Source: Jiangella gansuensis DSM 44835 | Lineage (GTDB): Bacteria; Actinomycetota; Actinomycetes; Jiangellales; Jiangellaceae | Length of the DNA stretch: 64,000 nt | Assembly: GCF_000515395.1 (NCBI RefSeq) | Contig: NZ_KI911782.1 | Span: forward strand, 4,334,697-4,398,696 | Direction of reading: 5' to 3' | Shown: in pieces, positions 1 to 64,000 of the stretch | Numbering within the stretch: the first letter of the stretch is position 1 | Layout: each line of letters begins with the position of its first letter | Notes under the pieces: model-generated | What the model saw: only the letters and a program-made list of their open reading frames with translations | The model's database searches: none | Told to the model about the DNA's origin: nothing | Program-made: the position numbers and the translations under genes

Positions 1-2
1 CG

Positions 3-1343
3 AACGACGGCAATCCGACCACGCGCTGGGCTTCGCAGCGGCAGTCGGCCCCGTACACAATCGAGCGCTGGCTCCAGGTCGACCTCGGGGAGATCCGATC
101 GGTCAACCAGGCCGTCGTGACCTGGGAAGCGGCAACGTCGAACGATTACCGGATCGAGGGGTCGGTCGACGGCGAGAACTGGACCGAGCTGGCTCGCGTG
201 CGGAAGTCGTCCGACGATCTGCGCAATGTCGTGGACCTGGACCAGGCGGACGTCCGGTACGTGCGGGTGATCGGTCTACCGGCCACACAGTATGGCCTGT
301 CGATCTTCGAGTTCGAGGTCTACGGCGGGTACACCCTGCGCTGTGACGCCTCGCCGCTGCGGGTGGAACCGGACAGCACAGCCGTCGCCACGGCCTTCAT
401 CTCGCCTCGCGATCCGGACGACGAGGTCCGAGTCGTCTCGCTGGACGAGGACGTCGTCGCGATCTCCGGCACCCCGCGGGTGGACGATGCCGGCCGGATC
501 GACGTCGATCTCGCGACGGGGGAGTCGGGCACCACCTCGCTCCTCTTCACGCACGCCAACGGTGACGAGCACCTCCTGTGCCCGGTGACCTTCACAGTCA
601 CCACGGCCGAGCTGGAGCGTCTGATCGAGCGTGCCAACGCGCTGGAGAGTCTGAAGTACACGCCGTCCAGTTGGAGCCCGCTGCTGCCGGCGCTCGAGGC
701 AGCCAAAGCGACGCTTCGCTCGGCGGAGGCGACGCAGGCCGAAGTCGACGAGCGTGCCGCCGCCCTCACTGAGGCGATGGCAGGTCTCGTCGAACAGGAA
801 GTGGACACGACTGCTCCCACCATCACCGTGAAGGATGAATCACGCGGGCGAGACGGCGTCTACAGCGAGGTGAGCTTCAAGCTGTACGACGAAGGGCTGA
901 TCGACAAGGCGGTGCTGAACGGTGTCGTCAAGGACCTGACCGACGACACATGGTCGGACCTGAACGGCGTCAAGCCCGGCGTCTTCGGCGCCGTAGAAGG
1001 GGCGAACACCCTCGAGGTGTACGACCGGGCGGGCAACCGCGCCGTTCTCGAGTTCGTCCTGGACACGGAGACGCCGACCGTGACCATCAAGGACGGTGAC
1101 CGCTACACGATCGGCACCGAAGCGGGCTACGAGAAGGTCTCGTTCACGTTCTACGACGCCGGCAAGGTCGACAAGTTCGTGCTGAACGGTAGGGCCAGGG
1201 ACCTGACGGACGCCGTGGGGTCGGACCTCGACCACATCCGCCCTGGCGTGCGAGGAGCGGTGCTGGGCAACAACGTCCTCGAGGTGTACGACGTCGCAGG
1301 AAACGTGACCACCATCGAGTTCACGTTGGTCAGGAAGCGCTGA
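3..1343 (+). CDS. Secreted carbohydrate-binding protein, C-terminal part (5' end outside window)
   Basis: The reading frame is open from the first bases and ends at TGA 1341-1343, so the true start lies outside the window. The first ~105 visible residues look like an F5/8 type C (discoidin, CBM32-like) domain: a DGNPTTRW segment, then WLQVDLG and a YVRV strand. A ~60-residue helical FIVAR-like segment follows (around 600-790). The C-terminus carries two ~80-residue repeats, each opening with TPTVTIKD or TAPTITVKD and ending in LEVYD.AGN, typical of Ig-like modules in extracellular bacterial glycosidases. No catalytic domain is visible here. It is probably the C-terminus of a secreted glycoside hydrolase or other polysaccharide-active protein; the activity itself cannot be inferred. 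It seems unrelated to the cobalamin genes downstream. Confidence 0.8.
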   Translation, partial: NDGNPTTRWASQRQSAPYTIERWLQVDLGEIRSVNQAVVTWEAATSNDYRIEGSVDGENWTELARVRKSSDDLRNVVDLDQADVRYVRVIGLPATQYGLSIFEFEVYGGYTLRCDASPLRVEPDSTAVATAFISPRDPDDEVRVVSLDEDVVAISGTPRVDDAGRIDVDLATGESGTTSLLFTHANGDEHLLCPVTFTVTTAELERLIERANALESLKYTPSSWSPLLPALEAAKATLRSAEATQAEVDERAAALTEAMAGLVEQEVDTTAPTITVKDESRGRDGVYSEVSFKLYDEGLIDKAVLNGVVKDLTDDTWSDLNGVKPGVFGAVEGANTLEVYDRAGNRAVLEFVLDTETPTVTIKDGDRYTIGTEAGYEKVSFTFYDAGKVDKFVLNGRARDLTDAVGSDLDHIRPGVRGAVLGNNVLEVYDVAGNVTTIEFTLVRKR

Positions 1344-1388
1344 AGCCAGCGCAGGTCTCGCAGCGCCGCGAGGCGTGACGCAACACCG

Positions 1389-1426
1389 GACGGCGGGCCC
1401 CCGCGAGATCGTGGGAGCCCGCCGTC
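1389..1426 (+). terminator. Hairpin terminator after the carbohydrate-binding protein gene
   Basis: A perfect 10-bp inverted repeat (GACGGCGGGC at 1389-1398, GCCCGCCGTC at 1417-1426) with an 18-nt loop starts 46 bp after the stop codon. There is no T-tract, which is common in actinomycete terminators. The rest of 1427-1625 shows no gene and no recognisable cobalamin riboswitch. Confidence 0.6.
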
Positions 1427-1625
1427 GATCGGTGGCACTCGTCGAGGGCGACCCTTGGTCTCGATCCTCGTCGGTGAGTTCGTTCCTGACATCCTCGATG
1501 AGGGTGGTGACACCGCGCGCTGGCCAGCGCTTTGCATATCCTGACTCGGAATCCGGCCCACCTGCTCGGACAGCAGCATGCAGGTCGGACCTGGGGAACC
1601 GCGCAGGGAATGTGGAGGAGCGACG

Positions 1626-2414
1626 ATGACGTCACCGCCGGCCACCGCCGCGCAGATCACCCGGGTACGCGATCTGCTGGTGTTCGACGACTCGGGGGTG
1701 CGCCTGGTCGTGGCCTGCGACTCGGTGGGCGGCATCGGGCCGAAACCGGCGGACACCGTTCCGGTCGATGCCACCTGCACCGGGTATTTCGCCGCCCGCG
1801 TGCCGCTGCTGGAGGTGCTCTGCGCCGGTGCGCAGCCTGTCGTGGTGGCCAACAACCTCTGCGTCGAGGCGGAGCCGACCGGGCGGGAGCTGACCGAGGC
1901 GGTCCGCGCCATCGCCGCGAGCGTCGGCGTTCCGGCCGCGAACGTCACCGGCCTGATCCACGACGCGGTGCCGGTCGGATCGAAGGGACTGGCGTGGGAG
2001 GCGCCGCTGCTGGCGAGCACTGCGGGGCTGGAACTGCGCTGGGAACCCGGGAACCCCGTGCCTCCCGAGCGCTCGGGAGGCCCTTCGTCCTGTGTTCTCG
2101 TCTCGTGTGCCCCGGCCGATCTGGACCGGCTCCGGGCCTGCTTCGCCGAGACGCTGCCGGTCGCCGTCGTCGGCACGCTCGCCGAGGCCGCCGAGACCAC
2201 CGAGGTCCGGACGACGGGGGATGTGACGGCCGTATGGCGGTGCGCATCCTCGGGGGCACGGCCGAGGCGCGGGAGTTGGCCGTCCTGCTCCAGGAGGATG
2301 AGAGCACCGCGTTCGTGTCGTCGTTGGCGGGCCGGGTGGCCCGGCCACGGTTGCCGGTCGGTGCCGTCCGGGTCGGCGGATTCGGCGGTGTGCCGGGACG
2401 GCGGTCGTACCTGA
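1626..2414 (+). CDS. AIR-synthase-like protein related to alpha-ribazole kinase CblS
   Basis: The ATG at 1626 is preceded by GGAGGAG. The N-terminal ~200 residues resemble PurM/AIR-synthase-fold CblS proteins, which phosphorylate alpha-ribazole in the lower-ligand branch of cobalamin assembly: VVACDSVGGIGPKPADTV, a GYFAARVPLLEVL segment and VVVANNLCVEAEPTG are visible. From about residue 203 the frame runs into the start of cobK, overlapping it by 181 bp and giving an Arg/Ser-rich tail that looks non-native. The original C-terminus may therefore have been lost in the same way as in the other cobalamin genes nearby. Family assignment is moderately sure; the kinase function is inferred from family and context. 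Confidence 0.6.
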   Translation: MTSPPATAAQITRVRDLLVFDDSGVRLVVACDSVGGIGPKPADTVPVDATCTGYFAARVPLLEVLCAGAQPVVVANNLCVEAEPTGRELTEAVRAIAASVGVPAANVTGLIHDAVPVGSKGLAWEAPLLASTAGLELRWEPGNPVPPERSGGPSSCVLVSCAPADLDRLRACFAETLPVAVVGTLAEAAETTEVRTTGDVTAVWRCASSGARPRRGSWPSCSRRMRAPRSCRRWRAGWPGHGCRSVPSGSADSAVCRDGGRT

Positions 2415-2977
2415 ACGGGATGGGCATTTCCGCTGTCGTCGACGCGACTCACCCGTTCGCGACGGGCATGAGCGCCAACGCGCTGGCGGCGTGTTCGGCC
2501 GAGGCCGTGCCGCTGCTGCGGCTGGAGCGGCCCGGCTGGTCGCAGGCTGAGGGCGCAGGGGACTGGCACTGGGTCGACGATCACGACGAGGCGGCGGCAC
2601 TGACCGCGCGGCTCGGACGACGGCCGTTCCTGACCGTTGGCCGCCAGGCACTCGGGCGGTTCGCCGGGCCGCTGGCAGGGTGTCTCCGCGCTGGTCAGAG
2701 TGGTCGACGAACCGGACGTCGAGGTGCCGGCGGCGTGGACGGTGCTGCTGAGCCGGGGGCCGTACCCGCTCGATGCGGGGCGGGCACTGATGGCCGAGGT
2801 GACGTGCTGGTGACCAAGGACTCCGGCGGCACCTACACCTGGTCCAAGATGCGGGTCGCCGGTGAGCTCGGGATTCCGGTGGTCATCGTGCGGCGAGAGC
2901 CGGCGCCTCGCGCGCTGGAGGTCGTCGACGACGCCCTGGCGGCGGCGGCATGGATCGGCACGCTGGCGTCACGCTGA
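2234..2977 (+). CDS. cobK: Precorrin-6A reductase (CobK/CbiJ), internally frameshifted
   Basis: CobK reduces precorrin-6A in the aerobic corrin pathway with NADPH. The start (RILGGTAEARELA), the central VDATHPFA motif and the C-terminal DVLVTKDSGG match the family, and 247 aa is the usual length. About residues 149-188 are scrambled in the open frame. An extra G in the GGG run near 2678-2680 and a missing base near 2797-2800 compensate each other, and reading the intervening 120 bp one base over restores a CobK-like sequence ending LSRGPYPLDAGRALMAE. The protein as written would probably be inactive; either two real indels or two base-call errors explain this. It ends convergently 7 bp from the cobA remnant. 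Confidence 0.75.
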   Translation: MAVRILGGTAEARELAVLLQEDESTAFVSSLAGRVARPRLPVGAVRVGGFGGVPGRRSYLNGMGISAVVDATHPFATGMSANALAACSAEAVPLLRLERPGWSQAEGAGDWHWVDDHDEAAALTARLGRRPFLTVGRQALGRFAGPLAGCLRAGQSGRRTGRRGAGGVDGAAEPGAVPARCGAGTDGRGDVLVTKDSGGTYTWSKMRVAGELGIPVVIVRREPAPRALEVVDDALAAAAWIGTLASR

Positions 2978-2984
2978 GGGTCGG

Positions 2985-3460
2985 TCAGCCGAGGCCGGGG
3001 ACGTCCGCGACGGCGCCGATGACCGCGACGGCGGGTGGCGAGATGTCGGCGGCGGCGTCGATCGTGCTCAGCGTGGCGCGTGCGACGCGCTGACTGGGCA
3101 TGGTCCCGTCGGCGACGACCGCCGCGGGCGTGTCCGGTGCGAGCCCGCCCGAGACCAGAGCGGCGCAGATCGCCCGCAACGTGCGCACCCCCATGAGCAC
3201 CACGATCGTCGTACCGGACGCGGCGAGCGCGGCGTAGTCGATCGTCCAGTCCGGGTGCCCGGGTGGCACCTGCCCGGAGACGACGGTGAAGCCCTGGGCC
3301 AGCCCCCGATGGGTCACCGGGATGCCCGCGAGGGCCGGCGCGGCGGTCGCCGACGTCACGCCGGGGACGATCCGCACCTCGACGCGCGCGTCGAGGCAGG
3401 CGAGCAGCTCTTCGCCACCACGGCCGAACACGTAGTTGTCGCCGCCCTTGAGGCCCAGAC
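2985..3460 (-). pseudogene. cobA: Uroporphyrinogen-III C-methyltransferase, C-terminal remnant
   Basis: Only the C-terminal ~155 residues of SUMT are present, beginning at LKGGDNYVFGRGGEE, followed by VRIVPGVTSATAAPALAGIP and VVLMGVRTL, which contribute to the SAM and substrate sites. The N-terminal half, including the first SAM-binding loop, is missing. The upstream edge fuses to the cobB remnant around 3461-3465. CobA makes precorrin-2 from uroporphyrinogen III; this fragment cannot do so alone. No convincing start codon or ribosome-binding site exists at the fusion point; the internal Met at 3431 is unlikely to be used. Whether the deletion is real or an assembly collapse cannot be told from sequence. 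Confidence 0.75.
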
Positions 3461-3461
3461 G

Positions 3462-3990
3462 TGGCGGCCGGAGGTGGCCCGCTCGACCAGCAGTACGCCG
3501 AGCACCGGCAGCCCGGTCGACTCGAGCGCGCTGACGACCTCGTCGGCGGGCCGAGACGATCCGGCCTTGTTGAGGGCGACGCCGACGATGCGGACCGACG
3601 GGTCGAAGGCGATCATTCCGTGGACGACGGCGGCAATCGAACGTGCGGCGTGCGAGATGTCCACCACCAGGACGACCGGCGTGCGCGTGAGCGTGGCGAC
3701 GTGCGCCGTCGACGCGAACCCCTTGCCGCCGAGCTGCCCGTCGTACAGCCCCATGACGCCCTCGACGATCGCGACGTCGGCGCCACGCGCACCGTGTAGC
3801 AGCATGGAGACGAGGCGCCGCTCACCCACGAGATGCGGGTCGAGGTTGCGGCCGGGCCGACCGGTCGCGAGGGCGTGGTACCCGGGGTCGATGTAGTCGG
3901 GCCCGACCTTGTGGCCGGAAGCCCGGTGACCGGCCCGGGACAGTGCGGCCATCAGGCCGGTCGCGACCGTGGTCTTGCCGTGGCCGGACG
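3462..3990 (-). pseudogene. cobB: Cobyrinate a,c-diamide synthase, N-terminal remnant
   Basis: About 176 residues of CobB/CbiA are present (family ~450). They start inside the P-loop (SGHGKTTVATGLMAAL) and include HKVGPDYIDPGYH and the VEGVMGLYDG motif of the dethiobiotin-synthetase-like ATP-binding domain. The first ~15 codons are missing where the sequence fuses to cobO, and the whole C-terminal glutamine amidotransferase domain is missing where it joins cobA near the conserved SRHLGL-type motif. CobB amidates the a and c side chains of (hydrogeno)cobyrinic acid; this remnant lacks the glutaminase half. It reads through from the cobO region in a different frame. Confidence 0.75.
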
Positions 3991-4476
3991 GGCGCGGCCG
4001 GGACGGTTGACCAGCGTCTCGACGACGTCGTCGACGTCGACCCAGCCCCAGGTCATCGGATAGGTGAACTCGTCGAGGACGTAGAGGTCGTGGGCCTCGG
4101 CGGAGAGACGGCGCTTGACCTCGGCCCAACCTTCGGCGGCGTCGGCGGCGTGGTCCTCCTCGGTGCCCTTCTTGCGCGACCAGGACCAGCCCGAGCCCAT
4201 CTTGTGCCACTCGACCGACCCGCCGACGCCGGTCTCGGCGTGCAGCTCGCCGAGGCGCTCGAGCACGGTCTGTTCGCCGATGCGCCACCTGGCCGACTTG
4301 ACGAACTGGAACACGCCGACGTTCCACCCCTGATTCCACGCGCGCATGGCGAGACCGAAGGCGGCGGTGGACTTGCCCTTGCCGTCGCCGGTGTGGACCA
4401 TGACGAGCGGCCGGTTGCGGCGCTGCCTGGTGGTGAGGCCGTCGTCGGGCGCGGCGAGCGGCTGACCCTGCGGCAT
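3952..4476 (-). pseudogene. cobO: CobO-type corrinoid adenosyltransferase, 3'-truncated
   Basis: CobO transfers adenosyl from ATP to cob(I)yrinate a,c-diamide. The first ~160 residues match the family: VHTGDGKGKSTAAFGLAMRA (P-loop), QFVKSARWRIGE, and a VLDEFTYPM segment. After LVNRPGR near 3994 the native C-terminal ~40 residues (normally containing an ITGR-D-AP motif) are replaced by 14 out-of-frame residues from the cobB P-loop region, ending at 3952. The start ATG overlaps the stop of the chlD remnant as TGATG, indicating former translational coupling. It is likely inactive or impaired; PduO at 4986 could cover adenosylation. Confidence 0.75.
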
Positions 4477-4621
4477 CAGGCGGCCGTCCTCACGACGTTA
4501 GTGAGGTCCGCGGCGCTGACCTCACCCAGCGGGACGTACTCCGCGCGCAGCCGGGCGGCGAGATCGTGAGCCAGCCCCAGCCGGAACCTCCCGGTCTCGC
4601 AGTCGACGACCACACCGGCGA
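4476..4621 (-). pseudogene. Magnesium-chelatase-like (ChlD-type) C-terminal remnant
   Basis: Reverse-strand translation from about 4621 to the TGA at 4476-4478 gives a ~47-residue tail containing VVVDCETGRFRLGLAHDLA and EYVPLGEVSAADL, characteristic of the VWA-domain C-terminus of putative Mg/cobalt chelatase proteins that sit just upstream of cobO in actinomycete cobalamin operons. Everything upstream is missing; the next bases read instead as an unrelated plus-strand frame. The remnant is too short for a separate domain and has no start codon. Confidence 0.6.
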
Positions 4622-4624
4622 CGC

Positions 4625-4921
4625 GTGCTGCACGAGATCGGCCAGCCGATCACCGTCACGACCGCGCGCAAACTGCGCACGGCGGTCGAAGCCGGCGCGG
4701 ACAACCTCCTGGTCATGCTCAACGCACGCATCGATCTGGACGGCTTCGAGGACTGGGACATCTGGTGGGGCGCGAACCTCGGCACGCCGCACGAGCGGCT
4801 CGTCGCCGGGCGGGTCGGCGACGTCCGTGCCGAGCTCGACACGGCGCGGGCCGCCGTGAAGTCCGCCGCCGGCTGGATCATGGACCTGTACCTGCTGCGC
4901 AGCGCCTCACCTCGCCGCTGA
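4625..4921 (+). other. Unrecognised 98-codon fragment
   Basis: A plus-strand frame from GTG 4625 to TGA 4921 reads as a plausible soluble protein, with LHEIGQPITVTTARKLRTAV early, a DGFEDWDIWWG segment and a helical end VKSAAGWIMDLYLL. I do not recognise the family. No ribosome-binding site precedes the GTG, and the left edge meets the chlD remnant, so this is most likely the 3' end of a gene whose 5' part was removed by the same deletion that truncated chlD. Confidence 0.35.
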
Positions 4922-4985
4922 GACCCACCCGGTGTGCCCGGTGCGAGATGACATGCGCCGCGCCACGGAGCCGTAGTGTGGGGAC

Positions 4986-5621
4986 ATGGTGAGGCTGACG
5001 AAGATCTATACCCGCACCGGCGACGACGGCACCACCGGGCTGGGCGATTTCAGCCGCACCCGCAAGACCGACCCACGGCTCGTCGCCTACGCCGACGCCA
5101 ACGAGGCCAACGCGGCCATTGGCGTGGTGGTGGCGCTGGAGCGGTCCGGCGGCGGGGGCGGCGGCCTCGGCCCGGACGTGCTCGCCGTCCTGCAGCGCGT
5201 GCAGAACGACCTCTTCGATGTCGGCGCCGACCTCTGCGTGCCGCTGAAGGCCGAATACGAGTACCCGCCGCTGCGGGTCCAACCGGCCTGGATCGACGAG
5301 CTGGAGGCCGACTGCGACCGCTACAACGCAGAGGTCCCGAAGCTGACGTCGTTCATCCTGCCCGGCGGCAGCGTCACGGCCGCCCAGCTGCACGTCGCCA
5401 CGACCGTGGTGCGACGCGCCGAGCGGTCGGCGTGGGCGGCGGTCGAGCATTACGGCAGCGGCGACACCGACGGCGTCAACCCGCTCACCGCGAAGTACCT
5501 CAACCGGCTCTCGGACCTGCTGTTCATCCTGTCCCGCTACGCCAACCGCGACGCGGGTGACGTGCTCTGGCAGCCGGGTGGCGGCCGCGCGGAACCGCAG
5601 CCGAGGCAGCGGGGGCGCTAG
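4986..5621 (+). CDS. PduO-type cob(I)alamin adenosyltransferase
   Basis: The enzyme converts cob(I)alamin and ATP to adenosylcobalamin, the cofactor needed by the mutase at 22268-24397. The family signature is complete: KIYTRTGDDGTTGLGDFSRT at the N-terminus (ATP binding), YADANEANAAIG, FILPGGS, the active-site helix VVRRAERSAW and the C-terminal RLSDLLFILSRYAN. At 211 aa it has the usual length, with a Gly-rich stretch near residues 54-59 and a basic tail. It is the one clearly intact cobalamin-related gene in this region, so the cell could still adenosylate imported or self-made corrinoid. Confidence 0.92.
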   Translation: MVRLTKIYTRTGDDGTTGLGDFSRTRKTDPRLVAYADANEANAAIGVVVALERSGGGGGGLGPDVLAVLQRVQNDLFDVGADLCVPLKAEYEYPPLRVQPAWIDELEADCDRYNAEVPKLTSFILPGGSVTAAQLHVATTVVRRAERSAWAAVEHYGSGDTDGVNPLTAKYLNRLSDLLFILSRYANRDAGDVLWQPGGGRAEPQPRQRGR

Positions 5622-5678
5622 GGAACCATGCCAGCGTCAGCAAGCCGTAGACGCCCGTAGCGGACCCGCTGCCGGATC

Positions 5679-7298
5679 TCACGCCACGTTTCCGTTGGCG
5701 ATCTCGTCGGCGATCATGGCCACCTGGAGCGACACTCGGGTGTCCGCATCGTCCAAGTCAGCGTCGAGCAGCCTCGCTGCTCTGCCGAGGCGGTCGTAGA
5801 AGACCGGTCGCGAGATGTGCAGGCTGGCTGCGGCATCCGACTTGCTCGTCGGGTGCCTGAGGAGCGCCCGGACAGCATCGAGGAGGCCAGTGTTGCGCCG
5901 CATGTCGTGCTCCTTGAGCGCGGCGAGCTCGCGCCTGACGAAGGCTTGGACGCGGTGGTCGTCGGCCAACATGGCGAGTAGCCCGCGCAAGTGAACGTCG
6001 TCAAGCCGGTAGACGCCACCGAGGGCTTCCCCTCCAGGTCCGACCGAGCCGACCACCTGCTGGGATTCCTGGAGAGTCCGGTCGATGTCGCCTGCGCGCA
6101 CGGTGGTGAGGCCGACTCCGATGACGACATCCTGACGATGGCGTACCCGTGTCGCGAGGTCGTCGACGACGTGATCGGGTTCAGCAGCGAGGGGAAGGGA
6201 CAGTAGCGCCCTGACGTCCCCGTCGACGTCGCTCACGAGCGCGGGAACTCGCGCCTCGTGCGCGGCGTGGACGACGGCGGCCGTGATCTCGTCGAGCTGT
6301 GGCCGGCGAGGTTGGTCGGCGGAAGCCGCGGCGACGATCGGCCGCAGCGTCAAACCGACGAACTGCCGACGCCGTACCGGAAGGCCGGCGAGCCCGCAGC
6401 GCCGCAGCACCTCCTCCGATGCCGGGTTGGCCAGCAGCGCGAGGAGCAGTTCGTGGTGGGTGCGGCGCACCACGTTGTCGCGGTGACGGTCGTGGAGCCG
6501 ATGGAGAGCGAGTGCCGCGGCCGCCCGCTCGACGATCGCGACCTGCCGCCGCGACGGTGTGGTGCGGCTCTGGATGGCAAGCCGGCCCCAGCCGCGGTCA
6601 TGCCGACCCACGCGGGTGATCAGCCAGCCGCGTTCGCCGTCCCATCCCGTCCGGCCGTCGAGCGGCATCGACCTCGCCGTCCTGGCCCAGTCGGCCAGGG
6701 CCGGCGCGAGGTCGTCGGCGCCGGAGCGGTAGTCGAGGACATGGTGCTGCTCGCTCTCGAGAATCACCGCGGCGCCGGCGAGGCGCTGCACGGCGTCGAG
6801 GATCTCACCCGGACCGGCCTCCGCGATGCCGAGGTCGGTGAAGGTGTCGTGCACGCGCTGTGTCTCGCGCAGTTCGGCCAGTTGCTCCTCGACGATCCGC
6901 TCTCCCACCGCCTGTGCGAGCGTGGCGAAACGCGCTTCCCGGACCAGCGCGATCAGCGGCAGGCGATGATTGTCGCAGGCTTGCACCAACGCGCGCGGCA
7001 GGACGGTCCAGCGCCGCCCGAGCTCGACCACGAGTCCGGCCGCGCCGCTCTCGGACAAGCTGGCCGCCACCTGCCTGAGGCCCTCGTCGGTGTCGGGCAT
7101 CGCGATCCCGGTACTGAGCAGGAGATCGCCTTCGCGCAGCAGCGGCCCGATGTCGGCGAGTTCGCCCGAGTGCACCCAGCGCACCGGGTTGTGCAACCAC
7201 GTGGCGCCGGCGGCTACCCGCGGACCGGCGCTGCGCACCGCCGGCATGGCGAGGACGTCGGCCACGGTCAGAAAGTCCACAGGGATCCGCCCATCCAC
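5679..7298 (-). CDS. PucR-family transcriptional regulator
   Basis: The 539-aa protein has the PucR layout. An N-terminal purine-catabolism-type sensor domain (residues ~7-125, with DVLAMPAVRSAG and a GELADIGPLLREGDLLLSTG segment) is followed by a central GGDEF-like/CdaR region and a C-terminal helix-turn-helix (HTH_30) around residues 475-530 containing SKSDAAASLHISRPVFYDRL. Members regulate purine, amino-acid or amine catabolism. The gene is divergent from mmsA and the aminotransferase with a 102-bp gap, so it probably controls that pair. The effector is unknown; a beta-amino acid or its semialdehyde is a reasonable guess. Confidence 0.85.
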   Translation of the reverse strand: MDGRIPVDFLTVADVLAMPAVRSAGPRVAAGATWLHNPVRWVHSGELADIGPLLREGDLLLSTGIAMPDTDEGLRQVAASLSESGAAGLVVELGRRWTVLPRALVQACDNHRLPLIALVREARFATLAQAVGERIVEEQLAELRETQRVHDTFTDLGIAEAGPGEILDAVQRLAGAAVILESEQHHVLDYRSGADDLAPALADWARTARSMPLDGRTGWDGERGWLITRVGRHDRGWGRLAIQSRTTPSRRQVAIVERAAAALALHRLHDRHRDNVVRRTHHELLLALLANPASEEVLRRCGLAGLPVRRRQFVGLTLRPIVAAASADQPRRPQLDEITAAVVHAAHEARVPALVSDVDGDVRALLSLPLAAEPDHVVDDLATRVRHRQDVVIGVGLTTVRAGDIDRTLQESQQVVGSVGPGGEALGGVYRLDDVHLRGLLAMLADDHRVQAFVRRELAALKEHDMRRNTGLLDAVRALLRHPTSKSDAAASLHISRPVFYDRLGRAARLLDADLDDADTRVSLQVAMIADEIANGNVA

Positions 7299-7400
7299 CG
7301 ACAGAACGCCGGAAAAGTCAGGTGAATTCTACAGAGTGACGGGCGGTGACGGTGCCCGAGAGGGTCAGGCTCCGATGACCACCGTGGAAAGGGGAGAAGG

Positions 7401-8927
7401 GTGCCGAGCCCGATCACACACTGGAAGGACGGTTCGAGTTTCGAGGGCGTCCCGGGCCGCTGGGCCGACGTCACCAATCCCGCGACGGGCGCGGTCTCGG
7501 GCCGTGTGGCCCTGGCCGGCGCGGAGGACGCGGAGGCGGTCATCTCCTCGGCGACGGCGGCCGCGCGGTCGTGGGCGGAGACCTCGCTTGCCCGTCGTAC
7601 CCAGGTCGTCTTCGCCTTCCGGGAGTTGCTCAACCGCCGCAGAGACGAGCTCGCGCACCTGATCACCGCCGAACACGGCAAGGTGTACAGCGACGCGCTC
7701 GGTGAGATCGCCCGGGGCCAGGAGGTCGTGGAATTCGCCTGCGGCATCCCGCACCTGCTCAAGGGCGGCCGTTCGGAGAACGCGTCGACCGGCGTCGACG
7801 TGCACTCCAAGCGGGTGCCCCTCGGCGTCGTGGGGATCATCAGCCCGTTCAACTTCCCGGCCATGGTGCCGATGTGGTTCTTCCCGATCGCCATCGCCGC
7901 GGGCAACACGGTGGTGCTCAAGCCCAGTGAGAAGGACCCGTCGGCGGCCGTCTGGATCGCGAAGCTCTGGACGGAGGCCGGACTGCCCGACGGCGTCTTC
8001 AACGTGCTCCAGGGCGACAAGGTCGCGGTCGACGCGCTCCTGCGGTCGCCGGACGTGGCCGCCATCAGCTTCGTCGGCTCGACGCCGATCGCCCGGTACG
8101 TCTATGAGGAGGCCGGCCGCCACGGCAAGCGGGTGCAGGCATTGGGCGGGGCGAAGAACCACATGGTGGTTCTGCCCGATGCCGACCTGGACCTCGCCGC
8201 CGACGCCGCAGTCGGCGCCGGCTACGGCAGCGCGGGCGAGCGATGCATGGCGATCAGCGTGCTCGTGGCGGTGGATCCGATCGGCGACGACCTCGTCGCG
8301 CGGATCGCCGAGCGCACCAGGACCCTGCTGATCGGCGACGGCGGCCGCGATGCGGCCGGGGCGTCGGTGCGCGAGGCCGACCTGGGGCCGCTGGTCACCG
8401 CGGCGCACCGCGACCGGGTCGCCGGCTTCATCGCCTCCGGCGAGGCCGCAGGTGCCGAGCTGGTCGTCGACGGCCGCGAGGTGCGGCCCCGTGGCGACGA
8501 GGCCGGCTTCTGGCTGGGCCCCACGCTGTTCGACCACGTCACGCCGCGGATGGATATCTACACCGAGGAGATCTTCGGGCCGGTCCTGTCCGTCGTGCGG
8601 GTGGCCTCCTACGAGGAGGCGGTCGCCCTGATCAACGCCCACGAGTACGGCAACGGGACGGCGATCTTCACCAGCGACGGCGGAGCCGCCCGCCGCTTCG
8701 AGCGCGACGTCCACGTCGGGATGATCGGCGTCAACGTGCCGATCCCGGTCCCGGTGGCCTCCTACTCGTTCGGGGGCTGGAAACGGTCGCTGTTCGGGGA
8801 CACGCACGCTCACGGTACCGAGGGCGTCCACTTCTACACGCGCGCCAAGGTGGTCACCACCCGCTGGTCCGATCCGTCCGATCGCCGCGAGGGCGGTCCC
8901 GAGCTGGGGTTCCCACAGTATGTCTGA
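7401..8927 (+). CDS. mmsA: Methylmalonate-semialdehyde dehydrogenase (acylating)
   Basis: The enzyme oxidises methylmalonate or malonate semialdehyde with NAD+ and CoA to propionyl- or acetyl-CoA and CO2, serving valine, thymine and beta-amino acid breakdown. The 508-aa sequence matches the MmsA branch of aldehyde dehydrogenases: [51 protein letters not shown], catalytic Cys in GERCMAIS and the end [12 protein letters not shown]. The GTG start at 7401 has an upstream GGGGAGAAGG. The stop overlaps the next gene by 8 bp, so the aminotransferase product is probably the dehydrogenase substrate. Confidence 0.9.
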
Positions 8928-10305
8928 GCGCACCTACCTGGACGCCGGCCCGGACCGGGTCTACGCACTGGACCGCGCACACGTCTTCCACTCCTGGTCG
9001 GCGCAGGGCGCCCTCGAACCTGTCGTCGTCACGAAGGCCGCCGGTTCGTACGTGTGGGACCGTGACGACCAGCGGCTGCTCGACTTCACGTCGCAGCTGG
9101 TGTACACCAATCTCGGCCACCAGCATCCGCGCATCGTCCGGGCGATCCAGGACCAGGCGGCGCGGCTGTGCACGGTCGCTCCCGGGTACGCCAACGCGGC
9201 GCGGTCTGCGGCCGCTCACCTGATCGCGGCGCACACGCCGGGCGACCTCGACCGGATCTTCTTCACCAATGGCGGCGCCGACGCCAACGAGCACGCCATC
9301 CGCATGGCCCGGTTGCACACCGGCCGGCACAAGGTCCTGTCGACCTACCGCTCCTACCATGGCGGCACCCAGCTAGCCGTCAACGTGACGGGCGACCCGC
9401 GACGATGGCCGAACGACAACGGCTCCACCGGCACCGTGCACTTCTTCGGGCCCTATCTCTACCGCAGCGTATTCGACGCCGGCACCGAAGAGGAGGAGCG
9501 CGACCGTGCGCTGGCGCACCTCGAACAGGTGATCCTTCTCGAAGGGCCGGCGACGATCGCCGCCATCATCCTCGAGCCGATCCCGGGAACGGCTGGCGTT
9601 CTCGTGCCACCGCCCGGCTACCTCGCCGGCGTGCGCGAGCTCTGCGACGCGCATGGCATCGTGCTCATCGCCGACGAGGTCATGGCCGGCTTCGGCCGCA
9701 GCGGCAGCTGGTTCGCGATCGAGCGTGACGACGTGGTGCCGGATCTGCTGACCTTCGCGAAGGGGGTCAACTCTGGCTATGTCCCGCTTGGCGGCGTCGC
9801 CATCAACGACGCGATCTACCGGACATTCACCGATCGCGTGTATCCCGGTGGGCTAACCTACTCCGGGCACCCGCTCGCGTGCGCCGCCGCGGTCGCCACC
9901 ATCCAGGTCATGGAGAGCGACCATGTCGTCGACCACGCCGCCGGTCTGGGCGAGAACGTGCTCGGGCCGGGGCTGCGACGGCTCGCGGCCGAGCACGACT
10001 GCATCGGCGAGGTCCGCGGCACGGGCGTGTTCTGGGCAGTTGAGCTGGTCCGCGACGCGGCTACCCGCGAACCGCTGGTGTCGGCCGACGGCGCCGGGGC
10101 CGAGGTGCTGGCAGCATTGCTCGCCGCGGCCCGCAGACGCGGCCTGTTGGTGCTGGGCAACGGCAACCGGGTGCACCTCGTGCCACCGCTCACCACGACG
10201 GCCGACGAAGCGCGCGGGGGCCTGCGGATCCTGGACGAGGCCCTGACCGAGGTCGAGGTCGGTCAGACGAGCGCCGCGTCCGGCTCCGCGGTCTCGATGC
10301 CGTGA
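8920..10305 (+). CDS. Class III aminotransferase (omega-amino acid type)
   Basis: This is a PLP-dependent fold-type I aminotransferase of 461 aa. The PLP-site features are clear: [18 protein letters not shown] (phosphate-binding loop), [21 protein letters not shown] and the Schiff-base lysine in [17 protein letters not shown]. The start ATG lies inside the end of mmsA, implying co-translation. With MmsA it probably converts 3-aminoisobutyrate or beta-alanine with pyruvate into a semialdehyde and alanine; taurine or another omega-amine cannot be excluded. The 3' end overlaps the convergent alanine dehydrogenase gene by 43 bp. Confidence 0.85.
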
Positions 10306-11378
10306 GCCGCGCCGACTGGACCGTAGACGAGCCGGCCCGCGTGGGTGTTGAGTCCCAGGCGCAGGGCGCCGTCGTCGGTCAGTGCCTGACGCCAGCCCTT
10401 GGCCGCCAGCGCGACGATGTAGGGAATCGTCGCGTTGGCCAGGGCGGAGGTCGCGGTCTTCGGCACCGCGCCCGGCATGTTCGCCACGCAGTAGAACGTC
10501 GATTCGTGCACCCGGAACACCGGGTCGGTGTGCGTGGTGGGCCGGGAGTCCTCGAAGCAGCCGCCCTGGTCGATCGCGATGTCGACGAGCACCGACCCGG
10601 GCTTCATGCGGGCGACGAGGTCGTTGGTGACGAGCTCGGGCGCGGTGCTGCCGGGAACCAGGACGCTGCCGATGACGAGGTCGGCCTGCTGGACCTGCTC
10701 CTCGATCGTGAGCTGGCTCGAGGCCAGCCCGTGGACCCGGTTGTCGTAGCGCCAGAACGACATCCGCAGCTTGTCCAGGTCGACGTCCAGCAGCGTGACG
10801 TCGGCGCCCATGCCGAGCGCGATGTTCGCGGCGTTCTGGCCGCTGACGCCGGCCCCGATGATGACGACCTTGGCGGTGGCCACGCCGCCGACGCCGCCCA
10901 TGAGCACGCCGTGCCCGCCTTGCTGGCGCATCAGGTGGTAGGCCCCGACCTGGGGCGCGAGGCATCCGGCGACTTCTGACATCGGGTACAGCAGCGGCAG
11001 CGCGCCAGAGGGCAGCTGCACCGTCTCGTAGGCGACGGCGGTGACGCCAGCGGCGAGCAGCCGCTCGGTCAGCGGCTTGTCCGCGGCGAGGTGCAGGTAG
11101 GTGAAGAGGACGAGGCCCTCGCGTAGACGGTGGTACTCGGCGGAGACCGGCTCCTTCACCTTGATCACCAGATCGGCGGCGCCCCAGACGTCGTCGGCGT
11201 CGTCGAGGATCTTCGCGCCGGCCGCGGCATAGGCGTCGTTCCCGATCGACGAGCCGGTCCCGGCATCGCGCTCGACGAACACGTCGTGGCCGAGGCGGGT
11301 CAGCTGGTCGACGCCGGACGGGGTGATCGCCACCCGGAACTCGTGGTCCTTGACTTCCTTCGGGATGCCAATGCGCAT
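10263..11378 (-). CDS. ald: Alanine dehydrogenase
   Basis: The enzyme reversibly deaminates L-alanine with NAD+ to pyruvate and ammonium. The 371-aa protein has the family hallmarks: MRIGIPKEVKDHEFRVAITP at the start, KVKEP, FTYLHLAAD, the MSEVAG motif, the GGVGGVATAKVVIIGAGVSG Rossmann segment and DIAIDQGGCFE. It starts one base after the dgdA stop and so is the second gene of a dgdA-ald operon. The pairing makes chemical sense: DgdA turns pyruvate into alanine each cycle and Ald can regenerate pyruvate while releasing the nitrogen. Confidence 0.93.
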   Translation of the reverse strand: MRIGIPKEVKDHEFRVAITPSGVDQLTRLGHDVFVERDAGTGSSIGNDAYAAAGAKILDDADDVWGAADLVIKVKEPVSAEYHRLREGLVLFTYLHLAADKPLTERLLAAGVTAVAYETVQLPSGALPLLYPMSEVAGCLAPQVGAYHLMRQQGGHGVLMGGVGGVATAKVVIIGAGVSGQNAANIALGMGADVTLLDVDLDKLRMSFWRYDNRVHGLASSQLTIEEQVQQADLVIGSVLVPGSTAPELVTNDLVARMKPGSVLVDIAIDQGGCFEDSRPTTHTDPVFRVHESTFYCVANMPGAVPKTATSALANATIPYIVALAAKGWRQALTDDGALRLGLNTHAGRLVYGPVGAAHGIETAEPDAALV

Positions 11379-11379
11379 G

Positions 11380-12742
<1,363 letters not shown>

Positions 12743-12801
12743 TCTGGCAAGTATGGGAACAGTGGCCCTGGACACATTGGGCAGAACCGCCCGGCGGGCC
12801 G

Positions 12802-12821
12802 GTTCCCGGGCACTCGGGAAC
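12802..12821 (-). terminator. Hairpin downstream of the amidohydrolase gene
   Basis: GTTCCCG (12802-12808) and CGGGAAC (12815-12821) form a perfect 7-bp stem with a 6-nt loop, about 45 bp past the stop of the minus-strand amidohydrolase gene. A smaller GC hairpin lies next to it near 12789-12800. It lies between that gene and the dgdA promoter, where a terminator is expected. Confidence 0.5.
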
Positions 12822-12866
12822 TTCGACATCCCCATGATCAACGTCGCGAGGCGGGTACCGAAGACG

Positions 12867-14813
12867 TCAGGCGCCCGCTCGCCGGTGCACCAGCTGGGCC
12901 ATGGGCGCCTGCACCGTGTACTCGTCGGCGACGTCGCCGGCGATCCGGACGATGGCGTCGGTAGTGCGTTGCACCAGCTCGTCGCCGTCGCGCTCGAGCG
13001 TTCCCGGGACGGGCCGCAGGGCGTTGGCCAGGCCGGCGCGCAGCGACAGCACCGGCCACGGGCCCCGGTCCGGGGCCAGCCGGGCGGCGGCCAGCAGGGC
13101 GGCCACCCCGAGGTCGGCGGCGGGTAGCAGGGGTGCGGGCACCTCGGCGTCGAACTCCGAGCCGTCGAGGGTGGAGAAGTGGACGGCGTAGCTGTCGCCG
13201 TCGCGTCGCGCCGTCGCGACGTCGGCGCCCTCGGCGCGGCGCCGCTCGATGTCGGCCGACACGAGGTAGCCGGACGCGTCGATGACCGTCGTGCGGGTCT
13301 CGACGCCGTGTCGCGTCGCGATTTGCTCGCGCCAGGTGGTCGCGCCGCCGTCGGAGTGCGAGGAAATTCTGGTGGCGGCGTCGATCCGGCCGAAGTTGCT
13401 CCGCTCGTACTCGCCGACCAGTCGTTCGCCGGGCGGCACCGGGAGCAGCCGGGCTCGGTCCGGCTCGGCGTGCACGAGCGCTTCGACCTCGTCGAGCAGG
13501 GCGTCCAACTGCGGGCGCTCCAGCACCGTCCCGCCCACGACGACGGCAGACGGGTCCTTCAGAGCGGTGACCGACACCAGGGGGTCGCCGGTCACGGCCA
13601 CGAGGTCGGCGACGAACCCGGCCTCGACGCGGCCGCGATCGGGCAGTCCGAAGTAGTCGGCCGCGCCGCTCGTGGCCAGCCGCACGAGCTCGGCGCTCGT
13701 GTACCCGGCGCCGGTCATCAGCTCCAGCTCCTCGACCAGCGAGGACCCGTGGAAGACGAACGCGTTGTGGGTGTCGGTGCCGACCAGGACCGGCGCGCCG
13801 GCGTCACGGAGCGCGGCGAGGACGCGCCGGCTGCGCTCATGGAAGAGATCGGCGGTGCCCTGCAGCTCGTCGGGCGTCAGCGCCATGATGCGGAAATCGT
13901 TCTCAGGCCGCCACGTGCGGGCGAGCACGGGATCGGTCAGGCGCAGCCGCGGGTCGGTGAAGTCGCGGTGCCCGAGCAGGCGGTCGAGGACGATCAGCGT
14001 GGGGCAGGAGGTGATGTTCTCGGCGGCCATCCGCTGGGCCAGGGCCGCGATCTTGTGTTCGTCGATGTCCGATGCCGCCCGGGCGGCATCGGGGGAGAAC
14101 CGGTTCCGGCCGCGTCCGTAGCTGAACCCCTGCGCGAAGAAGGCGTCGAGGCGTTCCTGGGCGGCCGGGCGCAGCGAGCCGTACTCGTAATTGTTCAGGT
14201 GCTCGAACCCGGTCTGGCCGCGGTCGATCGCCTGGTGGACGGTGAGCGCCTGCGGGCAGTGCCCGACCAGCGGGAGGCCGGTGTCCCGGCAGGCCTCGCC
14301 GAGCCCTTCGAGAGCCTCGCCGGACAGCCACTGATACGCCTTGACCTGCTGGTACCCGAGATCGGCCCACCGGTTCACCGCGGCGTGCGCGCTGGCGCGA
14401 TCGGTGATCTGGGCCGAGTCCGGCCACACTGTCGTTCCCGGCGCACCGCGGCCGTCGGCCATGGCGGTGCTGGTGACGAGGTAGGGCCCGAGCTCCGTGC
14501 CCTCGGCGACGCGTCTGCGCCAGTCCAGGTGCCACGGCTTGCCGCGCATGTTGCGCACCAGCGTGACGCCGTGCGCCAGGTAGCCGAGCATGTCCGCCCG
14601 GTCCTCGACGTGCACGTGGCAGTCGGCGAGACCGGGCAGAATGGTCCGGTCCCGCCAGTCGACGACCCAGCCGGTGATCTGCCGCTCGGTGCGGGGCGCG
14701 ACCCGGGTGATCCGGCCGGCGGCCACTGTGATCGCCTGGTCCCGCAGGACCCCGCGATCGGTCATCGAGAGCACGGTTCCTGCGAGGATCGTCATCGGCG
14801 CGGCGTTATTCAC
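12867..14813 (-). CDS. Amidohydrolase (imidazolonepropionase/prolidase-like) with extra C-terminal domain
   Basis: This 648-aa protein has a metal-dependent amidohydrolase domain in residues ~1-430: LADCHVHVED (metal His pair), a Lys in QQVKAYQW likely to be carboxylated, GHCPQ, FEHLN and GTDTHN with the catalytic Asp. This arrangement resembles the prolidase/imidazolonepropionase-like branch, some members of which cleave Xaa-Pro or other dipeptides. About 200 further residues lack a family I recognise and resemble the beta-rich tails of some amidohydrolases. The GTG start at 14813 is preceded by GGAGG. It is divergent from the M19 dipeptidase across an operator-like site, so a peptide substrate is likely; the specificity is unknown. 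Confidence 0.75.
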   Translation of the reverse strand: MNNAAPMTILAGTVLSMTDRGVLRDQAITVAAGRITRVAPRTERQITGWVVDWRDRTILPGLADCHVHVEDRADMLGYLAHGVTLVRNMRGKPWHLDWRRRVAEGTELGPYLVTSTAMADGRGAPGTTVWPDSAQITDRASAHAAVNRWADLGYQQVKAYQWLSGEALEGLGEACRDTGLPLVGHCPQALTVHQAIDRGQTGFEHLNNYEYGSLRPAAQERLDAFFAQGFSYGRGRNRFSPDAARAASDIDEHKIAALAQRMAAENITSCPTLIVLDRLLGHRDFTDPRLRLTDPVLARTWRPENDFRIMALTPDELQGTADLFHERSRRVLAALRDAGAPVLVGTDTHNAFVFHGSSLVEELELMTGAGYTSAELVRLATSGAADYFGLPDRGRVEAGFVADLVAVTGDPLVSVTALKDPSAVVVGGTVLERPQLDALLDEVEALVHAEPDRARLLPVPPGERLVGEYERSNFGRIDAATRISSHSDGGATTWREQIATRHGVETRTTVIDASGYLVSADIERRRAEGADVATARRDGDSYAVHFSTLDGSEFDAEVPAPLLPAADLGVAALLAAARLAPDRGPWPVLSLRAGLANALRPVPGTLERDGDELVQRTTDAIVRIAGDVADEYTVQAPMAQLVHRRAGA

Positions 14814-14866
14814 CTGGTCCTCCAGTCCTCGTGCCGCTGGAAGGTCGCCACGCTAGCAGCAAGTTC

Positions 14867-14884
14867 GACCTACGGACATAGGTC
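14867..14884. promoter_or_regulatory. Operator-like site GACCTA-N6-TAGGTC (amidohydrolase/dipeptidase)
   Basis: A perfect 6-bp inverted repeat with a 6-bp spacer (CGGACA) lies between two divergent genes. The bases on its left (CGCTAGC, then GTTCGA) recur almost unchanged at 19321-19336 upstream of the DUF885 gene, suggesting the same minus-strand promoter plus operator at both places. Confidence 0.7.
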
Positions 14885-14961
14885 TAACCCTTGCGTCCAG
14901 TGGCTGGTTGCCTCAAGAATCGACCCATGATGATGCGACGTTGTTTGCCTGGGACCGACCG

Positions 14962-15990
14962 ATGACGGCGCCGAACGACGAGGCCCTGGTCGTCGATCTG
15001 CACAACGACCTGATCCTGCTGGTCGACCACTTCGACCAGCGCGGCCGGCCGGAGCACTTCGCCGAGTTCTGGCTGCCCGAGCTGCGGTCGGGCGGTGTGA
15101 ACGTCCAGGTGCTGCCCGTGTTCATCGAGGCGCAATACCAGTCCGAGGGAGCCCTGCGGCGGACGCTGCTGCTCATCGAGCGGATCCATCAGCTGGCGTC
15201 ACACCACCCCGAGGTGGAGGTCTGCCTGTCCGGAGCGGAGGTCGCGGCGGCCGTGTCCGCCGGCCGGATCGCGTTCGTGATCGGGCTGGAGGGTGCGCAT
15301 GCCCTGGGCCAGGACCCGGAGCTGATCGGGACGATGTACCGCGTCGGCGCGCGGGTGGTGTCTCTCGCCCACCTGGGCCGGACGCACCTCGCGGACGGCA
15401 GCGGGTTCGACGACAGCGCGCGCGGCGGGCTGACCCCGCAGGGGTTCGAGGTGCTCGCCGAGATGGAACGGCTCGGGATCGTCTTCGACATCAGCCACCT
15501 CGGTGTGGCCGGCGTCGATGACGTGCTGGCCCGGGCGACCCGCCCGCTGCTCGCGACCCACTCGGGCTGCCGGGCCATCACCGACATGCACCGAAACCTC
15601 AGCGACGACCAGATCAAAGGCATCGCCGACCTCGGGGGCGTGATCGGGGTCGCGGCGGCGATCCCGCCGTTCATCGACCCGGCCCGGCCGACCGCCGCCC
15701 GTGTCGTCGACCACATTGAGCACATCGCGTCGGTCGCCTCGATCGACGCCGTGGGGCTGGGACCGGACTTCGTCGACGACTATTACGCGGAGGTCTACGG
15801 CGGCCGCATGGTCATCATGGGCGTGGACGTCGAGTTCGTGGACGCCGAGGTCCGGCGGCCGTCGGACCTCCCGAAGCTCACCGCCGAGATGGTCGCCCGC
15901 GGCTTCTCCGAGGCCGACGTCGCCAAGGTGCTGGGCGGCAACGCCATGCGGGTCCTCGACCATGTGATGGGCGTCGGTGCGCGTGGCTGA
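14962..15990 (+). CDS. M19 family membrane-dipeptidase-like zinc dipeptidase
   Basis: M19 (renal dipeptidase) enzymes hydrolyse dipeptides, often with D-residues at the C-terminal side, at a binuclear zinc centre. All ligands are visible: His and Asp in VDLHNDLI, bridging Glu in VIGLEGAHAL, His in IVFDISHLGV, His in LLATHSGCRAI and Asp in GLGPDF. I chose the ATG at 14962; an in-frame TTG at 14908 would add 18 residues but lacks a better ribosome-binding site. The gene has an operator-like site upstream, and its end overlaps the gamma-glutamyltranspeptidase-like gene by 14 bp, so the two are probably co-translated. Confidence 0.85.
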   Translation: MTAPNDEALVVDLHNDLILLVDHFDQRGRPEHFAEFWLPELRSGGVNVQVLPVFIEAQYQSEGALRRTLLLIERIHQLASHHPEVEVCLSGAEVAAAVSAGRIAFVIGLEGAHALGQDPELIGTMYRVGARVVSLAHLGRTHLADGSGFDDSARGGLTPQGFEVLAEMERLGIVFDISHLGVAGVDDVLARATRPLLATHSGCRAITDMHRNLSDDQIKGIADLGGVIGVAAAIPPFIDPARPTAARVVDHIEHIASVASIDAVGLGPDFVDDYYAEVYGGRMVIMGVDVEFVDAEVRRPSDLPKLTAEMVARGFSEADVAKVLGGNAMRVLDHVMGVGARG

Positions 15991-17620
15991 GCGCCGCGCG
16001 GTGATCGTCGCCGCGCAGCCGGAGGCCGTCGAGGCCGGCGCCGCGATCCTGGAGGCGGGCGGCAACGCGGTCGACGCGGCGATCGCCTGCGCCTTCGTGC
16101 AGACCGTGGTCGACCCGTTGATGTGCGGCATCGCCGGATTCGGCAGCATGGCCGCGTACCTCCCGCAACGGGAGTTCCACGGCTACTACGACTTCCATGC
16201 GGCGGCGCCGAGAGCGGCCCGACCCGAAATGTGGGAGTCGCTCGTCGAGGGCGAGGCCCGCGACGGGTTCGGCTTCATCGTGACCGGCCACGTCAACGAG
16301 ATCGGCTACGAGTCCATCTGCGCACCGGCGTCGCTGCGGGCGCTCCACACCGCTCATCAGGAGCACGGGACGCTGCCGTGGCGCGACGTCCTGGCGCCCG
16401 CGATCGAGTACGCCCGCGATGGATGGACGGTGCGCCCGGACGTCCACGCCTTCTGGTCCGATCCGGGCGCGTTCGGGCACGTCGCCAACAGCGACCGCGC
16501 GTCGTTCACCCCAGCCGCCGCGGCGCTCTACCTGCGCCCGGACGGGTCGCCGAAGCGAATGGGCGACGTTGTGGTGAACCGCGACTATGCCGACGTGCTG
16601 GCGGCGATCGCGCGATCGGGCCCCGAGTCGTTCTACACCGGCGACCTGGCCCGGGCGATGGTCGACGACGTCGCCGCCAACGGCGGTCACCTGACGCTGG
16701 AGGACCTCGCCGACGTCGCCGTCCGGCGCAACGACCCCCTATGGACGACGTACCGCGGCTGGTCGGTCGCCACGAACCGGCCGCCCGGTGGCGGCGTGCA
16801 GCTCGTCCAAATGCTCAACGTCCTCGAGAACTTCGACCTCGAGGCGTTGGGGCACAACGGCGTGGAGTACGTGCGCGTCGTCAGCGAGGCCATGAAGAAG
16901 GCGACGGCCGACAAGGACCGCTACGTCGGCGACCCCGCGTTCGTGGACGTGCCGCTGGACCGGCTGACGTCGAAGGGCTACGCGCGGGAGGTCGCGGAGC
17001 GGATCGAGGCCGGCGAGCGGTTCTCCGTGCCGCGTCACCAGGGACCGGTCGAGGGCCACGACACCACCCATCTCTCGGTGATCGACGCCGACGGGAACTG
17101 CGTGGCCATGACGCACTCGCTGGGCCTGCCGTCCGGGGTGGTCAGCCCCGGGCTGGGCTTCATGTACAACGGCTGCATGTCAAGTTTCGACCCCCGGCCC
17201 GGCCGGGCGGCGTCGATCGCCCCGGGCAAGGCCCGGTTCAGCTCCGTGTGCCCGTCGGTGGTGTTCGACGAAAACGGCCCCATGCTGGTGATCGGTGCCC
17301 CTGGCGGCACACAGATCGCCATGGGCGTCCTTCAGGCGACGCTGAACGTACTCGACTTCGGCGTCCCCATCGGTGAGGCGGTCGGGCTGCCGCGCTTCTC
17401 CGCCACCAGCGACGTCATCGACGTCGTCAATCGCGTCCCGCGCGTCACCCAGGCCGCGCTCGAGGCCCGCGGGTACGAGGTGGTGCGCAGCCCCCGTAGC
17501 CATGCCTTCGGCCTTGTCCACGGGCTGGCGCGGCAGGACGGACGGTGGCGCGGTGGCGCCGATCCCGGCGGCGACGGCATGGCCCTGGAGGTGACGGCGG
17601 CCGCTCAGGCGGGCACCTGA
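15977..17620 (+). CDS. Gamma-glutamyltranspeptidase family N-terminal nucleophile hydrolase
   Basis: The 547-aa protein belongs to the GGT family, which self-cleaves to two subunits and exposes a Thr nucleophile to cut gamma-glutamyl amides or related acyl amides. The cleavage site is GHDTTHLSVIDADGNCVAMT (around residues 364-383). NAVDAAIACAF near the start and VIGAPGGTQIAMGVLQ near the end are also family motifs. No signal peptide is visible, so it is probably cytoplasmic, unlike classical periplasmic GGT. It is coupled to the M19 dipeptidase, a pairing typical of gamma-glutamyl peptide breakdown, but cephalosporin-acylase-like roles occur in this family too. The 3' end overlaps the convergent DUF885 gene by 16 bp. 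Confidence 0.85.
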   Translation: MRVAERRAVIVAAQPEAVEAGAAILEAGGNAVDAAIACAFVQTVVDPLMCGIAGFGSMAAYLPQREFHGYYDFHAAAPRAARPEMWESLVEGEARDGFGFIVTGHVNEIGYESICAPASLRALHTAHQEHGTLPWRDVLAPAIEYARDGWTVRPDVHAFWSDPGAFGHVANSDRASFTPAAAALYLRPDGSPKRMGDVVVNRDYADVLAAIARSGPESFYTGDLARAMVDDVAANGGHLTLEDLADVAVRRNDPLWTTYRGWSVATNRPPGGGVQLVQMLNVLENFDLEALGHNGVEYVRVVSEAMKKATADKDRYVGDPAFVDVPLDRLTSKGYAREVAERIEAGERFSVPRHQGPVEGHDTTHLSVIDADGNCVAMTHSLGLPSGVVSPGLGFMYNGCMSSFDPRPGRAASIAPGKARFSSVCPSVVFDENGPMLVIGAPGGTQIAMGVLQATLNVLDFGVPIGEAVGLPRFSATSDVIDVVNRVPRVTQAALEARGYEVVRSPRSHAFGLVHGLARQDGRWRGGADPGGDGMALEVTAAAQAGT

Positions 17621-19278
17621 GCGATCCAGCGTTCCACGGCGCCGGCCAGCACTGTCATGGGCACTGACCCGTTGCCGAGGACGGCGTCGTGGAAGGCGCG
17701 GATGTCGAAGGCGGCGCCGAGGCGTTCGCGTGCCGTTCGCCGCAGCCGCTCGATCTCGAGGCGGCCGGTCATGTAGGCCAGGGCCTGCCCTGGCCAGGCG
17801 ATGTACCGGTCGATTTCGTTGGCGACGTTCTCGGGGGTGAGCGCGCTGTTGGTGAGCATGAAGTCGATCGCCTGCTGACGCGTCCAGCCGTGGTGGTGCA
17901 GGCCGGTGTCGACAACGAGCCGGCAGGCCCGCCAGGAGTCGAACGAGAGCATGCCGAAGCGGAACAGATCGCCGGAGTAGAGCCCCATCTCGTCGGCGAG
18001 ACGCTCGGAGTAGAGACCCCACCCCTCGCCGAACGCCGGGACGTACAAGTGACGACGGAACGCAGGCAGCTCGGTGAGCTCTTGCGCGAGCCCGAACTGC
18101 AGGTGGTGGCCGGGCACGCCCTCGTGGAACGCTAGTGTTTCGTACTCGTACCGGGTCCGCGTGCTCGGCGCGTGGGTGTTGAGGTTGTAGCGGCCCGGCC
18201 GGCTGCCGTCGCCGGACGAGGGCAGGTACTCGCCGAGCACCGCGGCTGGCGCCAGCACCTCGTTCATGGGCACCACCGCGCACGACGTCGACGGGGTGCG
18301 GCCGAACCAGTTCGGCAGCGCCGCCTCGGCCCGGGCCACGGCCGCCCGCGCGTCGGCCAGGATGTCCTCGGCGGAGGAGTAGCGCAGATCCGGGTCGTGC
18401 CGCAGCCGGTCGACGATCGCGTCGAAGTCGCCGGTGCCGAAGACCCGTTTCCCCAGCACGGCGTACTCGTCGCGCAACGCCTCGCACAGGTCCAGGCCGA
18501 GCCGGTGGATCTCGTCCGGCGAGCGTGTCGTGGTCGTGTGCGCCGCGACGGCGCGCGCGTACATCTCGCCGCCGCCGGGCACGTACAGGAGCCCGCTGAG
18601 CTCGTCCGGCCGGGCCGCCGCCAGCACCGGTCCCGAGAGCGTCTCCATCAGCGCCGCCAGCGCCGGCCGAATGGACTCCGCCACCAGGTCGCGGACCTCG
18701 TCCTCGACGGCGGCGCCGGTCACCCTGCCGGCGATGAGGTCGTCCTGGGCGCGGCTGCGCAGGTAGACGTCCAGCCGTTCGACGGTCTGCTCGACGCCGC
18801 GGCGGGTCGGCACCCGGCCGGCAGCCACGCCGTCCAGCGCCCGCTCCCGGGCCTGGCGGAGGTACCCGGGCACACCGCGCAGCCGGCGCACGTAGCTCTG
18901 CTGCTCGTCCGGCGTGGCGACCGAGACGTTGGTCAGCGCGGTGAACAGCAACGCGCTGGGGGAGGCGTAGCCGGAGACGGCGAACTCCGCATGCCGGTCA
19001 TGGAACGGCACGGCCTCGGACCGCGCGACGTGGATCAGCACGTCCCGCGTCACCCGATCATGGTCGTCGAGTTCGTCCGCCGGGATCCGCTCCGCGCGCG
19101 CCGCCAGGTCCAGGAGGCGCTCGGCCGATGCGAGCTGGGCGGACTCGTCGAGATCGGGCACCTCGCCGTCGAGCCCGGGGATGCCGTGGATGAGCGTCGC
19201 CACGAACGGATCGGCCGCCGCCAACGCCGCGAACAGGTCGTCGGACAGCTCGGCGAGGGGTCGGGACGCGGTATCCAT
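17605..19278 (-). CDS. DUF885 family putative metallopeptidase
   Basis: DUF885 proteins are all-helical, with an HExxH-type zinc signature and are thought to be carboxypeptidase-like. The motif here is LAFHEGVPGHHLQ, followed by AFGEGWGLYSERLADEMGLY, which supplies the third ligand and further active-site residues. The chosen ATG at 19278 follows GAAGGAG; an in-frame start at 19320 would add 14 residues without a ribosome-binding site. Length (557 aa) is normal. Its promoter region resembles that of the amidohydrolase gene and contains an operator-like site. Context suggests intracellular peptide degradation; the substrate is unknown. Confidence 0.8.
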   Translation of the reverse strand: MDTASRPLAELSDDLFAALAAADPFVATLIHGIPGLDGEVPDLDESAQLASAERLLDLAARAERIPADELDDHDRVTRDVLIHVARSEAVPFHDRHAEFAVSGYASPSALLFTALTNVSVATPDEQQSYVRRLRGVPGYLRQARERALDGVAAGRVPTRRGVEQTVERLDVYLRSRAQDDLIAGRVTGAAVEDEVRDLVAESIRPALAALMETLSGPVLAAARPDELSGLLYVPGGGEMYARAVAAHTTTTRSPDEIHRLGLDLCEALRDEYAVLGKRVFGTGDFDAIVDRLRHDPDLRYSSAEDILADARAAVARAEAALPNWFGRTPSTSCAVVPMNEVLAPAAVLGEYLPSSGDGSRPGRYNLNTHAPSTRTRYEYETLAFHEGVPGHHLQFGLAQELTELPAFRRHLYVPAFGEGWGLYSERLADEMGLYSGDLFRFGMLSFDSWRACRLVVDTGLHHHGWTRQQAIDFMLTNSALTPENVANEIDRYIAWPGQALAYMTGRLEIERLRRTARERLGAAFDIRAFHDAVLGNGSVPMTVLAGAVERWIAQVPA

Positions 19279-19335
19279 GTGGCTCCTTCGTCGGACGGCC
19301 GGGTCGCTGGTGGCCCACACGCTAGCGCCTTGTTC

Positions 19336-19353
19336 GATCTAGCGACATGGGAT
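19336..19353 (-). promoter_or_regulatory. Degenerate operator-like site upstream of the DUF885 gene
   Basis: GATCTA-GCGACA-TGGGAT keeps the 6-6-6 spacing of the stronger sites but has a degenerate right arm. The surrounding bases (CGCTAGC at the left, GTTCGA, then GACAT) match those at 14851-14880, so this is probably the minus-strand promoter-proximal copy of the same element. Confidence 0.45.
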
Positions 19354-19421
19354 GATGACACCAGCTCAAGCTGGCGCGGTCGGTAGTGGCGAACGGCATG
19401 GTTGAAACTGGCGGACAATCT

Positions 19422-19439
19422 GACCTACTCGTTTAGGTC
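19422..19439 (+). promoter_or_regulatory. Operator-like site GACCTA-N6-TAGGTC before the mutase operon
   Basis: A perfect 6-bp inverted repeat with a 6-bp spacer (CTCGTT) ends 55 bp before the ATG of the first gene of the eight-gene mutase operon. The arms are identical to those at 14867-14884 and match the core of the dgdA operator with one transition per arm. Confidence 0.7.
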
Positions 19440-19494
19440 TAAGTGCTCTACTCTGTCTGCGACAAGGATCCCCCAGCTTGCACGGAGGAGTCTG

Positions 19495-19896
19495 ATGTTG
19501 GAGCCGAGGTCTGTTGGCGACGACCGAGCGATGATCCGACTTCGCTTGTCGCCCGGCGATGCGCGGTACGCCGGGAACCTGGTCCCCGGGTCGAAGGCGA
19601 TGGAGATCTTCGCCGACCTCGAGACCGAACTCGCCCTCAAGGAGGGGGGCGACGAGGGCCTATGCGCGGCATACGACTCGGTCGAGTTCCTCGCGCCGCT
19701 GCGGGTGGGCGACTACGTCGAGGGCATCGCGCGGGTGACCCGGCGAGGGAACCGCAGCCGCATCATCGAGGCCCGGATCTTCAAGGTCCTCGGCGTCGAC
19801 GAGAATGGCGCGCTCGCCAGCACCGACCCGGTGCTGGCGGCCACCGCCGTGGCGACGATCGTGGTGGGCACCAACTCCGGCGCGGGCGTTGCCTGA
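19495..19896 (+). CDS. 3-Aminobutyryl-CoA ammonia-lyase-like hotdog protein (Kal family)
   Basis: Kal in lysine-fermenting clostridia, and the related beta-alanyl-CoA ammonia-lyase, eliminate ammonia from 3-aminoacyl-CoA to give crotonyl- or acryloyl-CoA. The 133-aa sequence is very similar across the hotdog core: RLRLSPGDARYAGNLVPGS, FADLETELAL, GDEGLCAAYDSVEFLAP, VGDYVEG and a C-terminal VLAATAVATIVV. The ATG at 19495 follows GGAGGAG; upstream in-frame starts lack one. It opens the operon with a CoA ligase and a B12 mutase, so 3-aminobutyryl-CoA made by the mutase is the natural substrate to propose. No lysine-fermentation genes are present. Confidence 0.8.
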   Translation: MLEPRSVGDDRAMIRLRLSPGDARYAGNLVPGSKAMEIFADLETELALKEGGDEGLCAAYDSVEFLAPLRVGDYVEGIARVTRRGNRSRIIEARIFKVLGVDENGALASTDPVLAATAVATIVVGTNSGAGVA

Positions 19897-19897
19897 A

Positions 19898-21388
19898 GTG
19901 ATCGCCCACCCTGACACGGTCGTCGCGTGGATCGAGGCGGTGGTGCGTGCGCACGCCGGCCGCCCGGCGCTGATCCACGACGGCGCCACCTGGAGCTACC
20001 GGGAGCTGTGGTCGCGCGCGGAGGACACCGCCCGGCGCCTGCTCGCAGGCGGCCTGCGGCCCGGCGACACGGTCGGTCTCCTGGGCGCCAACGAGCCGGC
20101 GTACATCGTCAACTACCTCGGGATCGCCCGGGCGGGCGGTACCGCGGTTCCGGTCAACGACCGGCTCGACGGCGCGACGGTGCGCAGCCTGCTCGCCTCG
20201 GTCGACGCCACGCGCGTGTTCGTCGGCCGGGTCGACGCGGTCGTCCGCGACGAGCTCGCCGAGACGTTCCAAATCCTCCCTATGGGCGCCGACGATCCGG
20301 TGCAGCGCCGCGGCCGGCTACCGGTCGCGGGACCGGCGACGCCGGCCGCGATCATGCTGACCAGCGGCTCGACCGGACGGCCGAAGGGGGTCGTGCACTC
20401 CCAGGCCACCATGTTGCACGCGGCACAGCAGCTGACCTCGACGTTCCCGTTCCGCCCGGACGACCGGTCGGTGGTCTTCCTCCCGCTCTACGCGTGCATC
20501 CCGGAGCAGGTGCTGCCGGTGCTGTGCACCGGCGGCGCGCTGGAGATCCTGCCGCGATTCGACGTCGAGCGTGTCGCCGACGCCTGCACCAGGGCGACGA
20601 CATTCGACGCGGTGCCGACGATCCTGAGCCGGCTGATCGAACACGCGCCCCCGGAGAAGCTCGCCCACCTGCGGTGGGTGCTGTTCGCGTCGGAGCACAT
20701 GCCGGTGACGCTCCTGCACCGCTGGTGGGACGAGCTGCCCGGCGTGGAGACACACCAGCTCTACGGGATGACGGAGGTGCTGCCGCTGTCGGCGGCGCCG
20801 CACCGGTTGCTACGCCGGGAGCCGTCCACCATCGGGCGGGCGTTCCCGACGACGCGGCTGAGCGTCGACGGCGGCGGCGCGGACGGCGGCGGCGCGGACG
20901 GCGGCGAGCTGATCGGCGCCAGTCCGGCCCAGATGGTGGGGTACTACAAGGACGAGGTCGCCACGAAGGCTGCGCTCGGCCCGGACGGCGCCATGCGCAC
21001 GGGTGACCTCGGTCGCATCGACGAGCGTGGGCTCGTCTTCCTGACCGGCCGGAGCAAGGACATCATCATCTCCGGCGGCATCAACATCGCGCCCGCCGAG
21101 ATCGAGGCCGTCGCCGCCCGGCATCCGTCGGTCGAACGGGCGGTCGTCGTGGGCGTGCCGAGCGAACGCTGGGGTGAGACCCCGGTCGTCGTCGCCGTGC
21201 CCCGTCCGGGCCGGGCCCTGACGGCCGACGACCTGCTGAGCCACTGCAGGTCACAGCTGACCAGCTACAAGCGACCTACCGCCGCCGGGCTGATCGACGC
21301 CCTCCCGACCACCGGTATCGGCAAGACGGCCAAGGACACGGTGAGGAAGATGATCGTGGATGGGAAGATCAACGTTGTTCGAGTCTGA
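19898..21388 (+). CDS. Acyl-CoA ligase 1 (AMP-forming), candidate 2-aminoisobutyryl-CoA ligase
   Basis: This ANL-superfamily enzyme activates a carboxylate with ATP and joins it to CoA. Motifs are complete: IMLTSGSTGRPKGVVHSQ (P-loop-like A3), LYGMTEVLPL, RTGDLGRIDERGLVFLTGRS (A7/A8), KDIIISGGINIAPAEIEA and the catalytic C-terminal Lys in TTGIGKTAKD. The GTG at 19898 is used just after the kal stop; TTG at 19889 is an alternative. A low-complexity GGGAD repeat interrupts it near residues 325-336. It is closely related to the ligase at 27273 (shared THFDAVPTILSRLIEHAP-like block, here TTFDAVPTILSRLIEHAP). Position between kal and the mutase genes suggests it makes the mutase substrate. Confidence 0.8.
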   Translation: MIAHPDTVVAWIEAVVRAHAGRPALIHDGATWSYRELWSRAEDTARRLLAGGLRPGDTVGLLGANEPAYIVNYLGIARAGGTAVPVNDRLDGATVRSLLASVDATRVFVGRVDAVVRDELAETFQILPMGADDPVQRRGRLPVAGPATPAAIMLTSGSTGRPKGVVHSQATMLHAAQQLTSTFPFRPDDRSVVFLPLYACIPEQVLPVLCTGGALEILPRFDVERVADACTRATTFDAVPTILSRLIEHAPPEKLAHLRWVLFASEHMPVTLLHRWWDELPGVETHQLYGMTEVLPLSAAPHRLLRREPSTIGRAFPTTRLSVDGGGADGGGADGGELIGASPAQMVGYYKDEVATKAALGPDGAMRTGDLGRIDERGLVFLTGRSKDIIISGGINIAPAEIEAVAARHPSVERAVVVGVPSERWGETPVVVAVPRPGRALTADDLLSHCRSQLTSYKRPTAAGLIDALPTTGIGKTAKDTVRKMIVDGKINVVRV

Positions 21389-22280
21389 CCAGATCGAGGC
21401 ACTCGTGGCCAAGGGCCGGCAAGGCCACTGGGCGCCGCTCGCCCGTGCGGTGACGGTGGTCGAGAACAGCCCGCCCTGGGAGGTCTCCATCCCACGGGCG
21501 TCCCGGCCCTGCCACATCGTGGGCATCACCGGGCCGCCGGGCGCCGGCAAGAGCACCCTCACCGGCCGCCTGATCGAGTCCTTCGCCGACGACGGCCAGC
21601 GGGTCGCCGTCCTGGCGATCGACCCGTCCAGCCCGCTCAGCGGCGGAGCCGTCCTCGGCGACCGCGTACGGATGGAGACCTACCTGACCGGCCGGCCCGG
21701 GGTGTTCGTGCGCAGCCTGGCCAGTCGCGGATCGCATGGCGCCGTGGCCGGGTCCACCCGCAACATCGCCCGGCTCCTGGAGCTGTCCGGCCTGTTCGAC
21801 ATCGTGCTCATCGAGACGGTGGGCGCGGGCCAGACGGAGGTCGCCATCGTCGAGGTCGCCGACACCGTGCTGCTGGTCACCGTGCCCGGGCTCGGTGACG
21901 CCGTGCAGACGATCAAGGCGGGCCTCATGGAGGTCGCCGACGCCTTCATCGTCAACATGGCCGACCGGCCCGGCGCCTCGGAGACGGCGCGGCACCTGCG
22001 CCTGGCCGCCGGGCGGGTGGACGCCGTGTACAAGACGGTGGCCATCGAGGGCACCGGGGTGGACCAGGTGCGCGACGGCATGTACGCGCGGTGGAAGTCG
22101 CTGCTGGAGGACGGGCAGCTGGAGGCGCGGCGCCTGGCGAAGTGGGGCTCGGACGCGGCGCTGGTGGCGGAGGCCTGGGTCGCCGACTGCGCCGGCGCGC
22201 TCGACCTCGACCCGCACGCGACCATGCAGGACTCCGTGGACAAGATCTTGAAGGAGGCGTCACACCGATGGAGCCGATGA
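21360..22280 (+). CDS. MeaB/ArgK-type GTPase, mutase chaperone
   Basis: MeaB-family G proteins load adenosylcobalamin onto acyl-CoA mutases and protect them from inactivation. The 306-aa sequence has the Walker A in VGITGPPGAGKSTLTGRLI, DPSSPLSGGAVLGDRVRME, FVRSLASRGSHG and the LIETVGAGQTE switch segment. The base-specificity motif, usually NKAD, reads NMAD here, a notable substitution that could affect guanine recognition. The ATG at 21360 overlaps the ligase gene by 29 bp; the 3' end overlaps the large mutase subunit by 13 bp. This position directly before the mutase genes supports a dedicated chaperone. Confidence 0.88.
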   Translation: MGRSTLFESDQIEALVAKGRQGHWAPLARAVTVVENSPPWEVSIPRASRPCHIVGITGPPGAGKSTLTGRLIESFADDGQRVAVLAIDPSSPLSGGAVLGDRVRMETYLTGRPGVFVRSLASRGSHGAVAGSTRNIARLLELSGLFDIVLIETVGAGQTEVAIVEVADTVLLVTVPGLGDAVQTIKAGLMEVADAFIVNMADRPGASETARHLRLAAGRVDAVYKTVAIEGTGVDQVRDGMYARWKSLLEDGQLEARRLAKWGSDAALVAEAWVADCAGALDLDPHATMQDSVDKILKEASHRWSR

Positions 22281-23956
22281 ACGAGGACGACAAGCGCTGG
22301 GACGAGCGCGTCGAGGCATGGAGCACCGGGCGGGTCGCCGCCGACTACGAGCGGATCCCGCCGCGGCGCTCGGAGTACACGACCCTGTCCGGTGCGCCCG
22401 TCAAGGACATCTACACCCATGCGGACATCCGGCACCTGGACCCGGCCGAGGACATCGGGCTCCCCGGTGAGTACCCGTACACCCGTGGCGTGCACGCCAC
22501 GATGTACCGCGGCAGGCCGTGGACGATCCGGCAGGTGGCGGGCTTCGGTCAGGCCGAGGACACCAACAACCGGTACAAGTACCTGCTCAGGACCGGCCAG
22601 ACCGGTCTCTCGACCGACTTCGACCTACCGACGCTGCTGGGCTACGACTCCGACCACGAGGTGTACCGACGCGAGGTCGGCCGCATCGGTGTCGCCGTCG
22701 ACACCGTCGTCGACATGCATGCGCTGTTCGACGGCATCCCGCTCGACCAGATCTCCACATCGATGACGATCAACCCGTCGGCCGCCGTCGTGCTGGCCAT
22801 GTACCGGGTGGTGGCCGACGAGCGGGGCATCCCGGGCCACGTGCTCACCGGGACCACCCAGAACGACATCCTCAAGGAGTACATCGCCCAGAACGAGTTC
22901 ATCTTCCCGCCGCTGCCCTCGGTGCAGCTGGTGGTCGACACGATGGAGTACGGCGCGGACGTGATGCCGCGGTTCAACCCGCTCAACGTGTGCGGCTACC
23001 ACATCCGCGACGCCGGTGCGACGGCCGTCGAGGAGGTCGGGCTGACGATCAGCAACGCGCTGTGCTACCTGGAGCACGCGGTCGAGCGCGGCATCGACGT
23101 CGACCGGCTGGCGCCGCGGGTGTCGTTCTTCTGGGACGTGCACAACAACTTCTTCGAGGAGGCGGCGAAGCTGCGGGCGGCCCGCCGGTTGTGGGCGCGG
23201 CTCATGCGGGAGCGGCTGGGCGCCAAGGATCCCCGCTCGTGGCTGATGCGGGCGCACTGCCAGACCGCAGGCGTCTCCCTCACCGCGCAGCAGCCGTACA
23301 ACAACGTCGCCCGGACCGCGATCCAGGCCATGGCTGCCGTCCTGGGCGGCACCCAGTCGCTGCACACGAACTCCCTCGACGAGGCCCTGTCCATCCCGTC
23401 GGAGAGCGCAATCAAGATCGCCGTCCGCACCCAGGCGATCATCCTGCACGAGACCGGCGTCGCCGACGTCGTCGATCCGCTCGCCGGGTCGTACTACGTG
23501 GAGTCGCTCACCTCCCAGATCGAGGAGGACGCGCTCGCGCTGATCGAGCGGATCGACGCAATGGGCGGCATGATCGAGGCGGTCCAGTCCGGCTACGCGG
23601 TCCAGCTGATCTCCGATTCCGCCTGGGAGCAGCAGGTCAAGGTCGAGAGCAACGACACCATCACTGTCGGTGTGAACGCCTACGTCGACGAGGACGAGAC
23701 CCAGGACATCGAGATCGACCGTCCGGTGCCCGGCGTGATGGAACGCCAGATGGCGCGGCTCGCCGAGGTGAAACGGTCCCGCGAGGACCGGCAGGTGAGC
23801 ACGACACTGCGGGCGATCGAGAAGGCCGCCCCCGACCTGCAGCACAACCTGATGCCGCTGATCGAGGACGCCGTGCGCGCTCGAGCCACGGTCGGCGAGA
23901 TCTGTGACGTGCTGCGCGGCGTGTGGGGCCACCACCAGCCGTCGACCGTGTTCTAG
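22268..23956 (+). CDS. B12-dependent acyl-CoA mutase large subunit, 2-hydroxyisobutyryl-CoA-mutase-like
   Basis: The ATG at 22268 follows AAGGAGG and gives 562 aa, the same length as HcmA of Aquincola tertiaricarbonis as I recall it. The TIM-barrel substrate domain is clear: WTIRQVAGFGQAEDTN, GQTGLSTDFDLPTLLGYDSD, MTINPSAAVVLAMY, AHCQTAGVSLTAQQPYNN, QSLHTNSLDEALSIPSE and VIDPLAGSYYVE-like end VVDPLAGSYYVESL. Residue 117 is Asp, as in 2-hydroxyisobutyryl-CoA mutase; methylmalonyl-CoA mutases have Ala there. Residue 90 is Val where HcmA has Ile and methylmalonyl-CoA mutase has Tyr. It therefore belongs near the HCM branch but with a changed pocket. With a Kal homologue in the operon, 2-aminoisobutyryl-CoA to 3-aminobutyryl-CoA is the proposed reaction; 2-hydroxyisobutyryl-CoA remains an alternative. 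Confidence 0.85.
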   Translation: MEPMNEDDKRWDERVEAWSTGRVAADYERIPPRRSEYTTLSGAPVKDIYTHADIRHLDPAEDIGLPGEYPYTRGVHATMYRGRPWTIRQVAGFGQAEDTNNRYKYLLRTGQTGLSTDFDLPTLLGYDSDHEVYRREVGRIGVAVDTVVDMHALFDGIPLDQISTSMTINPSAAVVLAMYRVVADERGIPGHVLTGTTQNDILKEYIAQNEFIFPPLPSVQLVVDTMEYGADVMPRFNPLNVCGYHIRDAGATAVEEVGLTISNALCYLEHAVERGIDVDRLAPRVSFFWDVHNNFFEEAAKLRAARRLWARLMRERLGAKDPRSWLMRAHCQTAGVSLTAQQPYNNVARTAIQAMAAVLGGTQSLHTNSLDEALSIPSESAIKIAVRTQAIILHETGVADVVDPLAGSYYVESLTSQIEEDALALIERIDAMGGMIEAVQSGYAVQLISDSAWEQQVKVESNDTITVGVNAYVDEDETQDIEIDRPVPGVMERQMARLAEVKRSREDRQVSTTLRAIEKAAPDLQHNLMPLIEDAVRARATVGEICDVLRGVWGHHQPSTVF

Positions 23957-23971
23957 AGGAAGGACGTGACA

Positions 23972-24397
23972 ATGACATCCGCCACTGCTGGTCTGCCGCC
24001 GCTCAAGGTGGTGATCGCCAAGCCCGGGCTCGACGGACACGACCGCGGCGCCAAGGTCGTGGCACGGGCGTTGCGCGACTCCGGTATGGAAGTCGTCTAC
24101 ACCGGCATCTATCAAAGCCCGGAATCGATCCTGCGCGCGGTCGTCCAGGAAGACGCCGACGTCCTCGGCCTGTCCAGCCTGTCCGGCGCTCACCTCGAGT
24201 ACGCCAGGGACCTGTGCGCGCTGCTGAAGGAGAACGACCGCCGGGACGTACTGTTCGTCGTCGGCGGCACCATCCCGCCCGAGGACGCCGACACGCTCAA
24301 GGGCTACGGCGTCCACGAGGTCTTCGGGCCTGGGACGCCGACGGCCGAGCTGGTCGAGTACATCTCCCGCAACGCCCGACAGGCGAGGCTGGCGTGA
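23972..24397 (+). CDS. B12-binding small subunit of the acyl-CoA mutase
   Basis: This 141-aa flavodoxin-like domain binds adenosylcobalamin base-off/His-on. It contains the DxHxxG motif in KPGLDGHDRGAKVVARAL, followed by VLGLSSLSGAHLEYA and the nucleotide-tail loop FVVGGTIPPEDADTL. The separate small subunit is the arrangement of HCM and isobutyryl-CoA mutases rather than fused methylmalonyl-CoA mutase. ATG 23972 sits at good distance from AGAGGAAGG; GTG 23966 is too close to it. It follows the large-subunit gene by 15 bp, and its stop overlaps the next GTG. Confidence 0.9.
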   Translation: MTSATAGLPPLKVVIAKPGLDGHDRGAKVVARALRDSGMEVVYTGIYQSPESILRAVVQEDADVLGLSSLSGAHLEYARDLCALLKENDRRDVLFVVGGTIPPEDADTLKGYGVHEVFGPGTPTAELVEYISRNARQARLA

Positions 24398-25494
24398 CGT
24401 TCAGGTCGCGCGACCTCGGCATCGTGGTCGGTGACCTCCCGACCGGCCGGCACAACGCCATCACCGACGTCCCTGGCGTGCGGGTGGGACACCACACGTT
24501 GCGCGCGGGCGACGGGCCGCTGGTCGTCGGCGAGGGCCCGGTGCGCACCGGGGTGACCGTCGTGGAGCCGCGGCCGCAGGTCTGGCGCTCGCCGGTCTTC
24601 GCCGGCTTCCACCGGCTCAACGGCAACGGCGAGATGACCGGCCTGCACTGGATCCGGGAGAACGGGCAGCTCACCACCGCGATTGGCCTGACCAACACCC
24701 ACTCGGTCGGCGTGGTCCGCGACGCGATCGTCGCCCGGCTGCACGGGGAACGGGGCGACGACGAGCTCTACTTCCACCTTCCGGTGGTGGCGGAGACGTA
24801 TGACGGCATCCTGAGCGACATCAACGGGCAGCACGTCACGGCCGCCCACGTCGACGCGGCCTTCGACGCCCTGTCCGGCGGGCCCGTCGCCGAGGGCTCG
24901 GTCGGCAGCGGCACGGGCATGATCTGCCACGAGTTCAAGGGCGGCATCGGCACGTCGTCGCGGGTCGTCGGCGACACCTACACCGTCGGCGTCCTCGTGC
25001 AGGCCAACCACGGCCGGCGTGGGCGGCTGCGGGTGAACGGCGTACCGGTCGGCGAGCGGATCCCCACCGACGAGGTCCCGTCGCCGTTCGACGCGGTGGT
25101 GCGGACGGCCCGGGGCAGCGGGTCGATCATCGTGCTCATCGCGACGGACGCACCGCTGCTGCCACATCAGTGCGAACGGCTGGCCCAGCGTGGCGCCCTG
25201 GCCATCGGGCGGACCGGCGGGTCCGGCGAGAACGGCAGCGGCGACCTGCTCCTGGCGTTCTCCACCGGGAACGAAGGCCTACCCCGGGTCGGCCTGGTGG
25301 AACCGGACCCGGACGAGATTCCGCTGCGCATGGCCAGCAACACCGTGATCAACGGCCTGTTCGACGCGGTCATCGACGCCACCGAGGAGGCGATCCTCAA
25401 TGCCGTAGTGACCGCGGACACCAGTGTCGGACGCGACGGGATCACCGCGCACGCGCTGGACCACAACCGCCTGCGCACGGCCTACGCCGGATGA
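24394..25494 (+). CDS. P1 family (DmpA/BapA-type) aminopeptidase
   Basis: DmpA-type enzymes are self-cleaving N-terminal-nucleophile aminopeptidases acting on D-alanine amides, L-aminoacyl peptides or beta-amino acid N-termini. The autoproteolysis Gly-Ser and following strand are visible as GSGSIIVLIATDAPLLPHQ (around residues 239-257); early motifs are ITDVPGVRVGHHT and LNGNGEMTGL, and VAEGSVGSGTGMICHEFKGG forms the oxyanion region. GTG 24394 overlaps the small-subunit stop, ATGA overlaps the next gene. Its place inside a B12-mutase operon suggests it releases the non-standard amino acid from a peptide or amide. Confidence 0.85.
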   Translation: MTFRSRDLGIVVGDLPTGRHNAITDVPGVRVGHHTLRAGDGPLVVGEGPVRTGVTVVEPRPQVWRSPVFAGFHRLNGNGEMTGLHWIRENGQLTTAIGLTNTHSVGVVRDAIVARLHGERGDDELYFHLPVVAETYDGILSDINGQHVTAAHVDAAFDALSGGPVAEGSVGSGTGMICHEFKGGIGTSSRVVGDTYTVGVLVQANHGRRGRLRVNGVPVGERIPTDEVPSPFDAVVRTARGSGSIIVLIATDAPLLPHQCERLAQRGALAIGRTGGSGENGSGDLLLAFSTGNEGLPRVGLVEPDPDEIPLRMASNTVINGLFDAVIDATEEAILNAVVTADTSVGRDGITAHALDHNRLRTAYAG

Positions 25495-27260
25495 CGCGTC
25501 CGATGCCACCCGCCGAACCACCCGATGCCACGCCGGCCACCGTGGCCGCGGCGATCGCCGAGTACCTGAGTGGTCAGGGGATCGAACGGGTGTTCAGCCT
25601 GCCCGGCTCGCACATGAAGCCGATCTGGGCGGAGCTGGACGCGCGGGGCGTCCGGATCGTGACGGCGCGGCACGAGGTGGCCGCCGTGCACATGGCCCAG
25701 GCGGAGGCCGATCTGCGCCACGGACTCGCCGTCGCGATCGTCACGACCGGGCCGGGGCTGACCAACGCGGTCACCGGGATCGGATGTGCTTTCCTCGCCG
25801 GTTCACCGGTGCTCGTCATCTCGACCCGCCCGCCGGACGAGCAGGCGGGCATGGGTGCCCTGGAGGAGATCGACCAAGCGGCGATCGTCCGGCCGGTCTG
25901 CCGGGCAGTGGAGGTGGTCCGATCGCGCCGGCACGTCGTCGACCGGCTCGACCGCGCCGTGAGCGCGGCGCTCGGTGACGACGGCCCCGGCGGCCCGGTG
26001 TACGTCGAGTTCGGCACCGAGCTGCTGCGCCAGGATGCCGCGCCGCTCTACACGACCTATCCGCGCCGCACGAGGGCGCGCCGGCCACCGGAGGCCGCCG
26101 CCGTCGACCGAGCCGTCGACGCGATCGCGGCCAGCACCCGGCCGTTGGTGCTCGCCGGTCGCGAGGCGCTCACCGTGCCCGGCCCGTTGGCCGAGTTCGT
26201 GCGCACGACCGGCGCCCTGTACCTCGACACCCGGGCGAGCCGGGGCGCCCTGTCCGAGAGCATCCCCACGTTCGTTCCGGCGGCGCGGGCCCGGGCGATG
26301 GCCGAGGCCGACTTGGTGATCACGGTCGGCCGGCAGCTGGACTTCGAGACGGCGTACGGGTCGCCCGCGGTCTTCACCGGGGCCGAGCGGTTCCTGCGGA
26401 TCGGCCGGAACTCCGAAGAGGTCCAGGCCAACCGCCGCGGCGACGTGGAGCTGCGCGCCGATCCGCACTCAGCGCTGGAGGCTCTGTTCGCGGCCGGCGC
26501 GCGACCGGCCGCTCCGGATCTCGCGTGGCGCGACGACGTCATGAGCAGCAACGCCGGCAAGCGGCGCCGGCTCAGCGAGACGATGCAAGCCCAACCCACT
26601 CCCGCAGACGGCGGGCTCCACCCGCTCCAGGTCATCCGCGCGCTCAATGAGCACATCGACGACACCGCGATCGTGATCGTCGACGGCGGGGACATCCTGT
26701 CGTGGTCGCGGTCTAGCCTGAACACGCCCACCTACCTGGACCTGGGGGCGTTCGGATGCCTCGGGGTGGGCATCCCGTTCGCCGTCTCGGCGTCGCTCAA
26801 CCATCCGGACCGCACGGTCATCGCGCTCGTCGGCGACGGCGCCCTGGGCTTCAACGTCATGGAACTGGAGACCGCAGTCCGCGAAGGCGCACGCTTCGTC
26901 GTCGTCGTGGCCGACAACAACGCGTGGAACATCGAACGCGTCGACCAGGTCCGCAACTACGAGGGGCGGGTCATGGGCACCGAGCTCGGCCCCTGCGCCT
27001 GGGACCGGCTCGCCGAGAGCCTCGGCGTCGCCGGCTACCGCGCCGGCAGCGTGGACGACCTGGACACGGTGCTCGGCGAGGCCTTCGCGCACGCACCCGC
27101 GGTGGTCGCCGTCCGGGTCTCTCGCGAACCGGTGTCACCGGACACCAGAAGCGGCCTCGCCCTGGTGCCGGAGTACCACGCACTCGCCGCCTGGGACGCG
27201 GCCGAGCGGACGTGGTTGTCGGGGCCGCGTCCTGGGGGCCGCAGAGTCGTGAACCGGTGA
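25491..27260 (+). CDS. ThDP-dependent lyase resembling actinobacterial 2-hydroxyacyl-CoA lyase
   Basis: The 589-aa protein has the three-domain ThDP fold of acetolactate synthase, oxalyl-CoA decarboxylase and 2-hydroxyacyl-CoA lyase. The activating Glu is in ARHEVAAVHMAQAEADL and the ThDP/Mg motif in GDGALGFNVMELETAVREGA, followed by DNNAWNIERVDQV. Actinobacterial 2-hydroxyisobutyryl-CoA lyases, which split 2-hydroxyisobutyryl-CoA to acetone and formyl-CoA, are described as carrying a glutamate after such a WNIE segment and an extended C-terminus; both appear here, from memory of that family. It is ATGA-coupled to dmpA and followed 12 bp later by an acyl-CoA ligase. Acetolactate synthase is unlikely because no regulatory subunit or branched-chain gene is near. 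Confidence 0.75.
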   Translation: MTRPMPPAEPPDATPATVAAAIAEYLSGQGIERVFSLPGSHMKPIWAELDARGVRIVTARHEVAAVHMAQAEADLRHGLAVAIVTTGPGLTNAVTGIGCAFLAGSPVLVISTRPPDEQAGMGALEEIDQAAIVRPVCRAVEVVRSRRHVVDRLDRAVSAALGDDGPGGPVYVEFGTELLRQDAAPLYTTYPRRTRARRPPEAAAVDRAVDAIAASTRPLVLAGREALTVPGPLAEFVRTTGALYLDTRASRGALSESIPTFVPAARARAMAEADLVITVGRQLDFETAYGSPAVFTGAERFLRIGRNSEEVQANRRGDVELRADPHSALEALFAAGARPAAPDLAWRDDVMSSNAGKRRRLSETMQAQPTPADGGLHPLQVIRALNEHIDDTAIVIVDGGDILSWSRSSLNTPTYLDLGAFGCLGVGIPFAVSASLNHPDRTVIALVGDGALGFNVMELETAVREGARFVVVVADNNAWNIERVDQVRNYEGRVMGTELGPCAWDRLAESLGVAGYRAGSVDDLDTVLGEAFAHAPAVVAVRVSREPVSPDTRSGLALVPEYHALAAWDAAERTWLSGPRPGGRRVVNR

Positions 27261-27272
27261 GGTGGTCATGGC

Positions 27273-28745
27273 ATGGTCAGCACCCTGATATCCCACATCG
27301 GCGCCGTGGCGAGGGCCCACCCGGACGATCCGGCGCTGATCTACGACGGCGAGACCTGGACCTATGCGCAGTTCTGGTCGCGCACCGAGGAGATGGCCCG
27401 AGGACTGCTCGGCCTCGGGCTGAGACCGGGGGAGCCGGTCGGGATCATCGGGCAGAACGAACCGGCCTACATCGCCGCCTACCTGGGCGTCATGCGGGCC
27501 GGGCTGGTCGCGGTCCCCATCAACACGATGCTCGACCTCGCGTCGGTCCGCGACCAGCTCGACCTCGTCGGCGTGCGCACGATCCTGGCCGGCCGGGTCC
27601 CCGCGGAGCTCCGGGAGGGGCTCGAGGACTCCCACCGGCTCCTGGAGCTGTCCGCGCCGCCGCGCGGGCCGGCCGGCCCGGCGCTGCCCCGGATCGCGCC
27701 GTACGCCACCTGTAAGATCATGCTCACGAGCGGCTCGACCGGACGGCCGAAGGGTGTCGAGCACACGCACGGATCGATCTTCCACACGGCGCTGCAGATG
27801 ACGGCGGCCCTGCCCTTCGACCGCGGCGACCGTGGCCTCGTGTTCCTGCCCCTCTACACCTGCATTCCCGAGCACGTTCTGCCCACTCTGTGCGCCGGTG
27901 GCTCGCTGGAGGTCCTACCCGGCTTCGACGTCGAGCGGGTCGCCGACGCTTGCACCCGGGCGACGACGTTCGACGCTGTGCCGACGATCCTCAGCAGGCT
28001 GATCGAGCACGCGCCCCTGGAGAAGCTCGCCGGGCTCCGGTGGATCCTGTTCGCCTCCGAGCCGATGCCGGCTCACCTGCTCCGGACGTGGTGGGAGCTG
28101 CTGCCCGGGGTGGAGACACACCAGTTCTACGGACTGACCGAACTGGTCCCCGTCACCGTCGCGACGCACGCCATGCTGCGGGCCGAGCCCACAACCGTCG
28201 GGCGCGCCTTCCCGACGACTCAGGTGGCGCACGACAGGTTGGAGGGCCACGGCGACGCCGGGGAGATCCTGGCGGCCGCGCCCAGCCGCATGCGCGGCTA
28301 CTTCGGCGACGCCGCGGCGACGAACGGCGCGCTGACGGCGACGGGCGCGCTACGCACTGGGGACATCGGCCGGGTGGACGACCGTGGGCTGGTCTTCCTG
28401 ACCGGACGGCTCAAGGACATCATCATCTCGGGCGGCCTCAATGTCGCTCCGGCCGAGATCGAGGCTGCGGCGTTCGGCCACGGAGGCGTCCAGGAGGCCA
28501 TCGTCGTGGGGATCCCGAGCGATCGGTGGGGCGAGACGCCGGTGGTCGTCGCCGTGCCGAAGTCGGGTAGTGGTCTCACCGCGGAGGGCCTGCTCCGGCA
28601 CTGTCGCGAGGCGTTGCCGAGCTTCAAGCGTCCGTCGGCGGCCGCGCTGGTGGCGAGCCTGCCGGTCACCGGGATCGGCAAGGGCGACAAGGCGGCGGTG
28701 AAGCGGCTGATCGCCGATGGGGGGATCGATCTCGTGGGTGCGTGA
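27273..28745 (+). CDS. Acyl-CoA ligase 2 (AMP-forming), candidate partner of the ThDP lyase
   Basis: This 490-aa ANL-family enzyme is closely related to ligase 1 of the same operon. IMLTSGSTGRPKGVEHTHG, FYGLTELVPVTV, RTGDIGRVDDRGLVFLTGRL, KDIIISGGLNVAPAEIEA and the Lys in TGIGKGDKAAV are all present. It lacks the Gly/Asp repeat of ligase 1. Directly after the lyase, it probably supplies that enzyme with a 2-hydroxyacyl-CoA. Two diverged copies in one operon imply two acid substrates. The stop lies 5 bp from the convergent GntR gene, so no separate terminator fits. Confidence 0.8.
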   Translation: MVSTLISHIGAVARAHPDDPALIYDGETWTYAQFWSRTEEMARGLLGLGLRPGEPVGIIGQNEPAYIAAYLGVMRAGLVAVPINTMLDLASVRDQLDLVGVRTILAGRVPAELREGLEDSHRLLELSAPPRGPAGPALPRIAPYATCKIMLTSGSTGRPKGVEHTHGSIFHTALQMTAALPFDRGDRGLVFLPLYTCIPEHVLPTLCAGGSLEVLPGFDVERVADACTRATTFDAVPTILSRLIEHAPLEKLAGLRWILFASEPMPAHLLRTWWELLPGVETHQFYGLTELVPVTVATHAMLRAEPTTVGRAFPTTQVAHDRLEGHGDAGEILAAAPSRMRGYFGDAAATNGALTATGALRTGDIGRVDDRGLVFLTGRLKDIIISGGLNVAPAEIEAAAFGHGGVQEAIVVGIPSDRWGETPVVVAVPKSGSGLTAEGLLRHCREALPSFKRPSAAALVASLPVTGIGKGDKAAVKRLIADGGIDLVGA

Positions 28746-28750
28746 CGACC

Positions 28751-29740
28751 TCAGCCCGCGTGAACGGGCGTCGCCGGAGCGGAGGGCGCTTTGCCGAGCG
28801 ACGGCGGCCCGCCGCGCTTGAGGTCCTGCATGTCGCGGACGACGTCGCTGACCATTCGGATGGACGCGGCGTCGAGCACGTTGCCGAACTCCATGACCTT
28901 GACCCGGCCCTCGAGCTGCTCCCGCAGCTCGCCCATGCCGTCGGGGATCACGACGAGGTCGACGCCCTCGAGGTCCTTCTCCTCGATGCCGTCGAGCACT
29001 TCGATGTTCTTGATACCGGAGTCGCGCAGCGAGTCCCGGACGGTGATGGCCTGCTCGTCGGTGCGGTACCAGATGCCGACCGTGCCGTTCCTCGCCACGG
29101 AGGCGATCTGCACCAGCGTCTGGACGTGCGGTGCGACGACGATGGCGACGATCTCGGTGTTGGGGCGGCGCATGATCGCGCGCACCTCCGCGAGGTGGAA
29201 GAATGTCGTGAGGACGAGGTCGGCGCGCTCTTCCTCGGGCTCGAAGGTGCCGAGGACCAGCGGCTTCACCTTGACGCCGATGTTGGCCTCGAGCTCGCTC
29301 GCGAAGTACTTGGCGCGGTCGACGTTGCATTCGACGAACGAGACCTTCAACAGGTCGTCCTCGGCGCGCAAGGCCAGGCTCATGACCAGCGACTGGATCT
29401 CGGCAGCGGACAGCCCGAGCTCGATGCATTCACGGGTGGCCGCCTCGAGCAGCTGTCTGGCCTGGTCACGAGCCAGCGACCCCTCACGGGCGGGCCCGGG
29501 TCCCACAACGATGGTGCCGCTGCGTCCGCGTCCCTCGACCAGGCCGATCTCGCCGAGCTCGGCATAGGCCCGCGCGACGGTGTTGCGGTTGATGTGGAGG
29601 TTGTCGGCCAGGAGGCGGGCACTGGGAAGGGCTTGGCCGGGCGCGAGGTCGCCGGTCTCGATCATGAACGACAGCTGCGTGACGATCTGCCGGTAGATGG
29701 GCACATCGGAGTGCAGGCTCACCTGAATCTTGTCGACCAC
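28751..29740 (-). CDS. GntR-family regulator with unusual C-terminal sensor
   Basis: Residues ~8-75 form a GntR winged helix of YtrA/MocR-like spacing (VPIYRQIVTQLSFMIETGDL, LPSARLLADNLHINRNTVAR, GRSGTIV). The remaining ~240 residues are neither UTRA, FCD nor aminotransferase; alternating strands and helices (VKPLVLGTFEPEEERADLVL, VAPHVQTLVQIASVA) suggest a periplasmic-binding-like effector fold. It lies at the 3' end of the mutase operon and 705 bp from the transporter operon, and a half-site GACCTAACC is about 70 bp upstream of its start. It is the best local candidate to bind the GACCTA-N6-TAGGTC sites, though this is inference. Confidence 0.8.
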   Translation of the reverse strand: MVDKIQVSLHSDVPIYRQIVTQLSFMIETGDLAPGQALPSARLLADNLHINRNTVARAYAELGEIGLVEGRGRSGTIVVGPGPAREGSLARDQARQLLEAATRECIELGLSAAEIQSLVMSLALRAEDDLLKVSFVECNVDRAKYFASELEANIGVKVKPLVLGTFEPEEERADLVLTTFFHLAEVRAIMRRPNTEIVAIVVAPHVQTLVQIASVARNGTVGIWYRTDEQAITVRDSLRDSGIKNIEVLDGIEEKDLEGVDLVVIPDGMGELREQLEGRVKVMEFGNVLDAASIRMVSDVVRDMQDLKRGGPPSLGKAPSAPATPVHAG

Positions 29741-30112
29741 TGCTCGCTCTCCCTCTGCGGAAGGACGTATCCGCCCAGCACAAGTACACCACTGTCCGTG
29801 GCGTCGAGTCGACCTAACCGGATGAGCTCAACGACCCGAGCGATGGCCAGTCCCTCCATTTGCCATAGATCATAGGGCGAATCGGCCGCCCTCGGGCATC
29901 CGCAATGCTCGAGAGGGCCTTGGCGAGGCTGACCGCACACGGGATCGGACATGTCGACGGCGGGGTGACGATCCGCCTTGCCAGGGCGGCAGGCTCGCGG
30001 GCTCCATCGACGACCGGCGATCAAGGGCCGCCGGGGCGCGGCATTCACGTGCCCCGCCGGTGGGTCAGTGAGCGTTCCGCTGGGTCCGCCGCACGCCGGT
30101 CTGTGACATTTC

Positions 30113-30303
30113 AACCTAAGGCAATAGACGTGTATCGGCCCGATCGATCAGCTCTCGGTGCCGCGCCGGTCACTTGCGCGGCGGACGGACGGGGCTGGCC
30201 CGCCGCAGATGGCGCTAGCTGTATCGGCTCGAAGTCGTGCGGTTTGCCTGATATCGACTGCCCGTCTCGGACTTAGGTTAGACCACTCAACTAGGTCTTG
30301 ACA
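30113..30303 (+). promoter_or_regulatory. Control region of the first peptide-transporter operon
   Basis: Within the 705-bp gap 29741-30445 two weaker operator-like elements occur: AACCTA-AGGCAA-TAGACG (30113-30130), and TAGGTC at 30292-30297 with GACC at 30281-30284 on its left. TTAGGTTAGACC (30274-30285) adds more half-sites. A TTGACA (30298-30303) directly abuts the TAGGTC arm and is a plausible -35 box. The remaining sequence has no clear gene apart from a doubtful 46-codon frame at 29719-29859. Confidence 0.5.
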
Positions 30304-30445
30304 GGCATAAGCAATCAGACAATGCTGTGCTCCACGTTACGACATGGGCCAGCTAGACACAGGCCGGAGCGACGAGAACCAGGCTCTTCGCGGAGTCCCG
30401 TGAAGGGACGCGGATTCTCTGCCACGACAACCGAATGGTGTTGAG

Positions 30446-32107
30446 ATGTCCGAGACGAACCGTGTTCCCAGGCGCGGACGGCGCCACGTGCAGATCATGT
30501 CGTGCGTTCTCGGCGTCACGCTGCTCGCGGCATGCGCCGGCGGCGGTGGCGGCGCCGGCGAGCAGGATCCTGCCAGCGGCGATGCCGGGCCGGCCGAGAC
30601 AGCCAGGAGCGTGGACCCGGGCAAACCGGTCTCGGACGAACGGATCCCGCACCTGAACGTGGGTCTGGCCGGCAAGGTGACTCTCGTGGATCCGGCGGAG
30701 AACATGGAATCGGGTCTCTTCGTCAACCAGCTCGGTCTGGAGCCGTTGCTGCGGATCGACCCGGAGGGTCAGCTGCAGCCGTGGCTGGCCACGGAGTGGG
30801 AGCAGGTCAGCGACACCGTCTTCGAGTACACGCTGCGTGAGGGCGTGATGTTCTGGGACGGGACCGAGCTGACGTCGGAGGACGTGAAGTACTCCTGGGA
30901 TCATCTGCGGGCGCCGGATTCGCGGAGGGCCAACTACTTCGCCACGGTGGACACCATCGAGGCCGTGGACCCGTACACGGTGCGGGTCACGCTGACGCAG
31001 CCGGATGCGTCGTGGCAGTTCACGCCCGCGATGTGGTACTCGGTGATCTTCCAGAAGAAGTTCGCCGAGGAGGCCGGAGACTCCTTCGGTCAGCCGGGCA
31101 CTCTACTGGTGGCGACCGGTCCGTGGAAGTTCGACAGCGTCAACCCGGCCACCGGCATGGAGCTGTCAGCCCACGAGGAGTACTGGGGCGGCAAGCCCCC
31201 CGTCGACCGCATCTCGATCAAGGCCTTCGCCGACGACAACAGCATGGCGCTGGCGCTGCGGGCCGGCGAGATCGACATCACCCCGACGGTAGCCGGCCCC
31301 ACCGGCTTCGACGCCGCCGCCGGCGGTAACTCCGTGACGACGGTGCCGACCTGTGCCAACACGCTGCTCAGCATTCCCACGCAGAGCGAGCCGTGGAACG
31401 ACGTCCACGTGCGCCGGGCGGTCGCGTACGCGATCAACCCCGACGACATCATCGCGGCGGCCCAGGGCGCCGCGGCCGGACCGGCCGAGCACCTGATCTC
31501 CGAGAGGCTGCTCCAGACACTCGGCTCTGACGAGGAGGTCGAAGCGGCGCTGGAGGAGGTCGAGACCTATCCGTTCGACCTGGATGCCGCCGAGGCCGAG
31601 CTGGCGCAGTCGTCGGTCCCGGACGGGTTCAGCTACGACCTCACGGTCACCGCTGCTTCTGCCGCGATAGCCGAGGTGATCGCGGCCCAGCTGGGCGAGA
31701 TCGGCATCGACATCACCGTCGCGGTACTCCAGGACACCGCGTACTACGCCGCCCTCGGCGAGGACGAGAAGCCGTTCACGTTCTTCCAGACCGGTCCCTG
31801 CTCGCCGGACCCGAGCTGGGCCGCCCTGTTCATGGACACCGACGCGGCCGGGCAGCCGGTCGGGCTCAACTTCGCCGAGTACGCGCCGCCGGAAGTGACA
31901 CAGCTGCTCACCGACGGACTGCTGGAGCAGGACCCGCAGGAACGGCTGGGGATCTACGCGGAGGTCCTCACACACCTGGGCGAGGACGTTCCCTACGTGC
32001 CGCTCTATGCCGAGGGCAACACCTACGGCTCGATCGACTACGACCTGGTCGAGTTCAGCAGCTTCTGGTCGAACCTGCCCTGGGTGCTGAACCTCGTTCC
32101 CAAGTAG
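30446..32107 (+). CDS. Peptide ABC transporter substrate-binding lipoprotein 1
   Basis: This is a family 5 (DppA/OppA-type) binding protein of 553 aa, exported and lipid-anchored: a basic N-terminus, a hydrophobic stretch and the lipobox LLAAC at residue ~29, then a Gly/acidic linker. Core motifs include LEPLLRIDPEGQLQPWLATE, YTLREGVMFWDGTELTSEDV, VRRAVAYAINPDDIIAAAQG and the AGEIDI segment. It heads an operon with two paralogues, two permeases and a fused ATPase. The likely ligand is an oligopeptide. ATG 30446 has a poor ribosome-binding site; the basic signal region supports this start. Confidence 0.9.
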   Translation: MSETNRVPRRGRRHVQIMSCVLGVTLLAACAGGGGGAGEQDPASGDAGPAETARSVDPGKPVSDERIPHLNVGLAGKVTLVDPAENMESGLFVNQLGLEPLLRIDPEGQLQPWLATEWEQVSDTVFEYTLREGVMFWDGTELTSEDVKYSWDHLRAPDSRRANYFATVDTIEAVDPYTVRVTLTQPDASWQFTPAMWYSVIFQKKFAEEAGDSFGQPGTLLVATGPWKFDSVNPATGMELSAHEEYWGGKPPVDRISIKAFADDNSMALALRAGEIDITPTVAGPTGFDAAAGGNSVTTVPTCANTLLSIPTQSEPWNDVHVRRAVAYAINPDDIIAAAQGAAAGPAEHLISERLLQTLGSDEEVEAALEEVETYPFDLDAAEAELAQSSVPDGFSYDLTVTAASAAIAEVIAAQLGEIGIDITVAVLQDTAYYAALGEDEKPFTFFQTGPCSPDPSWAALFMDTDAAGQPVGLNFAEYAPPEVTQLLTDGLLEQDPQERLGIYAEVLTHLGEDVPYVPLYAEGNTYGSIDYDLVEFSSFWSNLPWVLNLVPK

Positions 32108-32158
32108 TGGGGTTCGTCGCCGGTCGAACGCTTGTGGTCGCGAGAGAGGAGTGAGCGC

Positions 32159-33820
32159 ATGTCCGAAACGACGGGAACCAGGGGATGGCGTGGACGCCGG
32201 GCGCGAATCGTGTCCTGTCTGCTCACCACGGCGCTGCTCGCGGCATGTGCGGGGAACGATCCCGCGGGTGAGGGTGGTGCGGCCGGGGGCGGTGAGCGGC
32301 CGGCGGACACCGCGCGGACGGTGGATCCGGGCGCACCGGTCTCGGACGAGCACATCGCGCAGCTCAACGTCGGCATTCCCGGCAAGGTGACGCTCGTCGA
32401 CCCGGCCGACAACATGGAAGCGGGCCTCAACGTCAACCAGCTCGGCCTGGAGCCGCTGCTGCGGATCGACCCGGAGGGCCAGCTGCAGCCGTGGCTGGCC
32501 ACGGAGTGGGAGCAGGTCAGCGACACCGTCTTCGAGTACACGCTGCGTGAGGGCGTGACGTTCTGGGACGGCACCGAGCTGACCGCGGAGGACGTCAAGT
32601 ACTCCTGGGACCACCTGCGGGCGCCGGAGAGCAGGCGAGCGACGTACTTCGCCACGGTGGACACCGTCGAGGCCGTCGACACCCACACGGTGCGGGTGAC
32701 CCTCAAGCAGCCCGACGCGTCCTGGCAGTACACGCCGGCCATGTGGTACTCGGTGATCTTCCAGAAGAAGTTCGCCGAGGAGGCCGGAGAATCCTTCGGC
32801 CAGCCGGGCACCCTTTTGGTGGCGACCGGTCCGTGGAAGTTCGACAGCGTCAACCCGGCCAGCGGGATGGAGCTGTCCGCGTACGAGGACTACTGGGGCG
32901 GCACACCGCCGATCGACCGGATCTCGGTGAAGTCGTTCGCCGACGACAACAGCATGGCGCTGGCGCTGCGGGCCGGCGAGATCGACATCGCTCCCGCCGT
33001 CGGCGGGCCGACCGGCTTCGATGCCGCCGCCGGTGGCAACACGGTGACGACGGTGGAGACCTGCGGCACCGCCAGGATGAGCCTGCCGACGAGGCGGGCG
33101 CCGTGGGACGACGTGCACGTGCGCCGGGCGGTCGCACACGCGATCAACCGGGACGACATCGTCGCCGCAGCCCAGGGCGCCGCGGCCGGACCCGCGGTGT
33201 ACACGATCGCCCCGCAGCTGCTCCAGACGCTCGGCACCGAGGAGGAGGTCCAGGCCGCGCTGGACGAGGTCGAGACGTACCCCCACGACCTGGAGGCCGC
33301 CAAGGCCGAGCTGGCCCAGTCGTCGGTCCCGGACGGGTTCAGCTTCGAGCTCACCGTTCCTCCTTCCTCTGCCGCCATCGCCGAAGTGATCGCCGCTCAG
33401 CTGGGCGAGATCGGCATCGACATCACCGTCGAGGTCCTCCCGGACACGGCTTGGTACGCCACTCTCCGCGAGGACGTCCGGCCGCTGACGTTCTCCGCGA
33501 CCGGCGCCTGCACGCCGGACCCGGACTGGGACTCGATCTTCTTCGAAACCGACGAGTCGGGCGAGCCGATCGGGCTGAACATGGCCCAGTACTCCTCGCC
33601 GGAGGTCACCGACCTGTGGGCCGAGGGCCTGCTGGAGCAGGACCCGGCGCAGCGGTTGCGGATCTACACGGACCTGCAGAAGCAGGTCGCCGAGGACGTT
33701 CCCTACGTGTCCCTGTTCGCCGAGGGGACGACGTACGCCTCCACCACGTACGACATCGTCGAATACAACAGCTACTTCTGGATGAACCTGCCCTGGGCGC
33801 TGAACCTGGTGCCGAAATGA
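32159..33820 (+). CDS. Peptide ABC transporter substrate-binding lipoprotein 2
   Basis: A tandem paralogue of the previous protein with long identical blocks (for example TEWEQVSDTVFEYTLREGV). The signal peptide ends in the lipobox LLAAC. ATG 32159 follows GAGAGGAG; a GTG-type extension to 32132 is less likely. Differences cluster in the C-terminal lobe (for example LPDTAWYATLREDV versus LQDTAYYAALGEDE), the part that contacts ligand side chains, so it probably has a different peptide preference while sharing the same permease. Confidence 0.9.
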   Translation: MSETTGTRGWRGRRARIVSCLLTTALLAACAGNDPAGEGGAAGGGERPADTARTVDPGAPVSDEHIAQLNVGIPGKVTLVDPADNMEAGLNVNQLGLEPLLRIDPEGQLQPWLATEWEQVSDTVFEYTLREGVTFWDGTELTAEDVKYSWDHLRAPESRRATYFATVDTVEAVDTHTVRVTLKQPDASWQYTPAMWYSVIFQKKFAEEAGESFGQPGTLLVATGPWKFDSVNPASGMELSAYEDYWGGTPPIDRISVKSFADDNSMALALRAGEIDIAPAVGGPTGFDAAAGGNTVTTVETCGTARMSLPTRRAPWDDVHVRRAVAHAINRDDIVAAAQGAAAGPAVYTIAPQLLQTLGTEEEVQAALDEVETYPHDLEAAKAELAQSSVPDGFSFELTVPPSSAAIAEVIAAQLGEIGIDITVEVLPDTAWYATLREDVRPLTFSATGACTPDPDWDSIFFETDESGEPIGLNMAQYSSPEVTDLWAEGLLEQDPAQRLRIYTDLQKQVAEDVPYVSLFAEGTTYASTTYDIVEYNSYFWMNLPWALNLVPK

Positions 33821-33933
33821 CGGCGCCGTCCGGATCTCCGGACGCGCGATCCGTTCCTGAAGCAGAAGAAGCCCCTGCCGGATCCGAACCCGTTGCTGTT
33901 CACGCGTGGCGTGGTCACAGACGAGGAGAGCAC

Positions 33934-35589
33934 ATGCCCGGATCGACGAGGAACAGAGGGTGGCGCCGGGCGCGGGTCGTGTCCTGTCTGCTCGGCGCGG
34001 CCGTGCTGGCAGCGTGTGCCGGCAACGGGCCGGCGGACGAGGGCGACCCGTCCGGCAGCGACGGCGAGCACCCCGGGGCCACAGGCAGGACCGTGGACGC
34101 CGGGAAGCCGGAATCGGATGAGCCCATCGCGCACGTCACCGTCGGCATAGCGGGCCAGGTGCCGCTGGTCGACCCGGCGCAGAACATCATGTCGGGTCTG
34201 TCCGTCAACATCAACGCGCTGGAGCTGCTGCTGCAGGTCGACGCCGAGGGGAACCTCGAGCCGTGGCTCGCGTCGGAGTGGGAGCAGGTCAGCGACACCG
34301 TCTACGAGTACACGCTGCGCGAGGGCGTGACGTTCTGGGACGGCACCGAGCTGACGGCTGAGGACGTGAAGTACGCCTGGGACCGGATGTCGCCGTCGGC
34401 CGGCGGGACCAGCACGATCTTCGCCGCTGTCGCCGGCATCGAGGCGCCGGACACGTACACGGTCCGGGTCACGTTGCACCAGCCGGACGCGTCGTGGCAG
34501 TACGTGCCCGCGATGTTCTACGCGGCCGTCTACCAGAAGGCGCACGCCGAACAGACCGGAGAAGAGTTCGGGCGCCCGGCCACCCTGGCGGTGGGGACCG
34601 GCCCGTGGAAGCTCGACAGCCTCAACCCCACGAGCGGGATGGAGCTGTCGGCACACGAGGGCTACTGGGGCGGCAAGCCGCCGATCGACCGGGTCTCGGT
34701 CAAGTTCTTCACCGACAACAACAGCATGGCCCTGGCGATGCGGGCCGGTGAGATCGACATCGCTCCAGGAATCGCTCAGCCCGAGGGCTTCGTCGCCGCC
34801 GCCGGCACGGCGAGCACCTACACGACGGCCACCTGCGCGACGGCGCTGGTGAGCATGCCGACGCGGACCGAGCCATGGGACGACATCCACGTCCGCCGGG
34901 CAGTGGCGCACGCGATCAACCGGGACGACATCATCGCCGCCACCCAGGGGCAGGCGGGGGCGCCGCTGCACACGCTGATCTCCCCACAGCTCTTCGAATC
35001 ACTCGGGTCCTCCGACGAGGTCGAAGCGGCGCTGGAGGAGGTCGAGACCTATCCGTTCGACGTGGAGGCCGCCGAGGCCGAGCTGGCGCAGTCGTCGGTC
35101 CCGGACGGGTTCAGCTACGACCTCACCGTCCCTGGCGCCTACTCCGCCATCGCGCAGGTGATCTCGGCCCAACTGGCCGAGATCGGCATCGACGCCCCGG
35201 TCGAGGTCGTCCCGGACACCGCGTGGTACGGGATGATCTCCGAGGGCGACCCGATGTTCACCTTCACCGAGACCGGCGCCTGTACGCCCGACCCGGACTG
35301 GGACTCGCTCTTCCTGGACACCGACGACGCGGGTGAGCCGATCGGGCTGAACCTGGCCCAGTACACGCCACCGGAGATCAACGAGCTGCTCACCGAGGGA
35401 CTGCTGGAGCAGGACCCGGCCGAGCGGTTGCGGATCTACACCGAGCTGTCGAAGCAGGTCGCCGAGGACGTTCCCTACGTGCCGGTGTACGCCGAGGGCA
35501 ACACCTACGCTTCGGCCGACTACGACATCGTCGAGTACGACAGCTTCTGGATGAGCTTCCCCTGGCTGTTGAACGTGGTGCCGCGATGA
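33934..35589 (+). CDS. Peptide ABC transporter substrate-binding lipoprotein 3
   Basis: The third tandem family 5 binding protein (551 aa), more diverged from the other two: LELLLQVDAEGNLEPWLASE replaces the PLLRIDPEG region, and ligand-lobe residues differ. The lipobox is VLAAC. ATG 33934 follows GAGGAGAG; the upstream 113 bp hold no gene. The stop overlaps a short frame that appears to be a relic of a fourth copy. Three binding proteins for one permease set suggest wide or graded peptide specificity. Confidence 0.88.
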   Translation: MPGSTRNRGWRRARVVSCLLGAAVLAACAGNGPADEGDPSGSDGEHPGATGRTVDAGKPESDEPIAHVTVGIAGQVPLVDPAQNIMSGLSVNINALELLLQVDAEGNLEPWLASEWEQVSDTVYEYTLREGVTFWDGTELTAEDVKYAWDRMSPSAGGTSTIFAAVAGIEAPDTYTVRVTLHQPDASWQYVPAMFYAAVYQKAHAEQTGEEFGRPATLAVGTGPWKLDSLNPTSGMELSAHEGYWGGKPPIDRVSVKFFTDNNSMALAMRAGEIDIAPGIAQPEGFVAAAGTASTYTTATCATALVSMPTRTEPWDDIHVRRAVAHAINRDDIIAATQGQAGAPLHTLISPQLFESLGSSDEVEAALEEVETYPFDVEAAEAELAQSSVPDGFSYDLTVPGAYSAIAQVISAQLAEIGIDAPVEVVPDTAWYGMISEGDPMFTFTETGACTPDPDWDSLFLDTDDAGEPIGLNLAQYTPPEINELLTEGLLEQDPAERLRIYTELSKQVAEDVPYVPVYAEGNTYASADYDIVEYDSFWMSFPWLLNVVPR

Positions 35590-35765
35590 CGGTGGCCCGG
35601 CAAAGGCGCCACGCCATGACGGCGGTCGCTCGGTTCGGCGCCGCGGGCAGCGACAGCGGCATTTACGTCCAGCCGCTGGGCATGGAGGCGCTGCTGTGTG
35701 ACACGACTCGAGAGGTGATCATGATCAAGCCCCCACGGTCCGGCGCGGTGAGGATGCTGCGATGA
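35586..35765 (+). pseudogene. Short relic of a fourth binding-protein gene
   Basis: A 59-codon frame starts with ATGA overlapping the previous stop and ends TGA overlapping the permease start. Its residues 24-38 (SGIYVQPLGMEALLC) align with SGLFVNQLGLEPLLR of binding protein 1, the region after the mature N-terminus; the flanking residues match nothing in the paralogues. The simplest reading is a fourth tandem copy that lost almost all its sequence, with the overlaps perhaps keeping translational coupling to the permease. Confidence 0.45.
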
Positions 35766-36727
35766 CCGGCCGCGCCATCCTGCTGATGATCGGCAAACGT
35801 CTGGTCGCGTTGGTGGTCCTGGTCGCGATCCTGTCGTTCCTCGTCTTCTCCCTGGTTCACATCGCCCCGGGCACCGCGGTCGACGCCTATCTGGGCGGTA
35901 AGCCGGCCACGCCGGAGCTGGTGCAACTGCTGACGGAGCGATACCACCTCGACGAACCGTTCCTCACCCAGTACTGGCTGTGGCTGAAGGACGCGCTGAG
36001 GTTCGATTTCGGCGAATCCACGCTGACAACGCTGCCGGTCACCGACGAAATCGGGATCCGGCTGGGCCCATCGGCATTCCTCGCCGTCTACGCCTACGTC
36101 CTGACGATGATCCTCGGCGTCGTCCCCGGCATCATCGCCGCGCTGCGCCAGCGGAAGCTGCTCGACCGTGGCCTGGTGGCGGGAGCGGTCGTGGCGCTGA
36201 GCACTCCGCCGTTCGTGATGGGGATCCTGCTTCTCTACCTGTTCGCCGTCCTGGTGCCGATCTTCCCGGCCGCCGGCCGCGGCGAGGGGTTCTTCGACCA
36301 GCTGTGGCACCTGACCCTGCCGGCGCTGGCCCTCGCCCTGTGCGTCGCGGCGTTCCTCCTGCGGCACACTCGCGCCTCGATGATCAACGTGTTGGATCAG
36401 GACTACATCATGTTCGCCCGGGCTCGGGGTCTGAGCTGGGGACACGTGCTGTTCCGGTACGCGTTCCGGAACGCGCTGATCCCCGTGGTGACGGTATCCG
36501 GAGCCCTGCTCGCGTTCTTCTTCGCCGGGGCCGTGTTCGTGGAGGCGACCTTCTCCCTGGGCGGCATCGGCGAGCTTCTGGTGCAGTCCGCCCAGACAAG
36601 TGACATGCCGATGATCCAGGCCCTGGCGATCCTCATCGCGGTGCTGATCGTGCTGGCCAACCTGCTCGCGGACCTCGCCTACGTGGCGATCGACCCGCGG
36701 ATCCGCTTCGAAGGGAGGTCGGCATGA
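35762..36727 (+). CDS. Peptide ABC transporter permease (DppB type)
   Basis: This inner-membrane permease (321 aa, about six transmembrane segments) has the DppB/OppB layout: a first helix IGKRLVALVVLVAILSFLVF, a loop with the DEPFLTQYWLWLKDAL segment, and the ATPase-docking EAA region around DYIMFARARGLSWGHVLFRY. It forms a heterodimer with the next gene product to move peptides delivered by the three lipoproteins. The stop and the following start overlap (ATGA). Confidence 0.9.
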   Translation: MTGRAILLMIGKRLVALVVLVAILSFLVFSLVHIAPGTAVDAYLGGKPATPELVQLLTERYHLDEPFLTQYWLWLKDALRFDFGESTLTTLPVTDEIGIRLGPSAFLAVYAYVLTMILGVVPGIIAALRQRKLLDRGLVAGAVVALSTPPFVMGILLLYLFAVLVPIFPAAGRGEGFFDQLWHLTLPALALALCVAAFLLRHTRASMINVLDQDYIMFARARGLSWGHVLFRYAFRNALIPVVTVSGALLAFFFAGAVFVEATFSLGGIGELLVQSAQTSDMPMIQALAILIAVLIVLANLLADLAYVAIDPRIRFEGRSA

Positions 36728-37590
36728 CAGAAGCAGCTGTCACGGCGCCGCAGCAGCTGACCAGGCGCCGGATGAAGAGCCGTCCGCCGTTCCTGATCGG
36801 CCTGTGCCTCGGGTTCATGACTCTGGTCCTGCTCGTGGCACTCTTCGGCGCGGCTCTGGCGCCCCACGACCCGGCCCAGCAGAACGTGCTCGGCAGCCTG
36901 GCGCCGCCGAGTGCCGAACACTGGCTCGGCACCGACGGCCTGGGGCGCGACGTGTTCTCCCGGTTGCTGGCCGGAGCGCGGTCCGCGATCATGGGGCCGC
37001 TGTTCATCGCCATCGTCGCCATGGTGTGCGGCAACCTGCTCGGACTCCTGGCCGGCTACCGCGCCGGACTCGTCGACTCGCTGTTGATGCGCTGGGTCGA
37101 CCTGATGGTGGCCATCCCTTCGCTGCTGATCATCATCGTGGTGGCCGGTGCGCTGGGCGGAGGCTACTGGCTCGCCGTCGCGTTGCTGACCATTCTCACA
37201 ATCCCCACCGACGCCCGCGTCATGCGCGCCGCCACGCTCGAGCAGGTGCCGCGTCCGTACGTCGAGGCGGCGAAGACACTGGGTGTCTCGAACGGCCGGA
37301 TCATGGTGCGGCACATCTGGCCGAACATCGCCGCGACCGCCGTCGCGAACTCGGTCATCATCTTCGCCGGGTCGCTCGTCGCCATTGCCGGCCTGTCCTT
37401 CCTCGGCCTCGGTGCCGAGCCGGGTACCCCCGACTGGGGCCAGATGCTGTCGGAGAACCAGCCCTTGCTGTTCACCAACCCGGTCGCGAGTATCGCGCCG
37501 GGCATCGCCATCGCGCTCACCGCCACGGCGGTGAACCTGATCGGCGACTGGGTGTACGAGAAGATGTCGAGGCGAGGAGCAGCCCGTTGA
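36724..37590 (+). CDS. Peptide ABC transporter permease (DppC type)
   Basis: The second permease (288 aa) has the DppC/OppC N-terminal helix (LCLGFMTLVLLVALFGAALA), the conserved periplasmic LGTDGLGRDVFSRLLAGAR motif and the EAA docking segment PYVEAAKTLGVSNGRIMVRH. Its end overlaps the TTG start of the ATPase gene. Operon order B-C-DF is standard. Confidence 0.9.
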   Translation: MTEAAVTAPQQLTRRRMKSRPPFLIGLCLGFMTLVLLVALFGAALAPHDPAQQNVLGSLAPPSAEHWLGTDGLGRDVFSRLLAGARSAIMGPLFIAIVAMVCGNLLGLLAGYRAGLVDSLLMRWVDLMVAIPSLLIIIVVAGALGGGYWLAVALLTILTIPTDARVMRAATLEQVPRPYVEAAKTLGVSNGRIMVRHIWPNIAATAVANSVIIFAGSLVAIAGLSFLGLGAEPGTPDWGQMLSENQPLLFTNPVASIAPGIAIALTATAVNLIGDWVYEKMSRRGAAR

Positions 37591-39467
37591 GTCCCCACAC
37601 CGAGCCCACGCTCACCGCCGACCGTCCCGTCCTCGAGGTCGAAGGGATGCGGATCGAGCGCACCGATATCGGCGCCCCGATCGTCTCCTCGCTGGACCTG
37701 CACCTGGCCGCGGGGGAGAGCATCGGGATCGTCGGCGAGTCCGGAAGCGGGAAATCGATGAGCGCGAAGGCCCTCATCGGCCTCCTGCCCGAGGGAGTCG
37801 TCGCGAACGGGACCGCCCGATTCGACGGCCAGAACCTCCTCGAGCTGTCCGAACGGCAGTGGCGCAGCATCCGCGGCCGCCAGATCGGCATGATCATGCA
37901 GGACCCGTTCACGATGTTGAACCCGGTCATGCGCTGCGGGCGGATCCTGGAGGAGTCGTTGCTCCCCGAACGGCGACTGAGCCGCGCCGAGCGGCGAGCC
38001 GAGGCGATACGGCGGCTCGCCGAGGTGGGCATCACCGACGAGTCGGTCGTCGAGCGGTACCCGTTCCAGCTCTCCGGCGGCATGCGCCAGCGCGTCGCGA
38101 TCGCCGCGGCGCTGGCTCGGGACCCGAAGGTCCTGATCGCGGACGAACCGTCGACCGCGCTGGACGTGGTCACGCAGCGCGAGGTCCTGGCCCTGATCAA
38201 GGGGATCCAGGCGGCGCGAGGCATGGCGCTGATCCTCATCACCCACGACCTACGGGTCGCGTTCGCCACCTGCGACCGGATCCAGGTCCTCTACGCGGGA
38301 TCGCTCGTTGAGACAGGCCGGGCGGACGACGTGCACGAGCGGCCTCTACATCCGTACACGCAGGGACTGTTGCTGTCCGAACCCCCGGCCGACCGCCGGG
38401 TGCGCCAGCTCGTCGCCATCCCGGGCTCGGTCCCGTCGGCGGCCGACGTGCAGGACCGCTGCTCCTTTTCGTCCCGGTGCCGCTGGGCCGAGGACGTGTG
38501 CCGGGACGGGGTGCCGCCGCTGGCCGAGGTGGGCGAGGACCGCCACTCACGCTGTATCCGGCTGCCGGAGATCAGGGCCGAGATGGCCGCGCTCCTCAGC
38601 AAGGGTGAGGAGCGTGCGGTGGTACCGGCCGAGGGCCGCTCCGACGGTGCGCTGATCGATGTCATGAACATCGAGAAGGTCTTCGAGAGCGGGGGTCGCA
38701 CCGTCACCGCCGTCGACGACGTGTCGATCTCGGTCCGCGAGGGCGAGAGCGTCGGGATCGTCGGTGAATCCGGGTCGGGGAAGACCACCATCGCCCGGAT
38801 GCTGGTCGGGCTCGAATCGCCGTCCGGCGGCGAGATCGTGATCGACGGCATCCCGGTCCGCAGCTGGAGCGCGTTGACCCCGCGCGACCGCCGCAAGCTC
38901 CGGCAGACCGTGCAGACCGTGTTCCAGGATCCCTATTCGAGCCTCAACCCGATGCGGACCATCGGCTGGGCGCTCAAGGAGGCGATCACCACCCATGACC
39001 GCGGCGGCGGGAAGGTGGAAGGCCGGATCGCCGAGCTTCTCGAGTCCGTCGGCCTGTCGCCGAGCTACGCCCAGCGGCGTCCGTCGTCGCTGTCCGGCGG
39101 CGAGCGGCAACGCGTCGCGATCGCGCGGGCGCTGGCGGTGCAGCCCCGGGTGCTGATCTGCGACGAGCCGGTGTCGGCGCTGGACATGTCGGTCCAGGCG
39201 CAGATCCTGAACCTGCTGCAAGAGGTCCGCACCGAACGCGGGATCAGCTGCCTGTTCATCACCCACGACCTGTCCATCGTGCGGCAAGCCTCGGAGTACC
39301 TCTACGTCATGCACCACGGCAAGGTCGTCGAGTCCGGGCCGACCGAGTCGGTGCTCGACAACCCGAGCGCTGAGTACACCGCCCAGCTGCTCAACTCCGT
39401 CCCGCGCCCGGAGGGCCAGTGGCTTGTCATCGGCGACGCCGACGAGATGGCCGCGACGCGACCCTAG
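37587..39467 (+). CDS. Fused double ABC ATPase (DppD-DppF type)
   Basis: Two peptide-transporter ATPase domains are fused in one 626-aa chain. The first (~residues 10-330) has Walker A GESGSGKSMSAKALIG, signature LSGGMRQRVAIAAALA and Walker B VLIADEPSTALD, then the C-terminal Cys-containing oligopeptide-transporter motif (DRCSFSSRCRWAEDVC). The second (~350-620) has GESGSGKTTIARMLVG, LSGGERQRVAIARALA and LICDEPVSALD. The TTG at 37587 overlaps the permease stop. One chain therefore replaces the usual two ATPases and energises the DppB/C pair. Confidence 0.9.
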   Translation: MSPHTEPTLTADRPVLEVEGMRIERTDIGAPIVSSLDLHLAAGESIGIVGESGSGKSMSAKALIGLLPEGVVANGTARFDGQNLLELSERQWRSIRGRQIGMIMQDPFTMLNPVMRCGRILEESLLPERRLSRAERRAEAIRRLAEVGITDESVVERYPFQLSGGMRQRVAIAAALARDPKVLIADEPSTALDVVTQREVLALIKGIQAARGMALILITHDLRVAFATCDRIQVLYAGSLVETGRADDVHERPLHPYTQGLLLSEPPADRRVRQLVAIPGSVPSAADVQDRCSFSSRCRWAEDVCRDGVPPLAEVGEDRHSRCIRLPEIRAEMAALLSKGEERAVVPAEGRSDGALIDVMNIEKVFESGGRTVTAVDDVSISVREGESVGIVGESGSGKTTIARMLVGLESPSGGEIVIDGIPVRSWSALTPRDRRKLRQTVQTVFQDPYSSLNPMRTIGWALKEAITTHDRGGGKVEGRIAELLESVGLSPSYAQRRPSSLSGGERQRVAIARALAVQPRVLICDEPVSALDMSVQAQILNLLQEVRTERGISCLFITHDLSIVRQASEYLYVMHHGKVVESGPTESVLDNPSAEYTAQLLNSVPRPEGQWLVIGDADEMAATRP

Positions 39468-39501
39468 GCATCCCGTACTCCGATCGAATGGAGGAAGCAA
39501 C

Positions 39502-40500
39502 GTGATCAACAGTTACGTCGGTGGCGTCATCTACGACGTCATGGCCAACCACGGCATCCCGGGCAACAAGGCGGAGGTGCTGCGCTCCACCTACATTCCG
39601 CGGTGGCGGGCGGGTGGTCTCGAGGGTGCCGTGGTGCAGGTCTCGAACTGGCCGTCCATCAACGCCTATTTCGCGGAGATCGACCGGTCCGCGGGCGAGA
39701 TCACGTACTGCAGGACACGGGCCGACTTCGACAACCGCCCGGAGGGGTCGTTCGGGATCTTCCTCTCTCTGGAGGGCCACGGGTCGTTCGCGGGCGACTT
39801 CGAGGCGCTGCACACGCTGTCCGAGCTCGGCGTCACCACCTTCACGTTCTCGCATAACCTGCAGAACCTGCTCTGCACAGGCAGCAACGAGCGCTTCGGC
39901 GAGGGCGGGTTCAGCCACCTCGGCAAGCAGACCCTCGAGGAGCTCGAGTCGCTGCCGATGATGATCGACTTGGTCCACATGTCGCGGGCGTCGTTCTGGG
40001 ACGCGCTCGACCTCTACGACGGCGACCTGTTCGTGTCGCACTCCAACGCCGACGCGCTCTGCCCGCACCCGCGCAACCTGACCGACGACCAGATCAAGGC
40101 TGTCGCGGAGCGCAATGGGACGATCGGACTCAACACGTTCCGCGGCTACGTGTCGTCGGAGCCGCTGAAGGCCACGCTTTCCGACCTGCTTGACCATGCG
40201 ATGTACATGTACGACATGGTTGGTCCGGAGCACCTCAGCATCGGGGCCGACTACTGCGAGTCGCCCGTCGAGATGCTACTGCCCGTGCTGGACATGATCG
40301 ACCCCGACGGCGCCCACGGCATCAAGGGTCGCGGCCGCGAGCTGTACACGTACGGCCCAGAGGGCCTGGAGGACGCCAGCAACCTCGGCGCGATCGCCAC
40401 CGGCCTCGCCGAGCGCGGTCTGACCCCCGACGAGGTCGACCTGGTCTGCGGGGAGTCCTACCTGCGGATGCTCGAGCGGTCCCGCCCGTCGAAGCCCTGA
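39502..40500 (+). CDS. M19-like dipeptidase lacking the HxD zinc motif, copy 1
   Basis: The 332-aa protein aligns with M19 dipeptidases over its middle and C-terminal parts: bridging Glu in IFLSLEGHGSF, His in MMIDLVHMSRASFW, His in LFVSHSNADAL and Asp in LSIGADYCESP. The N-terminal His-x-Asp pair that binds the other side of the binuclear zinc centre is missing; the start reads MINSYVGGVIYDVM. GTG 39502 follows GGAGGAAG, so truncation by mis-annotation is unlikely. The protein may bind one metal or act differently. It is 63% or so like the copy at 44566 by eye. Its 3' end overlaps the convergent FhuF-like gene by 43 bp. Confidence 0.75.
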   Translation: MINSYVGGVIYDVMANHGIPGNKAEVLRSTYIPRWRAGGLEGAVVQVSNWPSINAYFAEIDRSAGEITYCRTRADFDNRPEGSFGIFLSLEGHGSFAGDFEALHTLSELGVTTFTFSHNLQNLLCTGSNERFGEGGFSHLGKQTLEELESLPMMIDLVHMSRASFWDALDLYDGDLFVSHSNADALCPHPRNLTDDQIKAVAERNGTIGLNTFRGYVSSEPLKATLSDLLDHAMYMYDMVGPEHLSIGADYCESPVEMLLPVLDMIDPDGAHGIKGRGRELYTYGPEGLEDASNLGAIATGLAERGLTPDEVDLVCGESYLRMLERSRPSKP

Positions 40501-41117
40501 TGCCGAGGCAGCGGGCAGTCGCCGCAGTAGGCGCCGGGTCGGGCACGGTAGAACAGGCAGCAGCTTCGCCGCCGCGACGTGCCCGGCTCCAGCCGGCCGG
40601 CCAGCAGTGGGTGGGCGAGCGCCTCCTCGGCCAGCGACATCGCCGCGGGGCCAAGGACGGTTCCCGCGCCACGCAGGGCCGACGCGGCGTTGCCCCACAG
40701 GGCGCCGGGAGCGATCCAGCGGCTCCAGGCGCGTACCAGCGGTGTCAACTGCCGGTCGATCACCTCCTCGGCGGGCGTCGCTCCGAGGCGCGGCGTGCGG
40801 CAGTGCAGCGTCAGCGAGCCCCTGAAGCTGGACCAACCCAGGGCGTCGGGGTCGAGGTCGAGACCGCGGCCGGTGAGCTCGGCGGTGCCGATGGCCAAAC
40901 ACCACAGGCGGGAGGCGAAGCCGAGGAAGAGGGTCGAGACCGCGACGCGGGCCTCGGCGGCGCCGATGCGCCCGCCCACCTCGGCGATCAGCGCGACGGT
41001 GACGTCCGGATCAAGCAGGTCCGCGGTGGGACGGCCGCCGGCCTCGGCGCCGACGCGCACGAGGTAGTGCGGCGTGCGGTCGCGGACCCACCGTATCGCG
41101 TCCTCCGTTTCGCCCAT
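40458..41117 (-). CDS. FhuF-like (2Fe-2S) ferric-reductase-type protein
   Basis: The C-terminal SCCLFYRARPGAYCGDCPL carries the CC-x(10)-C-x2-C cluster motif of FhuF, a cytoplasmic protein that reduces ferric siderophores. The N-terminal ~150 residues form the helical FhuF-type domain (LWCLAIGTAELTGRGLDLD, SLTLHCR). 219 aa is normal. It is the only minus-strand gene in this array and is divergent from the S10 peptidase; nothing near suggests siderophore import. Function is by family only. Confidence 0.8.
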   Translation of the reverse strand: MGETEDAIRWVRDRTPHYLVRVGAEAGGRPTADLLDPDVTVALIAEVGGRIGAAEARVAVSTLFLGFASRLWCLAIGTAELTGRGLDLDPDALGWSSFRGSLTLHCRTPRLGATPAEEVIDRQLTPLVRAWSRWIAPGALWGNAASALRGAGTVLGPAAMSLAEEALAHPLLAGRLEPGTSRRRSCCLFYRARPGAYCGDCPLPRHQGFDGRDRSSIRR

Positions 41118-41225
41118 GTGTGGTCCCTTTCAACCGCTGTGCTAGCTCGATAGTAAGCACACGCTATTGACTGCATATTGACATAGTCGTACAGTCCGAA
41201 CACCGCCGATCTCTGGGAGACATCG

Positions 41226-42722
41226 ATGCCGGACGCCGTGACCAAAGAGTCCACCGCCACCGAGGCCGACAAGGTCGCGGACACGAAACCGCTGGAGGAC
41301 CAGCAGTTCGTCACCCAGCACGCCGTGACCATCGGCGGCGAGCGGATCCAGTACACGGCCAAGACCGGTCGCATGGTCATGCACGACGATGACGAGCAGA
41401 GCAAGCCGAAGGTCGCCATTTTCTACACCGCCTACCTGCGTGACGGGGCGCCGTCGACCCAGAAGCGGCCGCTGGTTTTCGTGTGGAACGGCGGCCCGGG
41501 ATCGTCGACGATCTGGCTGCACATGTACAGCTACGGCCCGCGCCGCGTCGTGTTCGAGGGCGACCCGCTCGTCGACGTCTCGCGCTGGGAGCTGCGGGAG
41601 AACGAGCACTCGCTCCTGGACGTGGCCGACCTGGTGTTCCTCGACCCGCCGAGCACCGGCTTCAGTCGGACCGCCCCAGGCGTGGATCCCAAGGAGTTCT
41701 ACGGGATCGAGGTCGACGCCGCCGTGGTCGGGGACTTCGTGCTGGAGTTCATCGCGCGTGAGCGCCGCGGCGACAGCCCGATCGTGCTGTTCGGCGAGAG
41801 CTACGGGACCCTGCGGGCCCCGGCCGTGGCCGACTACCTGCAGCAGGTGCCGGGGTTGTTCGTCGACGGCGTCATCCTGCTGTCCTCGCTCATGGATGTC
41901 GCGGGAACGACCTTCGGCGTCGGCGTCAACAACGGCCCGGTCGGCCAGCTCCCCAGCTACGCCGCGACCGCCCTGTACCACGGCGTCATTGCCGGCGACC
42001 TGACGACCGTCGTCGCGGAGGCCGAGGACTTCGCCCTGAACGAGTACTCGGTGGCCCTGCTGAAGGGCAGCCGGCTCACCGCCGCGGAGGAGCAACGCAT
42101 CGCCAACCGGCTCTCCGAGCTGACCGGCATCTCGGCCGAGTACTTCCTCCGGGCGAACCTGCGGGTGACCCTCTGGCGGTTCATGAAGGAACTACTGCGC
42201 GATCGGGCACGCACCGTCGGCCGGCTCGACACCCGCTTCACCGGCATCGACTCCGACTCTGCCGGCGAGGCATTCGAGAACGACCCCAGCTACACGGCGC
42301 CTACCGGCGCGGCGACGGCCGCGCTGACCAAGTACCTGCGGGCCGATCTCGGCTGGGAGGCCGACCGGCCGCTGCTGTACCGGCACATCCGGCCGCGCTT
42401 CGAGTGGAAGCACCGCGAGAGCGAGCAGATGGGCATCTGGACGCCCCAGCTCGAGGTCGCCACGCTGCTGCGCGGAGCGATGTACCGCTCACCCCACCTC
42501 AAGGTGCTCCTGCTCAGCGGCTACTACGACCTCGGCACACCGTTCTTCCCGGCCGAGCTGACGTTCGACCACCTGCACCTGCATCCGGACGTGGCACGCA
42601 ACGTCACCAAGAAGCGCTACGAGTCCGGGCACATGATCTACCTGCACGAGCCGTCCCTGGCCCAGACGCGTGCCGATCTGGTGGAGTTCCTCACCTCCGT
42701 CCGGACGGGCATCGGTGCATGA
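41226..42722 (+). CDS. Peptidase S10 (serine carboxypeptidase)
   Basis: Serine carboxypeptidases remove C-terminal residues, in many members best at acidic pH. The 498-aa protein has the oxyanion motif FVWNGGPGSS, nucleophile Ser in VLFGESYGTLRAP, Asp in LSGYYDLGTPF and His in YESGHMIYLH. No signal peptide is visible, so it would act in the cytoplasm on imported peptides. ATG 41226 follows GGGAGA. It starts a run of genes with ATGA or GTGA overlaps to the S9 pseudogene and beyond. A CTA-N6-TAG element at 41142-41153 is a weak match to the shared operator. Confidence 0.88.
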   Translation: MPDAVTKESTATEADKVADTKPLEDQQFVTQHAVTIGGERIQYTAKTGRMVMHDDDEQSKPKVAIFYTAYLRDGAPSTQKRPLVFVWNGGPGSSTIWLHMYSYGPRRVVFEGDPLVDVSRWELRENEHSLLDVADLVFLDPPSTGFSRTAPGVDPKEFYGIEVDAAVVGDFVLEFIARERRGDSPIVLFGESYGTLRAPAVADYLQQVPGLFVDGVILLSSLMDVAGTTFGVGVNNGPVGQLPSYAATALYHGVIAGDLTTVVAEAEDFALNEYSVALLKGSRLTAAEEQRIANRLSELTGISAEYFLRANLRVTLWRFMKELLRDRARTVGRLDTRFTGIDSDSAGEAFENDPSYTAPTGAATAALTKYLRADLGWEADRPLLYRHIRPRFEWKHRESEQMGIWTPQLEVATLLRGAMYRSPHLKVLLLSGYYDLGTPFFPAELTFDHLHLHPDVARNVTKKRYESGHMIYLHEPSLAQTRADLVEFLTSVRTGIGA

Positions 42723-44569
42723 CGGCCGGGCCACTGTCCGCGGCGGATGTGTTCGCTCCGGCCCGGGCGTTCAACTGGCTCCGCACCGACGGCGACGCCC
42801 TGCTGTGGACCGAGGCCCGGCCGGCGGAGGGGCGCACCGTCGTGGTCCGCTGGGCGCCGGGCGCGGCCCCGGTCGACCTCACCCCACCGGGGCGGTCGAG
42901 CAGCAACATCGTCGGCTACGGCGGCATCCCGTACGGCGTCGCGCCCGACGGCGAGGTGCTGCTGTGCGACAGCGAGGACCAGCGCATCCACAGCGTGCGG
43001 CGCGGCGTCGCGGTGACACCGGAGGCGCTGGGCAAGACCGTGCGGTGGAGCGACTTCGTGCTGAGCGGCGAGCACGTCTACGCCGTCCGGGAGCAGCACT
43101 ACGAGGACGGCCGCATCGCCAACGAGCTGGTGCGGCTCCGCCTGGACGGCGCGGACGACCCGGTCGTCCTCGACGGCGGCCACGACTTCGTGGGCTCGCC
43201 GCGGGTGTCGTCCGACGGGACCAGGATCGCCTGGATCACCTGGGACCACCCGCAGATGCCGTGGGACGGCACGCAGCTGTGGACCGCCGAGCTCACGTCC
43301 GCGGGCATCGTCACGGCGACCCGCGTCGCGGGCTCTGCGGACGAGTCCGTCCTGGAGCCCACCTGGACGCCGGACGGCGACCTGCTCTTCCTCAGCGACC
43401 GCACCGGCTGGTGGAACCTCTACGGGGCCAGCGCCGGCGAAGCGCTGGTCGCTATGGAGGCCGACATGGGCGGCCCGGTGTGGTTCCTGGGCCTGCGCAG
43501 CCTCGACGTCTTCGCCGACGGGCGGCTGGTGGTGAAGTGGACCATCGACGGTGTCGAGCACCTCGGCGTCCGGCACCCCGACGGCCGGCTGGACGAGATC
43601 GCGACGCCGTACACGCAGTTCGTCTCGCCGACCGTCGTCGGCGACCGGATCGCCGTCATCGCCGCCGGGTACCGGGACGCTCCCGCGGTGGTCCTGCTCG
43701 ACCCGGCCACTGGCGGCGCGGGCGAGGTGGTGCGCGACAACGGCACCGTTGCGCCCGAGACCGTCGCGGTGCCGGAGGCGATCACCTATCCGACGACCGA
43801 CGGTGCGGTGGCGCACGCCTTCTGGTACCCGCCGACGGTGCCGGTCGACGGCCCGCCGCCGCTGATCGTCAACTGCCACGGCGGCCCCACCGGCCACGTC
43901 GTGCCCGTGCTCGACCTGCGGCAGCAGTACTGGACCAGCCGCGGGTACGGCTACCTGGAGCTCAACTTCCGCGGCAGCAGCGGCTACGGACGCGCCTACC
44001 GCGACGCCCTCAAGGGCCATTGGGGCGTCGTCGACGTCGACGACGCCGTGGCGGGAGCCGAGTACCTCGTGGCCAGGGGGCTGGCAGACAGATCCCGGCT
44101 GGTGATCCGCGGCCTCAGCGGCGGTGGCTGGCTGACGCTGTGCGCCATGGCCTTCCGCGACGTGTTCGCGGCCGGCGGCAGCATGAACGGCGTCGCCGAC
44201 GCGTACAAGATGGCGACGGACACGCACAAGTTCGAGTCCCGCTACCTCGACTCTCTGATCGGCCCATTGCCGCAGGCGAAGGACCTCTACGCCGAGCGCT
44301 CGCCGGTCACGGCGGCCGAACACATCACCGCGCCGCTGATCCTCCTGCAGGGAGAGGCCGACAACGTCGTCCCCGCCGACCAGGCCGAGGCGATCGCCGT
44401 CGTGCTGCGCGAGCGTGGCGTCGAGCACGAGCACCACGTCTACGCGGGCGAGGGCCACCTGTTCGCGAAGGCCGAGAACCTCGTCCACGCCCTCGAGGCC
44501 GAGCGTGACTTCTACGCCCGCGTCCTGGCCGCGGTGGACTCGTCAGCGCCAGAAGGAGGAGCGAGATGA
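42719..44569 (+). CDS. S9 family prolyl-oligopeptidase-like peptidase
   Basis: A 616-aa protein with an N-terminal beta-propeller (~1-360) and a C-terminal alpha/beta-hydrolase domain. The catalytic Ser is in VIRGLSGGGWLTL, the Asp in LQGEADNVVP and the His in AGEGHLF; the oxyanion area is NCHGGPTG. Propeller blades show repeats such as DGTRIAWITWDHP. Such enzymes cut short peptides, often after Pro or from N-acylated ends. It overlaps both neighbours by ATGA, placing it in one translational unit with the S10 and M19-like genes. Confidence 0.88.
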   Translation: MTAGPLSAADVFAPARAFNWLRTDGDALLWTEARPAEGRTVVVRWAPGAAPVDLTPPGRSSSNIVGYGGIPYGVAPDGEVLLCDSEDQRIHSVRRGVAVTPEALGKTVRWSDFVLSGEHVYAVREQHYEDGRIANELVRLRLDGADDPVVLDGGHDFVGSPRVSSDGTRIAWITWDHPQMPWDGTQLWTAELTSAGIVTATRVAGSADESVLEPTWTPDGDLLFLSDRTGWWNLYGASAGEALVAMEADMGGPVWFLGLRSLDVFADGRLVVKWTIDGVEHLGVRHPDGRLDEIATPYTQFVSPTVVGDRIAVIAAGYRDAPAVVLLDPATGGAGEVVRDNGTVAPETVAVPEAITYPTTDGAVAHAFWYPPTVPVDGPPPLIVNCHGGPTGHVVPVLDLRQQYWTSRGYGYLELNFRGSSGYGRAYRDALKGHWGVVDVDDAVAGAEYLVARGLADRSRLVIRGLSGGGWLTLCAMAFRDVFAAGGSMNGVADAYKMATDTHKFESRYLDSLIGPLPQAKDLYAERSPVTAAEHITAPLILLQGEADNVVPADQAEAIAVVLRERGVEHEHHVYAGEGHLFAKAENLVHALEAERDFYARVLAAVDSSAPEGGAR

Positions 44570-45564
44570 TCAACATCTACGTCGGCCCCACCATCGCGCA
44601 CGTGATGGAGGGGCACCGGGCCGACCGGCACGCTCAGATCCTGCGCGAGAACTATCTGGAGTCGTGGCGGGCCGGCGGCCTGACCGGGGCCATCATGCAG
44701 ATCTCCGACTGGAGCACGATCGGCATGCTCCTGTCGGAGGCGCGCCGGTCCGAGGGCGAGATCACGTTCTGCACGTCCCGGGCCGACTTCGAGAACCGTC
44801 CCGAGGGGTCGTTCGGCCTCTTCATCTCGTTCGAGGGCTACGGCGCGCTGGTCGGTGACTTCGAGGCCCTCGAGACCATGTCCGAGCTAGGCGTCACCAC
44901 GTTCACGTTCTCGCACAACATGCAGAACCTGCTGTGCACCGGCTGCAACGAGCGCTTCGGCGAGGGGGGGTTCAGCCATCTCGGCAAGCAGGTGCTCAAA
45001 GAGCTGGAGTCGCTGCCGCTCATGGTGGACCTCGTGCACATGTCGCGGGCGTCGTTCTGGGACGCGCTGGACATCTACGACGGCGATGTCTTCGTCTCCC
45101 ACGCCAACGCCGACGCGGTTTCTCCGCACCGGCGCAACCTGACCGACGAGCAGATCAAGGCCGTCGCCGCGCGCAACGGCGTCATCGGCATCACCACCTA
45201 CCGCGGCTACGTCACAGAGGACCCCTACCAGGCGACCCTCGCTGACGTGCTCGATCACGCGATGCACATCTACGACCTGGTCGGGGCCGAGCACCTGGCG
45301 ATCGGGGCGGACTACTCCGGGTCGCCCATGGAGATGATCGCGGCCGGACTCAAGTCGGCCGACCCGGACAACGCCTACGGGCTGAACGAGGTCGGCCCGG
45401 ACGTCTATGCCGTGGGGCCAACTGGGATGGAGGACGCCAGCCGCCTGAACAACCTCGTCGAGGGGCTGCGCGAACGCGGTCTCGACCAGGCCGAGCTCGA
45501 CCTCGTCACCAGCGGGTCCTACCTCGCGATGCTGGAGCGCGCCCGGCCCGAGACGGCGAGGTGA
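44566..45564 (+). CDS. M19-like dipeptidase lacking the HxD zinc motif, copy 2
   Basis: A 332-aa paralogue of the protein at 39502, identical in length, with bridging Glu in FISFEGYGAL, His in VDLVHMSRASFWDAL, His in VFVSHANADAV and Asp in LAIGADYSGSP. Again the N-terminal His-x-Asp is absent (MINIYVGPTIAHVM). ATG 44566 follows AGGAGG and overlaps the S9 stop, so the start is secure. Retention of the same change in two copies argues for a distinct subfamily rather than decay. Confidence 0.75.
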   Translation: MINIYVGPTIAHVMEGHRADRHAQILRENYLESWRAGGLTGAIMQISDWSTIGMLLSEARRSEGEITFCTSRADFENRPEGSFGLFISFEGYGALVGDFEALETMSELGVTTFTFSHNMQNLLCTGCNERFGEGGFSHLGKQVLKELESLPLMVDLVHMSRASFWDALDIYDGDVFVSHANADAVSPHRRNLTDEQIKAVAARNGVIGITTYRGYVTEDPYQATLADVLDHAMHIYDLVGAEHLAIGADYSGSPMEMIAAGLKSADPDNAYGLNEVGPDVYAVGPTGMEDASRLNNLVEGLRERGLDQAELDLVTSGSYLAMLERARPETAR

Positions 45565-45571
45565 GCACGTC

Positions 45572-47461
45572 ATGGCCGTACCGAGGGTGATCGACGTCGA
45601 GGAGCTGTTCGCGGACCCGGAGTTCTCCGGCGCGTCGATCTCGCCCGACGGGAAGCGCCTCGCCCACCTGGCGCCGTGGAGCGGGCGGACGAACGTCTGG
45701 GTCCGCGGCATCGACGAGGAGCACGAGGCCGCCGTGTGCGTCACGCACGACGCGCGACGCGGCATCAAGACCTACTACTGGACCGACGACTCGCGCTGGC
45801 TGCTGTACCTGCAGGACACCGACGGCAACGAGGACTGGCACCTGTATCGGGTGGATCTCGACGCGCCGGACGAGCCCGCCGTCGACCTGACGCCGCTGCC
45901 GCCGGGATCGCGGGTCATGGACGTGTCGCCGCTGTCGTCGCTGCCGGGCACGGTCGTGGTGTCGATGAACCAGCGGCACATGTTCGTCGACGCGTTCCGC
46001 GTCGACATCGCCACCGGCGAGACGACCCTGCACCGGGAGAACCCCGAGTCCGCGGGGCACTTCCTGTTCGGCCGCGCCGGAGAGGTCTTCTACTCGCGGA
46101 TCGCCGAGGTCGGCGTGTGGGAGTTCTCCACGGTCGACGAGGAGACGGGCGAGCTGCGCCCGTTCCACCGGGCCGGCGGCCCGGAGTACCCGATGGGGAT
46201 CTACCCGGCGCACGTCACGGCCGACGGCAAGGGCCTGCTCGTCGGCGCCTACCAGGGCACCGACGACCTGCGCCTGGTCCGGGTCGACGCCGGGACCGGC
46301 GCCGAGACCGTGGTCGCGGCGATGGACGGGCACAGCCTCTGCACCATGGGCTACGTCTCGCGCACCTATCCGCCCACCCTGTTCACCAGCCGGCGCACCG
46401 GCGAGGTCCTGGCCGCGCGGTTCGTGGGCGAGCGCCCGGAGCTCCTGGTGCTCGACCCGCACTTCGCGGACGTGTACGCGGAGCTGTCCAAGCTGTCCGA
46501 CGGCGTGCTGGCGGCGGTCTCGTCGGACGAGTCGGAACAGCGCTGGGTCGCGACGTTCGCGCACGACCGGGAACCGGGCCTCACCTACTACTACGACCAC
46601 GGCACGCGGGAGAGCCGGCTGCTGTTCCGGCCCTACCCGCGGCTGGACCCGGCGGAGCTGGCGCCGATGACGTCTGTCGCGTTCCCGGCTCGGGACGGGC
46701 TGCCGCTGCACGCGTTCCTCACCCTGCCGGTCGGCGTCGAGCCCGCCGGCCTGCCGCTGATCCTGAAGGTGCACGGCGGGCCCTGGTGCCACGACTCGTG
46801 GGGCTTCGACCCGCAGATCCAGTTCCTGGCCAACCGCGGCTACGCCGTGCTCCAGGTCAACTTCCGCGGCTCGTCCGGCTACGGCGCGAAGCACATCAGC
46901 GCCGCGATCAAGGAGTTCGCCGGCGCGATGCACGACGACCTGATCGACGCCGCGAACTGGGCCGTCGAGCAGCGTTACGCCGACCCGGAGCGCATCGGGA
47001 TCTACGGCGGCTCGTACGGTGGTTACTCGGCGCTCGTCGGCGTCACGGTCACTCCGGACTTCTTCGCCGCGGCGGTCGACTACGTCGGCATCTCGAGCCT
47101 GCCGAACTTCATGCGCACTCTGCCGGAGTTCCTGAAGCCGCTCATCGGCAACAGCTGGTACCGCTACGTCGGCGACCCCGAGGACCCGGCGGACGAGGCC
47201 GACATGCTCACCCGGTCGCCGATCACCATGGTCGACCGCATCCGCACCCCGCTGCTCGTCGTCCAGGGCGCCAACGATTCCCGGGTCGTCAAGGAGGAGG
47301 CCGACAACATCGTCGGCGCCCTCCGCGCGCAAGGGGTCACGGTTGAGTACATCGTCGCCGACGACGAGGGTCACGGGTTCCAGAACCCCGAGAACCTGAT
47401 CACCATGTTTCACGCCATGGACCGCTTCTTCGCCGAGCACCTCGGCGGGCGGTCGTCATGA
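45572..47461 (+). CDS. S9 family acylaminoacyl-peptidase-like enzyme
   Basis: A 629-aa S9C-type peptidase with propeller (~1-370) and hydrolase domain (~380-629). Ser is in [13 protein letters not shown], Asp in VQGANDSRV and His in [12 protein letters not shown]; the oxyanion segment is [13 protein letters not shown]. Acylaminoacyl peptidases release N-acylated residues, which would suit N-acetyl-capped peptides such as peptaibols; this specificity is an inference. ATG 45572 lies 7 bp after the M19-like stop. An internally deleted duplicate follows immediately. Confidence 0.88.
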
Positions 47462-48132
47462 CCGCTCCAGGGCTGATCGAGGTCGAGGAGCTGTTCGCGG
47501 ACCCGGAGTTCTCCGGCGCTTCGATCTCGCCCGACGGGACGCGACTGGCCTGTCTGGCGCCGTGGAGCGGGCGGACGAACGTCTGGGTGCGCGGCGTCGA
47601 CGAGGAGCACGCCGACGCGGTGTGCGTGACCCACGACGAGCGGCGCGGCATCAGGCGCTACTTCTGGACCGACGACCCGCGGTGGCTGCTGTACTTGCAG
47701 GACACCGACGGCAACGAGGACTGGCTTCGCCGCGGCGGTCGACTACTGCGGCATCTCCAGCCTGCCGAACTTCATGCGCACGCTGCCGGAGTTCCTGCAT
47801 CCGCAGATGGTGAACAACTTCCTGCTCTACTGCGGCGACCCCCCGATCCCGAGCACGAGGCGGACCTGCTGGCCCGGTCGCCCATCACGATGGTCGACCG
47901 GATCCGGACGCCGTTGCTGGTTGTCCAGGGCGCCAACGACGTCCGTGTCGTCAAGGCGGAGTCCGACGCCATCGTCGAGACGCTGCGCGCCCGCGGCGTC
48001 GCCGTCGAGTACCTCGTGGCCGACGACGAGGGGCACGGCTTCCAGAACCCGGAGAACGTCATGACGATGTTCCGCACCGTCGAACGCCACTTCGCCGAGC
48101 ATCTGGGCGACCTCAGGGAGGAGCAGCGGTGA
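47458..48132 (+). pseudogene. Internally deleted duplicate of the S9 acylaminoacyl-peptidase-like gene
   Basis: The first 89 residues and the last ~90 match the gene at 45572, but ~407 codons between the TDGNEDW point and FAAAVDY are gone, removing the propeller and the GGSYGG serine. The junction at 47724-47726 shifts the frame; a C-run of six at 47840-47845 (seven needed) shifts it back, so the frame stays open through a 38-residue scrambled part. Asp and His motifs remain (GANDVRV, DEGHGF) without the nucleophile. It is probably inactive, but preserves the ATGA/GTGA coupling to neighbours. Confidence 0.8.
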
Positions 48133-49697
48133 CCGATCCCGTGTACGACGTCATCGTCGTCGGCGCCGGTTCCGCGGGCGCGGCGCTGGCCGGCCGGCTG
48201 ACCGAGGACGACGGCCGCCGGGTGCTCGTCCTGGAGGCCGGCCCGGACTACCGGTCGGCCGACGCGGTCCCTGAGATCCGCAGCATCGAGCCGATGATCG
48301 TCATGCCGACCGCGAACCTGCTGAAGACCCACATGTTCGCGGAGCTGCTGGCGGCACGGACGCCCGTGCAGGACCGGCTGCCATACGCGCGCGGACGCGG
48401 CGTGGGCGGCAGCTCCGCGGTCAACGGGCTCTTCGCGATCCGGGCGACCGTCGAGGACTTCGACGGCTGGGCCGCGCAGGGCTGCGCCGGCTGGGGCTAC
48501 GACGACGTCCTGCCGCTGCTGCGCCGGCTCGAGAACGACCTGGACTTCGGCGACGAGCCGTACCACGGCAGCGACGGGCCGATCCCGGTTACGCGTCCGC
48601 GGCACGAGGAGTTCGCCGCCGTCGACGCCGCCGTCGACCAGGTCGCCCGGCGGCTGGGCCACCCGTGGGCGCCGGACCACAACGCGCCGGGCTCGACCGG
48701 GGTGTCGCCCTACGCGCTCAACAGCTTCGGCACTGTCCGGGTCTCGACGAACGACGGGTACCTCGAGCCGGCGCGTGACCGTCCGGGCCTGCACGTGGTG
48801 GGCGACGCGCTGGTCGACCGGATCCTGTTCACCGGGAACCGCGTGAGCGGCGTGCGTGCCGTCGTCGCGGGTGAGCCGGTCGAGTACCGGGCCGCCGAGG
48901 TCGTCGTGTCCGCCGGCGCCATCCACTCGCCGGCGGTCCTGCTGCGCTCGGGCATCGGCCCGGCCGGTGAGCTGCGCGACGCCGGCGTCGCGCCGATCGC
49001 GGACCTGCCCGTCGGGCGCGGCCTGCAGGACCACCCGAGCATCGCGCTGGGCCTCGGCCTGCACCAGGAGATCGACTACCGCGGTGTGCCAATGCGCGGC
49101 CAGGTTTGCGTGCGGTTCACCACCGGCGTCGGGGGCGAGGTCAACGACGCCATGATCGCGGTGACCGGCGCGCTGGGCCTCGGCGTGCCGGCCGCCGGTG
49201 TCGTCGGGTGGGTTAACCGGGTCAGCTCCACCGGATCGGTCCGGCTGGCCTCCACCGACCCGGCCACCGACCCGGTGGTCGACCTCGGCCTGCTGTCCCA
49301 TCCCGACGACCTGCGCAGATTCCGCGCCGTGACCGACGAGCTGCGGTCCTTCGCCGCACAGCCGGAGCTGAGGGCCATCGCGTCGGCGATGAGCCTCAGC
49401 GGGCTCGGCTCGGTGAGCGCCGATCCCGCCGAGACCATGACCGACGACGAGTTCGAGCGGTTCGCCCTCGCCGCCGTGTCCGACACGGTGCACGCGAGCG
49501 GGACGTGCCGCATGGGCGCGCCGGACGACCCGGAGGTCGTGGTCGACCCGCACGGCCGCGTGCTCGGCGTCGACGGGCTGCGGGTGGCCGACGCGAGCAT
49601 CCTCCCGTGGGTGACCCGGGCGAACACCAACCTGACCGCGATCCTCGTCGGCGAGAAGGTCGCGGCATCGATGCGCGAGGAGGCCACCTCACAGTGA
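48129..49697 (+). CDS. GMC-family FAD-dependent alcohol oxidoreductase
   Basis: Members (choline dehydrogenase, aryl-alcohol and glucose oxidases) oxidise alcohols with FAD. The 522-aa sequence has the FAD-binding VIVVGAGSAGAALAGRL, the GMC signature YARGRGVGGSSAVNGLF, VVVSAGAIHSPAVLLRSGIG and the active-site His in TVHASGTCRMG, with the end DASILPWVTRANTNLTAI. GTG 48129 overlaps the previous stop, and the stop overlaps the aldehyde dehydrogenase start. The pair looks like a two-step alcohol-to-acid module; the C-terminal amino alcohol of peptaibols is an attractive but untested substrate. Confidence 0.85.
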   Translation: MTDPVYDVIVVGAGSAGAALAGRLTEDDGRRVLVLEAGPDYRSADAVPEIRSIEPMIVMPTANLLKTHMFAELLAARTPVQDRLPYARGRGVGGSSAVNGLFAIRATVEDFDGWAAQGCAGWGYDDVLPLLRRLENDLDFGDEPYHGSDGPIPVTRPRHEEFAAVDAAVDQVARRLGHPWAPDHNAPGSTGVSPYALNSFGTVRVSTNDGYLEPARDRPGLHVVGDALVDRILFTGNRVSGVRAVVAGEPVEYRAAEVVVSAGAIHSPAVLLRSGIGPAGELRDAGVAPIADLPVGRGLQDHPSIALGLGLHQEIDYRGVPMRGQVCVRFTTGVGGEVNDAMIAVTGALGLGVPAAGVVGWVNRVSSTGSVRLASTDPATDPVVDLGLLSHPDDLRRFRAVTDELRSFAAQPELRAIASAMSLSGLGSVSADPAETMTDDEFERFALAAVSDTVHASGTCRMGAPDDPEVVVDPHGRVLGVDGLRVADASILPWVTRANTNLTAILVGEKVAASMREEATSQ

Positions 49698-51118
49698 GCG
49701 ATCACGACTGCACGATCCGGGAACTGGTCGGCGCGACGTCGGCGATCCCGGCGGACACCCTGGACCCGGTCCTGACCGACGCCGACACCGGACGGGAGCT
49801 GCACCCGCAACGGGCCAGCTCCGCCGCGAGCGTCGACGCGGCCCTGGGCGCCGCGTGGGCCGCGCACAGCGACGGAACCTGGTTCGGGCTGCCGCGCGAG
49901 GAACGCGCCGCGGCCCTGCGAGCCCTGGGCGGCGAGCTGCAGGCCCGCGTCACCGACATCGCCCGGGCCGACGCCCAGGACACGGGGGTGTCGCAGGCGA
50001 CGATCACCGCGTTCGCGGGCGCCGTGGCCCTGCTCCTGGACGCCGGCGCCGCGCAGATCGAGGAGGGGTTCGGCCACGCCGAGCAGGCCACGTCGGCCGG
50101 TGCGAGCGACCAGTGGCGGCTCCCGTGGGGCCCGGCCGCGGTGTTCCTCCCGTGGAACGCCCCGGCCAACCTGGCGATGGTCAAGACCGCCGACGCCCTG
50201 ACGGCCGGCTGCCCGGTGATCATCAAGCCGTCGGAGTGGGCGCCGCACTTCACCGGGATCTTCGCCGAGGCGGTCCAGGCGACCCTGCCCGCGGGTGTCG
50301 TGCAGATCGTCCACGGCGGCAGCGCGGTCGGCGCCTCCCTGGTCAGCGACGAGCGCGTCGCCGCCGTCTCCTACACCGGCGGGGTGGCCGGTGGCACCGC
50401 CGTGGCGCAGGCCTGCGCGGCGCAGCTCAAACCCGTCGACCTCGAGCTGTCCGGCAACAACCCGGCCGTGGTGCTTCCGGGCGAGGACCCGGCGACGGTG
50501 GCCGAGCACGTCGTCACGGCGATGTTGACGCTGAACGCTCAGTACTGCGTCGCGCCGCGACGACTCATCGTCCCCGAGGCCGAGGCGCAGGAATACGTGA
50601 CCGCGTTCGCGACCATCCTCGACGCGGTGACCATCGGTGGCACGGCCGACCCCGCCACCCAGCTGGGTCCGCTGGCACACGAGCCGCATCGCCGCCGGGT
50701 CGAGGAGCAGCTCGCTCAGTTCGCCGCGCGTGGCTGCGAGGTACGCCGATACGGGAAGGTGCCGGAGTCCGAAGGTCACTTCGTGGCGCCGGCCGTGGTG
50801 CTCGCCGACGGCGCCCCGGACCTCCGCGAGGAGATCTTCGGACCTGCGCTGCTGGTCCGGACGTATCGGGACCTCGACGAGGCGGTCACCATCGCCAACG
50901 ACCACTCCTACGGTCTGGCCGGCTACGTGTTCGCCAGTGATCGCGACGCCGCTCGGGCCGTGGGCCGCCGGTTGCGCGCCGGTCTGGTGCGGTTGAACTC
51001 GCCCTACGGCCCGCCCGACTCCGACCCGGTGATGGGCATGTGGGGCAGTAGCGGTGTCGGGCAGATCGGATCAGGGCAGGGGCCGCAGTTCTTCACCGGC
51101 GCACGCTTCGTCGGATGA
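49694..51118 (+). CDS. Aldehyde dehydrogenase
   Basis: NAD(P)-dependent aldehyde dehydrogenase of 474 aa. The cofactor and catalytic motifs are visible: PWNAPANLAMVKTADAL, IIKPSEWAPHF, VSYTGGVAGG, general-base Glu in DLELSGNNPAVV and nucleophile Cys in LNAQYCVAPRR, with EEIFGPALLV near the end. GTG 49694 is coupled to the GMC gene, so it should take the aldehyde made there. It is unrelated to the MmsA branch (no CoA-acylating features). Substrate unknown. Confidence 0.85.
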   Translation: MSDHDCTIRELVGATSAIPADTLDPVLTDADTGRELHPQRASSAASVDAALGAAWAAHSDGTWFGLPREERAAALRALGGELQARVTDIARADAQDTGVSQATITAFAGAVALLLDAGAAQIEEGFGHAEQATSAGASDQWRLPWGPAAVFLPWNAPANLAMVKTADALTAGCPVIIKPSEWAPHFTGIFAEAVQATLPAGVVQIVHGGSAVGASLVSDERVAAVSYTGGVAGGTAVAQACAAQLKPVDLELSGNNPAVVLPGEDPATVAEHVVTAMLTLNAQYCVAPRRLIVPEAEAQEYVTAFATILDAVTIGGTADPATQLGPLAHEPHRRRVEEQLAQFAARGCEVRRYGKVPESEGHFVAPAVVLADGAPDLREEIFGPALLVRTYRDLDEAVTIANDHSYGLAGYVFASDRDAARAVGRRLRAGLVRLNSPYGPPDSDPVMGMWGSSGVGQIGSGQGPQFFTGARFVG

Positions 51119-51135
51119 CTCGAGGAGTGAACGTC

Positions 51136-53421
51136 ATGACCACCGATCTTGCGGCCCGCTATGCCAAGGCCGAGGCGCTACTGCCGCACAACCTGAAGAA
51201 GCTGGTCGACGCGCCGCGGGTGAGTCCGGTCTGGATCCGGGACACCGAGACGTTCTGGTACCGGATTGCCACTGCCGACGGCGCCCGCTTCTTCTTCGTC
51301 GACGCGGTGGCCGGCACGAAGCAGCCCGTGTTCGACCACGCCCGTCTGGCGAAGTCGCTGAGCGGTGTCATCGACGACGAGGTCGATCCGGCAGCGCTTC
51401 CGTTCGTCGCGATCGACCTCGTCGACGGGGCGGTCCAGGTCGTCGTCGGCGGGCAGCGCATCGAGATCTCGCTCGAGACGTACATGGCGACCGTCGTCGG
51501 CCCGGCCCACCCGGCCGAGGTCCGGTCTCCCGACGGGCGCTGGTCCGTGGGCGCGCGCGACCACAATCTGTACGTACGCGACACGGCGACCGACGAGGAG
51601 CGGTGGCTCACCACCGACGGAGTCGAGTCCTACTCATACGGCTCGACGAACGACGCGGTCGCGTCCCTGGTGATGCAGGAGAACCTCGGCTTCACTCTCC
51701 CGCCGCAGGTGGTGTGGTCTCCGGACTCGACCCGGTTCGTCACCCACCGGCTCGATCAGCGCGGCGTCGAGCTCATGCACCTGGTCCGTTCCACGCCGGC
51801 GGACGGCGGACGTCCCACGCCGATGAGCTATCACTACCCGATGGTCGGGGACGAGACGATCGCCACGGCCGAGTTCTTCGTCTTCGACGTGGCGACGGGG
51901 AAGGCGACGCGATCGACGTGCGGACCGATCCCGACTCCGTTCGTGCCGACGATCGCCTACGGATTCGTCTGGTGGAACGACGACGGCACCAAGATCTACT
52001 GGGTGTGGGGTGATCGTGGCGACAAGACGTCGAGGGTCCGCGAGCTCGACCCGCAGACCGGGGCGGACACCGTGCTCGTGGAGGAGACCAGCCAGACCCA
52101 GATCCTGTACGCGCCCCATCACCACGAACGCAACGTCACCGTCCTGGATACGGGGGAGGTGCTGCTGTGGTCCGAGCGCAGCGGCTGGGGCCACCTGTAC
52201 CTGCACGGCCCTGAAGGCGCCGTCACGACGGTCACCTCCGGTGACTGGCTGGTCCGCAGGATCGTCAGCGTCGACGAGCAGGCCCGACGAGTCTTCTTCA
52301 CCGCGGCCGGTCGTGAGCCCGGTACCGACATCTACCTGCAGCAGCTCTACTCGGTGTCGCTGAACGGTGGCGAGGTCACGGCCATCACCTCCGACGGACT
52401 CGACCACGACTGTCTGCCGTCGAGGTCCGGGAGGTTCTTCGTCGACGTCACGTCCCGGATCGACGTCCCCGCCGTGTCGGTGCTGCGCGACGGGACCACC
52501 GGCGAGGTGGTGATGGACCTCGAGCAGGCGGACGCGTCGGCTCTCTACGCCGCCGGCTGGACACCGCCGGAACGCGTCGTGGTCAAGGCGGCCGACGGCG
52601 CGACCGACATCTACTGCGCCATCTACACGCCGTTCGACTTCGACCCGTCGCAGCGGTACCCCGTCCTCGACGAGATCTACGCCGGCCCGCAGGTGTCGAC
52701 CACGCCGCTGCGGTTCCCACTGTCGGGCGGCGCCCTGACCGGCTCCCGCAACGGGCACGTGTTCGCCGCACTCGGCTTCGCTGTCGTCGCCGTCGACGCA
52801 CGGGGGACCGCGCTGCGGCACAAGGCGTTCCAGGATCATGAGCGCCTGCACGGCGCCGGCCAGTACGTCGACGACCATGTCGCGGCGATCACGCAGCTCG
52901 CCGAGACCCGGCCGTGGATGGATCTGGATCGGGTCGGCATCTTCGGCCACTCCGGCGGCGGACTCGGGTCCACCAGGGCGCTGCTGCAGGCTCCCGACTT
53001 CTTCAAGGTCGCGGTCTCGTCCGCCGGCGACCACGACGACAAGACCTACCACGCGTGGTGGGGAGAGAAGTTCTTCGGACGGCCCGACGAGTTCGACTAT
53101 GAGGCCCATTCCAACGCCTCGCTCGCCGGCAACCTGAAGGGCAAGCTCTTCCTGGTGCACGGCGAGATGGACGACAACGTCACGCCGCATCTGACGATGC
53201 GGCTGGTGGACGCGTTGATCGCGGCGAACAAGGACTTCGACCTGCTCATCGTCCCGAACGCCGAGCACTCCCTGATGGTGCATCAGGAGTACTGGCTCCG
53301 GCGGCGCTGGGACTACCTCGTCCGTCACCTCATGGGCGAGACGCCCCCGGCGTACCGCATCGCGGACATCCCGCTCGATGCCGAGCTCCTGGCCTCCCTG
53401 GGCGCCTCGCCCTTCCGGTGA
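51136..53421 (+). CDS. S9 family DPP4-like peptidase, copy 1
   Basis: A 761-aa dipeptidyl-peptidase IV-type enzyme with an eight-blade-type propeller (~60-480) and a C-terminal hydrolase domain. Ser is in GIFGHSGGGLGST, Asp in HGEMDDNVTP and His in VPNAEHSLM. The LVMQENLGF segment is interesting: a Glu pair that binds the free N-terminus in DPP4 is reduced to one Glu here. Start ATG 51136 follows CGAGGAG; ATG 51115 overlaps the previous stop but lacks one. DPP4-type enzymes remove N-terminal X-Pro/X-Ala dipeptides. A second copy begins at 63282. Confidence 0.87.
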   Translation: MTTDLAARYAKAEALLPHNLKKLVDAPRVSPVWIRDTETFWYRIATADGARFFFVDAVAGTKQPVFDHARLAKSLSGVIDDEVDPAALPFVAIDLVDGAVQVVVGGQRIEISLETYMATVVGPAHPAEVRSPDGRWSVGARDHNLYVRDTATDEERWLTTDGVESYSYGSTNDAVASLVMQENLGFTLPPQVVWSPDSTRFVTHRLDQRGVELMHLVRSTPADGGRPTPMSYHYPMVGDETIATAEFFVFDVATGKATRSTCGPIPTPFVPTIAYGFVWWNDDGTKIYWVWGDRGDKTSRVRELDPQTGADTVLVEETSQTQILYAPHHHERNVTVLDTGEVLLWSERSGWGHLYLHGPEGAVTTVTSGDWLVRRIVSVDEQARRVFFTAAGREPGTDIYLQQLYSVSLNGGEVTAITSDGLDHDCLPSRSGRFFVDVTSRIDVPAVSVLRDGTTGEVVMDLEQADASALYAAGWTPPERVVVKAADGATDIYCAIYTPFDFDPSQRYPVLDEIYAGPQVSTTPLRFPLSGGALTGSRNGHVFAALGFAVVAVDARGTALRHKAFQDHERLHGAGQYVDDHVAAITQLAETRPWMDLDRVGIFGHSGGGLGSTRALLQAPDFFKVAVSSAGDHDDKTYHAWWGEKFFGRPDEFDYEAHSNASLAGNLKGKLFLVHGEMDDNVTPHLTMRLVDALIAANKDFDLLIVPNAEHSLMVHQEYWLRRRWDYLVRHLMGETPPAYRIADIPLDAELLASLGASPFR

Positions 53422-53568
53422 TCACCGAGGACGGAACACCTGGTCCAGGCGCTGCAAGGCCCAGGCGCCCGACGCGTTCGCGGCCCCGGTGCGCGAGCAC
53501 CTGTGCACCTGCCAGTCGACGCACCTGCGGAGTAGGCGCCAGCCGGCGCTCGGCGGCGCCGTGCGTCC

Positions 53569-54210
53569 CTACGGGTGCACGAGGTGATGTTCCATCAGCG
53601 CCTCGGCGGCCGCGCCGTCGCCCGCCTCGATCAGGTCGACGAGCTCGAGGTGCTGTGCCCCGCCGGCCACGAGCGCGCCGTGCTCGGCGAGCGGGGCGAG
53701 GACAGCCAGGCGCGTCTGGTCGCAGAGCCGGGACACCAGGTCGACGAGGCGCTGGTTGCCTGCGTAGCCGAGGAGCCTGAGGTGGAAGCGCCGGTCGGCA
53801 TGGTGGTAGCCGACCAGGTCGCCGGCGCTCGCCCGGCCGGCGGTCTCCTGGGCGAGGCCGCGCAGGGCGGGGACGTCCCGGCCGGGGATCGACGCGGTCA
53901 CGCGGCGTATGGCGGGGGGCTCCAACAGCAGCCGCAGGTCGGTGATCTCGTCGAGGTCCTGGTCCGACACCTCGGCCACGCGAAACCCCCTGTTCGGCAC
54001 CGCCGACACCAGCCCCTCGCCGAGCAGGTCGAGCAGCGCCTCGCGCACCGGCGTCGCGGAGATGCCGAAGCGCTGCCCGAGACTCGGCGCGGAGTACACC
54101 GTGCCGGGCTCCATCTCGCCGGAGACGATGGCCTCGCGCAGGGCACGGGCGACGCTCACCCGCAGGCCCTCCCTCTTGGGGATCTCGGCGAAGGCCGGCA
54201 TGGACGTCAC
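53569..54210 (-). CDS. GntR/FadR-type transcriptional regulator
   Basis: A 213-aa regulator with an N-terminal winged helix (VARALREAIVSGEMEPG, LGQRFGISATPVREALLDL) and an FCD effector domain, whose metal-binding residues lie in YHHADRRFHLRLL and the C-terminal HLELVDLIEAGD. It is the last gene of the second transporter operon and probably regulates it. GTG 54210 or ATG 54201 may start it; neither has a good ribosome-binding site. The 147-bp gap to the DPP4 gene shows nothing clear. Confidence 0.88.
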   Translation of the reverse strand: MTSMPAFAEIPKREGLRVSVARALREAIVSGEMEPGTVYSAPSLGQRFGISATPVREALLDLLGEGLVSAVPNRGFRVAEVSDQDLDEITDLRLLLEPPAIRRVTASIPGRDVPALRGLAQETAGRASAGDLVGYHHADRRFHLRLLGYAGNQRLVDLVSRLCDQTRLAVLAPLAEHGALVAGGAQHLELVDLIEAGDGAAAEALMEHHLVHP

Positions 54211-54217
54211 GGCGTGG

Positions 54218-55027
54218 CTACTTCGGGGGGAGCCGAACGCCGCCGTCGACGCGGACCACCGACCCGTTCATGTACGGGTTCGTCAGGCACTCCACCACCA
54301 TGCGGGCGAGCTCGTCGGGAAGGCCGAGCCGCTTGGGGAAGAGCACCGACTGGCCCAGCCGCGCCTTGAACTCCTCGGCCTTCTCACCCACACCGTAGAT
54401 CGGGGTGTCGACGAGACCCGGTGCGATGGTGTTGAGGCGGATCCCGCTGACCGACAGGTCGCGGGTTACGGGGAGCGTGAGACCCACGATGCCGCCCTTG
54501 GAGGACGAGTACGCGGCCTGGCCGATCTGCCCGTCGAACGCAGCCACGCTGGCGAACGCCACGATCGCGCCGCGCGCGCCGTCGGCGTCGGGCTCGTTGC
54601 GGCTCATCGCGGTGGCGGCGAGGCGGATCGTGTCGAAGGTGCCGATCAGGTTCACCCCGAGGACCTTGGTGTACAGCTCGAGGTCGTGGGCCGAGGCGAA
54701 CTCACCGTCGCGGCCAATGGTCCGCTGCGCCGGCGCGAAGCCGGCCGAGCAGACCACCGCGCGCAGCGGCGCGAGCTCGACGGCCCGTTCGACCGCGGCT
54801 TGGACCTGCTCGGTGCGGGTTACGTCGACCTCGACGAAGACGCCGCCGATCTCGTCGGCCAGAGTGCTGCCCTTACCGGCCTGCAGGTCGGCGACGACGA
54901 CCCGCGCGCCGGCCGCTGCGAGCTGCCGGGCCGCGGCCGCGCCGATCCCCGAAGCGGCGCCGGTGATGAGCGCGGACGCGCCCGTCAGCACCGTGGCGCC
55001 GGGTGCGGCGGTGGTGTCACTGGTCAT
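54218..55027 (-). CDS. Short-chain dehydrogenase (3-hydroxyacyl-CoA dehydrogenase type II-like)
   Basis: A 269-aa NAD(P)-dependent SDR: ALITGAASGIGAAAARQLA (cofactor loop), VVADLQAG (acidic Asp favouring NAD), catalytic Ser in IVAFASVAAFDGQIG and Tyr-x3-Lys in AYSSSKGG. Length and the FDGQIGQAAYSSSKGG block resemble type 10 hydroxyacyl-CoA dehydrogenases. ATG 55027 overlaps the CocE stop by ATGA. It might oxidise 3-hydroxybutyryl-CoA formed from crotonyl-CoA, but any alcohol released by the hydrolase upstream is equally possible. Confidence 0.85.
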   Translation of the reverse strand: MTSDTTAAPGATVLTGASALITGAASGIGAAAARQLAAAGARVVVADLQAGKGSTLADEIGGVFVEVDVTRTEQVQAAVERAVELAPLRAVVCSAGFAPAQRTIGRDGEFASAHDLELYTKVLGVNLIGTFDTIRLAATAMSRNEPDADGARGAIVAFASVAAFDGQIGQAAYSSSKGGIVGLTLPVTRDLSVSGIRLNTIAPGLVDTPIYGVGEKAEEFKARLGQSVLFPKRLGLPDELARMVVECLTNPYMNGSVVRVDGGVRLPPK

Positions 55028-56724
55028 GACTCGATCTCCAATCGGATCCGCGACGGGCGATCGCCGCCGTGGAAGACGCTGTTGTGTGCCACGCGTGGTT
55101 CGGCCTGGGTGGCGATCGGCTCGAACGTGTTGAGGTTCCGGGCGAACCAGGGGAACTCCGAGCTGGCGAGCACCATCCGGATCCGGTGGCCCGGCCGGAT
55201 CGTGTGGAACATCGGGGTGAGCTCGATCGAGTACCGCTCGACCGCGCCCGGCGTGACGGCCTCCGGCGCCGCCAGGTCGATGCGGTGCGACGCACGCAGA
55301 CAACCCCAGGCGACGCACAGTGCCCGGCCGCGCTCGTCGACGTCGGCGAGCTTCACGTGCCACTCCGTGTCCTCGCCGTCGGTGGATGCCCACAGCTCGG
55401 CCTCGCCCCAGCCGCGGATCGTCACGGGGTCGTCGAACGGCGCGCTGGTCCAGGACACGACGCCGGGCTGCGCCTCGAGCTCGGCGAGGTCCAGGTCCGG
55501 CTCGAGCGGCAGGTTCTCCAGGTCGACGCTCAGGCCGTTGGGCGCCATCGGGTCGTAGTCGTAGCTCTGCGACCCCGCTGCGCCGGGGGCAGCACCGAGC
55601 GAGGCGTCGTCACCCAGGTACAGGCTCAGCTTCCGGGTGCCGCCGGTCCAGGCCGGCCGGATCTGCCACGACTTGGCGCCGGGGTCGTAGATCTGCACCC
55701 GCGGCTCGTCGTCGACGCCGTTGTCCTCGCCGCGCAGGAACCGGTCGAAGAAGCGCAGCTGGATGCCGGCCATGTCGACCGTCCCGCCGGGGTACTCGAT
55801 GCCCTTGTACGTGCTGGTCGGGTAGTACGAGGACACGTGGCTCCACGGCCCGACGAGCAGCCACTGCCGGTCGCGGGCGGGCGAGTGCGCCATCATCTGC
55901 TCGTAGTGGTGGAACGCGGCCTGGATGTCCTCGCGGTCGTGCCAGCCGGTGACGTGCAGGGTCGGGACGTCGAAGGTGTAGGCGCCGTCGAAGCGGCGGC
56001 CGCGCCACAGGTCGTCGAGGGCGTCGTGCTCCATCCACTCCGCCCACCCCGGCCCGGCGGTGTCGAGGGCGTCGCCCATCGCCTGGACCGGCAGCAGGTC
56101 GAACAAGGCGGGCACGTCGATGCTGGAGTCCATGATCCGGCGCCGGACCCCCGCCCACCACCACACGAAGAACAGCTGGAAGCACCCGAACGTGTACGGG
56201 ATCTCCTGCTGCCACCGGCCGGCCGCGGAGAACGGAGTGGCCGCCCGCAGGTGCGGCGGGTTCTGGCTGATGGTGGCCATGGTGGTCCACCCGTCGTAGC
56301 TCAGCCCTTCGGCGCCGACCGCGCCGTCGCACCAGTCCTGCGCCGCGACCCACTCGACGACATCGTGCCCGTCCTGCGCCTCGGTGATGGTGAACGGGTG
56401 CCAAAGGCCCTCGGACTTGCCGCGCCCGCGCACGTCGTACCGGACGTGCACGTAGCCGGCGCCGACCTTCCGGCTGACGTCCTGCGGCATCCCAGCGCCC
56501 TTGTCGTACGGGGTCCCGCGCACGATCGCGGGCGCGGGCAGGACCTCAGCCGCCGGCAGGTGCACGGTGGCCGCGAGCTCGACTCCGTCGCGCATCGGGA
56601 TGCCGGCCTCGAACGATCGCGGCGCCTTCAGGTCGACCTGCCGGTAGGCGTCGAAGACGTCGCGTGGCGGGCGGTCCAGGGTCGACGCTCCGAACGGCGC
56701 ACCTCCGAGGGTCCCGTACCTCAT
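55024..56724 (-). CDS. CocE/NonD-type X-Pro dipeptidyl-peptidase-like hydrolase
   Basis: A 566-aa alpha/beta hydrolase of the family that includes cocaine esterase and X-Pro dipeptidyl peptidase (S15). Ser in AEGLSYDGWTTM, Asp in GWHDRED and His in GPWSHVSS form the triad; the C-terminal jelly-roll domain contains HRIRMVLASSEFPWFARNLN. No signal peptide is seen. Gene order directly after the ABC ATPases, with 4-bp overlaps, points to hydrolysis of the imported compound, either an ester or an X-Pro/Aib-type peptide bond. Confidence 0.85.
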   Translation of the reverse strand: MRYGTLGGAPFGASTLDRPPRDVFDAYRQVDLKAPRSFEAGIPMRDGVELAATVHLPAAEVLPAPAIVRGTPYDKGAGMPQDVSRKVGAGYVHVRYDVRGRGKSEGLWHPFTITEAQDGHDVVEWVAAQDWCDGAVGAEGLSYDGWTTMATISQNPPHLRAATPFSAAGRWQQEIPYTFGCFQLFFVWWWAGVRRRIMDSSIDVPALFDLLPVQAMGDALDTAGPGWAEWMEHDALDDLWRGRRFDGAYTFDVPTLHVTGWHDREDIQAAFHHYEQMMAHSPARDRQWLLVGPWSHVSSYYPTSTYKGIEYPGGTVDMAGIQLRFFDRFLRGEDNGVDDEPRVQIYDPGAKSWQIRPAWTGGTRKLSLYLGDDASLGAAPGAAGSQSYDYDPMAPNGLSVDLENLPLEPDLDLAELEAQPGVVSWTSAPFDDPVTIRGWGEAELWASTDGEDTEWHVKLADVDERGRALCVAWGCLRASHRIDLAAPEAVTPGAVERYSIELTPMFHTIRPGHRIRMVLASSEFPWFARNLNTFEPIATQAEPRVAHNSVFHGGDRPSRIRLEIES

Positions 56725-57551
56725 GTGGTCCTCCGCTTCGGTTGCCGGTGCTCGAGGTCCAGGTCCAGCGGTGGCAGGTCGGTCGCCGCCGCGAGGAGGG
56801 TCTGGGTGAAGTCCACCGCCGGCTCGGTCAGCACCTGGCCGACCGTGCCCTCCTCGACGATCAGCCCGCCGGCCATGACGGCGACGCGGTCGCACAGCTG
56901 CCTGACGACGGCGAGGTCGTGCGAGATGAACAGCATGGTCAGACCCAGCTCGCGCTGCAGCTGTTTCAGCAGGAGCAGCACCGATGCCTGGATCGAGACG
57001 TCCAGCGCGGACACGGGCTCGTCGGCGACCAGCAGCGTCGGGTCGACGGCCAGCGCCCGGGCGATGCCGAGTCGCTGCCGTTGACCGCCGGAGAAGGCGC
57101 GGGGGCGCTGGTCCAGGGCGCTGCGCGGCATGCCCACCAGGTCGAGCAGCTCGGCCGCTCGGGTCACCGCGGCGTCGCGGCTCGTGGCCAGGCGGTGCAC
57201 GCGCAGGATCTCGACCAGCGCGGCGCCGATCGTCATGCGCGGGTTCAGGCTGCTGTAGGGGTCCTGGAAGATCATCTGGATGGCCCGGCGCTGTCCGTGG
57301 TCGCGCGCCGGGTCCAGCGGCGCGCCGGCGAACGTGATGGAGCCGCGGGTCGGCTTCTGCAGTCCGACGACGCACTTGGCCGTCGTCGACTTGCCCGACC
57401 CGGACTCGCCGACGAGCGCGAACGCCTCGCCGGCGTGCACGGAGAAGTCGATGCCCCGGACGGCGTGGATTCGGCCGCGCTCACCGCCCCAGCCGCGCCC
57501 GGAGGCGAACGACACCGCGAGGTCGCGCACGTCGAGCAGGGGCTCGCTCAT
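56721..57551 (-). CDS. Peptide ABC transporter ATPase (DppF type)
   Basis: A 276-aa ATPase with Walker A VGESGSGKSTTAKCVVG, the FQDPYSSLNPRMTIG motif of oligopeptide transporters, signature FSGGQRQRLGIARALA and Walker B LVADEPVSALD. ATG 57551 overlaps the upstream ATPase gene by 4 bp. It lacks the C-terminal Cys motif found in its partner. Energises the permease pair encoded at 58540-60359. Confidence 0.9.
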   Translation of the reverse strand: MSEPLLDVRDLAVSFASGRGWGGERGRIHAVRGIDFSVHAGEAFALVGESGSGKSTTAKCVVGLQKPTRGSITFAGAPLDPARDHGQRRAIQMIFQDPYSSLNPRMTIGAALVEILRVHRLATSRDAAVTRAAELLDLVGMPRSALDQRPRAFSGGQRQRLGIARALAVDPTLLVADEPVSALDVSIQASVLLLLKQLQRELGLTMLFISHDLAVVRQLCDRVAVMAGGLIVEEGTVGQVLTEPAVDFTQTLLAAATDLPPLDLDLEHRQPKRRTT

Positions 57552-58543
57552 GGTGTCCCTCCCACCATCGCTGCCAGCAGGGGATGACGCCTGCAGGCGG
57601 TCGAGCGGCCGGCGCCGATCGGGACCAGTTCGATCCCGGTCCGGCATGCGGGCTCGGCGTACTCGCAGCGGGACGCGAACGCGCAGCCGGGCAGCTCCTC
57701 GCCGCGCTGCGGCGGGTTGCCTGGGATCGCCCGCAGGCCGTCGATGTCGCGGTCGCGCGTGGGCACGGCCTGCAGCAGCGCCAGCGTGTACGGGTGCCGG
57801 GGGCGGCGCAGCAGCTGCTCCGTCGGTCCCTCCTCCACCACCTGGCCCGCGTACATCACCGCGATGCGGTCGCAGATCCGCGCCGCCACGCCCAGGTCGT
57901 GCGTCACGAACACGATCCCGATGCCGAGGTCGCGGACGAGGCCGGTCAGCAGGTCCAGGATCCGCAGCGTGACGGTGGCGTCCAGGGCCGTGGTCGGCTC
58001 GTCGCACAGCAGCAGCGACGGGTTCCCCGCCAGGGCGATCGCGATGACCACCCGCTGGCGCATCCCGCCGGACAACTGGTGTGGGAACTGCCGGTAGCGC
58101 CGCGCGGGCTCGGGGAAGCCGACGCGCTCCAGCAGCTCGATCGCCCGGGCGCGCGCCTGGGACCGGGAGAGGTCGCCGTGGGCCCGCGCCGCCTCGGCGA
58201 TCTGCCGTCCGATCCGCATCGTCGGGTTCAGCGCCGTCATCGGCTCCTGGAAGACCATGCCGACGGTCCGGCCGCGCAGCCTGCGCAGCGCCTTCGGGCC
58301 GGACCTGACCACGTCGACCCGGTCCACCTCGATGTCTCCGCCGGCGACGGCGACGCCGGCGGGCAGCAGCCCGGCGATCGCCCGCAGGGTCAGCGACTTC
58401 CCGGACCCGGACTCGCCGGCGATGCCGACGACCTCTCCGCGGGCGGCGTGCAGCGACGCGCCCCGCACGACGTCGTGCCCCTCGTCGCCGACGCGCAGCC
58501 GCAGCCCGCGCACCGAGAGCAGGTGCTGCTCCGGCCCGCTCAC
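57548..58543 (-). CDS. Peptide ABC transporter ATPase (DppD type)
   Basis: A 331-aa ATPase with Walker A AGESGSGKSLTLRAIAG, FQEPMTALNPTMRIG, signature LSGGMRQRVVIAIALA, Walker B LLCDEPTTALD and the C-terminal four-Cys-type motif (GCAFASRCEYAEPAC) typical of DppD/OppD. GTG 58543 overlaps the permease stop (GTGA). In this operon the two ATPases are separate, whereas the first transporter has them fused. Confidence 0.9.
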   Translation of the reverse strand: MSGPEQHLLSVRGLRLRVGDEGHDVVRGASLHAARGEVVGIAGESGSGKSLTLRAIAGLLPAGVAVAGGDIEVDRVDVVRSGPKALRRLRGRTVGMVFQEPMTALNPTMRIGRQIAEAARAHGDLSRSQARARAIELLERVGFPEPARRYRQFPHQLSGGMRQRVVIAIALAGNPSLLLCDEPTTALDATVTLRILDLLTGLVRDLGIGIVFVTHDLGVAARICDRIAVMYAGQVVEEGPTEQLLRRPRHPYTLALLQAVPTRDRDIDGLRAIPGNPPQRGEELPGCAFASRCEYAEPACRTGIELVPIGAGRSTACRRHPLLAAMVGGTP

Positions 58544-59421
58544 TGGGCGTTCCACTTCTGCGAGAGACCGTCGGCGATCAGCGACAGTCCGAGGCCCGCC
58601 GCGCAGATGGCGAGGCCCGGGAAGACCGCCAGCCACCAGTGTGTCGTGAAGTACGGTTGGGCGTCGGCGATCATCGTGCCCCAGTCGGGCGCCGGCGGCG
58701 GCACGCCCAGGCCGAGGAAGCCGAGCGCGGTGATGAACAGGATGATGGCGACGGCGTCGGACATCGCGAACGTGACCGGCTGCGCGATGATGTTGCGCAG
58801 GATGTGCCGGCCCAGGATGCGCCACGTCGGCAGCCCGCTCACCGTCGCCGCGAGCACGTAGTCCATCGAGCGCTCCCGCCGCACCAGGTCCCTGGCCAGC
58901 CGGGCGTAGGAGACCCAGCTCACCAGAGTTACCGCCACGATGATCGTGGGGATGCCGGGGCCGAGGATGAACACCAGGGCGATCAGGAGGACCATCACGG
59001 GGAAGGCGAACACGACGTTGACCACCCCCGTCACCACGCGGTCGACGATCCCGCCCCGGTACCCGGCGATCGTGCCTACGGCGACGCCGATCACCAACGG
59101 CAGCAGCACGGCGCCCACCGCGACGAACAGGTCGGTCCGAGCGGCGTACAGCATGCGGGTCAGCACGTCACGGCCGAGCGCGTCGGTCCCGAGCAGATGG
59201 CCGTCCGTGCCGGGCGGGGCCAGCGCGTTGGGGATGTCCTGGCGGATCGGGTCGGACGGCGACAGCACACCCGCGAGGAGCGCCGCCAGCATCATGACGC
59301 CGACGATGGCGACGCCGATCGCCAGCGACGCGTCGGCGCCGCGCGGGGAGCGGCGGCGACGGGACCGGCGCTCGTACCACGACGCCACGCCGGTACGGGA
59401 CAGGCTGCTGCTGATGGTCAC
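58540..59421 (-). CDS. Peptide ABC transporter permease (DppC type)
   Basis: A 293-aa membrane protein with a basic N-terminus, first helix SLAIGVAIVGVMMLAALLAG, periplasmic LLGTDALGRDVLTRMLYAAR, and EAA docking loop YVLAATVSGLPTWRILGRHI. GTG 59421 overlaps the upstream permease by 4 bp. It pairs with the DppB-type protein to form the channel. Confidence 0.9.
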   Translation of the reverse strand: MTISSSLSRTGVASWYERRSRRRRSPRGADASLAIGVAIVGVMMLAALLAGVLSPSDPIRQDIPNALAPPGTDGHLLGTDALGRDVLTRMLYAARTDLFVAVGAVLLPLVIGVAVGTIAGYRGGIVDRVVTGVVNVVFAFPVMVLLIALVFILGPGIPTIIVAVTLVSWVSYARLARDLVRRERSMDYVLAATVSGLPTWRILGRHILRNIIAQPVTFAMSDAVAIILFITALGFLGLGVPPPAPDWGTMIADAQPYFTTHWWLAVFPGLAICAAGLGLSLIADGLSQKWNAQ

Positions 59422-60359
59422 TGGACCTCCACGCGGGGGTCGATCAGCGCCTGGGCCAGGTCGCCGAGCATGTTGACGGTGACGACCAGCACGGCCAGCA
59501 CCAGCGTGACCGCCTGGACGAGCGGGAAGTCGCGGGCGTCGATGCCGGTCAGCATGAGGTCGCCGAGCCCGCCCAGGCCGAAGACCCGCTCGATCACGAG
59601 CGTGCCGCCGATGAGGAAGCTCACGTTCACCGTGAGCACGGTGACCGACGGCGCCAGCGCGTTGCGCAGCAGGTGCCGCATCCGGATCTGGTGCGGTGTG
59701 AGCCCCTTGGCCCTCGCGGTGGTGACGAAGTCGGACTCGGTGACCCGCAGCACCTCGGTGCGCAGGCTCCGCACCACGAGCGGGGTCATCCCGGCGGCGA
59801 TGGTCAGGCTCGGCAGGAACAACGACTCGAGGTGACCGAGGAAGCCCGGCTGGACGCCCGCGGCGGGCAGCAGCAGCCAGTTCACCGACACCACCTCGAT
59901 CAGGACCAGCCCCAGCCAGAACCCCGGCACGCCCAGGCCGACGACCGAGATGACCCGGACCACCCGGTCGCGCAGCGCCGCGGGGCGCGACGCCGCCCAC
60001 AGTGCCAGCGGCACGGCGAACAGGCAGGCCAGCACGGCCGCGTAGGCGATCAGCCACAGGGTGACCGGCAGCCGGGCGGCGATCAGGTCGCCGGCCGACT
60101 GGCCGAAGCGCAACGACGTGCCGAGGTCACCGCCGAGGAGCCGCTCCATGAACAGCAGGTACTGCTCGTGCAGCGGCTGGTCCAGCCCCCACTGGCTGCG
60201 CAGCGCGCCGACCGCGTCCGGGGTCGCCCGCGGTCCCAGAGCGGTCTGGGCGGGGTCGCCCGGCACCAGGTGGATCAGGACGAAGACCACGAGCGTCACG
60301 CCGAGCAGGACCGGCACGGCCTGCAGCAGGCGGCTGACGAAGAACCTCGCGAAGGCCAT
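59418..60359 (-). CDS. Peptide ABC transporter permease (DppB type)
   Basis: A 313-aa permease of the DppB/OppB family: FFVSRLLQAVPVLLGVTLVV first helix, LVPGDPAQTALGPRATPDAV, GDLGTSLRFGQSAGDLIAAR and the EAA loop SDFVTTARAKGLTPHQIRMR. The start lies 3 bp after the binding-protein stop, consistent with a single operon. Confidence 0.9.
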   Translation of the reverse strand: MAFARFFVSRLLQAVPVLLGVTLVVFVLIHLVPGDPAQTALGPRATPDAVGALRSQWGLDQPLHEQYLLFMERLLGGDLGTSLRFGQSAGDLIAARLPVTLWLIAYAAVLACLFAVPLALWAASRPAALRDRVVRVISVVGLGVPGFWLGLVLIEVVSVNWLLLPAAGVQPGFLGHLESLFLPSLTIAAGMTPLVVRSLRTEVLRVTESDFVTTARAKGLTPHQIRMRHLLRNALAPSVTVLTVNVSFLIGGTLVIERVFGLGGLGDLMLTGIDARDFPLVQAVTLVLAVLVVTVNMLGDLAQALIDPRVEVQ

Positions 60360-60362
60360 CGC

Positions 60363-61919
60363 TCACTCCCGGAATCCGGTGTTCGCCAGCCACGGGACGC
60401 CGGTCATGGGGACCTCGTAGCCGACGACGTCGGCACGCCAGGCCCAGATCCACGGCTGGTAGCCGAGGACGACCAGGCTACGGTCGGCGTACACGATCTG
60501 CTGGATCCGCGCGTAGAGCTCGCTGCGCTCCTGCTGGTCCACGGCCTGCTTCGCCTCCTCGAGGAGGGTGGCCACCTCGGCCGTCTCGCCGCCTGTCCAG
60601 AGGGCGTTCAGGTCGATGTAGAAGCCGATGACCTCGAGGGGATCGATGATGTCGCTGGTCATCGTGAAGAGGGTGGCGTCGTAGCGGCCCGCGCCGACCT
60701 CGGAGAGGACGGTCGCGCCGTCGAGCTGCTCGATGGTCACGTCGAAGCCGACGTCCTCGAGGTTCTCCTGGATGATCTGCGCGGTCAGGTTCGCGTACGT
60801 CCCGCCCGCGGCGACCGAGAGGGTGAACCGCCGGCTCGCGCCGTCGGCGACGGCCGCGTCGAGCAGCTCCGCCGCCCGTCCGGGGTCCCGGGTGACCGGC
60901 TCGAGCGTCTCGTCGTGGAAGTTCAGGGCGGGCGCGAGGAAGGAGCCGCCGAGCTCGCCCACCCCGCCGCCCGCCGCTTCCAGGATGTTGGCCCGGTGGA
61001 TCGCGAGGTCGACGGCCTCGCGGATCCGTGGGTCGGTGAAGGCGTCGGACTGCTGGTTGAGCAGCAGGTAGTTCGGGAAGGCCATGGCGAACTCGCCGAC
61101 GACGGTGGCCGGCGCCTCGTCCAGCGCCTCCAGCTGCGGCCGGGGTGGTGTCGCGATGATGTCGAGGTCGCCGCCGCGCAGCTGCTGGGTCCGGTTGTTG
61201 TCGCTGGGCACCGCCTCGAAGACGACGCTGTCGAGGTAGGGACGCCCCGGGACCCAGTAGGACTCGTTGCGCACCAGCGTGATCCGCTGCCCGCTCGTCC
61301 ACGACTCCAGCCGGAACGGCCCGGTCCCGATGGGGTGCTGTCCGAACTCCTCCGGGGTCATGCCGGCGAGGTTCGCGGGCACGACCGGGGCGAATGGCAG
61401 CGAGAGGCTGGCCTCCAGGGCGGGGGAGGGCACCGACGTCGTGACCACGACGGTCGACGGGGAGGTGGCCCGGACCGTGTCGATCTCGGCGAACATCGAC
61501 ACCCATGCCTCGGACTGGCGCACCGTCTCGATGCTGTACACGACGTCGTCGGCGGTCATCGGGGTGCCGTCGGAGAACGTGACGCCCTCGCGGAGCCGGA
61601 ACGTCCAGGTGGTGAAGTCCGCGTTCGCCTCGCTGCTCTCGACCAGCCAGGGCACGACCTTGCCATCCTCGTCGGTCCGGAACAGAGTCTCGAGGATCTG
61701 GGCGAAGACGTGTGCCGAGTTGTTGTCGATCGCCGTGTAGGGGTTCAGCCCGAGCGCCTCCCGCTCGTCGGCGATGTGCAGCGTGCCGCCCGTCGCGGGG
61801 GTCGCCGTCGGGTCGGCCGAGACCGGCTCGGGGGCCTCGCCGGCCGAGCACGATGCGAGGGCCAGCGCGGCCGCGGCCAGGACTGTGCGTCTCTTCCGTG
61901 CGACGTGGATCACCCTCAT
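60363..61919 (-). CDS. Family 5 substrate-binding lipoprotein of the second transporter
   Basis: A 518-aa extracellular binding protein with a short basic signal peptide and lipobox ALASC. Core motifs FRLREGVTFSDGTPMTADDV, HPIGTGPFRLESW, SYWVPGRPYLDSVVF and DPRIREAVDLAIHRANILEA are typical of family 5. It is unlike the three proteins at 30.4-35.6 kb, so the second system was probably acquired or evolved separately. First gene of an eight-gene operon ending with the FadR-type regulator; candidate operators lie just upstream. Confidence 0.9.
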   Translation of the reverse strand: MRVIHVARKRRTVLAAAALALASCSAGEAPEPVSADPTATPATGGTLHIADEREALGLNPYTAIDNNSAHVFAQILETLFRTDEDGKVVPWLVESSEANADFTTWTFRLREGVTFSDGTPMTADDVVYSIETVRQSEAWVSMFAEIDTVRATSPSTVVVTTSVPSPALEASLSLPFAPVVPANLAGMTPEEFGQHPIGTGPFRLESWTSGQRITLVRNESYWVPGRPYLDSVVFEAVPSDNNRTQQLRGGDLDIIATPPRPQLEALDEAPATVVGEFAMAFPNYLLLNQQSDAFTDPRIREAVDLAIHRANILEAAGGGVGELGGSFLAPALNFHDETLEPVTRDPGRAAELLDAAVADGASRRFTLSVAAGGTYANLTAQIIQENLEDVGFDVTIEQLDGATVLSEVGAGRYDATLFTMTSDIIDPLEVIGFYIDLNALWTGGETAEVATLLEEAKQAVDQQERSELYARIQQIVYADRSLVVLGYQPWIWAWRADVVGYEVPMTGVPWLANTGFRE

Positions 61920-61921
61920 TC

Positions 61922-61978
61922 CCAGAGACAGTCAGTCTCTCCAGAGACAGCCAGTTGCGGCCGTTCTAGTGCCTAGAA
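61922..61978 (-). promoter_or_regulatory. Repeat cluster upstream of the second transporter operon
   Basis: Two 15-bp direct repeats, CCAGAGACAGTCAGT (61922-61936) and CCAGAGACAGCCAGT (61941-61955), differ by one base and overlap an inverted repeat AGAGAC-N5-GTCTCT (61924-61940). A second perfect palindrome, TTCTAG-TGC-CTAGAA, lies at 61964-61978. These are good candidate sites for the FadR-type regulator at the end of this operon. Confidence 0.5.
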
Positions 61979-62093
61979 GACAGAGTCGATCTGGGCATAA
62001 TTCACTATCCAGAAGCCTCCGTCAACGATGAACGCGCTGTCAGCAAGTGAACCAGGCGCGGCCTAGCGTGGTCGCTATAGTTGGGGTAATCTG

Positions 62094-62111
62094 CGCCTAC
62101 TTCGCTAGGTG
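62094..62111 (+). promoter_or_regulatory. Operator-like site upstream of the beta-lactamase-family gene
   Basis: CGCCTA-CTTCGC-TAGGTG keeps the CCTA-N6-TAGG core and spacing of the shared motif, with one mismatch between the two arms. It ends 13 bp before the TTG start and immediately precedes the GAAAGGA ribosome-binding site, so binding would block transcription or initiation. Confidence 0.55.
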
Positions 62112-62124
62112 AAAGGATGCGCCG

Positions 62125-63255
62125 TTGAGCGCCGTCGACCTCCCCGGCCTGGTGGCCGGCATCGAGAAGGACGCCGAGGAGTACCTCGCCACGCGCGCCG
62201 AAGCCACGCTGATGATCGGCCTGTCCGTGCAGGGTGAGCGCCACGTTCGCAGCCTCCGGTCGCCGGGCGCCGAGCAGGCCCGGCTGCCTGACACGGACAC
62301 GATCTACGAGATCGGATCGGTGTCCAAGGTCTTCTCGACCACGGTCCTGGCCGTGCTGGAGGCCCAAGGGCTGATCGGTCTGGACGACCCGATCGGCGCG
62401 CATCTCCCGAAGAAGCTCCGGCTCCCGCCGCACATCTCGTCGATCACCGTCGAGCAGCTCGCCACACACAGCTCCGGGCTGGGCTCCGTCGGCGCGATCC
62501 ACCAGGCCCTCATCGACGAGGAGCTGCGAGGCACCGAGACGCCGTTCGCGACGTACACCCACTACCTGCGCTACAAGAAGGAACACCTCTACGCCGACCT
62601 CGAGAACGCCGAATTGATCTACCCCACCGGGCAGGGCTGGACCTACTCAGTCATCGGCATGGGGACGCTCGGACACATTCTGGAGCTCGTGGCCGGCCGG
62701 CCGTACGAGCAACTGCTGAAGGAGACGGTCTGCGCGCCGTTGGGGCTCACCGACACCGGCTACACGCTCTCACCGGAGCAGCAGGGCCGGGTGATGCACG
62801 CCTACGACGCCATGGGGCAGCCGTGCCCGAACTGGTACCACGACGTCATGCTCCCGCAGGGCGGGCTGCGCTCGACGATGACCGACCTGCTCACGTTCGT
62901 GGAGGCCAACCTCGCTGCCGGCGCCGGCAGCGGCGCCGGCGATGGCATGCCGATCCTGTCCCGGGCCATGCGCCGCGCCCGCAAGCAGTACTTCGCCGTA
63001 CCCGGCGGGTTCACCATGCCCGACGGGAGCGACCTGCCCGACTTCGTCCAGGGGCTGGGCTGGCGTGGGCTGGAGCACCCGGAGGGGCTGGCCTGGTGGC
63101 ACGGCGGGACCACGCTGTTCTACCTCGCGTCCGCCGGCGTCGACGACCGCGCCGGCGTGGGCATCGCCACGGTGTATTCAGGCCGCCGCGCGCTCGTCGA
63201 GCGCGACGAGCTGCATGCCCTCGAACGGGAGTGGTTCCTCCGGGCCTGTCAGTAA
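62125..63255 (+). CDS. Beta-lactamase-family (class C/DD-peptidase-like) serine hydrolase
   Basis: A 376-aa penicillin-binding-protein-like hydrolase; relatives include D-aminopeptidases, esterases and DD-peptidases. The SxxK motif is in YEIGSVSKVFST, the Tyr motif is YSV rather than the usual YSN (in GWTYSVIGMG), and the third motif is WWHGGTT. No signal peptide is seen, so a cytoplasmic esterase or aminopeptidase is more likely than cell-wall work. The TTG start at 62125 has GAAAGGA at good spacing; a nearby ATG (62117) is out of frame. It precedes a DPP4-like peptidase by 26 bp. Confidence 0.82.
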   Translation: MSAVDLPGLVAGIEKDAEEYLATRAEATLMIGLSVQGERHVRSLRSPGAEQARLPDTDTIYEIGSVSKVFSTTVLAVLEAQGLIGLDDPIGAHLPKKLRLPPHISSITVEQLATHSSGLGSVGAIHQALIDEELRGTETPFATYTHYLRYKKEHLYADLENAELIYPTGQGWTYSVIGMGTLGHILELVAGRPYEQLLKETVCAPLGLTDTGYTLSPEQQGRVMHAYDAMGQPCPNWYHDVMLPQGGLRSTMTDLLTFVEANLAAGAGSGAGDGMPILSRAMRRARKQYFAVPGGFTMPDGSDLPDFVQGLGWRGLEHPEGLAWWHGGTTLFYLASAGVDDRAGVGIATVYSGRRALVERDELHALEREWFLRACQ

Positions 63256-63281
63256 CCGACCCACCTCCCCGAGGAGTTGCT

Positions 63282-64000
63282 GTGACGACGACCGACCTGC
63301 GAGCACGGTACGCCACCGCCGAAGGTCTCCTGCCGCACTACCTGAAAGAGCTGGTCCACACCCCACGGGTGACGCCGCAGTGGGTCGCCGGCACCGAGAC
63401 GTTCTGGTATCGCACCAGGACGGCCGAGGGCGTGCGGTTCGTGGTCGTCGACGCCGAGGCGGGGACGAGACGGCCGGCGTTCGACCACGAGCGGCTGGCC
63501 CGCGCGCTCGGCCGCGTCCTGGACGAGGAGGTCGACGCGGCTGCCCTGCCGTTCTTCTCCGTCGACCTGCGCCACGACGGCGTGGTGCGCGTGGTCGCCG
63601 GGAAGCGGCGGATCGAGGTCGCCCTCGACACCTACGCGGCGACGATCCTCGGGCCGGCCCACCCGGCCGAGACGCCGTCGCCGGACGGACGCTGGGCCGT
63701 GGGGATCCGCGACCACGACCTCTACCTGCGCGACACCGCCACGGACGAGGAGCGGCGGCTTACCACCGACGGCGTCGAGTCCCACGACTACGCGACTATG
63801 ACGGACTCCTGCGCCGGGCTGGTGATGCAGGAGAACCTCGGCTTCACCATGCCGCCGCTGGTGGCGTGGTCGCCGGACTCGACCCGGTTCGTCACGCACC
63901 GGCTGGACCAGCGTGCCGTCGGGCTCATGCACCTGCTGCGTTCCTCGCCGCCCGGCGGCGGGCGGCCGGAACCGCTGTCCTACCGCTACGCCGTCGTGGG
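63282..64000 (+). CDS. S9 family DPP4-like peptidase, copy 2 (3' end outside window)
   Basis: The frame from GTG 63282 (preceded by GAGGAG) stays open to the window end, giving ~239 residues that align without gaps to the N-terminus of the DPP4-like protein at 51136: LRARYATAEGLLPHYLKELV, ETFWYRTRTAEGVRF, GRWAVGIRDHDLYLRDTATD, LVMQENLGFTMPP and DSTRFVTHRLDQRAV. Only propeller sequence is visible; the catalytic domain lies outside. It is probably co-transcribed with the serine hydrolase and is a duplicate of the gene 12 kb upstream. Confidence 0.85.
   Translation, partial: MTTTDLRARYATAEGLLPHYLKELVHTPRVTPQWVAGTETFWYRTRTAEGVRFVVVDAEAGTRRPAFDHERLARALGRVLDEEVDAAALPFFSVDLRHDGVVRVVAGKRRIEVALDTYAATILGPAHPAETPSPDGRWAVGIRDHDLYLRDTATDEERRLTTDGVESHDYATMTDSCAGLVMQENLGFTMPPLVAWSPDSTRFVTHRLDQRAVGLMHLLRSSPPGGGRPEPLSYRYAVV

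Follow-up and report, generated by a model that had tools for sequence, protein, structure and literature searches.

Why does a gene whose product resembles the ammonia lyase (Kal) of lysine fermentation stand at the head of an operon with a CoA ligase and a B12-dependent mutase in Jiangella gansuensis DSM 44835, and which reaction could it serve there? Within the window, i.e., the whole analysed stretch of 64,000 nucleotides, this gene (kal) opens a compact operon of eight genes with intergenic gaps of -29 to +12 bases, in the order kal, lig1, meaB, mutL, mutS, an S58 peptidase gene, hacl and lig2, after which a GntR gene follows on the opposite strand. We consider it rather probable that kal encodes the enzyme for the final step in a CoA- and B12-dependent catabolism of alpha-aminoisobutyrate (Aib), perhaps also of isovaline-like alpha,alpha-dialkyl amino acids. 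The features relevant to this reading are the following, with the type of evidence in brackets:

10263–11378, minus strand: alanine dehydrogenase, directly downstream of the decarboxylase gene (TIGR00518, above cut-off)
11380–12693, minus strand: predicted 2,2-dialkylglycine decarboxylase, Aib to acetone and CO2 with pyruvate to alanine (nearest solved relative)
12709–12742, no strand: 14-bp perfect inverted repeat with 6-bp spacer, core GGCCTA-N6-TAGGCC at 12717–12734 (pattern search)
12867–14813, minus strand: amidohydrolase family protein behind a candidate operator (profile)
14867–14884, no strand: candidate operator GACCTA-N6-TAGGTC, 0 mismatches, between the amidohydrolase (minus) and dipeptidase (plus) genes (pattern search)
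14908–15990, plus strand: M19 dipeptidase, behind the same candidate operator as the amidohydrolase
15977–17620, plus strand: gamma-glutamyltransferase, behind the same candidate operator, after the M19 dipeptidase
17605–19320, minus strand: DUF885 protein, divergent from kal (reading frame start at 19320, true start possibly further in)
19422–19439, no strand: candidate operator GACCTA-N6-TAGGTC, 0 mismatches, between the DUF885 gene (minus) and kal (plus) (pattern search)
19495–19896, plus strand: kal, divergent Kal-type beta-aminoacyl-CoA ammonia lyase (profile, solved structure, fold, alignment, tree)
19898–21388, plus strand: lig1, AMP-forming acyl-CoA ligase, predicted Aib-CoA ligase (profile, alignment)
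21360–22280, plus strand: meaB, G-protein chaperone of B12 mutases (TIGR00750 236.6 bits, Pfam MeaB 227.2)
22268–23956, plus strand: mutL, large subunit of a B12-dependent acyl-CoA mutase (solved match, signature residues, tree)
23966–24397, plus strand: mutS, B12-binding small subunit of the mutase (TIGR00640, above cut-off)
24394–25494, plus strand: peptidase of family S58, the D-aminopeptidase / DmpA / BapA family (profile)
25491–27260, plus strand: hacl, actinobacterial-type ThDP 2-hydroxyacyl-CoA lyase (NF058623, above cut-off)
27273–28745, plus strand: lig2, paralogue of lig1 with 59% identity (alignment)
28751–29740, minus strand: GntR-family regulator, candidate regulator of the locus (profile)

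The kal reading frame, which runs from an ATG at 19495 to a stop ending at 19896 and encodes 133 amino acids, is a real gene, as it is conserved in other genomes with a homologue of lig1 directly behind it each time: identities are 82-98% across five further Jiangella genomes, 75% for the Streptomyces samsunensis copy and 69% for that of an Actinomycetota MAG. An alternative in-frame TTG at 19402 would lengthen the frame and was judged unlikely as a start. The product is a hotdog protein with NCBIfam NF052388 (3-aminobutyryl-CoA ammonia lyase; E 1e-30, 106.5 bits) as top profile, whereas Pfam 4HBT reaches just 9e-7. Its closest solved sequence is the beta-alanyl-CoA:ammonia lyase 4mtu/4mzq (4e-13; first acyl-CoA hydrolase at 1e-6), and the closest fold is again 4mtu (Foldseek 1.3e-9; VIA Z 14.2, rmsd 2.4, 120 aligned). 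Both the nearest solved relative and the fold thus place it in the Kal/Act superfamily and not with the thioesterases, an identity disfavoured by profile, for which the fold comparison leaves room, as the margin is small (thioesterases at Z 13.4). A MaoC hydratase was rejected, no MaoC family or structure being among the profile and solved-structure matches. Every column that is invariant in an alignment of 25 Kal-like proteins (Y25, D41, E54, G72-D73 and others) is retained.

The claim of the earlier note, made from the sequence before any search, that this reading frame is Kal-type rather than MaoC-like is therefore sound; its interpretation as Kal proper, however, needs to be narrowed to a divergent, Kal-like clade. 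The curated NF052388 cut-off of 160 bits is missed by the window protein as well as by the S. samsunensis (108.7 bits) and MAG (97.8 bits) copies, while it is passed by five of the ten proteins scanned, every one of them outside the module; two non-module proteins, from our loci L140 and L141, miss it too. Furthermore, the module Kals form a clade of their own in the tree (8 rows, support 95/97, long stem), and they show DARY and VPGS/AAGS (VPG or AAG) where most Kals show DAHY and VDGA. Given these replaced residues and the missed cut-off, the clade could have an activity other than ammonia lyase; the predicted reaction is (S)-3-aminobutyryl-CoA to crotonyl-CoA and NH3. A rarity of Kal-like genes in this actinomycete class was not supported by the search: they are common there, with 79 of 393 genomes matching at E<=1e-8, the six Jiangella included.

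The grouping of Kal, a CoA ligase and a B12 mutase, pointed out beforehand as an unusual setting, was confirmed by mapping gene neighbours. The module kal-lig1-meaB-mutL-mutS occurs in eight genomes: six of the 12 Jiangella genomes, S. samsunensis (where the S58 gene comes next) and the Actinomycetota MAG; the Jiangella neighbours were taken from the window and from L034, L035, L099, L100 and L101. A lig1 homologue lies directly 3' of kal in every module lineage, and in all three lineages kal and lig1 stand directly before meaB and the mutase genes, whereas the lyase gene does not. MeaB itself scores slightly below the TIGR00750 cut-off (236.6 vs 240.75) and far above that of Pfam MeaB. Kal proteins above 51% identity were restricted to the six Jiangella among 393 genomes of the class. 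By the same threshold, S. samsunensis is the sole carrier among 392 genomes of its genus, in which eight have any Kal match at 1e-20 and the remaining seven lie at 40-42%; in the class of the MAG the module is present in one of 249 genomes, and 13 have any Kal match, the other twelve at 43-50%. A plasmid search yielded no Kal of at least 60% identity (10 records). Conversely, none of the 19 non-module Kal loci fetched, some of them cut by contig ends, out of the 96 listed (77 from the class, seven from the Streptomyces genus and 12 from the MAG's class) has a mutase gene near Kal, and a mutase search in 396 genomes of the phylum gave, among the matches listed, none above 55% identity save the organism's own.

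Other surroundings of Kal-like genes were seen as well. L088 and L089 carry a ligase and an aminotransferase near Kal, and L090 a ligase. At 4242-9152 of L140, a plasmid of Streptomyces sp. NBC_01208, a Kal-like hotdog protein is part of an apparent biosynthetic cassette with a PLP enzyme, a holo-ACP synthase, an AMP-binding protein, a phosphopantetheine-binding protein, ectoine synthase and EctA, whereas L141 (Rhizobium ruizarguesonis pRlX3, 4796-9575) groups a GntR gene, a very divergent Kal-like protein, an adenylate-forming enzyme and a thioesterase, possibly another beta-aminoacyl-CoA route.

The character of the mutase is central to the question. The best solved match of MutL is 2-hydroxyisobutyryl-CoA mutase (HCM; 4r3u, 577.5 bits), compared with 502 bits for methylmalonyl-CoA mutase (MCM). 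At the HCM positions I90/D117/Q208 it carries Val, Asp and Gln (V90/D117/Q208 when counted from the ATG at 22268; 93/120/211 when numbered from 22259). Across the aligned mutases, from which matches with fewer than 380 aligned residues were removed, HCM rows show Ile/Asp/Gln, two further groups, which we take from their residue states to be ICM-like and MCM-like, show Phe/Ala/Gln and Tyr/Ala/Arg, respectively, and all module rows show Val/Asp/Gln; a distant row (L053) has Met/Ala/Arg. Asp117 of HCM, which contacts the substrate hydroxyl, is thus shared by MutL, whereas Ile90, found in all four HCM rows, is replaced by Val in all module rows, and the MCM residues, presumably numbered Tyr89 and Arg207, are Val and Gln in MutL. 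In the mutase tree of 53 rows, which includes only four HCM rows and no Kyrpidia-type mutase and from which six duplicates and three distant rows (L051, L053, L056) had been removed, the eight module rows (100/100) and the HCM rows (100/100) form separate clades joined at 93/98 with a long-branch warning. In addition, at 42 positions the module mutases share a fixed residue unlike that of the HCM rows and that of most ICM-like and MCM-like rows; some of these positions presumably adjoin active-site motifs. From the solved match, the three-position states, the separate clades and these fixed positions, we conclude that MutLS belongs to the HCM-like mutases, that its substrate lacks a second carboxylate and that it is probably not HCM itself. 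The Val in place of Ile90 may enlarge the pocket, and by analogy the Asp at position 117 would be well suited to hold an ammonium group.

This organization resembles the known HCM operon (hcl-hcmA-hcmB-meaH) in its two-subunit B12 mutase with Asp117 and Gln208 kept, MeaB-type chaperone, CoA ligase and GntR regulator, and differs from it in the Val for Ile90, the 42 distinct fixed positions, another type of ligase and the additional kal gene. Canonical HCM operons on Xanthobacter and Agrobacterium plasmids comprise GntR, small subunit, ligase, meaB and large subunit, without Kal, and S. samsunensis carries both mutase types, a canonical HCM operon (L150) and the module. The ligase compared, that from the Xanthobacter HCM operon, matches lig1 and lig2 with a best E of 0.02, which is not significant. 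Residues E203 and E266, invariant across nine aligned ligases, might hold an ammonium group; the AlphaFold model of Lig1 is poor (pLDDT 51.5) and was left unused for specificity. HCM converts 2-hydroxyisobutyryl-CoA into (S)-3-hydroxybutyryl-CoA, as stated in a passage of PMC8760513, and the reaction is reversible according to PMC7176365. The amino analogue of this product is 3-aminobutyryl-CoA, the substrate in Kal's name.

A pointer to the substrate comes from 7 kb to the left of the operon, where the product of 11380-12693 is a predicted 2,2-dialkylglycine decarboxylase (598.7 bits to 1d7r, next family 228.5). Such an enzyme converts Aib and pyruvate to acetone, CO2 and alanine, as outlined in parts of PMC7782822 and PMC10169451. 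Alanine dehydrogenase, encoded directly behind it, would recycle the alanine from this reaction. The decarboxylase gene is present in all eight module genomes, i.e., in the six Jiangella that carry the module and as a 64% homologue in S. samsunensis and a 59% homologue in the MAG, while it is missing from all six module-free Jiangella and occurs in seven of 234 non-Jiangella genomes of the class; since the Jiangella copies sit in a single island, their six co-occurrences count as one event, not as six independent ones. Its position shows that gene order differs between genomes: in the MAG 1.8 kb separate it from the gene of the small mutase subunit, in the Jiangella genome G006 it adjoins the GntR gene on the opposite side of the operon. 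In S. samsunensis it is located on a different contig (C252) from the module. Both the HCM-type character of the mutase and this decarboxylase, with its related operator, had escaped the earlier note, which had described the operon's setting correctly as regards ligase and mutase.

The two branches seem to be linked by regulation. The palindrome GACCTA-N6-TAGGTC was noticed by eye in the output of a search for shared 16-mers upstream of kal and gntR, which by score gave no common motif, and was tested afterwards; as the pattern was drawn from some of the sites later tested, its count over whole genomes and its occurrence in other genomes give a fairer test. Among 14 whole genomes, the perfect form has eight copies in five module-bearing Jiangella, all at this locus, at a chance expectation of about 0.11 per 5.59 Mb; none was found in the whole genomes of module-bearing G012, the six module-free Jiangella, S. 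samsunensis and the MAG, and the reversed control pattern occurs once each in three genomes of the same search. The variant core before the decarboxylase gene begins 24 bases from its start. With up to two mismatches, the sites before kal, between the amidohydrolase and dipeptidase genes and before the decarboxylase gene recur in five other Jiangella loci, with the exception of L034 (from G012), which has no such site between amidohydrolase and dipeptidase; in other loci, matches of this quality number 12 per 419,549 bases. Six more two-mismatch matches in Jiangella loci look unrelated (window 33671, L034 7255, L035 6601, L099 14068, L100 8178, L103 7222). With up to three mismatches, the window holds 31 matches compared with a shuffle mean of 13.84 and a largest value of 26, which is beyond chance, but most are within genes; L099 (13 of 200 shuffles as high) and L102 (22 of 200) do not exceed chance. 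A sigma-70 promoter scan found none.

Outside Jiangella the operator evidence is weak: the candidate sites of S. samsunensis have three mismatches before kal and two before gntR, and the best site before kal in the MAG has two and could be due to chance. Among eight non-module decarboxylase loci fetched, G166 has a 57% GntR homologue as divergent neighbour of the decarboxylase gene with a two-mismatch site in between, and the remaining seven have neither a GntR homologue nor a nearby site. The adjacent GntR protein probably controls both branches via GACCTA-N6-TAGGTC sites. A further two-mismatch copy lies at L103:3874 (G006), about 145 bases before a peptide-binding protein gene, from which a transporter may belong to the regulon.

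Several neighbouring genes concern peptides. Three family-5 oligopeptide-binding proteins are encoded in tandem at 30446-35589, an unusual triplication (the first recognized by Pfam, the other two by eye from the translation), followed by a permease gene at 35762-36727. Further peptidase genes at 39424-40500, 41226-42722, 44566-45564 and 51115-53421 (two M19, one S10-like and one S9/DPP IV) make the right side of the window look like a peptide-use island. On the left side, 5679-10305 encodes a CoA-acylating methylmalonate-semialdehyde dehydrogenase (TIGR01722, above cut-off) and a class III aminotransferase, adjoined by a PucR regulator; this pair could serve beta-alanine or beta-aminoisobutyrate. 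The decarboxylase, the peptidases and the oligopeptide transporter genes nearby fit with growth on Aib-rich peptides.

Aib has no alpha hydrogen and so resists ordinary transamination and dehydrogenation. We propose that regulon peptidases, including the S58 enzyme, would release Aib from Aib-rich peptides such as fungal peptaibols, and that ligase 1 would form 2-aminoisobutyryl-CoA. MutLS, loaded by MeaB, would then shift the thioester carbon from C2 to a methyl carbon, giving (S)-3-aminobutyryl-CoA by a radical rearrangement such as HCM performs on the hydroxy analogue, and the Kal-type lyase would finally remove ammonia to yield crotonyl-CoA for beta-oxidation. In parallel, dialkylglycine decarboxylase and alanine dehydrogenase would produce acetone, CO2 and ammonia. 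This proposal builds on gene content, compact gene order, family placement, the mutase signature, co-occurrence and the shared operator; the substrate, the mutase reaction, the pairing of regulator and site, the peptide source and the ecology are what we infer beyond these.

The lyase gene hacl has no place in this route. It encodes an enzyme above the equivalog cut-off in the window (NF058623, 616 bits vs 600) and is present in all eight module genomes and in none of the six module-free Jiangella, which favours a different reading, namely that the operon serves to break down 2-hydroxyisobutyrate, or to join acetone with formyl-CoA, through HCM and the hydroxyacyl-CoA lyase, the Kal-like protein being a helper thioesterase or hydratase. 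The decarboxylase could supply acetone as the partner of the lyase, the HCM-type Asp of MutL would suit the hydroxy ester, and for Desulfococcus a combination of 2-hydroxyacyl-CoA lyase and mutase is discussed for acetone in part of PMC7176365. We nevertheless regard this as unlikely: the canonical HCM operons seen (Xanthobacter, Agrobacterium and L150) do without Kal and use another type of ligase, S. samsunensis already owns such an operon, 3-hydroxybutyryl-CoA needs no special lyase, and it is kal with lig1, not hacl, that directly precedes the meaB and mutase genes in three lineages. Within the Aib reading, Hacl may serve 2-hydroxyisobutyrate, or join acetone from the decarboxylase and formyl-CoA to 2-hydroxyisobutyryl-CoA for the same mutase; acetone could be returned in this way if the mutase takes the hydroxy analogue as well. 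The Aib reading falls, by contrast, if the mutase acts on the hydroxy ester only. The actinobacterial lyase cluster described in a section of PMC7176365 likewise combines the NF058623-type lyase with an acyl-CoA ligase, there without a mutase, whereas here a B12 mutase and Kal are added and the adjoining ligase is a lig1 paralogue.

It is less likely still that the operon serves beta-amino acids freed by the S58 peptidase, activated by ligase 1 and deaminated by Kal, with the mutase acting downstream on the acyl-CoA skeleton. The S58 family does include beta-peptidyl aminopeptidases, an S58 gene lies near two other Kal loci (L093, L095), and a CoA ligase with an ammonia lyase, albeit one of the enoyl-CoA hydratase family, is known for beta-valine in Pseudomonas from a portion of PMC4619459; a mutase, however, would be superfluous after Kal, none lies near Kal in the 19 non-module loci fetched, an HCM-type mutase works on 2-substituted isobutyryl-CoA, and the link to dialkylglycine decarboxylase would be left unexplained. 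Similarly small is the probability we give to the same chemistry on another alpha,alpha-dialkyl amino acid in place of Aib, e.g., isovaline or 1-aminocyclopropane-1-carboxylate. A passage of PMC10169451 reports isovaline as an inducer of dialkylglycine decarboxylase that is consumed by yeasts having this enzyme, and the Val for Ile90 may widen the pocket; on the other side, Aib makes up about 56% of peptaibols in the same account, and the sequence does not separate the candidate substrates. That the protein is an enzyme of lysine fermentation, either a remnant or taken over unchanged, is very improbable, and this reading was rejected: Lys_ferment_KAL is the closest named profile, but the whole J. 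gansuensis genome (G000) has no Kce/BKACE match (PF05853, E<=0.001), nor does G006, compared with 20 of 23 genomes searched that have one, and Kal stays below the curated cut-off in its separate clade. The earlier suggestions that lysine breakdown is not the setting and that the gene was recruited to another pathway agree with this; recruitment indeed looks to be the case.

How does the proposed Aib route compare with those already described? Dialkylglycine decarboxylase, also encoded at this locus and apparently with a related operator, was the sole enzyme then known to react with Aib, to which AibH1H2 was added, as put in part of PMC7782822; it yields acetone and CO2, whereas the proposed route would retain all four carbons as crotonyl-CoA. 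The AibH1H2-G-F monooxygenase route of Rhodococcus wratislaviensis, as presented in excerpts of PMC7782822, is likewise a decarboxylase-independent Aib catabolism of an actinomycete, based on oxygen-dependent hydroxylation instead of CoA and B12 chemistry. The beta-valine route of Pseudomonas SBV1 (BvaA/BvaB), in the portion of PMC4619459 that describes it, shares the CoA activation of a non-transaminable amine followed by an aminoacyl-CoA ammonia lyase, which there belongs to the enoyl-CoA hydratase family and operates without a mutase. No report of aminoisobutyryl-CoA or of such a pathway was found in the open-licence PMC literature, and subscription journals may have one. The individual enzymes are relatives of known ones, and neither their combination nor a B12 carbon-skeleton mutase for an aminoacyl-CoA was found there, so that there is a fair chance of a new pathway. 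Whether the locus as a whole holds an unreported reaction and pathway, i.e., a B12-dependent 2-aminoisobutyryl-CoA mutase with a Kal-type drain to crotonyl-CoA, joined with decarboxylase and peptidases in one Aib-responsive GntR regulon for eating Aib-rich fungal peptides, appears to us evenly balanced.

Five genes and a single commercially available amino acid are enough to test the route directly. If true, it would be a third bacterial route of Aib, and one that conserves carbon; amino substrates would be added to the range of the isobutyryl-CoA mutase family, and Kal-type lyases would gain an actinomycete role outside lysine breakdown. Furthermore, its enzymes might be of use as a biocatalyst for 3-aminobutyryl-CoA, and the route would hint at bacteria living on fungal peptaibols.
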